Source of the DNA: an uncultured bacterium
Lineage (GTDB): Bacteria > Desulfobacterota_D > UBA1144
Length of the DNA: 54,056 nt
Assembly: GCA_913050245.1 (NCBI GenBank)
Contig: CAJWZJ010000007.1
Coordinates: 1 to 54,056 of the forward strand
Reading direction: 5' to 3'
The position numbers were made by a program, and so were the translations under genes. This document shows positions 1-54,056 of the stretch, piece by piece. Position 1 is the stretch's first letter. Each line of letters starts with the position of its first letter. Below the pieces are notes generated by a model. The model saw only the letters and a list, made by a program, of their open reading frames with translations, was not told where the DNA came from and made no database searches.

Positions 1-441
1 GCTTTTGATGATGATGGCTTCTTTAATTCAGATGACTTATTTGCTGCAGGAACTGATGGTAGATATTATTTCATTGGAAGATTCTCAAGGCTTAGAGTCT
101 CAGGTGAAAATGTAGATCCTATAGCTGTTGCAGACTTAGCTCTTATGTATCCATCAATACAAGATGCCATTGCTGTTGGTTTAAGACTTCCAGAAATTTC
201 AGATGATGAGTTAAAATTAAATATCATTGTAAAAGATGGCGAAAAGTTTGATGAAGCTGAATTTTGTAAATGGATGGCTGAACAATGCATAGTTGCTATG
301 GTTCCTAGGTTTATTGAGATTTTTGATAGCGGATTCCCTATGACTGCATCGCAAAAAGTTAAAGTTTCTGCTTTAAAAGAAATAACTGATAAAACTTGGG
401 ATAGGTCTAAGGCTGGATTAAAGTTCAGTGCAAGAAAATAA
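1..441 (+). CDS. AMP-forming acyl-CoA ligase, C-terminal part (5' end outside window)
   Basis: The frame is open from base 1 and ends at the TAA at 439-441, giving the last 146 residues. They begin inside the region joining the large and small domains of ANL-superfamily acyl-CoA ligases: GRYYFIGR followed by SRLRVSGENVDP corresponds to the usual hinge (R-K/D-x-x-K/R..GENI/V). The sequence around PMTASQKVKVSALK is in the place of the P-x-T-x-x-G-K-x-x-K motif that carries the catalytic lysine. The ending TWDRSKAG is typical of crotonobetaine/carnitine-CoA ligase (CaiC)-like members. Family knowledge gives the reaction: ATP plus a carboxylic acid plus CoA to acyl-CoA. The substrate cannot be told from this domain. 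An internal ATG at 145 is not the real start, because similarity continues upstream of it. Confidence 0.8.
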   Translation, partial: AFDDDGFFNSDDLFAAGTDGRYYFIGRFSRLRVSGENVDPIAVADLALMYPSIQDAIAVGLRLPEISDDELKLNIIVKDGEKFDEAEFCKWMAEQCIVAMVPRFIEIFDSGFPMTASQKVKVSALKEITDKTWDRSKAGLKFSARK

Positions 442-474
442 CTCTAGAGTTTTAATTAGAAATTACACACTTAA

Positions 475-490
475 TGGCATACTTATTGCC
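475..490 (+). promoter_or_regulatory. Candidate sigma-54 (RpoN) promoter of glnB-glnA
   Basis: The bases TGGCATACTTATTGCC carry GG at 476-477 and GC at 488-489 with exactly ten bases between, matching the -24/-12 consensus TGGCAyr-N4-TTGC. The start of transcription would lie near 501, leaving a leader of about 85 bases before glnB. Nitrogen-controlled glnB/glnA transcription by sigma-54 and NtrC is common in proteobacteria. A TATAAT at 528-533 could be a second, sigma-70 promoter, but its -35 is poor. I saw no clear NtrC sites upstream. Confidence 0.6.
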
Positions 491-586
491 AATAATCCTT
501 TAAATAAGTATTAATTTTAGGGATTCTTATAATCTATGTCATAATATTTGAGTAGTTTTGTATATTTCCCGCTGGAGGATTAAGAG

Positions 587-925
587 ATGAAAATGATTCA
601 AGCTATTATAAAGCCTTTTAAACTTGATGATGTTAAAGAGGCTCTAAAAGCAGTCGGTGTTACTGGAATGACAGTTTCAGAGGTCAAAGGTTTTGGGCGT
701 CAGAAAGGTCATACAGAAGTATACAGAGGAGCAGAATACGAAATTGAGTTTATACCCAAAATTCAGTTGGATATAGCAGTTTCAGATGATAAAGTCGACA
801 GTGTCATCAAAGCAATTCAAACCTCTGCTAACACTAATAAAATTGGTGATGGAAAGATTTTTGTTTTATCAGTTGAACAAGCTGTAAGAATTAGAACTGG
901 TGAAACTGGAGATTCCGCAGTTTAA
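587..925 (+). CDS. glnB: Nitrogen regulatory protein P-II
   Basis: This is a 112-residue PII signal protein, the normal length. The T-loop motif GRQKGHTEVYRGAEYE is intact and places the uridylylation tyrosine at residue 51, as in E. coli GlnB. The C-terminal stretch DGKIFVLSVEQAVRIRTGE carries the ATP-binding residues. PII trimers sense 2-oxoglutarate, ATP/ADP and, through uridylylation, glutamine, and they control glutamine synthetase adenylylation and NtrB/NtrC. A GGAGG at 574-578 sits nine bases before the ATG. It lies 27 bases upstream of glnA, so the two are probably one transcript, from the sigma-54-like promoter at 475. Whether it is called GlnB or GlnK cannot be decided by sequence; linkage to glnA rather than amtB favours GlnB. 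Confidence 0.95.
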   Translation: MKMIQAIIKPFKLDDVKEALKAVGVTGMTVSEVKGFGRQKGHTEVYRGAEYEIEFIPKIQLDIAVSDDKVDSVIKAIQTSANTNKIGDGKIFVLSVEQAVRIRTGETGDSAV

Positions 926-952
926 ACAACTGTCACAACAAGGAGAAAAAAA

Positions 953-2371
953 ATGAGTAAAACAGCAAATGATGTGCTTAAACTTATTAAGTCAAAAAAA
1001 ATTGAATTTGTTGATCTTAGATTTTGCGATATCTTTGGTCAATGGCAGCATACAAGCTTCCCTGCTTCTGAAATAGATGCTGGGACTTTCAAAGAAGGAA
1101 TGGGATTTGATGGATCAAGTATTAGAGGTTGGCAAGCTATAAACAATAGCGATATGATTATCCTTCCTGACCCTAGTACTGCTGTTATAGATCCTTTTAT
1201 GGCTCATCCAACGTTAGCTTTAATTTGTGATGTTGCGGATCCTATATCTGGAAAAAGGTACGATTTAGATCCACGATATATCGCTACTAAAGCAGAAGAC
1301 TACTTAAAGAAAACTAAAGTTGGTGATACATGCTACTTTGGGCCCGAATTAGAATTTTTCGTATTTGATGATATTAGATATCAATCAACACCAAATTCGT
1401 CTTTTTATCAAGTTGACTCAGAGGAAGCTGAGTGGAATTCTGGTGAAGACGAAGTTCCAAACACAGGGCACAAAATTAGATATAAAGAAGGATATTTTCC
1501 ATTATCACCTTTAGATACATACCAAGATATTAGATCAGACATGGTCAAAGTTATGCAAGAATGCGGTCTTCATGTCGAATGCCACCACCATGAAGTTGGT
1601 GGACCAGGTCAATCAGAAATAGATTTAAGATTTGCACCTTTAAAAGAGATGGCTGACAGCACACTTTGGTATAAATACATTGTCAAAAATGTTGCAAAAA
1701 ACCATGGCAAATCTGCAACTTTTATGCCTAAGCCTGTTTATGCAGATAATGGTTCAGGCATGCATGTTCACCAGTCGATCTGGAAAGGTTCAAAACCTCT
1801 TTTTGCAGGTAAAGACTATGCTGGATTAAGTGATACAGCTCTATATTATATTGGTGGAGTATTAAAACATGCAAGAGCCTTATGTGCATTTACAAACTCT
1901 ACAATTAATTCATATAAGCGTTTAGTTCCAGGTTATGAAGCTCCTATCGTTCTTGCTCATTCTGCTAGAAATAGAAGTGCGGCAATAAGAATTCCAATGT
2001 ATTCTGATAGCCCAAAAGCAAAAAGAATAGAAACTAGATTCCCTGATCCATCAGGAAATTGCTATCTTATTTTCTCAGCTTTATTAATGGCTGGACTTGA
2101 TGGAATTAAAAATAAAATTAAACCCACAAAGCCTTTAGAGGAAGATATATATGAGTTATCTGAAAAAGAACTTTCTAAATATCCATCTGTACCGGCAGCA
2201 CTAGAAGAGTCATTAGATGAGCTTAGAAAAGATCATAAATTCCTATTGGAAGGCAACGTATTTACTAAAGAGTTTATTGATGGGTATATAAATTATAAAA
2301 TGGATAATGAAATTACCCCATGGAGAACAAGACCCAATCCACTAGAATTTGTAATGTACTATAGTGTTTAA
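953..2371 (+). CDS. glnA: Glutamine synthetase type I
   Basis: A 472-residue GSI enzyme, full length, that makes glutamine from glutamate, ammonia and ATP. Visible motifs are GMGFDGSSIRGW near residue 50, FGPELEFFVFD (first metal-binding glutamates), GPGQSEIDLRF, and GSGMHVHQS (nucleotide/metal binding). The adenylylation site is present as DIYEL with Tyr400, matching NLYDL/Tyr397 in E. coli, so this is the beta subtype regulated by adenylylation through PII and GlnE. AAGGAG at 940-945 is the ribosome binding site. It follows glnB by 27 bases and is closed by a hairpin terminator at 2383. GlnE and GlnD are not in the window. Confidence 0.97.
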   Translation: MSKTANDVLKLIKSKKIEFVDLRFCDIFGQWQHTSFPASEIDAGTFKEGMGFDGSSIRGWQAINNSDMIILPDPSTAVIDPFMAHPTLALICDVADPISGKRYDLDPRYIATKAEDYLKKTKVGDTCYFGPELEFFVFDDIRYQSTPNSSFYQVDSEEAEWNSGEDEVPNTGHKIRYKEGYFPLSPLDTYQDIRSDMVKVMQECGLHVECHHHEVGGPGQSEIDLRFAPLKEMADSTLWYKYIVKNVAKNHGKSATFMPKPVYADNGSGMHVHQSIWKGSKPLFAGKDYAGLSDTALYYIGGVLKHARALCAFTNSTINSYKRLVPGYEAPIVLAHSARNRSAAIRIPMYSDSPKAKRIETRFPDPSGNCYLIFSALLMAGLDGIKNKIKPTKPLEEDIYELSEKELSKYPSVPAALEESLDELRKDHKFLLEGNVFTKEFIDGYINYKMDNEITPWRTRPNPLEFVMYYSV

Positions 2372-2382
2372 ATCTAAAAGAT

Positions 2383-2404
2383 AAGGGCTCTTTAATGAGC
2401 CCTT
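2383..2404. terminator. Hairpin terminator between glnA and nth
   Basis: A perfect 8-base-pair stem AAGGGCTC / GAGCCCTT encloses a six-base loop (TTTAAT), directly after the glnA stop. It lies between convergent genes, and its right arm reaches the last base of nth. It can serve glnA; the T-rich run after it on the plus strand is interrupted (TATGCTTTT), so strength is uncertain. Confidence 0.75.
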
Positions 2405-3057
2405 TATGCTTTTATAGTCTTAAATGCTTTGCTTCTTCTTGGGTAACATTTTCTACATATTTCACATTTCGTTCCGTCACAACCTCTAGCTGTACAATGC
2501 TCTCTTCCATAAAAAATTATTTGTAAATGTAACTTATTCCAAGACTCAGTTGGGAAAATTTTTTTTAAATCTCTTTCGGTATGCACAACACTTCTTCCAT
2601 CTGTTAGTCCCCAACGTTGTGCTAGACGATGTATATGTGTATCAACAGGAAAAGCAGGGACATCAAAACAATGAGATACAACTACACTAGCTGTTTTATG
2701 CCCTACCCCAGGTAATTTTTCTAAATCCTCAATATTATTTGGTATTCTTCCATTATAAAATTTATTTAATATTTTGGATAATTCATATATAGCTTTAGAT
2801 TTTTGAGGAGCAAGTCCACAAGGTCTTATAATATCGTATATTTGTCTAGTTTTTAGCTTCTCCATCTTCTTAGAATTATTAGCTAGCTTAAAAAGTTTAG
2901 GTGTAACTTTATTTACCCTTTCGTCAGTACATTGAGCACTTAAAAGAACTGCGATTAAGAATTGATAATTTGATCTACTGCGGAGAGGTGCTTCCGTTGA
3001 TGGATAAAGTTCATTCAGCCTTTTTAATATATATTTTGCTCTTTCTTTTTTGATCAA
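2404..3057 (-). CDS. nth: Endonuclease III (DNA glycosylase/AP lyase)
   Basis: This is a 217-residue Nth, normal length, which removes oxidised pyrimidines and nicks the abasic site. The helix-hairpin-helix LPGVGHKTA holds the catalytic Lys121, and the VDTHIHR motif holds the catalytic Asp139. The start codon is TTG, supported by AAGGAAAA just upstream; no in-frame ATG lies nearby. Cysteines at 188, 193, 198, 201 and 204 near the C-terminus should bind a [4Fe-4S] cluster. Their spacing (x4, x4, x2, x2) differs from the E. coli pattern C-x6-C-x2-C-x5-C. It is divergent from uvrC across 74 bases, so two repair genes share a control region. Confidence 0.93.
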   Translation of the reverse strand: MIKKERAKYILKRLNELYPSTEAPLRSRSNYQFLIAVLLSAQCTDERVNKVTPKLFKLANNSKKMEKLKTRQIYDIIRPCGLAPQKSKAIYELSKILNKFYNGRIPNNIEDLEKLPGVGHKTASVVVSHCFDVPAFPVDTHIHRLAQRWGLTDGRSVVHTERDLKKIFPTESWNKLHLQIIFYGREHCTARGCDGTKCEICRKCYPRRSKAFKTIKA

Positions 3058-3131
3058 GAAATTTTCCTTACAAAAATAAATATAACGTAAAATATTATTT
3101 TTTAATTTTTTAAATCAGCTAATCTTAATTT

Positions 3132-4775
3132 GTGGACTTAAAAAATTTTAATATCAATTCTATACCAAATGAACCAGGAATATACATATTTAAAGGGAAA
3201 AGTGGTGAGAATCTATATGTAGGAAAAGCTAAAGATCTCAAAAAAAGAGTTAAGAGTTATTTTTCTAAGAGTAAAGATAAAAGAATGAATATAAATTTTT
3301 TAATGATTGAAGCTTCTACGCTCGATTATATTACTACTCAAACTGAAGATGAAGCACTAATGCTAGAAAATAAAACTATAAAATTACGTCAACCTAAATA
3401 TAATGTTCTTCTCAAGGATGATAAGACGTATTCATCTTTAAGGTTAGAAATTAATGAGACCTATCCTAGAATTTCGATTGTAAGAAAATGTTCCGATAAA
3501 GATTCGCTATATTTAGGACCATTTAAATCGTCAGAAAATTTAAGAAAAACAAAAAGATTTCTTCAAAAAACATTTGGTATTAGGGATTGTACAAATAATA
3601 AATTTAATAATCATAAAAAGAGAGCTTGCCTGTTTAAAGATATAGATATGTGCATTGGTCCGTGTGATGATAGTAGTTTAGAAAATATTTATGAAAAAAA
3701 TTTCATTATGTTGAAAGATATCTTTAAAGGAAAAATAGGTCATTTTAAAAAAATAGTTGAAGGTAAAATGCATGAATTTGCAAAGAAAGAAATGTTTGAG
3801 CAAGCTTCTTTTTTAAGAGATGAATTAGAGCGACTATCTAATAATTATTATTATGATTCTATTAATTCAGAAAGTTTAAAGAATACAGACGTGATAGGAG
3901 TTGTGAGTAATAAAGAAGTATTAGAAATTTCTATCTTGTTTTTCAGGGGCGGATATATTATTGATAAAGCAGAGATATTTACAACAATCAAACTTCATGA
4001 TACTGAATATGAGGCCTACCAGATCTTAAAACAATTCTACTCATCCAAATCTTCTGTTCCAAAGAGAATAATTATTAAGAAGGACTTTAAATATACAGAT
4101 GACTTAAAGTATGATTTAAAAAACTTAGGGTTTTTTGAAACTAAGTTTGAAAGTATATCTAAAGGTCGCAAACATGATTTGATAAAATTAGCGGAAAAAA
4201 ATGCAAAAATTTGTATGAAAAATAATATAGATAAAAATAATAAGTTACAATCAAATCTCTCGAAACTTAAAAAATTATTAAAATTAAAAACTTTACCAAA
4301 AAGAATAGAATGTTTTGATATCTCAAATACTCAAGGAACCAATCCTGTTGCTTCGATGGTTGTTTTTACAGATTGTGAACCAGACAAAAAAAATTATAGA
4401 AAATTTAAGATTAAATCCAAAGGTCCAAATGATTATGAAATGATGAAAGAAGCAATAGGAAGGCGACTCAAAAGAATTAATGAAGTTGGGTGGGAAAAAC
4501 CGGACTTAATATTAATCGATGGTGGAAAAGGTCATTTGAATAAAATTTCACAGATTATAAATAAAGAAATCAATATTGCTGCTATCGCAAAACCCTCAAA
4601 AACTGAGCCTATTGATAAAATTTATATTATGAAAAATAAAGCGCCTATAAATTTCAATAATAATATTGAACCTTTAAATATCCTTATCAATTTAAGAAAT
4701 GAAGCTCACAGGTTTGCAATTACTTTTCATAAATCACGAAGATCAAAAGACATGCTTGGTCAACTTAAAACGTAG
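3132..4775 (+). CDS. uvrC: UvrABC excinuclease subunit C, without the C-terminal HhH domain
   Basis: A 547-residue UvrC that makes both incisions in nucleotide excision repair. It begins at GTG. The N-terminal GIY-YIG nuclease domain is at residues 15-95 (PGIYIF, YVGKAKDLKKR). A UvrB-binding UVR helix pair lies near 205-240 (EMFEQASFLRDELERL). The RNase H-like 5' nuclease domain is near 390-545 (ECFDISNTQGTNPVASMVVF, LILIDGGKGHL, NEAHRFAITFHKSRRSK). E. coli UvrC has about 610 residues and continues with a tandem helix-hairpin-helix domain; here the protein stops right after the nuclease domain. The following DNA is the end of argF on the other strand (16-base overlap), so no frameshifted remainder is hidden. 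Confidence 0.93.
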   Translation: MDLKNFNINSIPNEPGIYIFKGKSGENLYVGKAKDLKKRVKSYFSKSKDKRMNINFLMIEASTLDYITTQTEDEALMLENKTIKLRQPKYNVLLKDDKTYSSLRLEINETYPRISIVRKCSDKDSLYLGPFKSSENLRKTKRFLQKTFGIRDCTNNKFNNHKKRACLFKDIDMCIGPCDDSSLENIYEKNFIMLKDIFKGKIGHFKKIVEGKMHEFAKKEMFEQASFLRDELERLSNNYYYDSINSESLKNTDVIGVVSNKEVLEISILFFRGGYIIDKAEIFTTIKLHDTEYEAYQILKQFYSSKSSVPKRIIIKKDFKYTDDLKYDLKNLGFFETKFESISKGRKHDLIKLAEKNAKICMKNNIDKNNKLQSNLSKLKKLLKLKTLPKRIECFDISNTQGTNPVASMVVFTDCEPDKKNYRKFKIKSKGPNDYEMMKEAIGRRLKRINEVGWEKPDLILIDGGKGHLNKISQIINKEINIAAIAKPSKTEPIDKIYIMKNKAPINFNNNIEPLNILINLRNEAHRFAITFHKSRRSKDMLGQLKT

Positions 4776-5653
4776 TCAATTATAGCCATTGCCGTATAAA
4801 GCTTATTTTCTGCTTGCTTGTAAATTATAGATTTCTTCGAATTTAATACGTCTTGTGTCACCTCTTCACCTACATGCGCAGGCAAGCAATGCATAAATAC
4901 CGAGTTTTTATTTGTATTATTCAGTATATCTTTGTTAATTTGATATTTTTTAAAATCCTTCAATCTAATTTTATTCTCTTTTTCCATCCCCATGCTAGTC
5001 CATACATCAGTATAAATAACATCAACATTATTTGATGCTGATAATAAATCATTTGATATTTTTAATTTTGGATAATTCAAAAGAATTTTTTTAATGCTTT
5101 TATTATATTTCTTAGGACAACAAAATTCCATATTCATTCCTAATTTGCCAGCAGCAAACGCAAAAGAATTGGCAATGTTATTAGAATCACCTACATATAG
5201 AATTTTTAATTTATTTAGAGGTTTTGTCTTAAAATGTTCAACTATTGTAAATATATCAGAAATTATTTGTGTAGGATGCTCAAAATCCGACAAAGCGTTT
5301 ACAATTGGAATTGATGAATTTTCATCAAACTTAACAATCTTAGAGTGAGAGTCTGTTCTGAATACTAATGCATCTAAATATAAAGAAAACATTCTAGATG
5401 TTTCTGAAATGGACTCGCCTCTTGATAATTGAGTATCATCTTTATTTATAAATAAAGGATAAGCCCCTAGCTTAGAGATGGCTGATTCAAATGAAAGCCT
5501 AGTCCTTGTAGAAAACTTTTCAAACAAAAGACCCACAGTCTTACCTGAATGTTTATCTAAAGATTTTTTATTCTTTAATTTTTTGATATTTCCCAAAATT
5601 TTAACTAAATTTGATTTACTAATTTCTTTTAAAGATATTAAAGAATTACTCAT
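4760..5653 (-). CDS. argF: Ornithine carbamoyltransferase
   Basis: A 297-residue enzyme that forms citrulline from ornithine and carbamoyl phosphate in arginine synthesis. The carbamoyl-phosphate motif STRTR is at residues 48-52, HPTQ follows FEHPTQ, and the ornithine/Cys motif FMHCLPAH lies near residue 255. DVWTSMG, typical of ornithine rather than aspartate carbamoyltransferases, is also present. It is the last gene of xerC-hslV-hslU-argB-argD-argF and its start overlaps the end of argD by eight bases. Its 3' end overlaps uvrC by 16 bases, tail to tail. Confidence 0.96.
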   Translation of the reverse strand: MSNSLISLKEISKSNLVKILGNIKKLKNKKSLDKHSGKTVGLLFEKFSTRTRLSFESAISKLGAYPLFINKDDTQLSRGESISETSRMFSLYLDALVFRTDSHSKIVKFDENSSIPIVNALSDFEHPTQIISDIFTIVEHFKTKPLNKLKILYVGDSNNIANSFAFAAGKLGMNMEFCCPKKYNKSIKKILLNYPKLKISNDLLSASNNVDVIYTDVWTSMGMEKENKIRLKDFKKYQINKDILNNTNKNSVFMHCLPAHVGEEVTQDVLNSKKSIIYKQAENKLYTAMAIIDYVLS

Positions 5654-6842
5654 CTATTTTCTCCAATACGGTCTTCATAATCTTAATACTCTTTCTAATT
5701 TCACTATTTTTAACATTTAAAGGGGGAAGAATTCTGACATTATATTTTTCTGTAATTAAAACAAGCAATCCATTACTTATACATGAATTTGTAAATTTCT
5801 TAGCAATTTTAGAACTATAAAATTCAATAGCTAAAATTAATCCTAAACCTCTTATCTCTTTTATTTTCTTAGATTTTAATGATAGTTTTAAATTATCAAG
5901 AAAATATAATCCTTTATTCGTGACTTTTTTTAAAAATTGTTTTTTATTAATTTGCTTTACCATGCTAATACCTGATGCCATCGCTAATGGGTTTCCCCCC
6001 ATTGTTGTACCATGCGATCCAGGGGTCAAAAAATCACATATATTTGGATTAGCTATTATTGCACCACATGGTATGCCCCCTCCGAGAGCTTTAGCTAAAG
6101 AAATAATATCAGGTTGAATTCCATAATGTTCAAAGCCAAATAATTTTCCTGTCCTTCCAATTCCAACTTGAACCTCATCAGCAATAAGCAAAATATTGTT
6201 TCTTTTACAAAGGATATCTAATTCTTTTAAATATTTTTTATCTGCTATTTTTACACCTGCCTCCCCTTGAACAGGCTCAATAATTATGGCTAATACTTTT
6301 TTATCTTTCTTAATTATCGATTTAATACTAGTGATATCATTAAATTTAGCTCTTTTAAATCCTGGCACCATAGGATAAAAACCATCTCTATATTTCTTAG
6401 GAGTAGTTGCAGATAAAGATCCAAAAGTTCTCCCATGAAATGCGCCTGTTACCGATATAATAGTCTTCTTATTATTATAAAGTCCCCACTTTCTTGCTAA
6501 TTTAAAGGCAGCCTCATTTGCTTCTGTTCCGCTGTTGCAGAAAAAAACTTTATATCTTGATAGTCTTTCGGTTAACAGCTTTGCAAACTCTATTTGTTTA
6601 GGTATCAAAAATAGGTTTGAAACATGTGTCAGCTCATCCAATTGCTTTTTAATAGCATTTTTTATACCTTTGTTGTTATGGCCAAGATTATTAACAGCAA
6701 TTCCTGATATGAAGTCTAAATATTCATTTTTATCAGTATCATAAACATAAGAACCATCTCCTTTGATTATGGAAATCGGATATCTTGAATAATTACTAAT
6801 TAAAAACTTATTATTATTTTCTATTAATTTTTTCTTAAGCAA
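5646..6842 (-). CDS. argD: Acetylornithine aminotransferase
   Basis: A class III PLP aminotransferase acting on N-acetylornithine, about 398 residues. The frame opens further up at a TTG at 6872, but that would overlap argB by 23 bases. The TTG at 6842 follows a GAGG ribosome binding site that overlaps the argB stop, and gives a family-like N-terminus (LLKKKLIENNN then YSRYPISIIKGDG). I chose 6842. The PLP lysine is in LAKALGGGIPCGA, and GAFHGRTFGSLSAT and LIADEVQVGIGRTG are the usual cofactor motifs. The position between argB and argF supports ArgD over other omega-aminotransferases; in many bacteria it also serves as the succinyl-DAP aminotransferase for lysine. Confidence 0.93.
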   Translation of the reverse strand: MLKKKLIENNNKFLISNYSRYPISIIKGDGSYVYDTDKNEYLDFISGIAVNNLGHNNKGIKNAIKKQLDELTHVSNLFLIPKQIEFAKLLTERLSRYKVFFCNSGTEANEAAFKLARKWGLYNNKKTIISVTGAFHGRTFGSLSATTPKKYRDGFYPMVPGFKRAKFNDITSIKSIIKKDKKVLAIIIEPVQGEAGVKIADKKYLKELDILCKRNNILLIADEVQVGIGRTGKLFGFEHYGIQPDIISLAKALGGGIPCGAIIANPNICDFLTPGSHGTTMGGNPLAMASGISMVKQINKKQFLKKVTNKGLYFLDNLKLSLKSKKIKEIRGLGLILAIEFYSSKIAKKFTNSCISNGLLVLITEKYNVRILPPLNVKNSEIRKSIKIMKTVLEKIDE

Positions 6843-6849
6843 CTTTACC

Positions 6850-7701
6850 TCATAATAAAATTTCGGTACCAATTCCCGAATCTGTAAACATCTCTAATAT
6901 AATAGCATTCTTTACTGTTCCATCTATAATATGCGTCTTTTTAACACCATCAGTTAAAGCATCAATCAGACATTTAACCTTAGGGACCATTCCTTTCTCT
7001 ATCACACCTTGGTCAATTAGATAATTAACTCTTTTCTTTCTTAAAGAAGATATTAATTTATTTTTCTTATCTTTAATTCCTGATACATTAGTAAGAATTA
7101 TAAGTCTTTCTGCGTTAATTGCAGATGCAACTTTAGATGCTGCATAATCTGCATTAATATTATAAGATAATCCATTTTGATCATATCCTATTGGAGCAAT
7201 TATAGGAATATAGTTAGTCTTAATTAATTTATTAATATAATTTTTATTAATTTTAGTAATTTCTCCAACCCTGCCTAGATCTTGATCTTTGTTTGAAAGT
7301 TTAATTTTCTTAGCGATTATCAAATTATTGTCTCTGCCTGTCAGACCTATTGGCATTCCACCATTGATAGATATTTCTTTTACAATTTTTTTATTTACTT
7401 TCCCGCCTAAGACTTTTTCAACAATTTTCATTGTTTTATTGCAAGTTATTCTCATCCCATTGATAAAATTAGATTTTATTTTTTTTGACTTCAATTCGTT
7501 AGAAATTTCTGGTCCTCCACCATGAACAACAACAGGATTAATCCCAACCAATTTCATCAAAACTATATCCTTTGAAAAACTTGAAAAATCTTTCGAGCCA
7601 ATACTGCCTCCAAACTTAACAACAATAGTTTTAGAATTGAATTTTTTTATGTAAGGTAATGCTTCAATTAATGTTTTCGCAATCTTTATACTTTGTTTCA
7701 T
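6850..7701 (-). CDS. argB: Acetylglutamate kinase
   Basis: A 283-residue amino acid kinase that phosphorylates N-acetylglutamate, the second step of arginine synthesis. VVKFGGSIGS is the N-terminal phosphate-binding loop, VVVHGGGPEIS binds acetylglutamate, and GRVGEI plus NINADYAASKVASAI belong to the nucleotide-binding half. It lies 17 bases downstream of hslU and is followed by argD by coupled initiation (the argD ribosome binding site overlaps its stop). A C-terminal extension and N-terminal helix as in arginine-inhibited hexameric NAGKs seem present (SIKIAKTLIEALPYIKKF before the first strand), which suggests feedback control by arginine; that is inference. Confidence 0.95.
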   Translation of the reverse strand: MKQSIKIAKTLIEALPYIKKFNSKTIVVKFGGSIGSKDFSSFSKDIVLMKLVGINPVVVHGGGPEISNELKSKKIKSNFINGMRITCNKTMKIVEKVLGGKVNKKIVKEISINGGMPIGLTGRDNNLIIAKKIKLSNKDQDLGRVGEITKINKNYINKLIKTNYIPIIAPIGYDQNGLSYNINADYAASKVASAINAERLIILTNVSGIKDKKNKLISSLRKKRVNYLIDQGVIEKGMVPKVKCLIDALTDGVKKTHIIDGTVKNAIILEMFTDSGIGTEILL

Positions 7702-7718
7702 AATATTAAAGAAAGGAA

Positions 7719-9038
7719 TTATAAAATATATTTACTCAAATCTCTATCTTTTACTATATCTTTAAGTCTTTTGTTTACATAACCAGAATCTATAACAACA
7801 TTCTTATCTTTCATATCAGGAGCAGTAAAGGATATCTCTTCCAATAATTTTTCCATTATAGTATGGAGCCTTCTAGCGCCAATATTTTCATTTTTATCAT
7901 TTATTTCGACTGATATTTCAGCTATTACATCTATAGCATCATCTGAAAAATTTATATTTATTCCTTCTGTTTTTAGTAGTTCAACATATTGCTTTAGCAG
8001 CGCATTATCAGGTTCTGTAAGAATTTTCTTAAAATCATCGGAATCAAGAGAATTGAGCTCAACTCTAATAGGGAATCTTCCTTGTAATTCTGGAATTAAA
8101 TCAGATGGTTTTGAAGTATGAAAGGCTCCAGCCCCAATAAATAGAATATGGTCAGTTTTTATCATTCCATATTTAGTTTTTACTGACGAACCTTCAATAA
8201 TTGGAAGTAAATCTCTCTGAACACCTTCTCTTGAAATATCTGGCCCAGAGGAACTTGATGACCCTCTTGCAATCTTATCTATTTCGTCAATAAAAATTAT
8301 GCCTAGCTGCTCAGCTCTATTTATAGCACTATCATTAATTGAATCTTTATCTATTAACTTTTCGGCTTCAAGATCAATAAAAATTTTAAAAGCTTCTTTA
8401 ACTTTAACCTTCCTTTTTTTTTCTTTATTAGGAAAAAAATTTGATAACATGTCAGACATATTATTATCTAAATCATCATTTGGATTATTAGACATTACTT
8501 GTATAGGTGAAAATTTAATAGGTATTGATATTTCTATTTCTCTTTCGTCTAGTTTTCCTTCTCTAAACATTTTTCTAAATTTTTGCCTCGTTTCATTATC
8601 CTTTTCTTCTTTATACAACAAAGAATCTAATATCTTTTCCTCGGCCATCTGTTCGGCTTGTGTATGAATTGATACTTTATTTAAATCAGATTCCATCTTT
8701 ACTGAAATTTCAACTAGATCTCTAACCATAGATTCTACATCCCTACCCACATATCCAACCTCCGTAAATTTAGATGCTTCAATCTTAATAAATGGTGCAT
8801 TTGATAATTTGGCTAGCCTTCTAGCTATTTCGGTCTTACCAACACCTGTTGGGCCTATCATAAGAATATTCTTTGGTGATATTTCATCTTTTAAAAAAGA
8901 TGAAACTTTTTGTCTTCTCCATCTATTCCTTAAAGCAATTGAAACAGCTTTCTTTGCTTCTGATTGGCCTATAATATATTTATCAAGCTCTGAAACAGTC
9001 TCACGTGGAGTTAATAATATTTCATCTATATTAATCAT
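7719..9038 (-). CDS. hslU: HslU, ATPase subunit of the HslUV protease
   Basis: A 439-residue AAA+ unfoldase of the ClpYQ protease. It opens with [16 protein letters not shown], has Walker A GPTGVGKT at residues 62-69, [16 protein letters not shown] (pore and sensor region), and Walker [10 protein letters not shown]. The ending LSKYIL matches the C-terminal tail that docks into HslV. The I-domain between the Walker motifs is present but rather short and charged. The gene overlaps hslV by four bases, which fits a fixed ratio of the two subunits. Confidence 0.96.
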
Positions 9039-9568
9039 AATACTTCTGTTGTAATTGAATCGTTAGTATATATACAAACCTCTGAGGCTATTATTAAAGA
9101 TTCCTTGGTAATTTCTTCTGCTTTTAAATTGGAAAATTTAAATAAAGCCTTTGCGGCAGAAAATGCAAAAAAACCACCGGAACCAACAGCACATATTGGT
9201 ATATCTGGCTCTATTACATCACCACTGCCTGAAATTAAAAAAATCTCATCCTTATCCGCTACAATCATCATTGCCTCAAGTCTTCTCAAAATTTTATCTG
9301 TTCTCCATTCTTTTGCTAATTCTACCGAAGACCTTCTCAAGTTTCCTTTATACTCTTCAAGTTTGGCCTCAAATTTATCGAAGAGAGTAATTGCGTCAGC
9401 AGTTGCCCCGGCAAAACCAGCTAGTATTTGGTTATTATAGACTTTGCGGACTTTTTTAGCGGATGATTTTAAAATTGAATTCCCGAATGAAACTTGTCCA
9501 TCACCACTGATAGAAACTTCATTATCTTTTTTAACACACAAAATAGTAGTTGCTTTAATCTGTTCCAT
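9035..9568 (-). CDS. hslV: HslV, peptidase subunit of the HslUV protease
   Basis: A 177-residue proteasome-like N-terminal threonine peptidase. The sequence [10 protein letters not shown] shows a six-residue propeptide before the double threonine; Thr7 should become the nucleophile after cleavage. [28 protein letters not shown] and [14 protein letters not shown] are conserved landmarks, including the glycines of the active site. It sits between xerC (14-base overlap) and hslU (4-base overlap). The order xerC-hslV-hslU is well known from Firmicutes and some other phyla, while enterobacteria keep hslVU apart from xerC. Confidence 0.96.
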
Positions 9569-10496
9569 TTTTCGAATGTAATTCCTTAATTAAATTATAC
9601 TTCTTTTTTATTTTATTTACATGTTCGTAGATCTCTGAAGATACTATATTTTTATGTCCTAACATTTTTTGAACCTGGGTTGTTGTAGCTCCATTTGTTA
9701 TTAGGCTAGTAGCAAAAGAATGTCTGAAAGAATGTGGGTGGACCGGATATCCAAGATATTTCTGAGAAATTTTAATTACAATTTTATATACTCCTTGTCT
9801 AGACAACTGTTTGCCTTTACGATTTATAAAAACCCAATTAGGATTAGAGTGAGTATCTTTTAAAAACAATAAATAATTTTGCAAAGGTTTTTTTAAGTAA
9901 TTTTCATCAATTGGAACTGATGAAACAGACCCTCCTTTTCTTATAATATTAAAAATTTCATTTTTTGTAAAATCAATATTGTAAGCTTTAATGTTAACTA
10001 ATTCACTAACTCTCAATCCAGTGAAAATTAAAGTAAGAACAATAATAATATCTCTAATGTTGAAGAAATCATTAGCAAATTTATCTAGATCATTATTTAA
10101 TTTGATAATTAATAAATATAATTTCTTTTGGTCTACATACCTTGTCGGTTTAAGATTCATTGATCCTATTAACATTTTTTTATCATATGTTTTTAAATAG
10201 TTAGAGTTAATAAATTTCTCATCAACTAAAAAATCTATAAATTTTGAAAAAGATGAAATTTTTCTTTTAACTGAGCTTTTTTGATAGTTTTCCACATTTG
10301 ATGTTAATAAATTCTCAAAATATCTTGTTAAATTACCTTCAGAAAATATTTTTTTTGCATTTAAAGATTTAGTTTGATTCTTTTCTATATAAATTTCAAT
10401 GTCTTTTACATAAGATGCAATAGTATTTTTCGAATAATTATTTGGACTAAATTGTAAATTATTTTTAAAATCTATTAACAACTTTTCAACATCCAT
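9555..10496 (-). CDS. xerC: Tyrosine recombinase XerC/XerD family
   Basis: A 313-residue site-specific recombinase of the type that resolves chromosome dimers at dif. The N-terminal SAM-like domain spans residues 1-100 and includes NTIASYVKDIEIYI. The catalytic residues are visible: Arg in TGLRVSELV, His-x-x-Arg in HPHSFRHSFATSLI, His in LGHKNI, and Tyr in SEIYEHV. The frame extends to an ATG at 10514, but the alignment with XerC proteins and the run MFYILF argue for the ATG at 10496. Linkage to hslVU and the housekeeping arg genes, with no phage genes nearby, favours a chromosomal Xer rather than a phage integrase. Whether it is XerC, XerD or a single XerH/S type cannot be told here. Confidence 0.88.
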   Translation of the reverse strand: MDVEKLLIDFKNNLQFSPNNYSKNTIASYVKDIEIYIEKNQTKSLNAKKIFSEGNLTRYFENLLTSNVENYQKSSVKRKISSFSKFIDFLVDEKFINSNYLKTYDKKMLIGSMNLKPTRYVDQKKLYLLIIKLNNDLDKFANDFFNIRDIIIVLTLIFTGLRVSELVNIKAYNIDFTKNEIFNIIRKGGSVSSVPIDENYLKKPLQNYLLFLKDTHSNPNWVFINRKGKQLSRQGVYKIVIKISQKYLGYPVHPHSFRHSFATSLITNGATTTQVQKMLGHKNIVSSEIYEHVNKIKKKYNLIKELHSKNGTD

Positions 10497-10568
10497 AAAC
10501 AAAATATAAAACATTTATTATTGTTTAGTCAATTTTAAAATTACTTTTAAATTGAATGAGAATATACA

Positions 10569-11093
10569 ATGTGCGATAATATTACAGTGTATAAAGTAGG
10601 AGATAATGCTGTATATCCTTCGCATGGACTTGTTAAAATAGTTTCAATAGAAAAGAAGCAAATTGGAGATCAAGAATTAAACTTTCTTATTCTTCAAGTT
10701 ATAGAAAGCGATATAACAGTCATGATCCCAGAGGGTTCTGTTCAAGCAAGAGGGCTTAGACCTGTTGCTAAGAAAAATGAACTTAAAAATCTTTGGTCTT
10801 TAATTAAAGGTAAGGCAAAATATAAATCTGAGGATAATTTAAGTTGGAATAAAAGATATAGAAACTATACCGAAAAGTTAAAAAGTGGAAATATTATTAT
10901 GGCAGGTGAAGTTTTTAGAGAAATAAACGATATATCAAAGAAAAAAGAACTTTCTTTTGGGGAACAAAAAATTTTACAAATTGCATTTAATAGAATAGTT
11001 AAAGAACTAAGTGCTTCACTAAAAACTAAAGAAGAAGATGTATATTTAGATATTAAGAAACTTTTGATAAAGCCAGATTCAATAAATATCTAA
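10569..11093 (+). CDS. carD: CarD-family transcription regulator (CdnL type)
   Basis: A 174-residue protein with the CarD N-terminal RNA-polymerase-interacting Tudor-like domain at about residues 5-65 (YKVGDNAVYPSHGLVKIVSIE) and a helical C-terminal domain at 70-165. Stand-alone CarD/CdnL proteins bind the RNA polymerase beta subunit at promoters and stabilise open complexes, and are essential in myxobacteria, mycobacteria and some alphaproteobacteria. No obvious Shine-Dalgarno lies before the ATG. It is divergent from xerC across about 70 bases and overlaps the next gene by 15 bases tail to tail. An AT-rich genome using CarD suggests dependence on open-complex stabilisation at rRNA and growth promoters, which is inference. 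Confidence 0.93.
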   Translation: MCDNITVYKVGDNAVYPSHGLVKIVSIEKKQIGDQELNFLILQVIESDITVMIPEGSVQARGLRPVAKKNELKNLWSLIKGKAKYKSEDNLSWNKRYRNYTEKLKSGNIIMAGEVFREINDISKKKELSFGEQKILQIAFNRIVKELSASLKTKEEDVYLDIKKLLIKPDSINI

Positions 11094-12482
11094 TTTTTTA
11101 CCATCTGTTTGAAACTTCAGAGTTTTATCAATAAATGCTAAAACAGTAGGATAGAGATCTACAGTCCTAATAGCATCATTAGTTTTAATTTTTCTATTTG
11201 TAATAATAGGAACTTTCATATGCTCTTCCCTTAAGGATCCATGTGAGGATTTATGTTCAGGAATTTCAAATCTCTCTCTAAAGTCCCATCCTTTTTTTGC
11301 ACTAACAACTATATCTCCACATCTATTTGATTTAAAAATTTGTAATAGTTGTATGATAGAATCAGGATATTTTGAATTAAAAGTTAGATTCAAAAGTTCT
11401 TGTTCTGAATATAGTCCTTCTTTAATATTATATTCAAATGGGTCATCCTCTAGTGGTTGATAAAAAATAGAAGACTCCTTATCGTTAATAATCGCTTTTC
11501 CAGAATTACTAATAACAACTATTTCGCCTTTGCGATTCTTACAAGATAGGATATCTACAGCCTCATTTGACATTAAATCATTTATAAGCAATTCATACTT
11601 AGTAATATCAAACTGTTTAGACCAATCAAAATTATCACTTAGATATATATGGGCCATTGAATTACCGGAAACCATGACAGATGAATTAAATTTTTTATAT
11701 AATTTTTTATAAGTAAGTGGATAATAAAAGACATTATTATTTTTCTTTTCAAAGTAAGTTGCTAAATCAAAATGCTTGTAAGTATCACTATGGCCATGAT
11801 CGCTGGTAACGATAATTAAAGTATCATCATAATATTTTTTATCCTTAAGATTCTGTATTAAAACTCCTAAATTTAAATCGAAATCTTCATAGAGTTTCTT
11901 TATTTTTTCAGTGTTTGATCCTTCTATATGAGATAAAGAATCTATACTGTAAAAACATGAAAAATAAAATTGTTTTTCATCATCTATAGATTTTATCAAT
12001 TTATTGAAAGCTACTTTATCTATTAAATCTGAACCATAAAAATGGGATAACATTTTATAATAATTTTTTGAATATTTGGTTAAATCATTTCCATTCTTTA
12101 AACCTCTAGTTATTTCATTAAATATTGATATAGAGTTTGGTACATGCTCAAAAATCGATTTGATAGATTTTTTTATGTCATTATTAAAATATTTATTTTC
12201 ATATCCAACATAACTTCTATGAGAATTAGAAGAGTTTGGATTATCAGCGAAACTTAACTTATCCAACCATCTTATACCCGGCATATTAGCTTTTCCAGGA
12301 TAAGTTCCCATTAAAAATGGTAAATAAGCAGGGCCTGTTGTTGAAGGAAAGACAGAAATAGCTTTCTTGTAAGTACCATTTTTAATTAATTCTTTCAGTA
12401 TTGGCAACCTATTAGATTCTAAGAGTTTGTCTAGAATATCAACTCTGGCACCATCTAATAATAAAAAAATAACCTTTTTCAA
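11079..12482 (-). CDS. Alkaline-phosphatase-superfamily phosphodiesterase-like protein
   Basis: A 467-residue protein with the fold and metal motifs of type I phosphodiesterase/nucleotide pyrophosphatases: LLLDGARVD near residue 8 (first metal Asp), FPSTTGPAYLPFLMG near 46 (nucleophile Thr/Ser region), SIDSLSHIEG, and IIVTSDHGHSDTYKHFD, which gives the Asp-His pair. A late histidine lies in HKSSHGSLREEHMKVPI. No signal peptide is seen. The family hydrolyses phosphodiesters or phosphonates, or transfers phosphoglycerol or phosphoethanolamine; the substrate here is unknown. It lies downstream of the 103-residue gene by eight bases on the same strand. Confidence 0.75.
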   Translation of the reverse strand: MKKVIFLLLDGARVDILDKLLESNRLPILKELIKNGTYKKAISVFPSTTGPAYLPFLMGTYPGKANMPGIRWLDKLSFADNPNSSNSHRSYVGYENKYFNNDIKKSIKSIFEHVPNSISIFNEITRGLKNGNDLTKYSKNYYKMLSHFYGSDLIDKVAFNKLIKSIDDEKQFYFSCFYSIDSLSHIEGSNTEKIKKLYEDFDLNLGVLIQNLKDKKYYDDTLIIVTSDHGHSDTYKHFDLATYFEKKNNNVFYYPLTYKKLYKKFNSSVMVSGNSMAHIYLSDNFDWSKQFDITKYELLINDLMSNEAVDILSCKNRKGEIVVISNSGKAIINDKESSIFYQPLEDDPFEYNIKEGLYSEQELLNLTFNSKYPDSIIQLLQIFKSNRCGDIVVSAKKGWDFRERFEIPEHKSSHGSLREEHMKVPIITNRKIKTNDAIRTVDLYPTVLAFIDKTLKFQTDGKKLDIY

Positions 12483-12490
12483 AAAAAATC

Positions 12491-12802
12491 CTAATTTTGT
12501 TTATTTATTTCTTCCCATTCCTCTTTTGAAATTATAAAACCTTCATTATCTCTATAAACCTTATCTCCATCATCATACTCATTAATTTCATCGTTCCATC
12601 TTTCATTTCTAAGCCATCTTTCAGGATGAGGAACATATTTCTCTTCTCCGGTTTTCCTATATAAAATATTAAATCTTTTAGATAATTCTTGAGGAGAAAG
12701 ATTAGTTTTAATTTTTAAATATACCTCTTTTGCTTTTTTCTTGTTGACTTTTCTGCCAGCTAATGATTTCCAAAAAATTTCGAATTCTTCTAATTTGCTC
12801 AT
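12491..12802 (-). CDS. Small protein resembling the C-terminal module of phage/primosome replication proteins
   Basis: A 103-residue protein. Residues 5-60 run EFEIFWKSLAGRKVNKKKA then YLKIKTNLSPQEL, and 63-72 read KYVPHPERWLRNERW. This pattern (F-x-x-F-W followed by K-V-x-K-K-x-A and then HP-x-x-W-L-x-x-x-R-W) is the one I know from the end of phage replication initiators and DnaT-like proteins, usually as HPATWLNGERW. Here it stands alone, without the N-terminal winged helix. The tail is acidic (DEINEYDDGDKVYRDNEG). It sits between the bio genes and a phosphodiesterase, in ordinary host sequence without other phage genes. Function unknown; the domain similarity is from memory. Confidence 0.6.
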   Translation of the reverse strand: MSKLEEFEIFWKSLAGRKVNKKKAKEVYLKIKTNLSPQELSKRFNILYRKTGEEKYVPHPERWLRNERWNDEINEYDDGDKVYRDNEGFIISKEEWEEINKQN

Positions 12803-12859
12803 ATTTCTATATCAATATTAAGATTTTACCTTCCTTGAAATTATTTGCTAATAATGAAA

Positions 12860-14035
12860 CTATTTAATTTTCTGAATTTTTTTAAGAACTTTTTTTAATT
12901 TATCTAAATGCTTATTTGAATGATTAGACATAAGCGTAATCCGAATTCTTGATGAACCTTTAGGAACAGATGGTGGACGTACCGCGGGTATATAAATACC
13001 ATTTTCCTTCAAAAGCTTAGAAACTTTAAGAGTTTTTTCTTCATCACCAATAATTATTGGGATTATAGGAGTTCCACTATATATAAAATTGAAATCGTTT
13101 TTTTCTAAGAATTTGTGTAATAAGTTCATATTTGATATTAATTTATTCCTTGGTCCATTAGATTTTTTAATTAATGAAATAGACTTCATACTTGCTGATA
13201 AAGCCGAAGTTGGTAATGAAGTATCAAAAATAAAAGATCTTGCTCTATTTTTTAAGAAATCTATCAGAGTCTTAGAGCCTGCAACATATCCACCGACAGA
13301 GCCTATTGCTTTTGATAGTGTTCCCATGCAAATATCGATTTTTTTTTGTACATTAAAATATTCTGATGCACCACTACCTTTTTCACCTAATACCCCAGTT
13401 GCATGAGCTTCATCTATCATAGTTATACACCCATAAAGTTCTGAAAGTTCTACTATAATATCTAATGGGGCTATGTCTCCGTCCATGCTGAACACACTAT
13501 CAGTTAAGATCATTTTTTTACATTTAGAATCCTTAAGTTTTTTAAGTTTTTTCTCTAAATCTTTCATATCATTATGCTTATAAATTATAATTTTAGATTT
13601 TGATAATCTAGCTCCATCAATCAATGATGCATGATTTAATTCATCGCTAAATATATAGTCATTCTTATTCATTATTGAAGATATAGTTCCAATGTTGGCA
13701 AGATAACCTGAACTAAAAACTATTGAATCTTCAGTATTCTTAAAATCAGCAATAATTTTTTCAAGCTTGTTATGTAAAATCGAAGTTCCGGTAACTAACC
13801 TTGAGCCACCTGTACCAGTTCCAAATTTTTTTAAAGATTTGAGAGCATAATTAATTACATCATTGTTTAATGTTAATCCTAAATAATTATTTGATGCGAA
13901 TTGAATATATTTCTTACCGCCAATCATAATTTCAGGTGACATTCCTGAATCAATTTGTGTTAGAACTCTATGAAGTTTGTTTTTTTTTGTTAAAGATATC
14001 TCATCTTTTAACCATAGATTAAATTTATTAGACAT
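12860..14035 (-). CDS. bioF: 8-amino-7-oxononanoate synthase
   Basis: A 391-residue alpha-oxoamine synthase that joins pimeloyl thioester and alanine in biotin synthesis. Landmarks are FASNNYLGLT, GTGGSRLVTGTS, IDEAHATGVLGEKGSG and the PLP lysine in GTLSKAIGSVGGY. Glycine C-acetyltransferase (Kbl) is a close relative, but bioA and bioB directly upstream decide for BioF. Its start overlaps bioA by eight bases. The N-terminus KFNLWLKDEISL is family-like, so the ATG at 14035 looks right. Confidence 0.93.
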   Translation of the reverse strand: MSNKFNLWLKDEISLTKKNKLHRVLTQIDSGMSPEIMIGGKKYIQFASNNYLGLTLNNDVINYALKSLKKFGTGTGGSRLVTGTSILHNKLEKIIADFKNTEDSIVFSSGYLANIGTISSIMNKNDYIFSDELNHASLIDGARLSKSKIIIYKHNDMKDLEKKLKKLKDSKCKKMILTDSVFSMDGDIAPLDIIVELSELYGCITMIDEAHATGVLGEKGSGASEYFNVQKKIDICMGTLSKAIGSVGGYVAGSKTLIDFLKNRARSFIFDTSLPTSALSASMKSISLIKKSNGPRNKLISNMNLLHKFLEKNDFNFIYSGTPIIPIIIGDEEKTLKVSKLLKENGIYIPAVRPPSVPKGSSRIRITLMSNHSNKHLDKLKKVLKKIQKIK

Positions 14036-15350
14036 TATTTTCAGTCACATCTTTTATAGCTTTATAGGTAACCTTGGTTAATTTTTTTATTTCAGATTCA
14101 TTAATTGATATTGGGGGCATTAAAACAATCGTATCTCCAAGAGGTCTAAGCAACACTCCCTCTTTAAGAGCAGCATCACAAACCTTTTTGCCAATTCTGT
14201 CTTTAATCTCATATTTTTGATTATTTTCAGGATTTTTAACTAAATCAATACCAGCCATCAAACCTTTATTTCTAATCGAAGAAACAGATTTTAAACCTTT
14301 GAACTCTTTAAGTTCGTTTTCAAAAAATAAAATATTTTTTTGTAACTTTTCTAGTGTATTTTCAGATTCAAATATTTCTAAATTAGCTATGGCAGCTGCA
14401 CAAGATAAAGGGTTACCTGAGTAGCTGTGCCCATGAAAAAAAGTTTTAAGCTCATCATATTCACCTAGAAAAGTATCAAAAATATTTTGTGTAGTTATTG
14501 TAGCTGATAAAGGTAAATAGCCACCTGTCAAGCCTTTGCCCAGGACCATTATGTCTGGAGTTATATTATCATGTTCACATGCAAACATCTTTCCTGTTCT
14601 TCCAAAACCAGTTGCAACTTCATCTAATATCAATAGGACTTCGTATTCATCACAAAGACTTCTTACAGTATTTAAATACCCATCAGTAGCTACTTTCATT
14701 CCACCAGCCGCTTGAACATATGGCTCCATAATAAAACCAGCAATTTCAGAGCCCTTCTCGATAAAAACCTTTTTTAAATCTTTTAAAACTTTATCAGTAG
14801 AATCATAGGAGCTAATTTTAATACTTTCAAAAAGCAAAGGATCAAAAGTCGAATGGAAAATATCAATCCCACCTACGGAAACAGCTCCCAGAGTATCTCC
14901 ATGATAACCATCTTCTAGACATACAAACTTTTTTTTCTCACTTCTACCTTTTATCATCCAATATTGGAAAGCCATTTTAATTGCTACTTCAACGGCACTA
15001 GCTCCATCACCAGAGTAAAAAACTTTCTTGAGTCCAGGTGGAGAAATATCAATTAATTTTTTTGCCAAAATTGAGGCCGATGGGTTTGTTACACCTAGCA
15101 ACGTAGAATGAGCAATCTTATCAATTTGATTTTTTATTGCTGAATTAATTTTTTCTGATTTGTGTCCATGAATATTCACCCATAAGGAGGAAACTCCATC
15201 AATATACTTGTTTCCATCAGAATCAATTAAATATATTCCATCAGAATCCTCAATAACTATTGGGGACTCTTTCTGATATTCTTTCATTTGGGTGAAAGGA
15301 TGCCAGATATATTTTAAATCATATTCTTGAATTTTAGATTTTGATGACAT
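14028..15350 (-). CDS. bioA: Adenosylmethionine-8-amino-7-oxononanoate aminotransferase
   Basis: A 440-residue class III aminotransferase that converts 8-amino-7-oxononanoate to 7,8-diaminononanoate with S-adenosylmethionine as amino donor. The BioA-specific opening YIWHPFTQMKEY is present near residue 15. EDGYHGDTLGAVSVGG, LILDEVATGFGRTGKMFA and the PLP lysine in LGKGLTGGYLPLSAT follow. It begins one base after the bioB stop and overlaps bioF, so bioB-bioA-bioF form one operon on the minus strand. BioD and the pimeloyl-making genes (bioC/bioH or others) are not in this window. Confidence 0.96.
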   Translation of the reverse strand: MSSKSKIQEYDLKYIWHPFTQMKEYQKESPIVIEDSDGIYLIDSDGNKYIDGVSSLWVNIHGHKSEKINSAIKNQIDKIAHSTLLGVTNPSASILAKKLIDISPPGLKKVFYSGDGASAVEVAIKMAFQYWMIKGRSEKKKFVCLEDGYHGDTLGAVSVGGIDIFHSTFDPLLFESIKISSYDSTDKVLKDLKKVFIEKGSEIAGFIMEPYVQAAGGMKVATDGYLNTVRSLCDEYEVLLILDEVATGFGRTGKMFACEHDNITPDIMVLGKGLTGGYLPLSATITTQNIFDTFLGEYDELKTFFHGHSYSGNPLSCAAAIANLEIFESENTLEKLQKNILFFENELKEFKGLKSVSSIRNKGLMAGIDLVKNPENNQKYEIKDRIGKKVCDAALKEGVLLRPLGDTIVLMPPISINESEIKKLTKVTYKAIKDVTENNV

Positions 15351-15351
15351 T

Positions 15352-16344
15352 TTAAATTTCGTTATTATACCTATCTTTTATAGGCATTTGTAAATCCTCA
15401 ATCATCTTGAGATCGTCCTCTGGAGCCCTACCTTCTGTTGTTAGATAATTACCGATGATCATACCATTGGCACCAGCCACAACACCCATTGATTGTAGAT
15501 CTCTAAGTGTAATTTCTCTACCACCGCCAGACATTAAAACTTTGCTAGGCATTATCAATCTCCAAATAGCAATAGTTTTTACGGCTTCTATGCTAGGCAA
15601 AGGCTTGAGGTGGCTTAGGGGTGTACCAGGCCTAGGATTTAAAAAATTAATTGGAACAGTATGTGGATCAAGATCTTTTATTTCAAATGCAAACCTTATT
15701 CTTTGTTCTACAGTTTCGCCCATTCCAATTATTCCACCACAACAAAGTTCCATGCCAGCCTCTTTGACTAATTTTGCAGTTTCTAATCTTTCATCATATG
15801 TATGAGTCGTACAAATATTTGGGAAAAACTCCCTACAGGTTTCTAAATTATGATTATATCTCCAAACACCTGCTTTACCCAAAGCAAATGCTTGGTCTTT
15901 TGTTAGGCTACCGAGTGAACATCCTATTTCCAAATTGGTATTTTTTTTGACCAAATCAATCGATTCTAAAACTTTTTCAAATTGTTTTTTTGATGGCCCC
16001 TTTACAGCAATTACTATACAAAAATCAAATGCACCCATTTTCTGGGACTGTATGGCAGCCTGAAGAACCTCATCAGGATCGAGAAGAGAATGCTTTGATA
16101 TAGGAGATGAATAATGGACAGATTGTGAGCAAAAAGAACAATCCTCCGAGCAATCACCTGTTTTGGCACTAATAATGGATCTTAAAAAGACGCCATCACC
16201 TTTATATTTAACGGTTACTTTTCTAGCCAAACTAGTAAGCTCTAGAACCTTTTCACTAGGTAATTCAGTTAATTCTAATGCCTGATCATAATTAATAGCC
16301 TTGTTGTCGTCAATAATTTGTTTTTCTAATTTGCTAATATCCAT
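15352..16344 (-). CDS. bioB: Biotin synthase
   Basis: A 330-residue radical SAM enzyme that inserts sulfur into dethiobiotin. The radical SAM cysteines are Cys65, Cys69 and Cys72 in GDCSEDCSFCSQS. Downstream are the [2Fe-2S] ligands typical of BioB (Cys in DFCIVI and ETCREFFPN, and Arg in MSGGREITLRD). Upstream, AGGAAG lies close before the ATG. It is the first gene of the bio operon and is divergent from an unknown gene at 16406, with a short shared control region. I did not find a convincing BirA operator there. Confidence 0.97.
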   Translation of the reverse strand: MDISKLEKQIIDDNKAINYDQALELTELPSEKVLELTSLARKVTVKYKGDGVFLRSIISAKTGDCSEDCSFCSQSVHYSSPISKHSLLDPDEVLQAAIQSQKMGAFDFCIVIAVKGPSKKQFEKVLESIDLVKKNTNLEIGCSLGSLTKDQAFALGKAGVWRYNHNLETCREFFPNICTTHTYDERLETAKLVKEAGMELCCGGIIGMGETVEQRIRFAFEIKDLDPHTVPINFLNPRPGTPLSHLKPLPSIEAVKTIAIWRLIMPSKVLMSGGGREITLRDLQSMGVVAGANGMIIGNYLTTEGRAPEDDLKMIEDLQMPIKDRYNNEI

Positions 16345-16405
16345 AAATACACTTCCTTAAATCAATATGTATTTTACATATAATGTATTCTTAATTCAAA
16401 CTATA

Positions 16406-16927
16406 ATGAATATGGAATATTTAATAGAGAATCTTAAAAAAGATATATGGGAAAAACTTAGAAATGAGTTTGTCTTGTGTAATGATATTGGTAATTATGA
16501 TGATAATCTATTTTATAAAAAGGACATACCTAGAGTTTTCTATGAGAAGAAGGTTGTTTTACCAGAAGAAATTTTCTTTAAGGCTATTAAAAATTTAAAT
16601 AATATGGAGATTAAAAGGTTTATTATGTCCTGCTTTATATTATCCATTGGTTTAAAGATATCTTTGAATGAAAGATTTAGTGAGATTTTAGCAGATTCAT
16701 ATTGCTTTTTAGAATTTGAATCAATCGACAAAAATAGCACTCAATATGAACAGATTTTTTTTAAAGATATGTTTAAAGCAGAATTTAGAAAATTTAATTT
16801 CAAAAACCTGGGATTAGCTTTGAAACAAAATATGATAAAAAGAATATATTTGCAAATATTAGATTGGCAAAAAGATAATAAAAAATATGCTGTGGATATA
16901 AATTCCCTCAGGAGCAGGCTTAGTTAA
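16406..16927 (+). CDS. Hypothetical protein divergent from bioB
   Basis: An alpha-helical-looking soluble protein of about 173 residues that I do not recognise. The frame opens at 16367, but the first 13 residues (YFTYNVFLIQTI) read through the bioB promoter area; ATG at 16406 or 16412 (MEYLIENLKKDIWEKL) is a better start. The middle holds a hydrophobic helix (RFIMSCFILSIGLKISL) that may be a buried or a single membrane helix. The C-terminus is basic (KDNKKYAVDINSLRSRLS). Its 3' end overlaps mqnC by four bases, tail to tail. No function can be inferred from context beyond adjacency to biotin and menaquinone genes. Confidence 0.6.
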   Translation: MNMEYLIENLKKDIWEKLRNEFVLCNDIGNYDDNLFYKKDIPRVFYEKKVVLPEEIFFKAIKNLNNMEIKRFIMSCFILSIGLKISLNERFSEILADSYCFLEFESIDKNSTQYEQIFFKDMFKAEFRKFNFKNLGLALKQNMIKRIYLQILDWQKDNKKYAVDINSLRSRLS

Positions 16928-17994
16928 TAATCTTTTATTTTATTATAGAAAGTATCTCTTTGAATTGGTTTAAAACCTTCGCTCTTAATTACATGAACAA
17001 TTTCATCAATACCGGCTTTATAAGGATTATTTGCAGATTTAAGAACATTTTCCTGTAGTAATGTTCCACCAACATCATTAGCTCCATAATGTAAGGAAAC
17101 ACCCCCGACTTTAAAACCTTGAGTAAACCAAGATCCTTGAATGTATTTAAAATTATCCAGGAAGATTCTACATAATCCTAAAACTCTTAAATATCTATCT
17201 CCACCTATTTCTGCAGAAATTTTATTCTCCATAAAAGTATTCTCGGGTTTAAATGTCCATGGTATAAAAGATAAGAAATTTTTTGTTCTATCCTGTAAAT
17301 CTCTAATTTTATCTAAATGTTCAATAATATCTTCATCTTTTTCTGCATGCCCAAACATCATAGTTGCGGTAGTCTTAAAACCTATTTGATGTGCCTCCTC
17401 GGTTATCTTCATCCATTCGTCTGCATTAATTTTTAACGGACTTATCTTTTTTCTAATATTATTAGTTAAAACTTCTGCTCCACCACCAGGAATAGTTCTC
17501 AAACCTGAATCCCAAAATAACTTTAGGATTTTTTTTGTATCAAGATCTGAATACTTAGCAATTGAAGCCACTTCAGGCGCAGAAAAAGCATGTAAATGAA
17601 TGCCGGGAATCTCTTTCTGAACTCTATTAATGATTTCAAGATAATAATCTAGTTTTATGTCGGGATTATGGCCTCCTTGGAGTAATACAGTTGTAGCACC
17701 ATTATGATAAGATGTCTTTACAATTTCAATAATCTTATCTATTTCTAAAGTATATGAGTCTGAATGGCCTTTTTTTCGCCAAAAAGCACAAAAAAGACAT
17801 TCCGTATCACAAATATTTGTATAATTTGGGTTGGTATCAACCACAAAAGATACATTATTGCTAGAATCAATCATGTTTTTTCTTTTAGTAGCCAATTGGC
17901 CTAATTCAAGGGTGCTTAAGTTAGATAATAAATAGCTAGCCTCATCTTTTGATATTCTAAAATTATCAATGATTTTTTCAAATAATTCTGACAT
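16924..17994 (-). CDS. mqnC: Cyclic dehypoxanthine futalosine synthase
   Basis: A 356-residue radical SAM enzyme. The cluster cysteines are Cys62, Cys66 and Cys69 in NICDTECLFCAF. The following features match MqnC more than MqnE or CofH: VLLQGGHNPDIKLDYY, IPGGGAEVL, KTTATMMFGHAE, LSFIPWTFKPENT and GSWFTQGFKVG. MqnC closes the ring of dehypoxanthinyl futalosine in the alternative menaquinone pathway. Its presence implies that menaquinone, not only ubiquinone, is made here, in keeping with the alternative complex III genes at the other end of the window. The remaining mqn genes are not in the window. Confidence 0.93.
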   Translation of the reverse strand: MSELFEKIIDNFRISKDEASYLLSNLSTLELGQLATKRKNMIDSSNNVSFVVDTNPNYTNICDTECLFCAFWRKKGHSDSYTLEIDKIIEIVKTSYHNGATTVLLQGGHNPDIKLDYYLEIINRVQKEIPGIHLHAFSAPEVASIAKYSDLDTKKILKLFWDSGLRTIPGGGAEVLTNNIRKKISPLKINADEWMKITEEAHQIGFKTTATMMFGHAEKDEDIIEHLDKIRDLQDRTKNFLSFIPWTFKPENTFMENKISAEIGGDRYLRVLGLCRIFLDNFKYIQGSWFTQGFKVGGVSLHYGANDVGGTLLQENVLKSANNPYKAGIDEIVHVIKSEGFKPIQRDTFYNKIKDY

Positions 17995-18064
17995 AATTTT
18001 ATTAAAACGAAATTAATAATATTTACAAATAAATTCAATAATTATTATATAGATTAAATATATT

Positions 18065-18751
18065 ATGAGGAAATTTTTTTTAATTTTTTTTGTACTTACT
18101 TCAACTTGCTTATCATCTGAAGTTGCGAAGTTTTTTAACCCAAGGACAATTGTTGTAGATGAAGTATCAGACTACTATTCTAACAGAATAATCGAAACAA
18201 ATAGGATTATCTATAAGAGCAAAGTCGAATATATATTTAAAGATGGTAAAAAATTTAGTTTTAAACAGAAATTTAAACTAAATAGTGAAGATTACATAAA
18301 AATAAAAATATACAAGTTTAGCGTAAAGGTTGCTGAATTTTTCTCAGACGGAAAGACTGCTAAGCTAGAAAGATTATTTAAGAAAGACAAAGTGCGATCA
18401 GAGGAAAATCTAAACTTAAGAATTTTTACAAAGAGATTAAATTTGCCAATAAAAACAAGAGAATTAGTTTATATATTAAATGGAAATATTTTTACTGATT
18501 TTGACTCTGCTAAAATTTCCCAAGCAACTGATTCCAACCTTTTGTTTATAGAGGACAAAATTAGCTTTACTATCAATTCAGAAATGCAAATAAATAAAAT
18601 TACTATAAATGATGGGCGAAAAGTCATTATTGAATATTCAGATTATAGATCAGTAAAAAATCTGGCTTATAAAATTCCTTTTAAAATATCTTTAATATCA
18701 AGTGATTTTAGAATGAATATAAATCATCAAAGTGCTATAATCTTTAATTAA
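18065..18751 (+). CDS. Exported protein, possibly LolA/LolB-like fold
   Basis: A 228-residue protein with an N-terminal signal (RKFFLIFFVLTSTCLSS, residues 2-18). A cysteine at 15 follows L-T-S-T, which is a poor lipobox, so secretion or lipoprotein status is open. The rest is rich in alternating beta-strand patterns with many lysines (KVEYIFKDGKKFSFKQKF, KINKITINDGRKVIIEY), reminiscent of the outer-membrane lipoprotein carrier LolA/LolB or DUF4292 folds. I base this on pattern only. It is two bases upstream of ptsH on the same strand, so it may be co-transcribed with the PTS genes. Confidence 0.65.
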   Translation: MRKFFLIFFVLTSTCLSSEVAKFFNPRTIVVDEVSDYYSNRIIETNRIIYKSKVEYIFKDGKKFSFKQKFKLNSEDYIKIKIYKFSVKVAEFFSDGKTAKLERLFKKDKVRSEENLNLRIFTKRLNLPIKTRELVYILNGNIFTDFDSAKISQATDSNLLFIEDKISFTINSEMQINKITINDGRKVIIEYSDYRSVKNLAYKIPFKISLISSDFRMNINHQSAIIFN

Positions 18752-18752
18752 A

Positions 18753-19019
18753 ATGATTAAAGAATTGAAGATTATAAATAAATTAGGGTTGCATGCTAGA
18801 GCATCATCAAAGTTGGTAGAAATAACAAATAAATTTGAATCCGAAATATTTATAGAATTTAATAGTGTTAGTGTTAATGCAAAAAGTATTTTGGGTTTAC
18901 TTTCATTAGCTATTCCGTTCGGAAGTAATTTTCATATAAATATCAAAGGTATTGATGAAGAAGAGGCACTAATAGAAATCGAGAATCTGATTAAAAATAA
19001 ATTTGGAGAATCTGAATGA
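18753..19019 (+). CDS. ptsH: Phosphocarrier protein HPr
   Basis: An 88-residue HPr. The active-site histidine is His14 in GLHARAS, and the regulatory serine region AKSILGLL places Ser45 where Ser46 is phosphorylated by HPr kinase in other bacteria. It overlaps ptsI by four bases. HPr receives phosphate from enzyme I and passes it to EIIA proteins. No EII or HPr kinase gene is in the window, so this could be a sugar PTS or a regulatory (nitrogen-type) PTS. Confidence 0.95.
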   Translation: MIKELKIINKLGLHARASSKLVEITNKFESEIFIEFNSVSVNAKSILGLLSLAIPFGSNFHINIKGIDEEEALIEIENLIKNKFGESE

Positions 19020-20761
19020 GCTTAGAAAAAAAAGGCATTGCAGTATCACACGGATTTATAACTGGCCATATTCTATTACTAAATCAAGCAAGGACAATTG
19101 TAGATAAGAAAAAAATAAAAAAAACAGAAATATATGAAGAAATCAATCGTCTTCAATTAGCAGTAGAAAAATCAATTGATGAAATTAGTGAGTTAAAAAT
19201 TAATTCTGATTACGGATTAAAATCCGAACATATCGATATTCTTGACTTTAATATATTGATTCTTGAAGATGAAATTCTTGCATCAGAGGTGATTCAAAAA
19301 ATTAAGAAGGAACAAATTAATGCCGAATGGGCACTTAATAGTGTCTTGACTGATAAAAGTAAAAATTTTTCAAATGTCAAAGATATATATATGCAAGAGA
19401 GACTAGCAGATTTTTATTATATTGGTGAAAGAATTATTAAAAATTTAAGGGGAAATTTAGACTTTTCACTAGATTTCGAAAAGGATTCGATTATTGTAGC
19501 GCATGATTTATCACCAGTAGATGCGTTAAAATATTGTCAGGATAAAAATGTTATTGGGCTTCTTACAGATGTAGGGGGTATAACATCTCATACCGCAATA
19601 ATAGCAAGATCACTAAGTTTGCCTGCCATTATGTCTCTTGTTGATATCAGCCAAGTTCTAGAGCCGGGAAATGAAGTTGTAGTTGATGGCTACAAAGGTC
19701 TTGTCTCATGGAATCTTAAAGATGATGAAAAGAAAGAAATACTTAAACTAAAAAAAGAATATTCAGTATTAGAAGAAAATCTTTTAGAATTTTCAAAACT
19801 ACCATCTCTAACCAAAGATGGTGTAGAGTTTTTAATTAAAGCAAATATTGAAATTGCCTCAGAAACATCTTCTGCCATTAGATATGGTGCTCAAGGAATT
19901 GGTATGTATAGAACCGAATTTCTATTTACTAGTAAAGATAGATTTCCATCTGAAAATGAACAATATGAGGATTATATTAAACTTTTCTCAAATAATGATT
20001 TCAATGATATAACCATTAGAACTCTTGATATTGGTGGTGATAAGCTTATTCACAAAAATGATGATGAAGCTAATCCTGCTATGGGCTTGAGAGGTATTAG
20101 GTACTCATTGTCAAATATAGAAATTTTTAAAAATCAGATAAAAGCAATTTTTAGGGTTTGTAGTGAAAAGAAAAAGAAAATTAGGATCTTACTTCCTATG
20201 GTTTCAACACTAGAAGAAATTATTGAGGCTAAGAAATTAATTGAAAGTATGGCAAAGGAATTTGATGTGGATGATTTGTATAATATTGGGGTTGTAATAG
20301 AAACTCCTTCAGCTGCAATTATGGTAAATGAAATCAGTCATTATGTTAATTTTTTAAGTATTGGAACTAATGATTTAATTCAATATATATTAGCTGCTGA
20401 TAGAAATAATAAGGAATTGAGACCAATCTTAAATTATTATCAACCTGCAGTAATTCGTACAATAAGTGATATTGTTACTAATAGTAAAGAAGGTACTTAC
20501 ATTTCAGTCTGTGGTGAAATGGCAAGCGATATATTAAGCCTTCCTTTATTTATAGGACTCGGAATAAATGAGTTAAGTATGAATTGTCATTCAATACCAA
20601 TAATTAAAAGTGCTATTAACGAATTAGAAAAAAAAGATTGTGAAAATATTCTATATAAATGTATTAAAAAGAAAAAATCATCAGAAATTAATACAATTTT
20701 AAAAAAAGAAATTTTGAAAAAGGTCAAAAAAGCAAAAAAAATAATTAAATATGAATTTTAG
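19016..20761 (+). CDS. ptsI: PTS enzyme I (PEP-protein phosphotransferase)
   Basis: A 581-residue enzyme I that moves phosphate from PEP to HPr. It has the normal size and no N-terminal GAF domain, so it is the carbohydrate-type EI and not PtsP. The phosphohistidine lies near residue 190 in GGITSHTAIIARSL. The PEP-binding barrel shows GIGMYRTEFLF, RTLDIGGDK, ANPAMGLRGIRYSL and the cysteine motif ISVCGEMASD. The last 30 residues are very lysine-rich (KKKKSSEIN, KKVKKAKKII), an unusual basic tail. Start overlap with ptsH suggests coupled translation. Confidence 0.96.
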   Translation: MSLEKKGIAVSHGFITGHILLLNQARTIVDKKKIKKTEIYEEINRLQLAVEKSIDEISELKINSDYGLKSEHIDILDFNILILEDEILASEVIQKIKKEQINAEWALNSVLTDKSKNFSNVKDIYMQERLADFYYIGERIIKNLRGNLDFSLDFEKDSIIVAHDLSPVDALKYCQDKNVIGLLTDVGGITSHTAIIARSLSLPAIMSLVDISQVLEPGNEVVVDGYKGLVSWNLKDDEKKEILKLKKEYSVLEENLLEFSKLPSLTKDGVEFLIKANIEIASETSSAIRYGAQGIGMYRTEFLFTSKDRFPSENEQYEDYIKLFSNNDFNDITIRTLDIGGDKLIHKNDDEANPAMGLRGIRYSLSNIEIFKNQIKAIFRVCSEKKKKIRILLPMVSTLEEIIEAKKLIESMAKEFDVDDLYNIGVVIETPSAAIMVNEISHYVNFLSIGTNDLIQYILAADRNNKELRPILNYYQPAVIRTISDIVTNSKEGTYISVCGEMASDILSLPLFIGLGINELSMNCHSIPIIKSAINELEKKDCENILYKCIKKKKSSEINTILKKEILKKVKKAKKIIKYEF

Positions 20762-20774
20762 TTATATTAAAGAT

Positions 20775-21086
20775 ATGAAACTATATATAGATAAAAATTG
20801 TAATATTTGTAGAAACTTTGGAAATAGAATTATAGAAAAAAATAAAAATATCGAGATTAGAGACTTTAATGAAAAAGGAAATTGTATAATATTTGAGGAC
20901 GAAAGTGGAAGGCATATTGAATTCCAAGCAATTTCTAAAGCTATGTATCATGCTGGTAAAGAAAGTATTTTTCTAAATTTGATAACAGCTTTGCCAATTA
21001 AAATTCAGAAATTTTTGTATCATATATTGTCAAAAAATAGAAAATTTTTGTCTATTTTTTGCTCTCGTAATCAAACCAAAATCTAA
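20775..21086 (+). CDS. Small DCC-family (DUF393, YuxK-like) thiol protein
   Basis: About 103 residues, with DKNCNICRNFG at the N-terminus, matching the D-x-x-C-x-x-C signature of DCC (DUF393) proteins, which are thought to have a thioredoxin-like fold. The frame also offers an ATG at 20751 that overlaps ptsI by 11 bases; the ATG at 20775 places the motif at the usual distance from the start. Compared with typical members (about 125-140 residues) it is short, and its last 25 residues are basic and hydrophobic. It overlaps the next, convergent gene by 35 bases. The role is unknown. Confidence 0.65.
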   Translation: MKLYIDKNCNICRNFGNRIIEKNKNIEIRDFNEKGNCIIFEDESGRHIEFQAISKAMYHAGKESIFLNLITALPIKIQKFLYHILSKNRKFLSIFCSRNQTKI

Positions 21087-22164
21087 GTCTATTTTTTTGT
21101 GGATTATAAGATTCCAACCTTGCTATATTTTCATCTGAAAGTGGTCTTTTTGATTTATTTTTTGAATATAAGAATAAATGAGATTTGAATACGTCTTCAA
21201 TTTCCTTTGCTTTCAATACATTGGGAGCAACGAAATAAATCTTGTTCATATATTTTATAACTCGTGGATAGTCACTAAAATCTTTAATAAATCTCTTAAG
21301 AGTTTCTTTTAGTTTACTATTTTTTTTGCAATCCATAAGACTTATGCCGCAATACAATAGGCTATCGGGATTTAGAGGTTTCATAATGGATTTAAGATCT
21401 ATTTTTTTCATAAAATTATTAATTACTAAATCATCGGAGCAGAGCACTGACAAGTTTTTAAAATGAAATGAATTCAGCAGATTAGATATCTTAGTAGTTT
21501 GCTTATAATGATTAAAATCTAACTTAAGACTTTTCTCTGCAGTTAAAGTCAATTTTTCAGTAAATGAATAAAGTTTTTCTATGGTAGTTGAACTACTTAT
21601 AATTCCATGATTTTCAAGTATAAAACAGCATTCGTCTTTTATAGGGGATTCGCCTGATAATGCGTTAAATATAGCTTGGGCTAGCGCTATTCCAGGAGTT
21701 TTATAATTAATATAATAAACTTTTTTATCCTTTATTTCTTTTTTAAATATGTCTTTTATGATTGCGGAAGATTCATCTTGGACAGTGATCATATTAAAAC
21801 CTACTGGATGTAAATGTATTGTATATTTATTAAGAATAGAATGCGCTAAGGTTTCAATAGATGGAGTACTTCCAAATATTAAAGAATTTTTTAGTATTTT
21901 GAATGACTTATTTTCATCTCTAACACTTATCTTTTTATTTTTTACATAATCTAAATGTTTCACCAAAATTTCATTATCCACTATAGAATATCCATTTGAT
22001 TCATCCAATTCTGCCAAAGAGTAGCCACTAGACTTTATATACATACTTTTACCACTTTTTATTGATGAGTTACCACCTGCTGCTTGAATTAGGTCAAACC
22101 TCTGGCCAAAATAGTTTGATACTTCAGTTAATTCTTTGATTATATTTTTATTTTTTTTAACCAT
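21052..22164 (-). CDS. Class II aldolase/adducin-domain protein
   Basis: A 370-residue protein. The first 220 residues carry the class II aldolase pattern: LIQAAGGNSSIK (phosphate-binding loop), the zinc histidines in YTIHLHPVGF, and CFILENHGIISSS with another histidine. The remaining 150 residues, with SVLCSDDLVI and YCGISLMDCKK, are an extra domain like those of the bifunctional rhamnulose-1-phosphate aldolase/sugar dehydrogenase set, but no dehydrogenase follows. The start overlaps the epimerase gene by 25 bases, implying joint expression and a role in sugar or nucleotide-sugar handling. The substrate is unknown. Confidence 0.75.
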   Translation of the reverse strand: MVKKNKNIIKELTEVSNYFGQRFDLIQAAGGNSSIKSGKSMYIKSSGYSLAELDESNGYSIVDNEILVKHLDYVKNKKISVRDENKSFKILKNSLIFGSTPSIETLAHSILNKYTIHLHPVGFNMITVQDESSAIIKDIFKKEIKDKKVYYINYKTPGIALAQAIFNALSGESPIKDECCFILENHGIISSSTTIEKLYSFTEKLTLTAEKSLKLDFNHYKQTTKISNLLNSFHFKNLSVLCSDDLVINNFMKKIDLKSIMKPLNPDSLLYCGISLMDCKKNSKLKETLKRFIKDFSDYPRVIKYMNKIYFVAPNVLKAKEIEDVFKSHLFLYSKNKSKRPLSDENIARLESYNPQKNRLRFWFDYESKK

Positions 22165-23126
22165 TCTCTGTTATCTATATGCCAATTAAAAGTTCTAGTT
22201 ATTCCTTCGTTAAAGTTTGTAATTGGCTCCCAACTTATTAACTTTTTAGTCTTATTAATGTTAGCTGATGTATAATCAACATCTTCTTTTAAAGATTGAG
22301 ATTTTTTAATCTTATTTTTAATTTTAGATAAGGTCTCTATATTTTTTAATAACTTATTTATTCTAACAGGATTATTATTTCCAAGATTAAGGATGTTAAA
22401 CCCTTTTAATTTCACCGATTTAGATATTCCAGTAACTATATCATCTATGTATGTAAAATCTCTTTTTTGGTTACCTGTTCCGAATAAGTTGATATTTTTT
22501 TTTCTTAAATTTGATTCTATAAATATAAATGGACTCATATCAGGTCTTCCATATGGTCCATAAACAGTAAAGAATCTAAGAATTATTATATTCATTTTAT
22601 AAAGCTCATGAAATGCATGAAGTAATATTTCTGAGGATTTCTTTGAAGCTGCATAATTAGAAACTGGCTTGCTAGTTTCGCTTTCTACACTAAAGCTTTT
22701 TTTCTTTGAATTGCCATAAACACTTGAAGTAGAAGCATGAATTAATTTATTAATATTAAATTTATTAACCAATTTAACTATATTTAAACAACCAATAACA
22801 TTTGAAACATAGTAGGAATATGGTTCAGAAGTTGATTTTCTAACACCAGTTTTTGCAGCTAAATTTATAACCGCATCTGGCAATCCTTGCTTACAAAAAG
22901 AATTAAAAACATTGGAAAGCAGTTTGAAGTTGGAAATATCGATTTTTTTGAAAGAGAATCTATCAAATTTCTTTAGTTTCTTAATCCTCTCTGATTTAAG
23001 ATATAAATCATAGCTGTCGTTAAGATTATCAATACCTAGGACTAAATATCCCTTCTTTAAGTATGATACTGCTGTATGAAAACCAATAAATCCTGCAGCA
23101 CCAGTTATTATAATTTTTTTGTTCAT
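22140..23126 (-). CDS. NAD-dependent sugar epimerase, UDP-glucuronate 4-epimerase-like
   Basis: A 328-residue short-chain dehydrogenase/reductase of the extended GalE type. The NAD motif is ITGAAGFIGFHTA at the N-terminus; STSSVYG gives the catalytic Ser/Thr and YAASKKSSE the Tyr-x-x-x-Lys pair. GIDNLNDSYDLYLKSERI near residue 35 and FFTVYGPYGRPDMSPFIF near 190 are the features that point to UDP-glucuronate 4-epimerases rather than UDP-glucose 4-epimerases. It would supply UDP-galacturonate for surface polysaccharide, in keeping with the divergent flippase gene next door. The substrate assignment is inference. Confidence 0.85.
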   Translation of the reverse strand: MNKKIIITGAAGFIGFHTAVSYLKKGYLVLGIDNLNDSYDLYLKSERIKKLKKFDRFSFKKIDISNFKLLSNVFNSFCKQGLPDAVINLAAKTGVRKSTSEPYSYYVSNVIGCLNIVKLVNKFNINKLIHASTSSVYGNSKKKSFSVESETSKPVSNYAASKKSSEILLHAFHELYKMNIIILRFFTVYGPYGRPDMSPFIFIESNLRKKNINLFGTGNQKRDFTYIDDIVTGISKSVKLKGFNILNLGNNNPVRINKLLKNIETLSKIKNKIKKSQSLKEDVDYTSANINKTKKLISWEPITNFNEGITRTFNWHIDNREWLKKIKI

Positions 23127-23209
23127 TGATGCTTAAATATAACCTAGATTATCTATATTAAAAAATATAGCTAAATATTATAATTCTGATATAGAATATT
23201 GTTTATTGT

Positions 23210-24508
23210 ATGACTATTAACGATATATATAAAAGGATAATTAGCAATTTTAAAATCTTGGGGCTTGGGAAAGTTTTTGCAGGTCTTTGCTCAGCTCTAA
23301 CAATATTTATTTTAGCCAGACATTTAGGTGTTGAAGGATTTGGTATTTTAGCAATAGCGATTTCTATAGTAGAAGTTGGAAATGTTATTTTAAGTCTAAG
23401 AGTCTGGGAGTCGTCCACCAAATTTTTAGGAAGTTTTATTAATGAAAGTGAAAAAGTTTCTCAATTATTAATTTGGTCTCTAAAATTAGCTCTGAAATCT
23501 TCTTTAGCATCAAATTTATTAATTTGCATTTTTTCATATTATTTTATCAATGACTTATTTGAGATTGATTTTTCAATTTCAGCATTAGTTCTAACATACA
23601 GTTTTTTTTATTTATTTAATACAAGTAATGAAATCATGGATGGCTTTTTAAGGACTTATAATAAATATTTATATATATTAATTAATAACATTACATCTAA
23701 TCTAATTAGGCTTATTTTTATATTTATCATAATAAAAACTTATGATGATCTAGTGATCTTAATTGCTGGAATGGGAACATCAATTATAGTTGGTTTTCTC
23801 TTTAGGATATTCTTTATCAAAAGAACATTTAATGAAAAAAATATTTCTCTATCTTTTGGTACCGAAAAAATAAATGATTATAAAAAAGAGTTTTTGGGCT
23901 TTGCTGTTTCAACTCATAGTGCAAACATGATTAATTTAGCAAATGAAAAGAATCTCGGTGTATTACTAATAGGTTATCTAGTAGGGCCATTTTATGCCGG
24001 GTTGTTTAAGGCTGCGAGAAGTATAGTAAAAATTATACGAAGAATTATGGATCCTTTATTAGATATAATCTATCCAGAATTTATTTCGCTGGTTAACAAA
24101 GGAAGGACCAAGGATTTAAAAAAACTAATATTCAACTCTACCAAAATTTTATCTATTATCTCAATTATCGTTGGCTCTTTAATCTTTATATTATCAGAGG
24201 AAATAATTATCATTTTTTTTGGAAGCGAATATATTAATTCGGCATTTGCTCTTAATCTTCTTATAATCGCTGCATTAATAAACAATGCATCATATTGGAT
24301 AACACCATGGATACTGGCAATTAATAAACCAAAATATTTATTGTTTATTACAATAAGTGTGTCATTTGCTTATATTTTGACTTTATATCCATTAATAATA
24401 AATCTAGAACACATTGGAGCTGCTTATTCTGGGATTCTCAGGGCATCAATAACGTTATTGCTTGGATTATATTTCTTTAATAAATTCATGAATAAGAAGA
24501 CTACTTAG
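23210..24508 (+). CDS. Polysaccharide flippase (Wzx/MATE-like, MVF superfamily)
   Basis: A 432-residue membrane protein with about twelve or more hydrophobic segments. The opening ILGLGKVFAGLCSALTIFILARHLGVEGFGILAIAIS is spread over the first two helices and is typical of O-antigen/lipid-linked oligosaccharide flippases of the RfbX/Wzx type. Charged residues in helices (for example ANEKNLGVLLIG) also fit. It is divergent from the epimerase and overlaps the aldo/keto reductase by eight bases tail to tail. It would flip lipid-linked glycans across the inner membrane; no polymerase or glycosyltransferase is adjacent. Confidence 0.82.
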   Translation: MTINDIYKRIISNFKILGLGKVFAGLCSALTIFILARHLGVEGFGILAIAISIVEVGNVILSLRVWESSTKFLGSFINESEKVSQLLIWSLKLALKSSLASNLLICIFSYYFINDLFEIDFSISALVLTYSFFYLFNTSNEIMDGFLRTYNKYLYILINNITSNLIRLIFIFIIIKTYDDLVILIAGMGTSIIVGFLFRIFFIKRTFNEKNISLSFGTEKINDYKKEFLGFAVSTHSANMINLANEKNLGVLLIGYLVGPFYAGLFKAARSIVKIIRRIMDPLLDIIYPEFISLVNKGRTKDLKKLIFNSTKILSIISIIVGSLIFILSEEIIIIFFGSEYINSAFALNLLIIAALINNASYWITPWILAINKPKYLLFITISVSFAYILTLYPLIINLEHIGAAYSGILRASITLLLGLYFFNKFMNKKTT

Positions 24509-25523
24509 GTGTTGGTTTTGTCGCAGAATTTGAAAATGGTTGATCAAGTAATTCAGAATGTGAGTCTTTCCATAGATTATTTATTTTCTCTATCTCATCA
24601 TCTGAAATTGAATCCAAATAACTACATTTTGAGTACTCTTTTATTTCATCTTTGTTGGTAAAATTAGGCAAAACTGTACATATATTTTTTTGTGAAAGTG
24701 AAAATAGGATTGCTGTCTGTCCAATTGTTCTATTTTTTTCCTCATAAAGAAAAGATAAATCTTCTTTAGCCTTAAGACCATTCATCATCCATTTTTGTCT
24801 TCTATGACTTCTGTGATCATCAGAGGAAAAAACTTTATCTTTAGAAAAACTCCCATCTAGAATTCCTGAGGCATGAGGGACCCTTGCAATAAAGCCAATT
24901 TCTTTATTTTGTGACTCCTCTAATAAGGTTTTTGAGGGCTCTTGTTCTAAAAGATTATAAATAATTTGTACAGCGAAAGGATTTTTTTTAATAGAGTCTA
25001 ATCCTTCTTCAAGCCATCCGATATCAGGTCCTAAAGCCATTCCCCATGATCTAATCTTTCCTTCGCTAACCAATTCATCAAGTGTTTCTATTACTTCATC
25101 ATTATTTATGAAGTCAAACCTTGGATTGTGCATTTGATATATATCTATAAAATCTGTTTTCAGTCTTTTTAAGCTCTGTTCACATGAGTATTTGATATCT
25201 TTTTTTGTAAACTTTTGTGGTAGCTCTTTGTGGCCTTTCCTTTCAGACTTATTTGAATAAATATCATAACCAAATTTAGTAGCAATAATTATTTCTTTTC
25301 TAGAACCTTGAAAAGCTTTTTGCAAAATCTCTTCACCATATCCGTTTCCGTAGACATCAGCAGTATCAAAAAAATTTATGCCATTATCTAAACCATGTCT
25401 AAGTAATGATATGCCTAAAGATTCATCGTCAACTCCCCACCATTTGGTGGCAACAGACCAAACACCAAATCCAACCTCTGAAACCTGGATATCTTTATTT
25501 CTAGGAAAACTTCTGTACTTCAT
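24501..25523 (-). CDS. Aldo/keto reductase
   Basis: A 340-residue TIM-barrel NADPH-dependent oxidoreductase. The catalytic tetrad is visible: Asp53 and Tyr58 in FFDTADVYGNG, Lys83 in ATKFGYD, and His132 in YQMHNPR. GKIRSWGMALGP and LSFLYEEKNRTIGQTA are the usual later landmarks. It most resembles the YdhF/YajO-like general stress oxidoreductases; the substrate is unknown. Its start overlaps the end of trxB by four bases, so it is co-transcribed with thioredoxin reductase, which hints at a redox-linked detoxifying role. Confidence 0.85.
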   Translation of the reverse strand: MKYRSFPRNKDIQVSEVGFGVWSVATKWWGVDDESLGISLLRHGLDNGINFFDTADVYGNGYGEEILQKAFQGSRKEIIIATKFGYDIYSNKSERKGHKELPQKFTKKDIKYSCEQSLKRLKTDFIDIYQMHNPRFDFINNDEVIETLDELVSEGKIRSWGMALGPDIGWLEEGLDSIKKNPFAVQIIYNLLEQEPSKTLLEESQNKEIGFIARVPHASGILDGSFSKDKVFSSDDHRSHRRQKWMMNGLKAKEDLSFLYEEKNRTIGQTAILFSLSQKNICTVLPNFTNKDEIKEYSKCSYLDSISDDEIEKINNLWKDSHSELLDQPFSNSATKPTPK

Positions 25524-26455
25524 TCAGTCAACCCCTCCTCGAGAAATCTTTCAGCATCAATAGCTGCCATACAACCTGAACCTGCTGCAGTAATTGCTTG
25601 CCTGTATACACTGTCTTGTACATCTCCGCATGCAAAAACACCCTTGACGCTTGTTTTTGACGACTTATTAAAAGTATTAATATAACCATTAGTATCAATT
25701 TCTACAGAGTCTTTAAAAATTTCAGTATTTGGATTATGCCCTATGGCCACGAAGACTCCATCTGATTTAACATTTTTTATAGTAGAATCCTGATTATTTT
25801 TTAGCTCGATTCCATCAAGTACTCCGCTTGAGGAACTTAAAAATTTAATTGGAGAATAATTGAACATGAATTCAATTTTTGGATTTGATCTTGCACGATC
25901 TTCCATTATTTTCGAAGCTCGGAGCTTACTTCTTCTATGAACTATTGTTACTTTGCTTGCAAACTTTGTTAGGAATATTGCTTCTTCCATAGCACTATCT
26001 CCACCACCTATAACATGTATTTGCTTATCTTTATAAAAGAATCCGTCACAAGTAGCACAAGTTGACAACCCTCTTCCCATTAGATTTTCTTCTCCCTCAA
26101 TATCTAAAAGTTTTGCAGAAGCTCCAGTAGCAATTATTACCGAAAAAGTTTTATAGTACTGTTTCCCAACTTGCAATGTATAGGGATAGTTATCAAAATC
26201 TATTGAGTCAACATTTTTCATTATACATTCAGCGCCAAATCTTTTGGCTTGCTCCCTAAGCATATCCATCAGTTGTGGCCCTTGGACTCCTTCAGGAAAT
26301 CCTGGGAAATTTTCAACATCGGTGGTCATTGTAAGTTGACCACCAGCTTGAAATCCCTCAAATACTATTGGGGATAAATTTGCTCTCGCAGCATAAATAG
26401 CCGCAGTCAAGCCCGCGGGTCCTGATCCAATAATAATAATTTTTTTGTTTTCCAT
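25520..26455 (-). CDS. trxB: Thioredoxin reductase
   Basis: A 311-residue low-molecular-weight NADPH-dependent thioredoxin reductase. FAD motif GSGPAGLTAAIYAARA at the N-terminus, redox-active CATC near residue 135, NADPH motif GGGDSAMEEA, and the FAD-closing motif FACGDVQDSVYRQAITAAGSG near 280 are all intact. The frame opens at a GTG at 26464, but the ATG at 26455 is preceded by GGTGA at a proper distance and I prefer it. It is divergent from ygfZ across about 35 bases. Confidence 0.96.
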   Translation of the reverse strand: MENKKIIIIGSGPAGLTAAIYAARANLSPIVFEGFQAGGQLTMTTDVENFPGFPEGVQGPQLMDMLREQAKRFGAECIMKNVDSIDFDNYPYTLQVGKQYYKTFSVIIATGASAKLLDIEGEENLMGRGLSTCATCDGFFYKDKQIHVIGGGDSAMEEAIFLTKFASKVTIVHRRSKLRASKIMEDRARSNPKIEFMFNYSPIKFLSSSSGVLDGIELKNNQDSTIKNVKSDGVFVAIGHNPNTEIFKDSVEIDTNGYINTFNKSSKTSVKGVFACGDVQDSVYRQAITAAGSGCMAAIDAERFLEEGLTE

Positions 26456-26489
26456 TTTTATCACCAGTAAAATTAATTATGATAATAAC

Positions 26490-27362
26490 ATGAACATTAA
26501 TTCTATTCACGAAAGATTTTATAAAAAGAAAGTTTATTATATCAAAGGTAAAGATTATATAAAATTTTTCAATAACATAACAACCAATAAAATTGTAGAA
26601 AGAGAAGATAATGTTTTATTAAGGACTCTATGGCTCAATAATAAAGGAAGGATTGTTCATGATTTATCGATTGGTTGGTATAGAAATGATTCAGCAAATG
26701 ACAATGATAAAAGAATATTTCTAATAGATAATTTCAGCGTTGAATCAATTGAGGAGAATATTAATAAATATAAAATGTCATTAAATATAAAAATTGAAAA
26801 AACAGAATTGGAGGCTCGTATAGTAGATAAGATTAGTACAAAAGTTAGTGGAATCTATTTTTTCAAAACTTCTATTCCTTTAATGGAGAAATATATTGCA
26901 ATAGGAAATAAGAAAAATATAGAACAATCAGGATTGAATATATTTGATAGAAAAGACTTTATAAATAATGGATCAATATATAATAAAATGATTCAAAATA
27001 ATAAAACGCCAATGGAATTAAATCTTTGGTATCCAATTGACTTTAAAAAGGGATGTTATTTAGGGCAAGAAATTGTTGCTAGAGTTAGATATAAGGGACA
27101 AGTTAAAAGAAACTTCTCATATGTCGCAGTAAAATCAACTAAATCTATGGATGATCAAAAAATCTACAAGGGAATAGATGAGATTGGGAAGTTAATTAAT
27201 TTAGAATTAATAGAAGATGGAATATCTTATTATTCGGCTCTAATAAATCATAATGAAAATTATGAACAAAAAGGACTTTTGGTTATAGTAGGTAAAAAAG
27301 AATATTCGGCAAATATAATAAAAAATAATTTTAAAGAATATAATGAAAAAGGGCTAGGTTGA
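26490..27362 (+). CDS. ygfZ: YgfZ/IBA57-like folate-binding protein
   Basis: About 290 residues. The family hallmark K-G-C-Y-x-G-Q-E is present as KGCYLGQEIVARVRYKG, with its cysteine near residue 188. This is the tetrahydrofolate-dependent protein that helps maintain iron-sulfur enzymes such as radical SAM proteins (two of which, BioB and MqnC, lie in this window). The frame opens at 26445, but those 15 residues overlap trxB; the ATG at 26490 begins MNINSIHERFY and is the likely start. Its end overlaps the PUR-like gene by nine bases, tail to tail. Confidence 0.85.
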   Translation: MNINSIHERFYKKKVYYIKGKDYIKFFNNITTNKIVEREDNVLLRTLWLNNKGRIVHDLSIGWYRNDSANDNDKRIFLIDNFSVESIEENINKYKMSLNIKIEKTELEARIVDKISTKVSGIYFFKTSIPLMEKYIAIGNKKNIEQSGLNIFDRKDFINNGSIYNKMIQNNKTPMELNLWYPIDFKKGCYLGQEIVARVRYKGQVKRNFSYVAVKSTKSMDDQKIYKGIDEIGKLINLELIEDGISYYSALINHNENYEQKGLLVIVGKKEYSANIIKNNFKEYNEKGLG

Positions 27363-27578
27363 TATAGAGGCTTTATCTATTACTTCCAAAAGATGGCCCT
27401 GGAAATCTCCAAGACCATCTAAAGGAATTATAATGCTAGACCTTCCACCGCTTACTTCCGTAATTTTCAGGTAGTGGCCTTTATGATTTTCTTTTAAATC
27501 AAAGAAAAATTTCTTATTTTCTACTTCAAGTTTACTACTAAAAACATCCTTTGATTGTTTTAACTTATCTTCTTGCAT
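27354..27578 (-). CDS. PUR-domain (DUF3276/PurA-like) nucleic-acid-binding protein
   Basis: A 74-residue protein with one PUR repeat: VFSSKLEVENKKFFFDLKE, YLKITEVSGG, SIIIPLDGLGDFQGHL. The order of beta strands followed by a final helix (LLEVIDKASI) fits the single-stranded nucleic-acid-binding PUR module found in Borrelia, Bacteroidetes and many deltaproteobacteria-like genomes. It lies eight bases downstream of the thiolase gene on the same strand and may be co-transcribed. The RNA/DNA target is unknown. Confidence 0.75.
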   Translation of the reverse strand: MQEDKLKQSKDVFSSKLEVENKKFFFDLKENHKGHYLKITEVSGGRSSIIIPLDGLGDFQGHLLEVIDKASIST

Positions 27579-27586
27579 TTAATACA

Positions 27587-28768
27587 TTAGGCATTTGGAT
27601 TTTCAATTACCATTGCAATCCCTTGCCCCCCTCCAACACACAAAGAAACAAGTCCTCTTTTAACATTTCTTCTTTGCATTTCGTGTAAGAGCTTAACAAT
27701 TAAAATCGTCCCGGAAGCTCCAATAGGATGGCCAAGTGCAACAGCTCCGCCATTTACATTCAATTTTTCTGCCGGTATAGGAAAATCGCTCAAAACGGCT
27801 AAAGATTGAACAGCAAATGCTTCATTTAATTCAACAAGATCTATATCATCTATTGTTAATCCTGCTTTAGCCAAAGCCTTATTCATTGCAGGCACTGGAC
27901 CAATTCCCATAACTGAAGGCTCAACACCAGAAACAGCATAGGAAATTACCTCGCCAACTGGTTTTAAACCTAACTCTTTAGCTTTCTCTTCTGAGGAAAC
28001 AATCATAGCGGCAGCTCCATCATTTATACCTGAAGCATTACCAGCTGTAACAGAGCCTTCCTCCGTAAAGACTGGTTTTAATCTGCTTAATGCAGCCATT
28101 GATACCTCACGAGGATGTTCGTCCGTATCAAATACACCTTTAGCCAGTTCAACAGGAACTATCTCTGATTTAAAAACACCTGTTCTCATTGCTTTTTTTG
28201 CTTTACCTTGACTTTCAATAGCAAATTTATCCTGTTCTTCTCTAGATATATTATATTTTTCAGCAAGATTTTCTGCTGTCATTCCCATATGGTAATTGTT
28301 AAAAATGTCCCAAAGACCATCATATACCATACCGTCTAGAACTTGATCACTGGCCTCAAGTGCCATCCTATAACCATATCTAGCTTTTGGTAAAATAAAT
28401 GGGGCTAGGTTCATATTTTCTATCCCACCAGCGAGTACGCACTCTGCATCTCCTGCCTTAATTGCCATTGCAGCATTAGCGACTGATTGAACACCAGATG
28501 CACAAACTCTGTTAAGAGAATATGATGGTGTATCATAATCTAAGCCAGCTCCTAAAGCTACTTGCCTTGCAGGATTTTGGCCTTGTCCTGCACCAAGAAT
28601 ATTACCCATTATACACTCATCAATTTGTGTAGGCTCAATCCCTGTTCTTTTTAAAATTTCTTTTACTACAGTTATACCTAACTTAACAGCAGAAACATCT
28701 TGCAGGGCTCCCCCGAAAGTTCCTATGGCCGTTCTTAAAGGTTCACTAATAACTACTTTTGTAGACAT
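27587..28768 (-). CDS. Acetyl-CoA C-acetyltransferase (thiolase)
   Basis: A 393-residue type II thiolase. Cys89 in [10 protein letters not shown] is the acyl nucleophile; His in [14 protein letters not shown] near 350 and Cys in SLCVGGGQG near 380 complete the active site. The biosynthetic (PhaA/AtoB-like) length and motifs suggest condensation of two acetyl-CoA to acetoacetyl-CoA. That is the first step of polyhydroxybutyrate or ethylmalonyl-CoA routes, which matters because ethylmalonyl-CoA mutase lies 20 kb away. GGGGGA precedes the ATG closely. Its codon use is noticeably richer in G+C than its neighbours, fitting strong expression. Confidence 0.93.
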
Positions 28769-28884
28769 TATCTAATCCCCCTATGTCTTATAAAATTGGT
28801 TTTTTTTAAAGCAAAAACATATAGATTGTACCAAAAATATTTGAAAGAATAAACATTTTATTAATTTATGAGTATTATTGATAA

Positions 28885-29982
28885 ATGAAGAAAAAAAATG
28901 TTGTGATAATATTTGGTGGAGTATCTGTAGAACACGAGGTTTCTATAGTTTCCGCAAACTCAATACTAAACAATATTAATATTAAAAAATATAGACCTAT
29001 AGGCATATATATGACTAAAAATGGGGGTTTCAGATATTCTGAAATTATAATTAATAATAAAAAGAATAAAGAATTTAAGCCTACAAATTCTGTTGTAAGT
29101 TTTGAACCAGGAAATAAAAAATGCTTGGTAATAGATGGAAGTAAAAAAATAATTCCAGAGATTTTTTTTCCTATTATTCATGGAACTGGTGGAGAGGATG
29201 GTTCGATTCAAGGGCTTATAAGGACACTCGGTGTTCCATTTGTTGGATGTGATATTTTGGGATCTGCTATTACTATGAATAAAGTTCTTACAAAAGAATT
29301 AATAGCCTCACATAAAATAAATACTGCAAAATATATTAAGGTTGATAAAAAACTCGAAAAATTTGAATTGAATAAAATAAATAAAGAATTAGGCTATCCC
29401 TGCTTTGTAAAAGCTTCCAACTTGGGCTCTAGTGTAGGAATTTTTAAAGTAAATACAGAGGAAGAAGCTATAAGCAAGGTAAAAAAGGCATTAAAGTATA
29501 GCAAAGAAGTTTTTATTGAAGAGAGTATTATTAATGCAAAAGAAATCGAAGTTAGCATTTTAGATACTAGTAAAGAGCTTATCATATCAATACCAGGAGA
29601 GATAAATCCATCATCAGAGTTTTATGATTACAATGCAAAATATATTGATGGAAAATCTGAACTCTCAATACCATCAAAGTCTTTAAAAAATGATAAAAAA
29701 TTAATTAATTATATAAAGAGGACTTCTGAAGAGGCATTTAAGATTTTAAAATGTGAGGGCTTAGTTAGAGTAGATTTCCTTTATGGATCGACATTAAAAA
29801 ATAAATCAAAAAAAGTTTATCTAAGTGAAATAAATTCAATACCAGGATTTACAGAAATTAGCATGTATCCCAAGCTACTGGAATATGATGGAATAAATTA
29901 CTCGAGTCTAATAGACAAACTTATTCAATTTTCATTAGCAAGATTCAAAAAAGAGCATAAATTAATTAAATCAATAAATTAA
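28885..29982 (+). CDS. ddl: D-alanine--D-alanine ligase
   Basis: A 365-residue ATP-grasp ligase that makes the D-Ala-D-Ala dipeptide for peptidoglycan. The opening IIFGGVSVEHEVSIVSA is the Ddl signature; HGTGGEDGSIQGLIRTLGVPFVG, KASNLGSSVGIFKV, and EINSIPGFTEISMYPKL at the end carry the ATP, Mg and substrate residues. There is an inserted stretch near residues 60-80 as in longer Ddl/VanA-type members. It is alone, not with murC/ftsQ, and its end overlaps the EamA gene by four bases on the opposite strand. Confidence 0.95.
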   Translation: MKKKNVVIIFGGVSVEHEVSIVSANSILNNINIKKYRPIGIYMTKNGGFRYSEIIINNKKNKEFKPTNSVVSFEPGNKKCLVIDGSKKIIPEIFFPIIHGTGGEDGSIQGLIRTLGVPFVGCDILGSAITMNKVLTKELIASHKINTAKYIKVDKKLEKFELNKINKELGYPCFVKASNLGSSVGIFKVNTEEEAISKVKKALKYSKEVFIEESIINAKEIEVSILDTSKELIISIPGEINPSSEFYDYNAKYIDGKSELSIPSKSLKNDKKLINYIKRTSEEAFKILKCEGLVRVDFLYGSTLKNKSKKVYLSEINSIPGFTEISMYPKLLEYDGINYSSLIDKLIQFSLARFKKEHKLIKSIN

Positions 29983-30869
29983 TCAATATTACCTTTTCTG
30001 AAAACAAGTAGTAAAATAACACCTAGAACTATTAGTAGACCACCAAAAAGTTTTAGCGTATCAGGAATAGTATCAAAGAAAATATAAGATAGTAAAACAA
30101 CAAAGACTGCCTCCAAAGGCGTAATTGCAGTTGTCCTTGAAACATCAACCAATTTTATTGCTTGAAACTGAAAAGCTTTACCAATAAATGCGCCACACGT
30201 TCCCCCCAATAAAATCATTATAAAATCATAAAAATTTGGCATTTGAAACTTATCTGAAATTAGTAAATATACAAAACCTATAATTACAACACCCATTGAT
30301 CTCAGAGTAGCGACCATAATCATATTTAAATCTGATGCTATTTTTTTCACTATAATAAAAAGAATTGAGTAAAAGAAAGCAGCTGAAATAGCATACAAAG
30401 ATCCAAGAAGCTCTATTGAAGTTGAGTTGAAAGTTACAAGAAGCCCACCTAGAATAGTTAATAGCATTCCTCCGATCTCGATTTTTGTTAATCTTTCCCC
30501 TAAAAAAATAACACCAAAGATAACGGCGAATAAAACTTGAAACTTCATTAAAAAAGATGTTGCTGGTGGTCCTATGATTCTCAAAGCTACAACCCATGAA
30601 GCTGCTCCAAATACAGTGATTATCGAAGTTAAAATCATGACTTTTTTGTATTTTCCAATATCTGATAGAGGCACTTTGAATTTAAAACCAAAAAGTGAAA
30701 AAATTCCTCGTTTAAAAATTGCAACAATTAACGCGCCTAAAAACCAATAGAATGCAACCACCTCTGGAAATAAGTAGTCAGATACTTTTTTACCAAATAT
30801 ATAAGAGAACGCTGTAAAAAAAGCTGTACCTATAATAAAAAAATAACCTAATAAGACTTTATTTTGCAT
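29979..30869 (-). CDS. EamA-family (DMT superfamily) transporter
   Basis: A 296-residue inner membrane protein with ten predicted membrane helices in two repeated halves, each beginning with a helix like GYFFIIGTAFFTAFSYIFGK and AISAAFFYSILFIIVKK. The second half ends with the typical PLEAVFVVLLSYIFF and LKLFGGLLIVLGVILLL. Such proteins export or import small metabolites, and the substrate is unknown. It lies 16 bases downstream of exbD on the same strand and may be read through from lysA-exbB-exbD. Confidence 0.85.
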   Translation of the reverse strand: MQNKVLLGYFFIIGTAFFTAFSYIFGKKVSDYLFPEVVAFYWFLGALIVAIFKRGIFSLFGFKFKVPLSDIGKYKKVMILTSIITVFGAASWVVALRIIGPPATSFLMKFQVLFAVIFGVIFLGERLTKIEIGGMLLTILGGLLVTFNSTSIELLGSLYAISAAFFYSILFIIVKKIASDLNMIMVATLRSMGVVIIGFVYLLISDKFQMPNFYDFIMILLGGTCGAFIGKAFQFQAIKLVDVSRTTAITPLEAVFVVLLSYIFFDTIPDTLKLFGGLLIVLGVILLLVFRKGNID

Positions 30870-30885
30870 TTTAAATTCCGAAAAA

Positions 30886-31287
30886 TTATTCAGATTTTTT
30901 AACAGCTATCCCAATTTTCTTAAAGCCAGATGATTTAACTAAATCCATAATTTTTACTACAAATCCATGGTCAATCGTTTCGTCTGCCTTGATAACTATT
31001 GTTTTATTTTTATCTTCATTAGATAAATGGTTAGATACCTGATCATAAAAAAATGGTTTATCATTTATATAAATTTTGTTATTTTTCTCAATACTTATAA
31101 CAATTTGCAATTCGGATAATGTCTCTGAACTTTTAGCTTTAGGTAGCTTAATATTCAGACTAGATGTTATTTCACTAAAATTTAAAGATAAAGCAAAAAA
31201 TATAAGTAAATTAAAAACTACATCAACTATTGGAGTTAAATCTAAATTAGCTTCAGGCGAGGTAGATATTTTTTTTGTAAAATTCAT
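30886..31287 (-). CDS. exbD: ExbD/TolR-family biopolymer transport protein
   Basis: A 133-residue protein with a single N-terminal membrane helix (VFNLLIFFALSLNF near residues 25-40) preceded by DLTPIVDVVFNLLIFF, where the Asp in LTPIVDV is the conserved proton-path residue. The periplasmic domain follows with VISIEKNNKIYIND and VIKADETIDHGFVVKIMDLVK. With ExbB it forms the proton-driven motor that energises TonB (or TolA). It begins on the last base of exbB's stop. A TonB-family gene is found at 50220 in the window, about 19 kb away. Confidence 0.9.
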   Translation of the reverse strand: MNFTKKISTSPEANLDLTPIVDVVFNLLIFFALSLNFSEITSSLNIKLPKAKSSETLSELQIVISIEKNNKIYINDKPFFYDQVSNHLSNEDKNKTIVIKADETIDHGFVVKIMDLVKSSGFKKIGIAVKKSE

Positions 31288-31901
31288 TAATTTTTAATCC
31301 TATCGATTAATTTTTTTGACTCCTCTTGCAATTCAACAGCAATATTCATAATTCTTGAATTTAAATATTTATATCCAATATATGATGGAATAGCCACAAG
31401 CAAGCCAAATGCAGTTGTATACAAAGCCTCTGATATTCCACCCGCCAAACTTGGTGGGTCTACTACAGTTTGGGTCGATATAACTTTAAAAACAGTTATC
31501 ATCCCTGATATTGTTCCAAGTAGCCCTAGCAATGTGCTTATGTTACTTAATGATCCCAATATTTCATTTGACTTGGACAATTTATAAATTTGTCTTTCGC
31601 CTTCATCCTGAACAACAGATTCAACAACCTGTTTTTCTTCATTCCTATTAATGAAGATTAGAACAGCTAATTTAGAAAAAACTGTGTTATCTCTTTCACA
31701 TGCCGCAATTGCCTTATCAAAGTCACCAGAATCAAGGTATGAGCTAACTTTAATTAGCAAACTTCTAGAAATTACTTTATCTTTTGATGAAAGATAGAAT
31801 CTTTTCAAAAAGATTGTAAGCGCTATAACTGAGCAAACCAATATTGGATATACAAAAAAGCCGCCTTTAGTAAAGATAGATATAAGTAGTGAATCATTCA
31901 T
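31287..31901 (-). CDS. exbB: ExbB/TolQ/MotA-type proton channel protein
   Basis: A 204-residue integral membrane protein with three membrane helices: residues 12-33, and two in the C-terminal half (SNISTLLGLLGTISGMITVF and TTAFGLLVAIPSYIGYKY). LLGLLGTISGMI and EALYTTAFGLLVAIP are the conserved channel helices of the MotA/TolQ/ExbB family. Its start overlaps lysA by eight bases and its stop touches exbD. ExbB versus TolQ cannot be separated by sequence alone; pairing with exbD and not with tolA/tolB favours ExbB. Confidence 0.9.
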   Translation of the reverse strand: MNDSLLISIFTKGGFFVYPILVCSVIALTIFLKRFYLSSKDKVISRSLLIKVSSYLDSGDFDKAIAACERDNTVFSKLAVLIFINRNEEKQVVESVVQDEGERQIYKLSKSNEILGSLSNISTLLGLLGTISGMITVFKVISTQTVVDPPSLAGGISEALYTTAFGLLVAIPSYIGYKYLNSRIMNIAVELQEESKKLIDRIKN

Positions 31902-33141
31902 TTAGTAACTCGTTCTCCATTAATTGTGATAACATATCTTTTTTTCTTATAAGCTTTGAACCACCATCATCAATAATAATTTCAGGCGCTTTTGGTCTGG
32001 TGTTATAATTTGATGCCATAACATGCCCATAGGCACCGGCAGAATGTATAACTAAAACATCATTTTTTGATAATTTTGGAAGTTCTACGTCCTTACCCAA
32101 AATATCACCTGTTTCACATATTGGTCCAACAATATCATATTTAGACCTATCTCCATTCACTTTAACAACCTCTTCTATTTTGTGATAAGCATTATACAAA
32201 GATGGTCTCAGGAGATCATTCATACCAGCATCAACAATAAGGAAATCTTTATCATAATTTTTCTTTTTATATAAAATGGAAGTTAACAAATATCCAGCAT
32301 TACCTACCAATGATCTTCCAGGCTCTAGTATTAAAGTACAATTTAAATCTTTCATTTTATCTATAACTCTATCAGCGAATTCCTTTTTTGAAGGTGGCTC
32401 GTCAGAATCAAAGTACTTTATTCCAAGACCTCCTCCTATATCAAAATAAGTAATATTAATTCCTTTATCTTTTAAGTTTTTATATAAAGCTATTAATTTA
32501 TCTAAGGAATCAATAAAAGGACTTATTTCAAATATCTGTGATCCAATATGAGCATCAATTCCAACTGGATTAACATTTTCCATTTGATTTGCGTAAGTAT
32601 AAACTTCTAAGGCTTGATTAATTTCTATTCCAAACTTACTTGATTTTAAGCCAGTAGATATATATGGATGAGTCTTGGGATCAATATCGGGGTTAACTCT
32701 AATTGAAATATTTGCAGTTTTATTTAAGTCCGCGGCTATCCTATTGATATTTTCTAGCTCATCTATAGATTCAACATTGAAGAATAATATTCCATAGTCT
32801 AACGAGTCTTCTATTTCTTTATCTGATTTTGCAACACCTGAAAAAACTATTTTACTTGGGTCTGCTTTTATATATTTTAATCTTTCCAGCTCACCTAGTG
32901 ATACAATATCAAACCCTGAACCAATATCTTTAAATATTTTCAAAATATTGATGTTTGAACATGCTTTTACTGAATAGCATATAAGAGTATGATTCAAATT
33001 TGAAAAAGCGTTTTTATATTCATTAAATTCCTTTACTAAAGAGTTTTTGCTATATAGGTAGCATGGAGTTCCATATGATTGGGCAATATCATATAAAGAT
33101 ATTTCATCTAGGTAAAGCTTATTATCTTTTATATCTAACAT
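31894..33141 (-). CDS. lysA: Diaminopimelate decarboxylase
   Basis: A 415-residue PLP enzyme of the alanine-racemase fold that makes lysine from meso-diaminopimelate. The PLP lysine is in CYSVKACSNINIL, the glycine-rich phosphate loop is YFDIGGGLGIKY, and LEPGRSLVGNAG, GPICETGDILGKD and SAGAYGHVMASNYN carry substrate and interface residues. The last motif (C-E-T/S-x-D near residue 340) is the one that distinguishes LysA from other family members. Coupled downstream to exbB, an unusual pairing of lysine synthesis with a transport motor. Confidence 0.95.
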   Translation of the reverse strand: MLDIKDNKLYLDEISLYDIAQSYGTPCYLYSKNSLVKEFNEYKNAFSNLNHTLICYSVKACSNINILKIFKDIGSGFDIVSLGELERLKYIKADPSKIVFSGVAKSDKEIEDSLDYGILFFNVESIDELENINRIAADLNKTANISIRVNPDIDPKTHPYISTGLKSSKFGIEINQALEVYTYANQMENVNPVGIDAHIGSQIFEISPFIDSLDKLIALYKNLKDKGINITYFDIGGGLGIKYFDSDEPPSKKEFADRVIDKMKDLNCTLILEPGRSLVGNAGYLLTSILYKKKNYDKDFLIVDAGMNDLLRPSLYNAYHKIEEVVKVNGDRSKYDIVGPICETGDILGKDVELPKLSKNDVLVIHSAGAYGHVMASNYNTRPKAPEIIIDDGGSKLIRKKDMLSQLMENELLNE

Positions 33142-33198
33142 TAAACTATATTATATACCTTTGATTGAGATTATTGTATCTTTAGTTAATAAATTAGT

Positions 33199-33477
33199 AT
33201 GTTTGAAGTTAAATTTAAAAATAAAGATAAGTCAATATTTATTAAAAATGGTGATTCAATATTGGTCAAATCTAACGAAGAAGGTATGGATATTCCATCT
33301 GCATGTCTTCAAGGAATGTGTACAACATGTATGGCCACGTTATTAAAAGGGAAAATTTCTTACATTGAACCACCTGATCCAGATTCATTAACAGAAGAAG
33401 ATGTTGCCTCTAACAAAGTATTATTATGTGTTGCAACACCTGAATCAGACTTGTTATTTGATGATTTAGAAGATTAA
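33199..33477 (+). CDS. Plant-type [2Fe-2S] ferredoxin
   Basis: A 92-residue ferredoxin. The iron-sulfur ligands are Cys36, Cys41, Cys44 and Cys77 (C-x4-C-x2-C-x32-C) in SACLQGMCTTCMA and LLCVATP, the pattern of plant/cyanobacterial ferredoxins, with an acidic ending (ESDLLFDDLED). Such a ferredoxin could feed electrons to the ferredoxin-type sulfite reductase-like CysI at 38004; this is inference. A second frame across the same DNA is only a shadow. Confidence 0.9.
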   Translation: MFEVKFKNKDKSIFIKNGDSILVKSNEEGMDIPSACLQGMCTTCMATLLKGKISYIEPPDPDSLTEEDVASNKVLLCVATPESDLLFDDLED

Positions 33478-33486
33478 TCATATTTG

Positions 33487-33515
33487 TTGAATTTAAAATT
33501 AGCTTTTGATACAAT
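33487..33515 (+). promoter_or_regulatory. Sigma-70-type promoter of the 66-residue protein gene
   Basis: TTGAAT at 33487-33492 and TACAAT at 33510-33515 are separated by 17 bases, each one or two bases from consensus. Transcription would begin near 33522, only about 15 bases before the ATG, with AGGAGGTG at 33525-33532 directly in between. It is among the best promoters I can find in this window. Confidence 0.6.
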
Positions 33516-33536
33516 TTATATATCAGGAGGTGCACT

Positions 33537-33737
33537 ATGCCAGATAATCATAATTCAACAATGAGAAATTGGGCTAGAAGAGTTAGTATTGATACTGCTC
33601 AATCAGCTCACGATCCTCAAAAAGCTCTTGGATATGCAGGTCATGTTGCAGGACATCAAAACTGGGCAGCGAAAGTTGGTTTAGACTTTGGAAGACCAGA
33701 AAACCAGTCTAAGCACAAAAGAGCTGTTAATCAGTAA
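33537..33737 (+). CDS. Small basic protein of unknown function, apparently highly expressed
   Basis: A 66-residue protein that I do not recognise. It contains two tryptophans (RNWARRV, HQNWAAKVG) and three histidine-rich glycine turns (GYAGHVAGHQ), and it ends in a basic tail (KHKRAVNQ). No membrane segment or signal is seen. Several features mark it as strongly expressed: a near-consensus promoter with 17-base spacing, a very strong AGGAGGTG ribosome binding site, a private terminator right after it, and codon use clearly richer in G+C than the surrounding genes. It stands as its own transcription unit between a ferredoxin and a membrane protein gene. A structural, nucleic-acid-binding or ribosome-associated role is possible but not shown. 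Confidence 0.85.
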   Translation: MPDNHNSTMRNWARRVSIDTAQSAHDPQKALGYAGHVAGHQNWAAKVGLDFGRPENQSKHKRAVNQ

Positions 33738-33745
33738 TATTTTAA

Positions 33746-33778
33746 AAAGGTTGGGTAACCATCCTAACCTTTTTTTTT
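33746..33778 (+). terminator. Rho-independent terminator after the 66-residue protein gene
   Basis: A ten-base-pair stem (AAAGGTTGGG with CCTAACCTTT, one G-U pair) around a seven-base loop TAACCAT is followed by an unbroken T run (33771-33778). It starts nine bases after the stop codon. It is the clearest intrinsic terminator in the window. Confidence 0.88.
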
Positions 33779-33797
33779 CTTTTCAAAAATTAATTAA

Positions 33798-34235
33798 ATG
33801 ATTTCTAGTATAATTAAATTCATAGGTAAGTTTTTTGACTACTTGGTAGCAGTGCTTGTATCATCACTTGCAGTGTTTTGTTATTATCTATATTCTCCAT
33901 ATCCTTTTGATGGAATTAACATAATTTACTATTTTCAAAAAATAGATATTTTTTTTCCAAATGAATTTTTTTTCAACCTTATCAAATACTATTTATTATG
34001 TTTTATTCTGGGGTTCTTTTATTTAATATTTTATAAAAAAATCAATATTGGAAGACTTTGGATTGGTATATTAACTTCTTTGATCATATATATAATATAT
34101 TTTTCTATAAATCTCATTTTATTTGATAAAGAAAGATTTGAGTATATGAAAATTTATTTGATACAAGATTGTATTGCAATTTTAATTTTTTATGTTGTAC
34201 TATCGATTGTTTATAAAAAAAAGAAGGAAATCTAA
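33798..34235 (+). CDS. Four-helix membrane protein of unknown function
   Basis: A 145-residue, very hydrophobic and AT-rich-coded protein. Four membrane helices are likely near residues 12-32 (YLVAVLVSSLAVFCYYLY), 55-73, 80-103 and 120-140. Between the first two helices is a loop FDGINIIYYFQKIDIFF. I do not recognise the family. It lies three bases upstream of a glutaredoxin gene on the same strand. Confidence 0.7.
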   Translation: MISSIIKFIGKFFDYLVAVLVSSLAVFCYYLYSPYPFDGINIIYYFQKIDIFFPNEFFFNLIKYYLLCFILGFFYLIFYKKINIGRLWIGILTSLIIYIIYFSINLILFDKERFEYMKIYLIQDCIAILIFYVVLSIVYKKKKEI

Positions 34236-34238
34236 ATA

Positions 34239-34496
34239 ATGAGTGTAACAATCTATAGTACTGAATATTGCCCTTTTTGTGTTGCTGCAAAAAATTTACT
34301 TGATTCTCTTCAAATTGATTATGATGAAATAGACTTAACTAATAATTTGGAAGAAAGAGTTAAAATTGCTACAAAATATAATTGGAGAACCGTACCTATT
34401 ATAATTATTAATGAAAAACTTGTAGGCGGTTTTGACGAACTAAATAAGTTATATCATGAAGATAAATTGTCAGTGCTTGTGGACTTTAAAAGCTAG
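34239..34496 (+). CDS. Glutaredoxin
   Basis: An 85-residue GrxC-like dithiol glutaredoxin. The redox motif CPFC has cysteines 11 and 14 in STEYCPFCVAAK, and the cis-proline motif is WRTVPIIII. GGFDELNKL is the glutathione-binding loop. AAGGAAA lies just before the ATG. It uses glutathione to reduce disulfides or to bind iron-sulfur clusters. Its end overlaps the SOD-like gene by 11 bases, tail to tail. Confidence 0.93.
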   Translation: MSVTIYSTEYCPFCVAAKNLLDSLQIDYDEIDLTNNLEERVKIATKYNWRTVPIIIINEKLVGGFDELNKLYHEDKLSVLVDFKS

Positions 34497-34968
34497 GATA
34501 TATTTCTGAACAAATTATCCTTTTACCAGACATATCACTAATAATTATAGAGGACTTATTACTATCCATAATAGTTGCCGAGTTCTTAGGGTCTAAAAAA
34601 ATATTTTCGATAAATATGATTTTATTAAAATCTTTTATTTTGCCTGTGTAGCGATTAATTTCTTTTTTTACCTTAAATTTATATAAATTAATTCTATCAT
34701 CAAAAAATCTTATCTTGTTCCCTCCCAGGTCAAAAGATGGTGTATTACAAACATTGTTTTCATGGAAATTAAATAAATATTGGCCAGGCTTTAAACCTTT
34801 TAAAGAAATTCTAATATTAGAACCATTCCCTTGCTCCATAATTTCGACTTCACCAACTGTAGTATTATTAGTGTCAACAAATTCTCCATATGCCATGAAG
34901 ACTTCGCTGTCAGAACATGCGATTAGAAATATTGAAATTGAAATTATATATATATAATTATTCACCAA
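34486..34968 (-). CDS. Degenerate Cu/Zn superoxide dismutase-like lipoprotein
   Basis: A 160-residue lipoprotein: IFLIAC gives a clean lipobox with Cys18 as the lipidated residue. The rest follows the SodC fold: LKGLKPGQYLFNFHENNVCNTP is the counterpart of the G-L-x-P-G-x-H-G-F-H-I-H-E-x-G-D-C region, and MSGKRIICSEI of the G-x-R-x-A-C-G-V-I end. The disulfide cysteines (74 and 153) and an Arg at the usual place (150) remain. The protein has only one histidine, His69, so the copper and zinc sites are gone. I infer a structural or binding role rather than dismutation. The start is TTG (34968) or GTG (34965) and overlaps trhO by 11 bases. Confidence 0.7.
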   Translation of the reverse strand: MVNNYIYIISISIFLIACSDSEVFMAYGEFVDTNNTTVGEVEIMEQGNGSNIRISLKGLKPGQYLFNFHENNVCNTPSFDLGGNKIRFFDDRINLYKFKVKKEINRYTGKIKDFNKIIFIENIFLDPKNSATIMDSNKSSIIISDMSGKRIICSEIYPSF

Positions 34969-35866
34969 GATGTAATTTACCCCTTTTTCTTGCTAATTCA
35001 ATTTGCTTTTGTCTTTCTGATAATCTTTCAATTTGTTTGGAAGTAAGCTTATCAAAACATTTTGGACAATGTATTCCTTCTTTATATTTATCAGAATTTA
35101 TCTCATCAAAAGATACTGGCTCATTACATGCATAGCACATAAGATAATTTCCAACTGATAAATCTTGTTTAATTGCAACTCTATTATCAAAAACAAAACA
35201 TTCGCCTTTCCATTTAGAATTATCAGGATTAGTTTTTTCTAAATAAGAAATAATCCCACCTTTTAAATGAAAGACATTCTTAAATCCATTTTGAAGCATA
35301 AAAGAGCTTGCCTTTTCACATCTAATTCCACCCGTACAGAACATTGCAATTTTTTTATTTTTATAGGGCTTAAGTTTTTCAACAAAATTAGGAAATTCTT
35401 TAAAATTATCTATGTCAGGAATTAATGAATTTTTAAAAGTCCCGATTGAAGTTTCATAATAATTTCTAGTGTCAATTAATACAACATCATCATCCTCTAA
35501 TAAAGTATTCCATTCAGAGTGATCAAGATATTTACCAACAAATTTATTTGGGTTAGAATTTTTTGCATCTCCCAAGCTAATTATTTCATCTTTTATTTTT
35601 ATTCTTAGCCTATTAAATGGCTTTCTAATAGATAATGAAAATTTAAAATCATTATAATTTAAATCTAAATTCTTGATTATAAAATCTATTATTTTATCTA
35701 AATCATTTTCCCTACCAGCTAACATTCCATTTATACCTTCATTCGATAAAATCACTGTTCCTAAAATAGAACGCTTTTTAAAAAAAGAAATAAACTTATC
35801 TCTCAGAATTTCAGGAGAATTAATGTTAACGAATCTATAAAAACTAGATATTTTGTATTTTTTCAT
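34958..35866 (-). CDS. trhO: tRNA uridine(34) hydroxylase TrhO (YceA-like rhodanese protein)
   Basis: A 302-residue protein with an N-terminal ferredoxin-like domain (YRFVNINSPEILRDKF, LGTVILSNEGINGMLAG), a central rhodanese domain with the active-site loop FCTGGIRCEKASSFM, and a C-terminal part FVFDNRVAI followed by a cysteine cluster (YLMCYACNEPVSF, HCPKCFDKL). These are the hallmarks of TrhO, which hydroxylates U34 of certain tRNAs with molecular oxygen. The C-terminal Cys-x-x-Cys pairs probably bind zinc. It begins five bases after cysN, on the same strand, so it rides with the sulfur genes even though it is a tRNA modifying enzyme. Confidence 0.9.
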   Translation of the reverse strand: MKKYKISSFYRFVNINSPEILRDKFISFFKKRSILGTVILSNEGINGMLAGRENDLDKIIDFIIKNLDLNYNDFKFSLSIRKPFNRLRIKIKDEIISLGDAKNSNPNKFVGKYLDHSEWNTLLEDDDVVLIDTRNYYETSIGTFKNSLIPDIDNFKEFPNFVEKLKPYKNKKIAMFCTGGIRCEKASSFMLQNGFKNVFHLKGGIISYLEKTNPDNSKWKGECFVFDNRVAIKQDLSVGNYLMCYACNEPVSFDEINSDKYKEGIHCPKCFDKLTSKQIERLSERQKQIELARKRGKLHLGE

Positions 35867-35871
35867 TATTG

Positions 35872-37110
35872 CTAGATTATTATACCAGCAGCTACAGTGT
35901 TATTAGATTCTAAATCAATAATTATAAAAGATCCTGTTTCTTTATTTATTTTGTAAGAATCAAAACAAATATTGTCGAATACTTCTATTTCTACAATACC
36001 AATATCGTTGATGTTAATATTTTCAGCTAAATCTATATGGTCAAGATTTTTCATATCAACTTTGGATATAATATTTTTAAATATGCATTTAATTGCTTTA
36101 TGAGAATGTTTCAATAAATATTTTTTACCCTTATCAAGAGGTTCTTCGTCCATCCAGCAAATACGTGATTTAAATATATTTGAAATATTAATATTGGTTA
36201 AATTTGAGATAATATCGCCTCTGGAAATATCAATATCTTCATCCAATACAATTGTCGCGGAATCGCTATTAGATATCAAATCAACGCTACTTTCTTTAAA
36301 TATTATATCTTTAATTTTTGCGGGAAATTTAGACGGATATATTAAAACCTGTTGACCTTTTTTCAAACTTTTACCATTCAAAGTTCCCATAAAACCTCTA
36401 AAATCATTAACTTTATCATTATCGATTCTATTTACCAGTTGAACAGGAAATCTTGATACTGATAGTTCTGTATTGTCTTCATCGATGTGAGCCGTTTCAA
36501 GTAATTCGATCAAGGTTTTAGATTTATACCAAGGCATATTCTTTGATTTTGAAACAACATTATCACCATTTAATGCAGAGATTGGAATAAAATTAATTTT
36601 ATCAACTTTAGTATTTTTTGTGATACTTAAAAAATCTTTTTTGATAAAGTTAAATTGTTCTTGATTAAACTCTATTAAATCCATTTTGTTCACTGCGACA
36701 ATAATATTTCTTATTCCTAAAAGCCAAGATATATAAAAATGTCTCTTAGATTGCTCTAATACTCCCTTTCTGGCATCTATGAGAATTATAGTCAAGTCGG
36801 AATTACTAGCGCCCGTGAACATATTTCTTGTATATTGAAAATGACCTGGTGTATCTGCGATAATAAATTTTCTTATATTTGTTGAGAAATATCGATAAGC
36901 TACATCAATTGTAATACCTTGCTCTCTCTCTGCTTTTAATCCATCGGTGAAAAGTGCTAGGTTAATGCCATTTTCTGAGGAGGTAGAACTACCTTGTAGA
37001 GCTTCAATTTGATCTAAAAAAACTCCTTTTGAATCATAAAGAAGTCTGCCTATTAAAGTCGACTTACCATCATCAACACTTCCAGCTGTAGCAAACCTTA
37101 AAATATCCAT
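35872..37110 (-). CDS. cysN: Sulfate adenylyltransferase subunit 1 (GTPase)
   Basis: A 412-residue EF-Tu-like GTPase that drives APS formation by CysD. Visible motifs are GSVDDGKSTLIGRLLYDSKG (G1), DVAYRYF (switch I), DTPGHFQYTRNM (G3) and VNKMDL (G4). The beta-barrel domains follow. E. coli CysN has about 475 residues; this one ends earlier, and it has no fused APS kinase (CysC) domain such as NodQ-type proteins carry. It starts six bases downstream of cysD and belongs to cysI-cysD-cysN-trhO. Confidence 0.93.
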   Translation of the reverse strand: MDILRFATAGSVDDGKSTLIGRLLYDSKGVFLDQIEALQGSSTSSENGINLALFTDGLKAEREQGITIDVAYRYFSTNIRKFIIADTPGHFQYTRNMFTGASNSDLTIILIDARKGVLEQSKRHFYISWLLGIRNIIVAVNKMDLIEFNQEQFNFIKKDFLSITKNTKVDKINFIPISALNGDNVVSKSKNMPWYKSKTLIELLETAHIDEDNTELSVSRFPVQLVNRIDNDKVNDFRGFMGTLNGKSLKKGQQVLIYPSKFPAKIKDIIFKESSVDLISNSDSATIVLDEDIDISRGDIISNLTNINISNIFKSRICWMDEEPLDKGKKYLLKHSHKAIKCIFKNIISKVDMKNLDHIDLAENININDIGIVEIEVFDNICFDSYKINKETGSFIIIDLESNNTVAAGIII

Positions 37111-37116
37111 GAAAAT

Positions 37117-38007
37117 TTAAAAATATCCTTCTTTTTTTTTATCTTCCATACTATTTGAACCATGATCTATAATTCTTGTTTCTCTTTCGCTTCTTATTGC
37201 AGAATTAGCTTCCTTAACAATTCCTTCAATGTTATCTGCATCGGAGACGACTGCCCCAGTACAAGGCATACATCCTAGAGATCTAAATCTAGATGAAACT
37301 TCCTCAATATTTTTTTTCTGCTGTCTATTTGACTCTAATGGAATTAAATTCTTACCTTCTCTAACTAGCTTTCTTTTTTTAGCAAAGTATAGTGGAACGA
37401 TTTCTATTTTTTCTTCTTTTATGTAGTTCCATATATCGGATTCAGTCCAGCTTGATAAAGGGAATACCCTAACAGATTCTCCTTCATTAATAATTGGATT
37501 ATAATTATTCCACAACTCTGGTCTTTGTGCTTTTGGATTCCATTGGCCAAATTTGTCTCTAAATGAAAATACTCTTTCTTTGGCTCTTGATTTCTCCTCG
37601 TCCCTTCTTGCTCCACCAATAGCAGCATCAAATTTATTTATTGATAAGGCATCTAATAATGCTTGTGTTTTTAAAGCACCACAACACTTAGCAACACCAA
37701 ATTTTGCAGGGTGCATACCCTTTTCAATAGCTTTTTCATTTCTATGTATAATTAAATTTGCGCCTATTTTAGATACTAACTCGTCTCTAAATTCATACAT
37801 TTCTTTAAATTTATAACCTGTATCTACATGCAAAAGAGGGAATGGTATTTTAGAAGGATAAAAAGCTTTCTGAGCCAATCTTAGCATTACACTTGAATCC
37901 TTGCCAACAGAATACAGCATTACAGGATTAAAAAACTCAGCCACAACCTCGCGGAGTATATAAATAGATTCATTTTCTAGTTCTTGTAAGTATTTTGATA
38001 AGCTCAT
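37117..38007 (-). CDS. cysD: Sulfate adenylyltransferase subunit 2
   Basis: A 296-residue N-type ATP pyrophosphatase that makes adenosine 5'-phosphosulfate from ATP and sulfate. The PP-loop [13 protein letters not shown] lies near residue 33; [41 protein letters not shown] and MPCTGAV are conserved. Its start overlaps cysI by four bases (ATGA). With CysN it activates sulfate for assimilation. Confidence 0.95.
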
Positions 38008-39710
38008 TTTTGAATAATTATATTTTTTTTCAAATTATCAAAATTCTGACAATTATAAAAATCTCCGAACCTTTGTATTTCTGAATCTCTATTATCTTTC
38101 CAATAATCAATCAACTTCGATATTACTTTTGGTAATTCTTCATCTTCAACCAATTCCATAAAAAGTTTATTTAGCCTAGTACCTAAATGATCCCCCCCCA
38201 GGTAGATATTATATTTTCCAAGAGTTGCTCCTATCAAGCCAAGTTCAGAAACAGGTGGTCTTGAACATGAATTAGGACAACCACTCATTCTGATTTTTAT
38301 ATCTTCATTGCCGTAGCCCATATTTTCAAGTTGCTCGAGTAATTTAGGAAGATATCTCTCAGCCTCAGCGACAGCAAGACTACAAGTAGGAAGAGCTGGG
38401 CAAGCCATGGACATTTTTTTTATAGAGCTATATTTTTCATGAGTATCAATATTATACTTCTCAAATAGTTCTTTTATTGCATCAACATCATTTTTATCAA
38501 TATTGACTAGTATTAAGTCTTGCGTTGCTGTTAATCTGGTCTCAATGTTAAATTTTTTAATTATTTCTTTCAAGCCTGTCTTAAGCTTTATTTTTTTGGT
38601 GTCACCAATTCTTCCATTTTCAATAAATATTCCACAAAAAAATTTATTTTTATCTGGTTGTTGGTGCCAACCATAAAAATCATCAATTTCTTTAATTGAA
38701 AATTTAATAAATTTATCAAGTTTAAAGTCTAGAAATCTTTCAACCTCTTTCCTAAACTTATCAACTCCCCATTCTTCGAGTAGATATTTCATTCTTGCCC
38801 TTTTTCTATTTGTTCTACAACCATGATTTCTTTGTACCATTAAGATAGCTCTTACTACTTTTATTACATGATCTTCATTCTTACACATTCCTAATTCGTC
38901 AGCTAATCTGGGGAAAGTTTGTGCTTGGTTATGATGACTCCCTAATCCTCCACCTACTAAAATATTAAAACCAATTAGTTCGTTATCCTTCGAAAAAATT
39001 GGGATAATACCTATATCTTGCGTATAAACATCTATTGAATTATCAGATTGGTGCCCTACCCCGATTTTAAACTTTCTTGGTAGATAGTTTTCACCATATA
39101 AATCATCTTTCTCAATTTTTTTTTGATTAATGTTTGTTGTATATTTTTCATCATCTACCCATATCTCGTAATATCCTTTTGATTTTGCGAGTGTAGCCTT
39201 ATCTATTTCCGTGGCTAAATATGATGCATCATAGTAATAAGAAGATCTTAAATCTGAGATTGGAGAAGCGACAGTATTTCTATTTATATCACCACATGCC
39301 CCATAAGAAGATATTAACTTAGAATTCATTGCGTTAACTGCATTCCAAAGATTTTTTTTGCCTATTCCATGAAATTGGAAGCACTCCCTAGTTGTAATTC
39401 TAAGTGTTCCATTAGCCCAGTTGGTACTAATTTCATCAAGTATCTCCCATTGATCAGGCGATATGTTTCCGCCACCAGGATTTTTAGTTCTTATCATAAA
39501 ACTATAAAGTCTATCTTTTTTTTGCTTAATTAATTCTTTTCTTTTATCTCTATCATCTTGTTGATAAATTCCATGAAACTTAAGAACCTGCTCATTGTCT
39601 TTTGTAAATTTATTTAATTCTGAGTCATGCAATTCTTGTTTTATTGTTCCACGCAAACCATTTGATTGCTCTTTTATATATTCATTTTTTACTTTTTTAA
39701 TTTCTGACAT
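38004..39710 (-). CDS. cysI: Assimilatory sulfite reductase hemoprotein
   Basis: A 568-residue siroheme enzyme reducing sulfite to sulfide. The [4Fe-4S]/siroheme ligands are the C-x5-C in [21 protein letters not shown] and the C-x3-C in [38 protein letters not shown] and [14 protein letters not shown] are substrate-site arginines and landmarks. No CysJ flavoprotein is in the window; the electron donor could be the ferredoxin at 33199 or a CysJ elsewhere. GAGGTG precedes the ATG. Codes for the first gene of a minus-strand sulfur operon that faces the permease/cysH operon. Confidence 0.95.
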
Positions 39711-39738
39711 TGGTCACCTCTAACAAAAAGAGAAAATT

Positions 39739-39747
39739 ATTATAACA
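39739..39747 (-). promoter_or_regulatory. Extended -10 promoter of cysI
   Basis: Read on the minus strand, TGTTATAAT has a perfect TATAAT with the extended TG one base before it. The distance to the cysI ATG is about 30 bases, giving a short leader. The -35 is poor, which is what one expects at an activated promoter and would fit a CysB-like regulator binding upstream (see 39784-39822). Confidence 0.4.
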
Positions 39748-39783
39748 AGACCACATGTAAAGAATAGAGATTACTAAAAAGAT

Positions 39784-39822
39784 ATCACGTTACCAAAAAG
39801 TGATTGGTTATTTTTAAGTAAC
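39784..39822. promoter_or_regulatory. Dyad-symmetric region between cysI and the permease gene
   Basis: Overlapping inverted repeats lie in the 159-base gap between divergent sulfur operons: ATCAC (39784-39788) with GTGAT (39800-39804), ACCAA (39792-39796) with TTGGT (39804-39808), and GTTAC (39789-39793) with GTAAC (39818-39822). This is a candidate activator or repressor site for both directions. No regulator gene is nearby. The rest of the gap is AT-rich without other visible structure. Confidence 0.35.
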
Positions 39823-39869
39823 TATCTTTTTATTGAATTAATTTAGCATTATATTTGTAAATTAATTTT

Positions 39870-40853
39870 ATGGAATTTTATTTTTTATTCTTTTTTGTTT
39901 TTCTACTTGCGGTTAATGTAGGTGCTAATAACGCAGGTGCATGTATGGCAACTTGCTTTGGATCAAAAACATTAACAAAGAGAAGTAGTCTTTTATTAGT
40001 ATTTATTTTTTTCTTCATTGGAAGTTTATTATTTGGACAAGAAGTAATTAAAACCCTAAGTGAAGGTATAGTCCCAAAAACATTAGTAAAAGAAAACAAC
40101 TCTTTAATATTTATAACTTTGATTATCCCAATGAGTGCAATACTAGTTGCAAACATAATTAAAATTCCAATAGCTACAACACATGCAGTTGTTGCAAGTT
40201 TTATTGGTATTGGAATTGCGAACAATAATATTCAGAAAGAAAGTGTTTCATTGATAATAACATGGTGGCTAATTACACCTGTACTAATGTTTATCATTAA
40301 TTTTTTAATTGGAAAGTTTGTGTATTATAAAATTGTAAAATATTTATTAGAACTATCTGGTCACAGTATAAAAAAGAAAAAATTTGATAAAATTCTAAGA
40401 ATTTTTTTAATTTTATCCGCCTGCATTTTAGCTTTATCAGCTGGTGCTAATAATTCTGCAAATGCGGTTGCACCACTAGTTGCGCTAGAAATAAATTCAA
40501 CTTTTGAAGCTGCAATTATAGCAGGAATAGCGATGTCTTTTGGAAGCCTGTTCTTTGGCGGAAGAATAATAGACTCTATGGCAAACGATATCACGGATAT
40601 ATCAATTTTAAGAGCTGTATCGGTTCAAACTACTGGGGGAATATTGTTAGTTATAGCTTCTGTAGCTGGAATACCTATATCATTAGCAGAAATAATAACC
40701 TCAGGCATAATTGGATTTTCTTGTTCTAATTTAGGATGGAAAAAAACTTTTGCGAACTCAAATATTGTAAAAATTCTAAAATTCTGGGTTGCAGGCCCCA
40801 TAATTTGTATTTTATTATCATATTTAATATCTTTATTAATGGGGAATTATTGA
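39870..40853 (+). CDS. PiT-family permease, probably sulfate permease CysP
   Basis: A 327-residue inner membrane protein with about ten helices and the two PiT family signatures: LAVNVGANNAGACMATCFGS near residue 13 and LALSAGANNSANAVAPLV near residue 190. PiT proteins are usually phosphate carriers, but the Bacillus CysP branch moves sulfate. It sits head to head with cysI and three bases upstream of cysH, so sulfate is much the more likely substrate; no CysUWA/Sbp ABC genes are present. No long N- or C-terminal PhoU-related sequence follows. Confidence 0.8.
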   Translation: MEFYFLFFFVFLLAVNVGANNAGACMATCFGSKTLTKRSSLLLVFIFFFIGSLLFGQEVIKTLSEGIVPKTLVKENNSLIFITLIIPMSAILVANIIKIPIATTHAVVASFIGIGIANNNIQKESVSLIITWWLITPVLMFIINFLIGKFVYYKIVKYLLELSGHSIKKKKFDKILRIFLILSACILALSAGANNSANAVAPLVALEINSTFEAAIIAGIAMSFGSLFFGGRIIDSMANDITDISILRAVSVQTTGGILLVIASVAGIPISLAEIITSGIIGFSCSNLGWKKTFANSNIVKILKFWVAGPIICILLSYLISLLMGNY

Positions 40854-40856
40854 TAA

Positions 40857-41477
40857 ATGAAAATTGACTTAAGAAGTTTAAACAAAGAATTTAAAGATAG
40901 AAATCCAAGCGAGATTATTCAATGGGTTTTAAAAAATTATTCAAAACCTTTGCTTACAACTAATTTTAGACCTTATGAAATAGCTATTATATATCTTTGT
41001 ATTTTGGAAAATAAAAATATTGATGTTCTTTGGTGTGATACTGGATACAATACTAAAGAAATATATATTTATGCTGAAAATTTAATAAAAAATCTTAAAC
41101 TTAATATCCATCTATATATTCCAAAACAGACTAGGGAGCACAGAATGGCATTAATGGGAAAAGTTCCGTCAATTAATGATAGTGATCATAAATTATTTAC
41201 TGAACAAGTTAAGTTAGAGCCTTTCAGAAGGGCAATGGCAGAAATCAAACCAGATGCTTGGATAACAAATCTAAGAAGAGGACAAACTAATTTTAGAGAT
41301 TCTCTAGATATATTTAGTATGGATGACAAAGGTCTTATAAAAATTAGTCCTTTTTATTATTGGAGTGATAAAGATTTAGATATCTATATGAAAGAAAATA
41401 ATTTAATTAATGAATACAACTATTATGATCCTACAAAAGTCGATGATAATAGAGAATGTGGTTTACATTTAGACTAA
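40857..41477 (+). CDS. cysH: Phosphoadenylylsulfate (PAPS) reductase-type CysH
   Basis: A 206-residue thiol-dependent reductase that makes sulfite. The N-type PP-loop is degenerate (LLTTNFRPYEIAII), LWCDTGYNTKEIY is present, and the catalytic cysteine is Cys201 in RECGLH at the extreme C-terminus. There are no CC..C-x-x-C iron-sulfur cysteines, which are the mark of APS reductases, so PAPS should be the substrate. PAPS needs APS kinase (CysC), and I find none in the window. The gene is shorter than E. coli CysH (244). It follows the permease closely and its end overlaps the next gene by four bases tail to tail. Confidence 0.85.
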   Translation: MKIDLRSLNKEFKDRNPSEIIQWVLKNYSKPLLTTNFRPYEIAIIYLCILENKNIDVLWCDTGYNTKEIYIYAENLIKNLKLNIHLYIPKQTREHRMALMGKVPSINDSDHKLFTEQVKLEPFRRAMAEIKPDAWITNLRRGQTNFRDSLDIFSMDDKGLIKISPFYYWSDKDLDIYMKENNLINEYNYYDPTKVDDNRECGLHLD

Positions 41478-42445
41478 TTAACTTCTTTTGCTTCGGATAA
41501 ATCTTCTGGTAAAAAAATGCTCCCAATCGGTAACAAGAGCGCGTCACCTAAAACTGTTATGACTCTAAAAATTATTATCCCTATGGTAGGATCATCAGGG
41601 CCAAATATAGGTGACAATAGAGTTATTACAATAAATTCTCTCACTCCGATTCCGCCAGGCGCCCCAGGAATTACGAACATGCCTAACCAAGTAATAGTGA
41701 ATAAAGCAATAACATATAAGAAGGTTATATCCATTCCTAGCAGAGTATGAAATACAAAAAATTCTACGAGCCCCATTCCATAGAAGAAGCCTAAGAGTAA
41801 CAAAATTAGTTTTAACAACCTCATTAAATTTCCCTTATTAAAAGATGATTTATAATTTTTAAGGGCCTTCAATAAATAAAATGCAATAGCAATTGCACCA
41901 AAAACCATAATTCCCAATGAAAATCCTTTAAGCTTTCCACCAGAAAAATCTCTTATTTCACTAATCAATTCATCTGATAATGAAAATGAACCTGTTAAGG
42001 TAGATACTAAGACTATCACTATACCTATCAAAACCATAAAAACTATTTCAAGAAAATAACTTTGAACAACATTACTTTTAGATGGTCCAAGTTGAGTTGC
42101 AAAATATATCCTTGCAATAACATGCATGAGATTTGATGGAATATATTTATATATTTGGGTTTTAGTATAAATTCCAATTATTCTCCATTTTGGCAATTCA
42201 GATCCATGAAGAAGTTCCAACATATATCTCCAGCCGGTTGCTAAGAAGCCCATCAATAAGACATAGATTGCAATAAAAAAGATAATATATGGAATCCAAC
42301 TATAGCTTACTTTTGCTTTTGCAGCTTCTAAATCAATATTAATTACATTTTGATAGACAAAATAAAGGGCAGCGGCGCTAATAATCCAGCCTAATATTTC
42401 AATAATTTTTTTCTTAAAGGGCTTTTTTACACTATCTTTTGACAT
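41474..42445 (-). CDS. Lysylphosphatidylglycerol synthase/UPF0104-type flippase-like membrane protein
   Basis: A 323-residue inner membrane protein with about eight helices and the landmarks of the LPG_synthase_TM/UPF0104 family (AglD/YbhN-like): an opening ILGWIISAAALYFVYQNV, WRYMLELLHG, KYIPSNLMHVIARIYFA, and APGGIGVREFIVI. The glycine-rich sequence WLGMFVIPGAPGGIGVRE is the family's best-kept motif. Members are linked to lipid-sugar or polyprenyl handling. The substrate is unknown. It is alone on its strand. Confidence 0.8.
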   Translation of the reverse strand: MSKDSVKKPFKKKIIEILGWIISAAALYFVYQNVINIDLEAAKAKVSYSWIPYIIFFIAIYVLLMGFLATGWRYMLELLHGSELPKWRIIGIYTKTQIYKYIPSNLMHVIARIYFATQLGPSKSNVVQSYFLEIVFMVLIGIVIVLVSTLTGSFSLSDELISEIRDFSGGKLKGFSLGIMVFGAIAIAFYLLKALKNYKSSFNKGNLMRLLKLILLLLGFFYGMGLVEFFVFHTLLGMDITFLYVIALFTITWLGMFVIPGAPGGIGVREFIVITLLSPIFGPDDPTIGIIIFRVITVLGDALLLPIGSIFLPEDLSEAKEVN

Positions 42446-42555
42446 AAAAATTCCAGGATTTCATCAATCATACTATATAAAAACGTAAAAATAAACAATT
42501 TATTAAGTTTTTGGTATGATTTTTGACGTATATTTGATAATATTAGATATGTATA

Positions 42556-42571
42556 GTTACCAAAAGGTTAC
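42556..42571. promoter_or_regulatory. GTTACCAAAAGGTTAC motif upstream of a membrane gene
   Basis: The 16 bases contain GTTAC twice in the same orientation and are also close to an inverted repeat. The first ten bases GTTACCAAAA recur exactly in the sulfur control region (39789-39798). It sits about 35-50 bases before the start of the Yip1-like gene, inside the 140-base divergent gap with the UPF0104 gene. It could be an operator or a chance match in an AT-rich region. Confidence 0.25.
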
Positions 42572-42605
42572 TATTAATTTTTATTAATTGGGGAAAAAAC
42601 AAAAA

Positions 42606-43166
42606 ATGCTAATTAATCTATTGTCGACTTTTTTCTTTTCAAATAAGTTTTTTCTATCAATTTCAACAAATAAAAATTATATTAGTTCAGCAAAGGCCTT
42701 GTATATAATAATCGTTGCAACTGCTTTAGATGACATTGCGTATTATATTTTTGATAATAAATATGCTTTAAGTAATTTTAGCTTCATCTTTTATATATCA
42801 GAAATTTTTATATCGATTTTTCTTCTAAGTTTTTTTGCAAGAATAATGGGGGCAGGTGCAAAGGTTTCTCAATTTTCAACGATTATGAAATCTTACTCTT
42901 ACAGCCTTTCTCCAGTTATATTCGGTTCAATATTGTTAATATTAATTTCATCAATTACAAATCTAAATACAATGTATCCAAAGGCAGTTTCAATAGGAGC
43001 TCTTATCGTTCTTATGGGCTGGATGTGGATTTGTCAGTTCATAATGATTCAAACTATTTTTTCAAGACTTGGCTTTATTGCAAGACTATTTTTATTTTCT
43101 ATATCTGTTTCAACATATTATGGAATTGATGTTTTTAAAAAATATTTTTATACATCTATCATGTAA
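42606..43166 (+). CDS. Yip1-like multi-pass membrane protein
   Basis: About 186 residues with five membrane helices (near 26-46, 62-82, 104-128, 135-155 and 160-175, counted from the ATG). The frame opens at a TTG at 42588 just after TTAATTGG; the ATG at 42606 gives MLINLLSTFFF and is my choice, but neither has a strong ribosome binding site. The pattern of an amphipathic start, a repeated helix pair and IQTIFSRLGF at the end resembles bacterial Yip1-domain proteins; I am not certain. Function unknown. Confidence 0.6.
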   Translation: MLINLLSTFFFSNKFFLSISTNKNYISSAKALYIIIVATALDDIAYYIFDNKYALSNFSFIFYISEIFISIFLLSFFARIMGAGAKVSQFSTIMKSYSYSLSPVIFGSILLILISSITNLNTMYPKAVSIGALIVLMGWMWICQFIMIQTIFSRLGFIARLFLFSISVSTYYGIDVFKKYFYTSIM

Positions 43167-43169
43167 TGA

Positions 43170-43904
43170 TTATCTTTTCTTGTCGGGATCCCAATAATCT
43201 ACGATTCTGAATGTGTCTACAATGTACTGTAAATTCTCAACAAATATTTTGGACTCCTCATATATCGCATATGCTATCTCGGGAGTCAAAATTAATTTAT
43301 CATTTTCTACTTTTTTTATTCTATTGTGCATAGATGAAATTATTTTTGCAGCAATTAAATTGTGATCTTTTATCTCAATATCAGAAATATCTATTTGAAA
43401 TTTTTTATTTACAGCTAAACCGAGATCTGAGTTATCTTTGATTTCCTTATCTATAAAATTTAGAATTAAATTAAAATTATCAATAATTCTATAACACCTT
43501 CTAGGAGGATGGACTTCGAAAGTTATCAACGGCTCTTCACCACAATAGCTGTGAACATATCCTGAATCGTAATGGAAAAAATTATTATTATTCCTTGAAT
43601 TTTTTAGAGCTTCTCCAACATTATTTAGTTGAGAATCTAATAAATTATTTCTTGGGTTATTCAATTTCTGATTAACCCAATATGTAATAGTCTCAACAAA
43701 AAAAGGATCCATTAAAACATTTGGATCATGTTCTAATGCCCAAAATAAATACTTAGGTTTTTTTGTTACTATATATCTATTAATTAATATATGACGAGAA
43801 AAGCAGTTTTTGTCTAAGGTATTAGGATAAAAAGATTCATTATCACCATTTTCGTATTTGTTTTGCTGAAGATCAAAAGGGATATAATTGAATTCCGTTT
43901 TCAA
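43170..43904 (-). CDS. Hypothetical soluble protein
   Basis: A 244-residue protein that I do not recognise. It has no signal peptide or membrane helix. The composition is acidic and asparagine-rich, with aromatic-rich stretches (EFNYIPFDLQQNKY, YWVNQKL, HPPRRCYRIIDNFNLILNF). Several helices are likely in the second half. It is two bases downstream of the next gene (43907) on the same strand, so the two are probably read together. Nothing in the context gives a function. Confidence 0.65.
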   Translation of the reverse strand: MKTEFNYIPFDLQQNKYENGDNESFYPNTLDKNCFSRHILINRYIVTKKPKYLFWALEHDPNVLMDPFFVETITYWVNQKLNNPRNNLLDSQLNNVGEALKNSRNNNNFFHYDSGYVHSYCGEEPLITFEVHPPRRCYRIIDNFNLILNFIDKEIKDNSDLGLAVNKKFQIDISDIEIKDHNLIAAKIISSMHNRIKKVENDKLILTPEIAYAIYEESKIFVENLQYIVDTFRIVDYWDPDKKR

Positions 43905-43906
43905 TT

Positions 43907-44449
43907 CTAATTAGCCGTTATCAAATATAAGCAATTATTTTTAACATCTAAGCCTTGAGGCTTATAAAAATTATAGTAAACATACTTATTAGATTTTGAA
44001 TTCCAAGTCAAAGATGAACTTATACTATTATTTTCAGTTGATGCATAATGTTTTCCATTCTGACCAAGCGAGAAATATTTAAGTTTTTTACAATTTTTAA
44101 CACCATTGGAGAAATATGCCATTAATACCACTTCTCCATTTTGATTAGCTCCATAGATTCTCTTAATATTATCAATATCCTCAAGTGAAGATTGTTGAGA
44201 ATCAAATAAAAGTTCAATATTTATTAATTGATTTAAAATTTCATTTTCAGCTTCACTAGGTTTATTAATTTTATCTATTTCAATCTTTGAACCAAAGGAG
44301 ACTCCATCTATTATATCTTGCTTGTCTGCTATTAAATCATGATTTGAATTTTTCATAATAAAAATTAAAGAAATAATTATCATTAGCAAAATATATGCAG
44401 CTGGAGTAATAACCCATTTAAAATCCCTAATTAAATATTTTAACCTCAT
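43907..44449 (-). CDS. Membrane-anchored hypothetical protein
   Basis: A 180-residue protein with one N-terminal membrane helix (VITPAAYILLMIIISLIFIM, about residues 13-32) preceded by basic residues, so the rest is in the periplasm. The outer part contains asparagine- and serine-rich repeats and two cysteines (KNCKKLKYF and KNNCLYLI), possibly a disulfide. I do not recognise it. It lies ten bases downstream of ppiB and just upstream of the 244-residue protein, suggesting one transcript. Confidence 0.65.
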   Translation of the reverse strand: MRLKYLIRDFKWVITPAAYILLMIIISLIFIMKNSNHDLIADKQDIIDGVSFGSKIEIDKINKPSEAENEILNQLINIELLFDSQQSSLEDIDNIKRIYGANQNGEVVLMAYFSNGVKNCKKLKYFSLGQNGKHYASTENNSISSSLTWNSKSNKYVYYNFYKPQGLDVKNNCLYLITAN

Positions 44450-44459
44450 AAAATAACCT

Positions 44460-44927
44460 CTATTCTTTAGTTGGCCTCACTTTTATCATTTTGTCAGGGT
44501 CCTGCACCATGCCGCTTTGATCAATTCCCTTCTTTAGAGAATCTATATGTTCCATACCATCTACTACTTCTCCCCAAATTGTATATTGCCCATCGAGCCA
44601 ACTAGCATCATTGTAGCATATAAAAAATTGAGAATTTGCACTGTTTGGATCACTAGATCTTGCCATAGATGCAATACCTCTTGTATGTTTTTCATCACTA
44701 AATTCTTGTTTTAAGTTTGGCTTATCAGAGGAACCTGTTCCTGTTCCTGTGGGATCTCCGGTTTGAGCCATGAAATCTGGAATAACTCTGTGAAACACAA
44801 CACCATCATAAAATCCTTCATCCGCCAACTCAACAATTCTTGTCACATGGTTAGGCGCTAAATCAGGACGAAGCTTGATTTTTACATTGCCAGATTCTAA
44901 CTCAATTAATATATGTGTATATTCCAT
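44460..44927 (-). CDS. ppiB: Cyclophilin-type peptidyl-prolyl isomerase
   Basis: A 155-residue cytoplasmic cyclophilin (no signal peptide) that speeds proline isomerisation in protein folding. The active site is intact: FHRVIPDFMAQTGDPTGTGTG, with Arg and Phe, then QFFICY, W in DASWLDGQYTIWG and the H/R region HTRGIASMARSSDP. GAGG precedes the ATG by seven bases. Codon use suggests good expression. Two unknown genes follow on the same strand. Confidence 0.95.
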   Translation of the reverse strand: MEYTHILIELESGNVKIKLRPDLAPNHVTRIVELADEGFYDGVVFHRVIPDFMAQTGDPTGTGTGSSDKPNLKQEFSDEKHTRGIASMARSSDPNSANSQFFICYNDASWLDGQYTIWGEVVDGMEHIDSLKKGIDQSGMVQDPDKMIKVRPTKE

Positions 44928-45034
44928 AATAAACCTCGGTCGTATTTAATAGATAAATAAATATATATTTTTTTGTTACATTTTGAAAGGTTTTATTATC
45001 TTTAATTTAATCTATATCATAGTATAATTAATGC

Positions 45035-45054
45035 TATAAGGTCGCACCCTTATA
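45035..45054. promoter_or_regulatory. Inverted repeat at the acyl-CoA dehydrogenase promoter
   Basis: TATAAGG and CCTTATA form a perfect seven-base inverted repeat around TCGCAC. Two TATAAT boxes flank or overlap it (45023-45028 and 45051-45056), so a protein binding here would sit on the start of transcription. It lies 32 bases before the acyl-CoA dehydrogenase ATG, whose ribosome binding site is GGAGG at 45074-45078. A repressor operator (TetR-like or similar) or a leader hairpin is possible. Confidence 0.45.
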
Positions 45055-45085
45055 ATTTTTATGTACTAATATTGGAGGTCTAAAT

Positions 45086-46252
45086 ATGTCTTTTATTACA
45101 GATGATCATGAAGAATTCAGATCAGCAGTGAGAAAATTTACCGATGAGGAAATAGTTCCAATAGCTGCAGATATTGACTCTTACAAATACCCCGAAATTC
45201 CCCAAGATATTATTAAAAAAATGGCGGAGCAAGGATATTTTGGTGTTATTTTTCCTGAAGAGTATGACGGATTAGGTTTAGACAATATAACACTAACTAT
45301 AGTCTCAGAGGAATTAAGTAGAGGAATTCTGAGCGTGGGAAGTGTTATGACAAGAGGAATTATTACTGGAACTCTTCTTTTATCTCATGGAACTGACGAA
45401 CAAAAAAAGAAATTTTTACCTGGAATTGCTAGAGGAGAAACAATGACAGCTGCGGCTTTTACAGAACCTGACTCTGGTTCTGATTCAGGAAGTATGATAA
45501 CAAAAGCTACTAAAGTTGATGGAGGATATATACTTAATGGTGCTAAAGCATGGTGTACTTATGCTAATAGAGCAAACTTTTTGACAGTTCTAGCGAGGAC
45601 TGATCCTGATACAAGCAAAAGGCATAAGGGTTTAAGCATATTTCTTGTTGAGAAAGAACCTGGAGACGATATAATCCATCCCAATATAAAAGGTGAACCA
45701 ATTCCAACGGTTGGATATCATGGAATGAGATCTTACAATCTTGCCCTAGAGGATGTCTTTGTACCTGAAGAAAATTTAATTGGGGGTGAGGAAAATAAAG
45801 GTTTTTATCAACTAATGGCAACTTATGAATCTGCTAGGCTTCAAACAGCGGCAAGAGCTGTTGGAGTTGCCCAGGCTGCTTTTGATTATGCTCTTCAATA
45901 TTCAAAGGAAAGAGAACAATTTGGTAAACCTATATCTGAACACCAGGCTATAAGAATGAAGCTATCAGAGATGGCTACTGAACTTGAGGCATCAAGACAG
46001 CTGGTATATTATGCTGCATCAATGAAAGATTCTGGTAAAAGATGTGACTTAGAGGCTGGAATGGCAAAAGTAAAATCTGCAAAGGCTGTTGAATATATTA
46101 CAAGAGAAGCAATGCAGATATTAGGTGGCTATGGATATTCAAAAGAATTCCCTGTAGAGAGATATTGGAGAGATGCTAGAGTAATAAGTATTTTTGAAGG
46201 AACTAGTGAGATTCAGCATGAAGTAATTGCTAAATCTTTATTAAACAAATAG
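45086..46252 (+). CDS. Acyl-CoA dehydrogenase
   Basis: A 388-residue flavoprotein. Landmarks are FTEPDSGSD (FAD-binding loop), NGAKAWCTYANRA, AYESARLQTAARAVG, KEREQFGKPISEHQAIRMK, and RDARVISIFEGTSEIQ, in which the Glu of FEGTSEI is in the catalytic place. The length is that of ordinary short/medium-chain acyl-CoA dehydrogenases; methylsuccinyl-CoA dehydrogenase (Mcd) of the ethylmalonyl-CoA pathway is longer (about 540-550 in known enzymes). It is the first gene of a run with malyl-CoA lyase-like and ethylmalonyl-CoA mutase genes. A dehydrogenase acting on branched C4-C5 acyl-CoA is likely; the exact substrate is unknown. Confidence 0.9.
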   Translation: MSFITDDHEEFRSAVRKFTDEEIVPIAADIDSYKYPEIPQDIIKKMAEQGYFGVIFPEEYDGLGLDNITLTIVSEELSRGILSVGSVMTRGIITGTLLLSHGTDEQKKKFLPGIARGETMTAAAFTEPDSGSDSGSMITKATKVDGGYILNGAKAWCTYANRANFLTVLARTDPDTSKRHKGLSIFLVEKEPGDDIIHPNIKGEPIPTVGYHGMRSYNLALEDVFVPEENLIGGEENKGFYQLMATYESARLQTAARAVGVAQAAFDYALQYSKEREQFGKPISEHQAIRMKLSEMATELEASRQLVYYAASMKDSGKRCDLEAGMAKVKSAKAVEYITREAMQILGGYGYSKEFPVERYWRDARVISIFEGTSEIQHEVIAKSLLNK

Positions 46253-46275
46253 TTTTTTAAATCAGGAGGAGAAAT

Positions 46276-47307
46276 ATGTTTGTATTAGATGGAGGAACAA
46301 GGGTTGTTGTTCCTAGAACCGAATTAACTTACCCAGGACATAACATGAAGTTGCATACAAATGCTGCGAGTGCTGAAAAAACGCCAGTGGATCATGTAAT
46401 GGCTGACTTAGAAGATGCCTGTCCTTATGAATTTAAAGGTGATCAGAGTAGAGCAACAATGGTAGAGGCTTTGAATACTTTAGACTTTGGAAAAAAAGTT
46501 ATTACTGTTAGGCCCAACAATATAAGATCAGAATTTTTCAGAGGAGATATGGAGGCTATTCTTAGTGGAGCTGTTGATAAATTTCATGGAATTATAATTC
46601 CAAAATGTAATGGACCAGAGGATGTTAAACTTGTATCAGATACACTAGATGAATTAGAAGCTAAAAATGGCTGGAAGACAAAGTTAGCAATTGAGGCGTT
46701 AATTGAAAGACCAGGTGCTTTAGAGTCAGCTCTTGAAATGGCAAAGGCATCTCCGAGGATGGCTGGTTTAATATTTGGAATTGCCGATTATACTGCAGAG
46801 CTTGGAGTAGATCCAAGCGCGTGTCTGGATATACAAAATGAAGTATTTTATTACGAAAAAAAAGCTGTAATAACTGCTGCAAAAGCTGCAGGGCTTCATG
46901 CAATAGACAATGTTTATCTAGGTCTTTGGAGAAAAGATGATTCTCCAGAAAGAGTAAAAGAGGTTGAAGACGGACTTAGAAAGAAAGTACAAGGATCTGC
47001 TTTGATAGGAATGGACGGCACTTGGGTTATTCATCCTCAACAAGCTATTATTTCGAATGAAGCTTTCACTCCAAATGAAGAGCAAGTCAAAGCTGCAAAA
47101 CATCAATTAGATTTTTACCATGAAATGGGTGGTGGGTCTATGTTTGATCCAGAAACAGGAGAGATGATTGACGAAGCAACGGCTAAAATTGCCCTGATGA
47201 GAGTCTCTAAGGCATATTTAGCTGGATTGGTTGATAAAGACTATCTCGATTCAATGGCTGAAAAAAGTAAGTCTATAACTGGCTATGATATACTAGGTAA
47301 TAATTAG
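46276..47307 (+). CDS. HpcH/HpaI-type CoA-ester lyase, likely malyl-CoA/beta-methylmalyl-CoA lyase
   Basis: A 343-residue TIM-barrel lyase of the citrate lyase beta/malyl-CoA lyase group. The sequence shows HVMADLEDACPY (metal/substrate Asp-Glu), KVITVRPNN (Arg), LAIEALIERPGAL (catalytic Glu), GLIFGIADYTAELG and GMDGTWVIHPQQ. These are in the order and length of Mcl1, which splits beta-methylmalyl-CoA into glyoxylate and propionyl-CoA, or malyl-CoA into glyoxylate and acetyl-CoA. AGGAGGAG precedes the ATG. It stands between the acyl-CoA dehydrogenase and ethylmalonyl-CoA mutase; this neighbourhood favours the ethylmalonyl-CoA role. Confidence 0.85.
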   Translation: MFVLDGGTRVVVPRTELTYPGHNMKLHTNAASAEKTPVDHVMADLEDACPYEFKGDQSRATMVEALNTLDFGKKVITVRPNNIRSEFFRGDMEAILSGAVDKFHGIIIPKCNGPEDVKLVSDTLDELEAKNGWKTKLAIEALIERPGALESALEMAKASPRMAGLIFGIADYTAELGVDPSACLDIQNEVFYYEKKAVITAAKAAGLHAIDNVYLGLWRKDDSPERVKEVEDGLRKKVQGSALIGMDGTWVIHPQQAIISNEAFTPNEEQVKAAKHQLDFYHEMGGGSMFDPETGEMIDEATAKIALMRVSKAYLAGLVDKDYLDSMAEKSKSITGYDILGNN

Positions 47308-47317
47308 TTTTATTGTT

Positions 47318-49279
47318 ATGGAAAAAAAAATTGATAGACCTTGGATAATGAGAACCTATGCTGGTCATACAACAGCAGAGGATACGAACAAACTATTTAA
47401 GACTAATCTTTCGAAAGGGCAAACAGGTTTAAGTGTTGCTTTTGACTTACCTACTCAAACGGGTTATGACTCGGACCACATTTTGGCTCAGGGTGAAGTA
47501 GGCAAAGTTGGGGTTCCCATATCTCATATTTCTGATATGGAAAAACTATTTGAAGGAATCCCATTAGACAAGATGAATACATCGATGACAATTAATGCAA
47601 CTGCTGCTTGGTTGCTTGCATTATATTGTGGAGTCGCCAGAAAAAATAATATTGATTTAAGTCTTTTACAAGGTACTACTCAAAATGATTTGCTAAAAGA
47701 ATATCTATCAAGAGGAACTTACATTTTCCCTCCAACAGAATCAATCAAAATTATCACTGATATGATTATTTTTTGTTATAAAAATATCCCAAAATGGAAT
47801 CCTACAAATATATGTAGTTATCATCTTCAGGAAGCGGGAGCCACTCCTGTGCAAGAACTCGCTTTTGCTTTATCTAATGCAATTTGTATTCTTGACTCAG
47901 TCAAAAATTCAGGACAAATTCCTGAGAAAGACTTTCAAAAAGTTGTTGGGAGAATTTCATTTTTTGTTAATGCAGGAATTAGATTTGTTGAAGAACTATG
48001 TAAAATGCGTGCATTTACTGAGATGTGGGATGAAATATGTACTGAAAGGTATGGAGTTGAAGATCCAAAATATAAAAGATTTAGATATGGTGTTCAGGTT
48101 AATTCTTTGGGTCTTACAGCCCAACAACCTGAAAATAATGTAGCAAGAATAATAATAGAGATGTTAGCAGTGACTTTAAGTAAAGATTCTAGGGCAAGAG
48201 CTATACAACTTCCAGGATGGAACGAAGCTCTTGGGTTGCCTAGGCCTTGGGACCAGCAATGGTCTTTAAGATTTCAACAGATTCTAGCATTTGAAACAGA
48301 TCTTCTTGAATACGGTGATATATTCGAGGGGTCAAATGTAATAAATGAAAATGTTAAAAAACTTAAAGAAGAAGCATATAATGAAATAAAAAAAATAGAC
48401 GATATGGGTGGTGCTGCAGTAGCGCTGGAAAATGGATATATGAAAGAAGCTTTAGTTTCTTCACTCTCTAAAAGGTCCAAGCAAATAGAAGATGGTACAA
48501 AAAAAGTAATAGGTGTTAATTGTTTTACAGAAACTGAAGACTCTCCAATAGGAGCAAATGAATCCATACAGAAGGTTGATGAAAAATTAGTAAAAGATAA
48601 AATTGATTCTTTGATTAATTTTAAAGATAATAGGGATAATAAAAAAGTTGAAGAATCATTAAATAAATTGGAAAGCTCTATTAATAATTCAGAAAATATA
48701 ATGGAGTCAACTATAGATTGCGTTATTAATGGTGTTACAACAGGTGAATGGGCGGGAAAGCTTAGAGAAATGTTTGGTGAATATAGGCCACCTACTGGAA
48801 CATCAATATCAACTGGAATTGATGATGATGAAATAAATGAAGTAAGAAATAAAATCTCTAATGTCGCGAAAAAACTTGGAAGACCAATTAAAATTTTGAT
48901 TGGGAAGCCGGGACTTGATGGACATTCAAATGGAGCTGAACAGATTGCTGTGAGAGCCAGAGATGTAGGAATGGAAGTTATATATCATGGTATAAGGCTT
49001 ACACCAGATGAAATCGTAAGTACTATTGAGCAAGAGAATGTAGACCTAGTGGGTTTAAGTATCTTGTCTGGATCACATCTTTCTATTGTTCCTAAAATTA
49101 TCGATATGATTAAAGATAAAGGTTTTGAAAGTACTCCCTTAATAGTTGGAGGAATAATACCTGATGAAGATCATCCAACACTAAAAGGATGTGGCGTTAA
49201 AGCAGTTTATACTCCTAAAGATTATTCGTTAAATGAAATCATGACAGATTTTGCTTCGATAGTAGAATCAAGCATTTAA
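47318..49279 (+). CDS. meaA: Ethylmalonyl-CoA mutase (MeaA-like)
   Basis: A 653-residue adenosylcobalamin-dependent mutase, single chain. The TIM-barrel part spans residues 1-490: RPWIMRTYAGHTTAEDTN, GLSVAFDLPTQTGYDSDH, MNTSMTINATAAWLLALY, LQEAGATPVQELAF, NSLGLTAQQPENN and RPWDQQWSLRFQQ. The B12 domain spans about 520-650 with the cobalt-binding motif D-x-H-x-x-G in GLDGHSNGAEQ. These barrel sequences match, as I recall them, the Ecm/MeaA group rather than methylmalonyl-CoA mutase, which is larger (about 710-730) or in two chains. Ecm converts ethylmalonyl-CoA to methylsuccinyl-CoA. Ten bases after the lyase gene. The lack of a clear ribosome binding site is noted. Confidence 0.85.
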   Translation: MEKKIDRPWIMRTYAGHTTAEDTNKLFKTNLSKGQTGLSVAFDLPTQTGYDSDHILAQGEVGKVGVPISHISDMEKLFEGIPLDKMNTSMTINATAAWLLALYCGVARKNNIDLSLLQGTTQNDLLKEYLSRGTYIFPPTESIKIITDMIIFCYKNIPKWNPTNICSYHLQEAGATPVQELAFALSNAICILDSVKNSGQIPEKDFQKVVGRISFFVNAGIRFVEELCKMRAFTEMWDEICTERYGVEDPKYKRFRYGVQVNSLGLTAQQPENNVARIIIEMLAVTLSKDSRARAIQLPGWNEALGLPRPWDQQWSLRFQQILAFETDLLEYGDIFEGSNVINENVKKLKEEAYNEIKKIDDMGGAAVALENGYMKEALVSSLSKRSKQIEDGTKKVIGVNCFTETEDSPIGANESIQKVDEKLVKDKIDSLINFKDNRDNKKVEESLNKLESSINNSENIMESTIDCVINGVTTGEWAGKLREMFGEYRPPTGTSISTGIDDDEINEVRNKISNVAKKLGRPIKILIGKPGLDGHSNGAEQIAVRARDVGMEVIYHGIRLTPDEIVSTIEQENVDLVGLSILSGSHLSIVPKIIDMIKDKGFESTPLIVGGIIPDEDHPTLKGCGVKAVYTPKDYSLNEIMTDFASIVESSI

Positions 49280-49280
49280 G

Positions 49281-49946
49281 TTATCTTCTTCTTCGCTTAC
49301 CATATCTCATTTCTTCTTCATAAGTTTGATATTCATCAATGAACTTATCTTTAAATTCTTTAAATCTTCTAGATTTCTCCAAAGAAGAATTCACCTCAGA
49401 TAAAATTAAAACTTTGGAATCTCTATCAATAGATAGGAAAACTTCTATATCTCCATTAGTCCACTCATATGTATCATAAGAATATATGGATGATTCAGAT
49501 GTTGGTTCGGAATAAAATTCTACTAAAAAGGCATATATGGATGATACTATTTCATCTAGATTTGTTTGATTTAATGCATCAATAAATATCCTAGAGGATA
49601 AGAAATTGCCATCAAAAAAATCTATATTTGATTCAATTTGCTTATAGGAAAAAGCGCTTTTAGTATCAATTAAACTTCCTTTAACAATATATATTTTTAA
49701 ATCTTTTTTTGAATCGGTAGACTCTGAATAATCAATATTTTTTTCTTCTAACTTCTTCTCCAATTTTCCACTAGATATATTAGAGCTAAAACCTGAGAAT
49801 AATTCTTGATTATTAAATTCTATTGTTTCACTTGATTTATCATCGGGCATCACCCAATCTGGTCTTTTTTCCCATGTATCTGAGACCCATGAGCAAGAAT
49901 AAAAGAGCATAATAAATATAAATATGAAAAAATTTCTATAACTCAT
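49281..49946 (-). CDS. Lipoprotein of unknown function
   Basis: A 221-residue protein with an N-terminal lipoprotein signal: FIFIFIMLFYSC, with Cys18 as the likely lipidated residue. The rest is acidic with many serines and ends in a strikingly basic tail (RYGKRRRR). Two predicted alternating-strand areas (DLKIYIVKGSLIDTK, GDIEVFLSIDRDSKVLILSEVNS) suggest a beta-rich domain. I do not recognise it. It is four bases downstream of another exported gene (49951) and ends one base from the ecm stop. Confidence 0.7.
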   Translation of the reverse strand: MSYRNFFIFIFIMLFYSCSWVSDTWEKRPDWVMPDDKSSETIEFNNQELFSGFSSNISSGKLEKKLEEKNIDYSESTDSKKDLKIYIVKGSLIDTKSAFSYKQIESNIDFFDGNFLSSRIFIDALNQTNLDEIVSSIYAFLVEFYSEPTSESSIYSYDTYEWTNGDIEVFLSIDRDSKVLILSEVNSSLEKSRRFKEFKDKFIDEYQTYEEEMRYGKRRRR

Positions 49947-49950
49947 CTCT

Positions 49951-50184
49951 TTAGTATTTGTCCCTAGGAGTTCCTGGCTTATATACCTTATCCTCTTTGC
50001 TATTAATTGTCTGATTGTCTATTTTTTTATTTTTTGTTAAATCCCTAACTTTTATGGTTTCAGTATGATGCTTGATTTCTTTATTTTTTTTTCCGTAGTT
50101 CCAGTTTTCCCTTGGTGAACAAAATCCATTTGTATTAAGATAAGTTAAAAAAAATAAAATCAAAGAAAGTTTTAATAAAAACAT
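49951..50184 (-). CDS. Small exported hypothetical protein
   Basis: A 77-residue protein with a probable signal peptide (residues 1-22, LLKLSLILFFLTYLNTNGFC, with Cys22 possibly lipidated or part of a cleaved signal). The remaining 55 residues are hydrophilic and basic with asparagines and no predicted structure. It lies next to the lipoprotein at 49281 and is divergent from tonB across 35 bases. No function is suggested. Confidence 0.6.
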   Translation of the reverse strand: MFLLKLSLILFFLTYLNTNGFCSPRENWNYGKKNKEIKHHTETIKVRDLTKNKKIDNQTINSKEDKVYKPGTPRDKY

Positions 50185-50219
50185 CTATACTTATAATACA
50201 TTTTATTGGATTAAAATAA

Positions 50220-51017
50220 ATGATGAATTTGAAGAAAAAAATAAGTAGAAATATTTTTTTATTTCTCTCAGTTATTATTCATTTATTAATTTTTATTTTT
50301 GCGTTTATACTATCCGATCTAGATTTTAAATTTAAAAAACCTCTGCAATATATTGAAATAACTGAAATAATTCAAGATAGTAATGAAATAGATAATGATG
50401 CTGAGAGACTTGCAAAAAGCAGTAACAAAGCATTAAAAGAATCAGCCCCAAAGGAAATTATCAATAACTATAAAAAACCATCTCCAGAAAAGAAAGAATC
50501 AAGATTATCCAGGAAAACTGAAGAAAAAAACAAAAAAGATGATAATAAGAAAATGATAGACCAAGGTCAGTTGCCGAAAAAAGTTGATGAAAAAATAGCT
50601 AAAGAATCTAAAGACTCATCTGAATCTAAAAAGAGTATTTTTAAACCGAAAATAACATCAAAGGATGTTGATGAAAATGAGGAAACAGTTGATCTTGACA
50701 CTAAGGAATTCAAATATATTTCTTATTTTATTAAGATAAAGAGGAAAATCGAAATGGTTTGGTCTTACCCAAGGGATTCATATTTAAAGGGTCATACCGG
50801 AAAAGTTAGAGTTCTAATGTCATTAAACAGGGATGGGAAGCTTATTGATGTAAATATAATTGACTCATCAGGGTATGAGCTACTCGATAATGAAGCAAAA
50901 GATTCGATAATTGAAGCAGCTCCTTATCCTCCATTTCCAAAATCTTGGGGTAGTTTAGCTAAGCTAAATATTCGTGTAGCTTTCTCATACACTTTGGGAT
51001 CATGGGGATTTAGATAA
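50220..51017 (+). CDS. tonB: TonB/TolA-type energy transducer
   Basis: A 265-residue protein with three parts. Residues 10-32 form a membrane anchor (IFLFLSVIIHLLIFIFAFIL), with a His in the helix as in TonB. Residues 40-160 are a long, Lys/Glu/Ser-rich extended linker (SPEKKESRLSRKTEEKN, KKVDEKIAKESKDSSESKK). Residues 175-262 are a TonB C-terminal domain (KIEMVWSYPRD, GKVRVLMSLNRDGKLIDVNI, APYPPFPKSWG). It passes the energy of ExbB/ExbD to outer-membrane transporters. The linker lacks the prolines typical of enterobacterial TonB and so resembles TolA as well. ATG at 50220 or the next ATG at 50223. The exbBD genes are about 19 kb away. Confidence 0.88.
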   Translation: MMNLKKKISRNIFLFLSVIIHLLIFIFAFILSDLDFKFKKPLQYIEITEIIQDSNEIDNDAERLAKSSNKALKESAPKEIINNYKKPSPEKKESRLSRKTEEKNKKDDNKKMIDQGQLPKKVDEKIAKESKDSSESKKSIFKPKITSKDVDENEETVDLDTKEFKYISYFIKIKRKIEMVWSYPRDSYLKGHTGKVRVLMSLNRDGKLIDVNIIDSSGYELLDNEAKDSIIEAAPYPPFPKSWGSLAKLNIRVAFSYTLGSWGFR

Positions 51018-52029
51018 CATGAAAACCTTTTTTGGAAGTTACTTCTCCAATTATATAGTAAGGTTCATTATTCTTTCTAAGTAACTTTTCAATGTTTGAT
51101 AGCTTGTTTTTTTTGACGCTTAAAACTAATCCAATTCCCATATTAAAAACTCTAATCATCTCTGTATAATCTAATTTTGATCTTTCCATTATATCTATAA
51201 AAAGTTCGGGAATTTTCCAGCTGTTTTTTTTGATTGAAACACCCAAATTTTTATTCATTATCCTAGGTATATTTTCGATAAGACCTCCTCCAGTTATGTT
51301 AGCTATACCCGTTATTCCACAATCAGGGGTATAAATTTTATTGATAATCTTTGAATAAATCCTAGTTGGCATCATTAAATTTCTTAAAAGTTTTTTATTT
51401 GATGATGAATTAAGCATTTTTTTTGAATATATTTTTCTTATTAATGAGTAACCATTCGAATGTGGCCCTGATGAACACAAACCAATAAGAGTATCCCCCT
51501 TTTTGACATTTTTTTTCATAATTATATTTTTTTTATCAATTACTCCAACACTAAAGCCAGCAAGATCAAACTCATCCTTCTTGTACATATCCGGCATTTC
51601 AGCTGTTTCGCCACCTACGATTGAACACTGAGATTCAACGCAACCTAAGCTTATTCCTTTTACTATTCTAGAATGGTATTTAGCTGATAATTTTGATGTT
51701 GCAATATAGTCAAGAAAAAATAAAGGCTTGGCTCCAGTACAAATAAGATCATTAATACACATAGCAACCAAGTCAATTCCTAAGCCTTCTATTTTATTAG
51801 TGCTAACTCCTATTTGAACTTTTGTTCCAACACCATCAGTACATGATACAAGAACGGGTTGTTTTATCTTATTGATATCTAGACTATAAAGAGCGGCAAA
51901 AGAAGTTCTGTCACCAATTACATTTTTAGAAATTGTTTTTTTTAAATGAGGTTGAATTTTTTTAACGAAAAGATTTCCTTCGTCTATATTGACTCCAGCT
52001 TTCTTATAGGTAATTTTTTTAGCCGCCAT
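51010..52029 (-). CDS. purM: Phosphoribosylaminoimidazole synthetase (AIR synthetase)
   Basis: A 339-residue enzyme of purine synthesis that closes the imidazole ring of AIR from FGAM. TYKKAGVNIDEGN is the N-terminal motif, VSCTDGVGTKVQIG the ATP/Mg loop, MCINDLICTGAKPLFFLDYIAT and IVGGETAEMPDMY are diagnostic, and GIGLVLSV lies near the end. purN, often downstream, is absent; the operon instead contains the ActG-like gene just upstream (11-base overlap). Its 3' end overlaps tonB by eight bases. Confidence 0.95.
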   Translation of the reverse strand: MAAKKITYKKAGVNIDEGNLFVKKIQPHLKKTISKNVIGDRTSFAALYSLDINKIKQPVLVSCTDGVGTKVQIGVSTNKIEGLGIDLVAMCINDLICTGAKPLFFLDYIATSKLSAKYHSRIVKGISLGCVESQCSIVGGETAEMPDMYKKDEFDLAGFSVGVIDKKNIIMKKNVKKGDTLIGLCSSGPHSNGYSLIRKIYSKKMLNSSSNKKLLRNLMMPTRIYSKIINKIYTPDCGITGIANITGGGLIENIPRIMNKNLGVSIKKNSWKIPELFIDIMERSKLDYTEMIRVFNMGIGLVLSVKKNKLSNIEKLLRKNNEPYYIIGEVTSKKGFHVI

Positions 52030-52174
52030 AATATATATTAAATATAGTACGGATTAGGTGAGGAATAAAGGGCCCAAGAAAAGAGATTGTTACTAAAAGA
52101 GAAATAAACCCAAAAACACCGAGTGCAAAACCTATAGCTCCTGCTTTACCTAAGTTATTACTTTTTTTATCCAT
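52019..52174 (-). CDS. 51-residue single-helix membrane protein, candidate ActG of alternative complex III
   Basis: The ATG at 52174 overlaps the actF stop (TAATG), and the reading frame runs 51 codons to the TAA at 52019-52021, inside the first bases of purM. GGAG lies about ten bases before the ATG. The protein begins MDKKSNNLGKAGAIGFALG and has one long membrane helix, residues about 13-33, ending IRTIFNIYYGG. Alternative complex III of Rhodothermus contains a small single-helix subunit, ActG, so position and topology support that role; I have no sequence match. It would otherwise be an uncalled small ORF. Confidence 0.55.
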   Translation of the reverse strand: MDKKSNNLGKAGAIGFALGVFGFISLLVTISFLGPFIPHLIRTIFNIYYGG

Positions 52175-53403
52175 TAATGATGATCTCCATCTTCAAGTTT
52201 TTTTATTAAATATTTATCATTAGCTACGAAAACAGGGAATATAGATAAAAACTTAGTGACACAAAGTAAGAATAAGCAAAGAAAACCAAAGCTAACTAAA
52301 ACAACTTCTAAACCAATATGGAAATGATTATGCATTAATGATGGATATATAAGCCATATTTTTTCTAGAAAAAGCCCTAGAAAGGATACTGTAGCAATTG
52401 ATGCTATTATAGGCTTTACCAACTTTGTTGTTCTTGGAATTAAAGTAACAAAAGGTATCACAAAGACACATGTTAATATTGCCCAAACAAAAGTTTTATA
52501 AGGTTCTTCAAAAACTCTTAAGCCAACAAAGCCAGTTTCTTCGGGCATATTTCCATACCATATAGGTAAGAACTGAGAATACATACTATATAACCAAAAA
52601 ACAGAAAGACCGAACATTAATTTACCACAATCATAAAACTGCATCTCTGTTATTACATTCTGTAATTTAAATTTCAAAGTAAGCATAGATGATATAATCA
52701 CAGTTAGCATTAAAGCAGCTAAAACAGACGCCATAAAATAATAAACACCAAACAATGTACTATAGAAATGAGTATCAAGTGACATTATAAAATCAAAGGC
52801 AAGGAAACTCATTGATAATGCATATATAAATGCTATTGCAATTGAAAATTTATAAAGTTTGGAATCAAAATTTCCCTCATTTTCCATCAAAGGCTTTGAT
52901 AAAAATGAAAAGAAACCTTTTGTAATATTTGATCCGGCTAAATCTTGCCTAAGAGAATTATACAAATATAAATAAATTAAGACATGTAATCCTCCGACCA
53001 TTAAAAAGGTTCTACCAAAAACAAAACCTTCACCAAGCCAAAATACTTTTTGTGTATAAACATAATCTTTAGTCATATATGGCAAAGTATATTCTCCACC
53101 TATATATAAGAAGATTATAAATATAAAAACTATAGGAATAAAAGAACCAAAGGACTCAAATATTCTCATCATTGGTCGGCCCCAACTCGACTCAGTAATT
53201 CGCATAGCTGAAGCAAATAAAATACCGCCATGACTTACCCCAGCCCAAAAAAGAAAATTTAAGTGAAAAGCCGTCCATGCTAGGTCAGCATGACTGCCAA
53301 GTGCATAATAAACAAAAGAAGAAAAACCAATAGCAATACCTACATATAAAAAAAGTGTAAAACTTTTTGGAAAAACTAAGATTTTATTTAAATCTTGACT
53401 CAT
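52174..53403 (-). CDS. actF: Alternative complex III subunit ActF (NrfD-like membrane subunit)
   Basis: A 409-residue inner membrane protein with about ten helices. The opening FTLFLYVGIAIGFSSFVYYALGSHADLAW and HLNFLFWAGVSHGGILFASAMRI match ActF, the second NrfD-like subunit of the quinol:electron acceptor oxidoreductase. GEYTLPYMTKD, DFIMSLDTHFYST and MYSQFLPIWYGNMPEE are further hallmarks. It lacks iron-sulfur or heme motifs, as expected. It is downstream of actE (17 bases) and is the last large gene of the operon seen in this window. Confidence 0.92.
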   Translation of the reverse strand: MSQDLNKILVFPKSFTLFLYVGIAIGFSSFVYYALGSHADLAWTAFHLNFLFWAGVSHGGILFASAMRITESSWGRPMMRIFESFGSFIPIVFIFIIFLYIGGEYTLPYMTKDYVYTQKVFWLGEGFVFGRTFLMVGGLHVLIYLYLYNSLRQDLAGSNITKGFFSFLSKPLMENEGNFDSKLYKFSIAIAFIYALSMSFLAFDFIMSLDTHFYSTLFGVYYFMASVLAALMLTVIISSMLTLKFKLQNVITEMQFYDCGKLMFGLSVFWLYSMYSQFLPIWYGNMPEETGFVGLRVFEEPYKTFVWAILTCVFVIPFVTLIPRTTKLVKPIIASIATVSFLGLFLEKIWLIYPSLMHNHFHIGLEVVLVSFGFLCLFLLCVTKFLSIFPVFVANDKYLIKKLEDGDHH

Positions 53404-53420
53404 TATTAAAAAAACTCCTT

Positions 53421-53936
53421 TTATTTAACCTTTCCCTGTAAGTATCTAACATAATAAACAATGTCCCAAGCTTCAGTCTCAGTTATTCTTCCATATGCTG
53501 GCATCATAACCTTACCTCCGTACCTTATGTATGCAAAAATATAACCATCAGTTCTTTTTTGTGTTTGTGCTTGCTTAAGATTAACAGGATAAAAATAAGC
53601 ATTTTTTCGTAAATCATTTTTAATTACAGGACCATATCCACCACCATCCATACCGTGACAAACATAGCAATATGTTTGATAAAGCTCTTTACCTTTATCA
53701 ATAGATGCCTTTCCTCTATTAGGTCCATTAACAACCTCTTCATATTCGGCTCTAGATAATTCACGTATCTCTTCTTCTTTTCTTATATTATTTTTTGGAT
53801 ATTCTCTAGCTTCCTCGTATGGCTTTATGCTAGGATGATCCCACATATCTTTTGACCATGGTAAAGCATTAGATTCAAAACTTAGAAATGAAAAGATTAA
53901 AAAGAAAATAGATGTATTAATAATATTAATTTTCAT
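53421..53936 (-). CDS. actE: Alternative complex III subunit ActE (monoheme cytochrome c)
   Basis: About 171 residues. The N-terminal signal peptide (INTSIFFLIFSFLSFESNA) is followed by LPWSKDMWDHPSIKPYE, a feature of ActE. The heme-binding CYVCH is at residue 90, and a methionine in KVMMPAYGR near 143 is the likely axial ligand. The frame opens at a TTG at 53942; the ATG at 53936 is more plausible, and it overlaps the upstream gene by 11 bases. ActE accepts electrons within the complex and passes them to cytochrome c oxidase. Confidence 0.9.
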   Translation of the reverse strand: MKINIINTSIFFLIFSFLSFESNALPWSKDMWDHPSIKPYEEAREYPKNNIRKEEEIRELSRAEYEEVVNGPNRGKASIDKGKELYQTYCYVCHGMDGGGYGPVIKNDLRKNAYFYPVNLKQAQTQKRTDGYIFAYIRYGGKVMMPAYGRITETEAWDIVYYVRYLQGKVK

Positions 53937-54056
53937 TTTCAACCTCTTCAGTCTTTACTTCCTCAGAGTTAACTTTCTCAGTTTCAGTTTCTTCAGTTTT
54001 TACTTCTTCAGAGTTAACTTTCTCAGGTTCAGTTTCTTCAGTTTTTACTTCTTCAG
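53926..54056 (-). CDS. End of upstream gene, probably actD (5' part outside window)
   Basis: On the minus strand the only long open frame reads ...EEVKTEETEPEKVNS EEVKTEETETEKVNS EEVKTEEVENEN and stops at the TAA 53926-53928, 11 bases inside actE. The tail is therefore an acidic, 15-residue-repeat extension with very low complexity. In alternative complex III operons, actD is the gene just before actE, so this is most likely a C-terminal tail of ActD; nothing of the DUF3341 domain itself is in view. Confidence 0.6.
   Translation of the reverse strand, partial: EEVKTEETEPEKVNSEEVKTEETETEKVNSEEVKTEEVENEN
53946..54056. repeat. 45-base tandem repeat in the ActD tail
   Basis: The start CTTCAG recurs at 53946, 53991 and 54036, exactly 45 bases apart, with only a few base changes between units (for example CTCAGTTTCAG against CTCAGGTTCAG). 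Two complete units and a third incomplete one are visible; the array continues past the window end. It keeps frame (45 is 15 codons), so it encodes the acidic 15-residue repeat. Confidence 0.85.

Follow-up and report, generated by a model that had tools for sequence, protein, structure and literature searches.

A 66-codon gene with its own conserved expression signals is fixed across a single streamlined family of marine Dadabacteria

Why should a streamlined ocean bacterium surround a gene of only 66 codons with what look like the signals of heavy expression, and what could the product be for? The gene lies in a 54-kb window (the whole stretch of DNA analysed, 54,056 nucleotides), a contig belonging to a marine Dadabacterium genome of 798 kb and 80% completeness. 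Marine pelagic members of this group are described in PMC8115339 as streamlined, with genomes of about 1.22 Mb, low G+C and nitrogen-poor proteomes. A sequence-only reading of the window had singled out the locus as a self-contained unit for a small basic protein. The comparisons presented here span family f1, which comprises 14 genomes (G000-G013) with the window genome included, and 43 further genomes of the same class, called sisters below. Within the host, the gene was compared with a set of 93 ORFs drawn from the window and from a 20-kb ribosomal-protein stretch. The features of the locus are collected in Table 1.

Table 1. Positions in the window of the 66-codon gene, its expression signals and its nearest neighbours.
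Feature	Position	Strand	Observation
-35 box TTGAAT	33487-33492	+	Identical in 14 of 14 orthologs
Extended -10 box TG-A-TACAAT (TACAAT at 33510-33515)	33507-33515	+	TACAAT and the preceding TG identical in 14 of 14
Inferred untranslated leader with ribosome site AGGAGGTG (33525-33532)	33522-33536	+	Top anti-SD duplex of 93 ORFs
66-codon ORF, ATG at 33537	33537-33737 (stop included)	+	Single copy in 14 of 14 family genomes
Intrinsic terminator, 12-pair stem and T run (hairpin 33744-33774)	33744-33784	+	Seen in the sequence; clear in 12 of 14 orthologs
[2Fe-2S] ferredoxin neighbour	33199-33477	+	Present in 12 of 14 loci
145-aa protein neighbour, fast-evolving	33798-34235	+	No significant Pfam match
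Glutaredoxin neighbour	34239-34496	+	Domain match

The distribution of the gene is sharply bounded. Each of the 14 family genomes carries one copy, 70-98% identical to that of the window, and a profile search found it in none of the 43 other genomes of the class. Among the relatives that carry it are TMED58 and UBA1144, both marine Dadabacteria records, while the rest of the 13 stand under looser names. Two peptide patterns run against the collected genomes, a method that detects close kin only, returned 13 loci, which are the same 13 relatives. Coverage of 14/14 inside the clade and 0/43 in the rest of the class places the family among synapomorphic ones by the thresholds of PMC10849945 (at least 90% clade coverage and 100% specificity). 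When the profile was run against 386 genomes, two extra matches appeared at E ≤ 0.01 (0.0019 and 0.0053). Both were rejected as chance because they lie in or across longer unrelated reading frames, one in a 152-aa acetyltransferase-like ORF and the other over a 592-aa sialidase-like ORF, each identified by eye. Single-query matches in sister families (E 0.01-0.7) were not upheld by the profile (E 0.16-0.74).

The surroundings of the gene are constant in all 14 genomes. On one side are lysA and exbB; on the other are the fast-evolving 145-aa protein, glutaredoxin, an unassigned protein and a rhodanese-domain protein. The upstream ferredoxin is missing at two loci (L020 and L021), where the 66-codon unit and its promoter persist, and the gene is therefore an independent unit. 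Sixteen lysA loci, from the 42 sister genomes with a lysA match, were inspected for a hidden ortholog and none was seen. These loci hold lysA with or without exbB, and several end early at contig ends. The ferredoxin, 66-aa, 145-aa and glutaredoxin genes occur at none of these 16 loci, some of them contig-truncated, and the block that they form beside lysA (33199-34496) seems to have been assembled within family f1.

Substitution patterns show that the ORF is protein-coding and under purifying selection at the protein level, with dN/dS between 0.03 and 0.21 in all 13 comparisons to the window copy. Its mean pN over all pairs, 0.127, is lower than that of any of the eight neighbours compared at the locus (0.171-0.375), and 10 of 16 ribosomal genes have values below it. 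The gene is genuine and protein-coding, is present once per genome throughout a streamlined marine Dadabacteria family, and has no recognisable relatives.

The promoter had been called near-consensus with 17-base spacing, a description that holds. The spacer between TTGAAT and TACAAT is gapless and of constant length in all 14 orthologs, in which the TTTG ahead of the -10 box and several leader bases are also identical; the ten bases 5' of the promoter average 70% conservation, as against the invariant hexamers. The boxes match 9 of 12 consensus bases, and matches of such quality are no commoner than in shuffled sequence (100 found against 119.3 expected in 20001-40000). The promoter is taken as real because it is conserved in 14/14, whereas consensus counting alone would leave it unremarkable. 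The exact pattern occurs once in the genome, at this gene, as expected from its length. Directly 3' of the -35 box, TTAAAA (33493-33498) is conserved almost at the level of the boxes themselves, in 13-14 of 14; it may be a regulator site or mark an unusual type of promoter.

The claims made for the remaining signals held up. The leader is about 15 bases long, as had been proposed, assuming that transcription starts at the inferred point 7 bases after the -10 box. The ribosome site ranks first among the 93 ORFs, with a duplex energy of -14.0 against a median of -4.9, computed with a generic bacterial anti-SD sequence. Every SD base is kept in 13 or 14 of the 14 orthologs; the bare word GGAGGTG is neither rarer nor commoner in the window than chance would have it (1 found, 1.6 expected). 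The terminator, considered the best in the window, does have the longest stem (12 pairs) among 18 terminator-like sites. Its stem sequence varies between genera while its position in the orthologous loci stays constant. At L026 the hairpin is visible by eye with a weak T run, and the script chose another hairpin; no convincing terminator was found after the gene at L027. The UBA1144 copy (L027, 5001-5204) also stands apart in its protein, whose C-terminal tail differs, as well as in its unclear terminator. With its own promoter, ribosome site and ORF conserved in 14 genomes, and a clear terminator in 12, the self-contained unit is supported.

The silent sites of the gene are quiet. Synonymous change amounts to 0.745 of what the neighbours predict when amino acids and genome pairs are matched, as compared with 0.84-0.955 in 16 ribosomal genes and 0.96-1.04 in the eight neighbours. 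Among 87 segments cut from those genes, each 66 codons long, the lowest value is 0.777, and synonymous change in the gene falls below the neighbour expectation in 83 of 91 genome pairs and below the ribosomal expectation in 72 of 91. Such quiet sites would fit very strong translation of the gene and are the strongest new argument for heavy expression, with the caution that the host's ribosomal genes show almost no codon preference. RNA structure does not explain them, since the ORF does not fold clearly better than synonymous-codon shuffles (z from -1.19 to +0.87; 13 of the 14 orthologs tested) or dinucleotide shuffles (z -1.37).

Exchange between genera is a second reason for caution. The tree of the 66-aa gene joins the window copy to L015, from another genus, and a tree of six neighbours groups it with L017-L019. 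Window copy and L015 are 92-97% identical over the ORF and 48-80% in the flanks. L015 and L016, which belong to one genus, diverge most at ORF bases 20-80, with 68% identity against 75-98% around them. The alleles of the first helix thus form a mosaic at 33552-33612 of the window (ORF bases about 15-75; 5020-5080 in L015 and L016), the window genome and L015 having one version and L016-L020 another. A short piece covering the first helix was probably swapped between genera, to judge from these alignments, and such recombination may in part lower the silent-site change.

Composition bears on the cost of the product. The codons had been described as richer in G+C than those of the neighbours, which is true at positions 1 (0.55) and 2 (0.45) but not at position 3, which at 0.194 resembles the neighbours. 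Being confined to positions 1 and 2, the excess reflects amino-acid content and not codon choice. The gene shows no ribosomal-type codon preference in the 93-ORF comparison, and codon use allows no conclusion on expression because ribosomal and background genes hardly differ in this host. Side-chain nitrogen, at 0.64 atoms per residue, ranks first of the 93 proteins and exceeds that of everything in the ribosomal stretch; the window median is 0.32 and the second highest value, 0.61, belongs to ribosomal protein S14 (gene name assigned by eye). Such a nitrogen-rich product, if made in abundance, is expensive for a host group under selection to economise on nitrogen. Taken together, the invariant promoter, the top-ranked ribosome site, the low silent-site change and the clear terminator make heavy expression likely.

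The protein itself has a pI of about 10, a net charge of +3 to +5 and a GRAVY of about -1, which makes it strongly hydrophilic; no signal or membrane stretch was seen by eye. In the 14 sequences 33 of 66 positions are invariant, masked residues and gaps being ignored. The protein contains an internal repeat, RNWAxxVxxD at residues 10-19 and QNWAxxVxxD at 41-50, 31 residues apart. The shared NWAxxVxxD motifs occupy residues 11-19 and 42-50, with N, W, V and D invariant in each copy. The repeat's profile score was equalled in 1 of 1500 shuffles; of five sequences tested singly, three had scores that none of 400 shuffles equalled, and for the other two 5 and 6 of 400 did so. A positive charge shifts between residues 15 and 18, which are R15/I18 in five orthologs, Q15/K18 in seven and neither in two. 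Structure prediction, which had been suggested as a check, gave no confident fold: AlphaFold, given the 14-row alignment, shows a helix at 8-24 as the main element and reaches a pLDDT of 51.

Searches brought to light no recognisable relative of this small basic protein. The sequence-only reading would have been overturned by a match to a well-described small family, and none was found in Pfam, NCBIfam, PHROGs or PDB. In Pfam, the 14 orthologs drew only three families up to E 10, all at chance level; the PHROG search gave one member at E 0.18, and the single PDB profile match, a homing endonuclease at E 1.5, was taken as chance. Searches of phages, plasmids and viral contigs gave no matches for the gene, Rfam gave none for the transcript, and no known RNA-binding motif was found in the protein. 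A possible likeness to the KGG stress proteins and E. coli Sra was considered through the Pfam scans. A literature search, conducted largely outside subscription papers, found no paper on the protein.

One gene loss in the family bears on possible roles. The ribosome hibernation factor HPF/RaiA, a translation inhibitor that binds at the 30S decoding region, was detected by profile search (PF02482) in 43/43 sister genomes and 0/14 family genomes, so that its distribution in the class is exactly complementary to that of the 66-codon gene. It is present in 336 of the 372 sampled genomes outside family f1 (386 searched, 14 of them family members). Its absence from all 14 streamlined marine Dadabacteria genomes is an unusual loss in itself. 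Genome size does not force this loss, because the sister G017, at 1.2 Mb and 96% complete, retains HPF. HPF was the first vacancy tried, and HU (PF00216), an abundant small basic protein, was the one comparable control searched for throughout the class; it is kept in 57/57 genomes, with 2-3 copies in each of the 14 of the family. The complementarity, drawn from so few families, serves as a lead and could be coincidence, because it amounts to a single event on a branch with many gene losses.

The reading preferred here, tentatively and at less than even confidence, is that of an abundant ribosome- or RNA-binding protein, which in its most specific version stands in for HPF/RaiA. Ribosome or RNA binding is suggested because of the composition and the repeat. 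The product would be an abundant cytoplasmic protein that associates near-stoichiometrically with ribosomes or RNA, its two NWAxxVxxD motifs acting as paired contact helices and its R/H/N/Q-rich stretches contacting RNA; in the most specific version it would do the resting-ribosome job of the HPF/RaiA lost in family f1. Against this stand a net charge of just +3 to +5, the lack of a known RNA-binding motif, the low pLDDT, a codon usage that is not ribosomal-type, a dissimilarity to RMF, the chance that recombination partly accounts for the quiet silent sites, and the HPF pattern's origin in a single event. Decidedly doubtful is the bolder proposal that a new hibernation-factor family of two NWAxxVxxD helices was born in the ancestor of streamlined marine Dadabacteria and replaced HPF; synthesis from the strong promoter would then be constant, and ribosomes would be stored during permanent slow growth and not just in stationary phase. 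A nucleoid- or mRNA-binding protein that has no link to the ribosome, and that coats or chaperones nucleic acids beside HU, is possible if rather unlikely. Small size, basic pI and the highest nitrogen content of the 93 proteins suit it, and two motif copies could bridge two sites, but the retention of HU in multiple copies leaves no obvious vacancy and the net charge is low for a DNA coater.

The same hydrophilicity, and a predicted structure with little beyond one helix, would also suit a protein that works through protein partners, as a disordered stress protectant, an anti-sigma factor or an enzyme regulator. The charge swap at residues 15 and 18 in 12 of 14 orthologs is of the kind seen at a contact face, but invariance at half of all columns is high for a generic disordered protectant, and no family, Pfam stress families included, matched above chance; this role is unlikely. 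That the transcript acts as RNA, with or without the protein, would explain silent-site change below that of all 16 ribosomal genes. It is very improbable, given that non-synonymous change is far below synonymous, that the ORF does not clearly outfold its shuffles and that Rfam is silent. Least credible by far is that the ORF arose by chance, or that it is an unexceptional gene of weak expression lying in conserved intergenic DNA: the promoter match, taken alone, is no better than in shuffles, but purifying selection, a fixed promoter, the best ribosome site and a fixed locus in 14 genomes contradict it.

Ocean bacteria with streamlined genomes lose genes and economise on nitrogen, and a nitrogen-costly, clade-fixed and apparently strongly expressed protein must pay for itself; it therefore points to a core function rebuilt in the family f1 lineage. 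Should the protein sit on ribosomes, HPF would be replaceable by an unrelated protein, and ribosome storage in slow-growing ocean bacteria would become testable with one small, easily made protein.

A comparison with known systems shows how far these likenesses go. The protein resembles HPF/RaiA in its hypothesised role, that of an abundant ribosome-associated protein, and in the complementary phyletic pattern. It differs in having no S30AE (PF02482) match above the curated cut-off in the 14 orthologs and in its 66 aa, as against the 88-position S30AE domain set in sister frames of about 180-215 codons. E. coli RMF is likewise a small protein from its own gene and shares a short GY motif by eye; sequence similarity was rejected on an hhalign probability of 0.2% over 4 columns and the lack of a Pfam match. 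Membership in HU/IHF was also rejected, as the orthologs have no PF00216 match and the genuine HU genes are found at other genomic positions. Balon, a three-domain aeRF1-like protein, is presented in PMC10901736 as a hibernation factor of a third kind, which makes further unrelated factors plausible. That paper discarded candidates under 300 aa, so by its length criterion the 66-aa protein cannot be a member. There is also a parallel with the FESNov synapomorphic families as described in PMC10849945, which are near-universal in one uncultivated clade, absent elsewhere, under strong purifying selection and found in conserved contexts. To these features the present locus adds a conserved promoter, a ribosome site, a nitrogen cost and an HPF complement. 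The protein is a new family of the kind that PMC10849945 describes, the clade-defining orphans of uncultivated bacteria, and one for which the evidence of cellular investment is unusually good.
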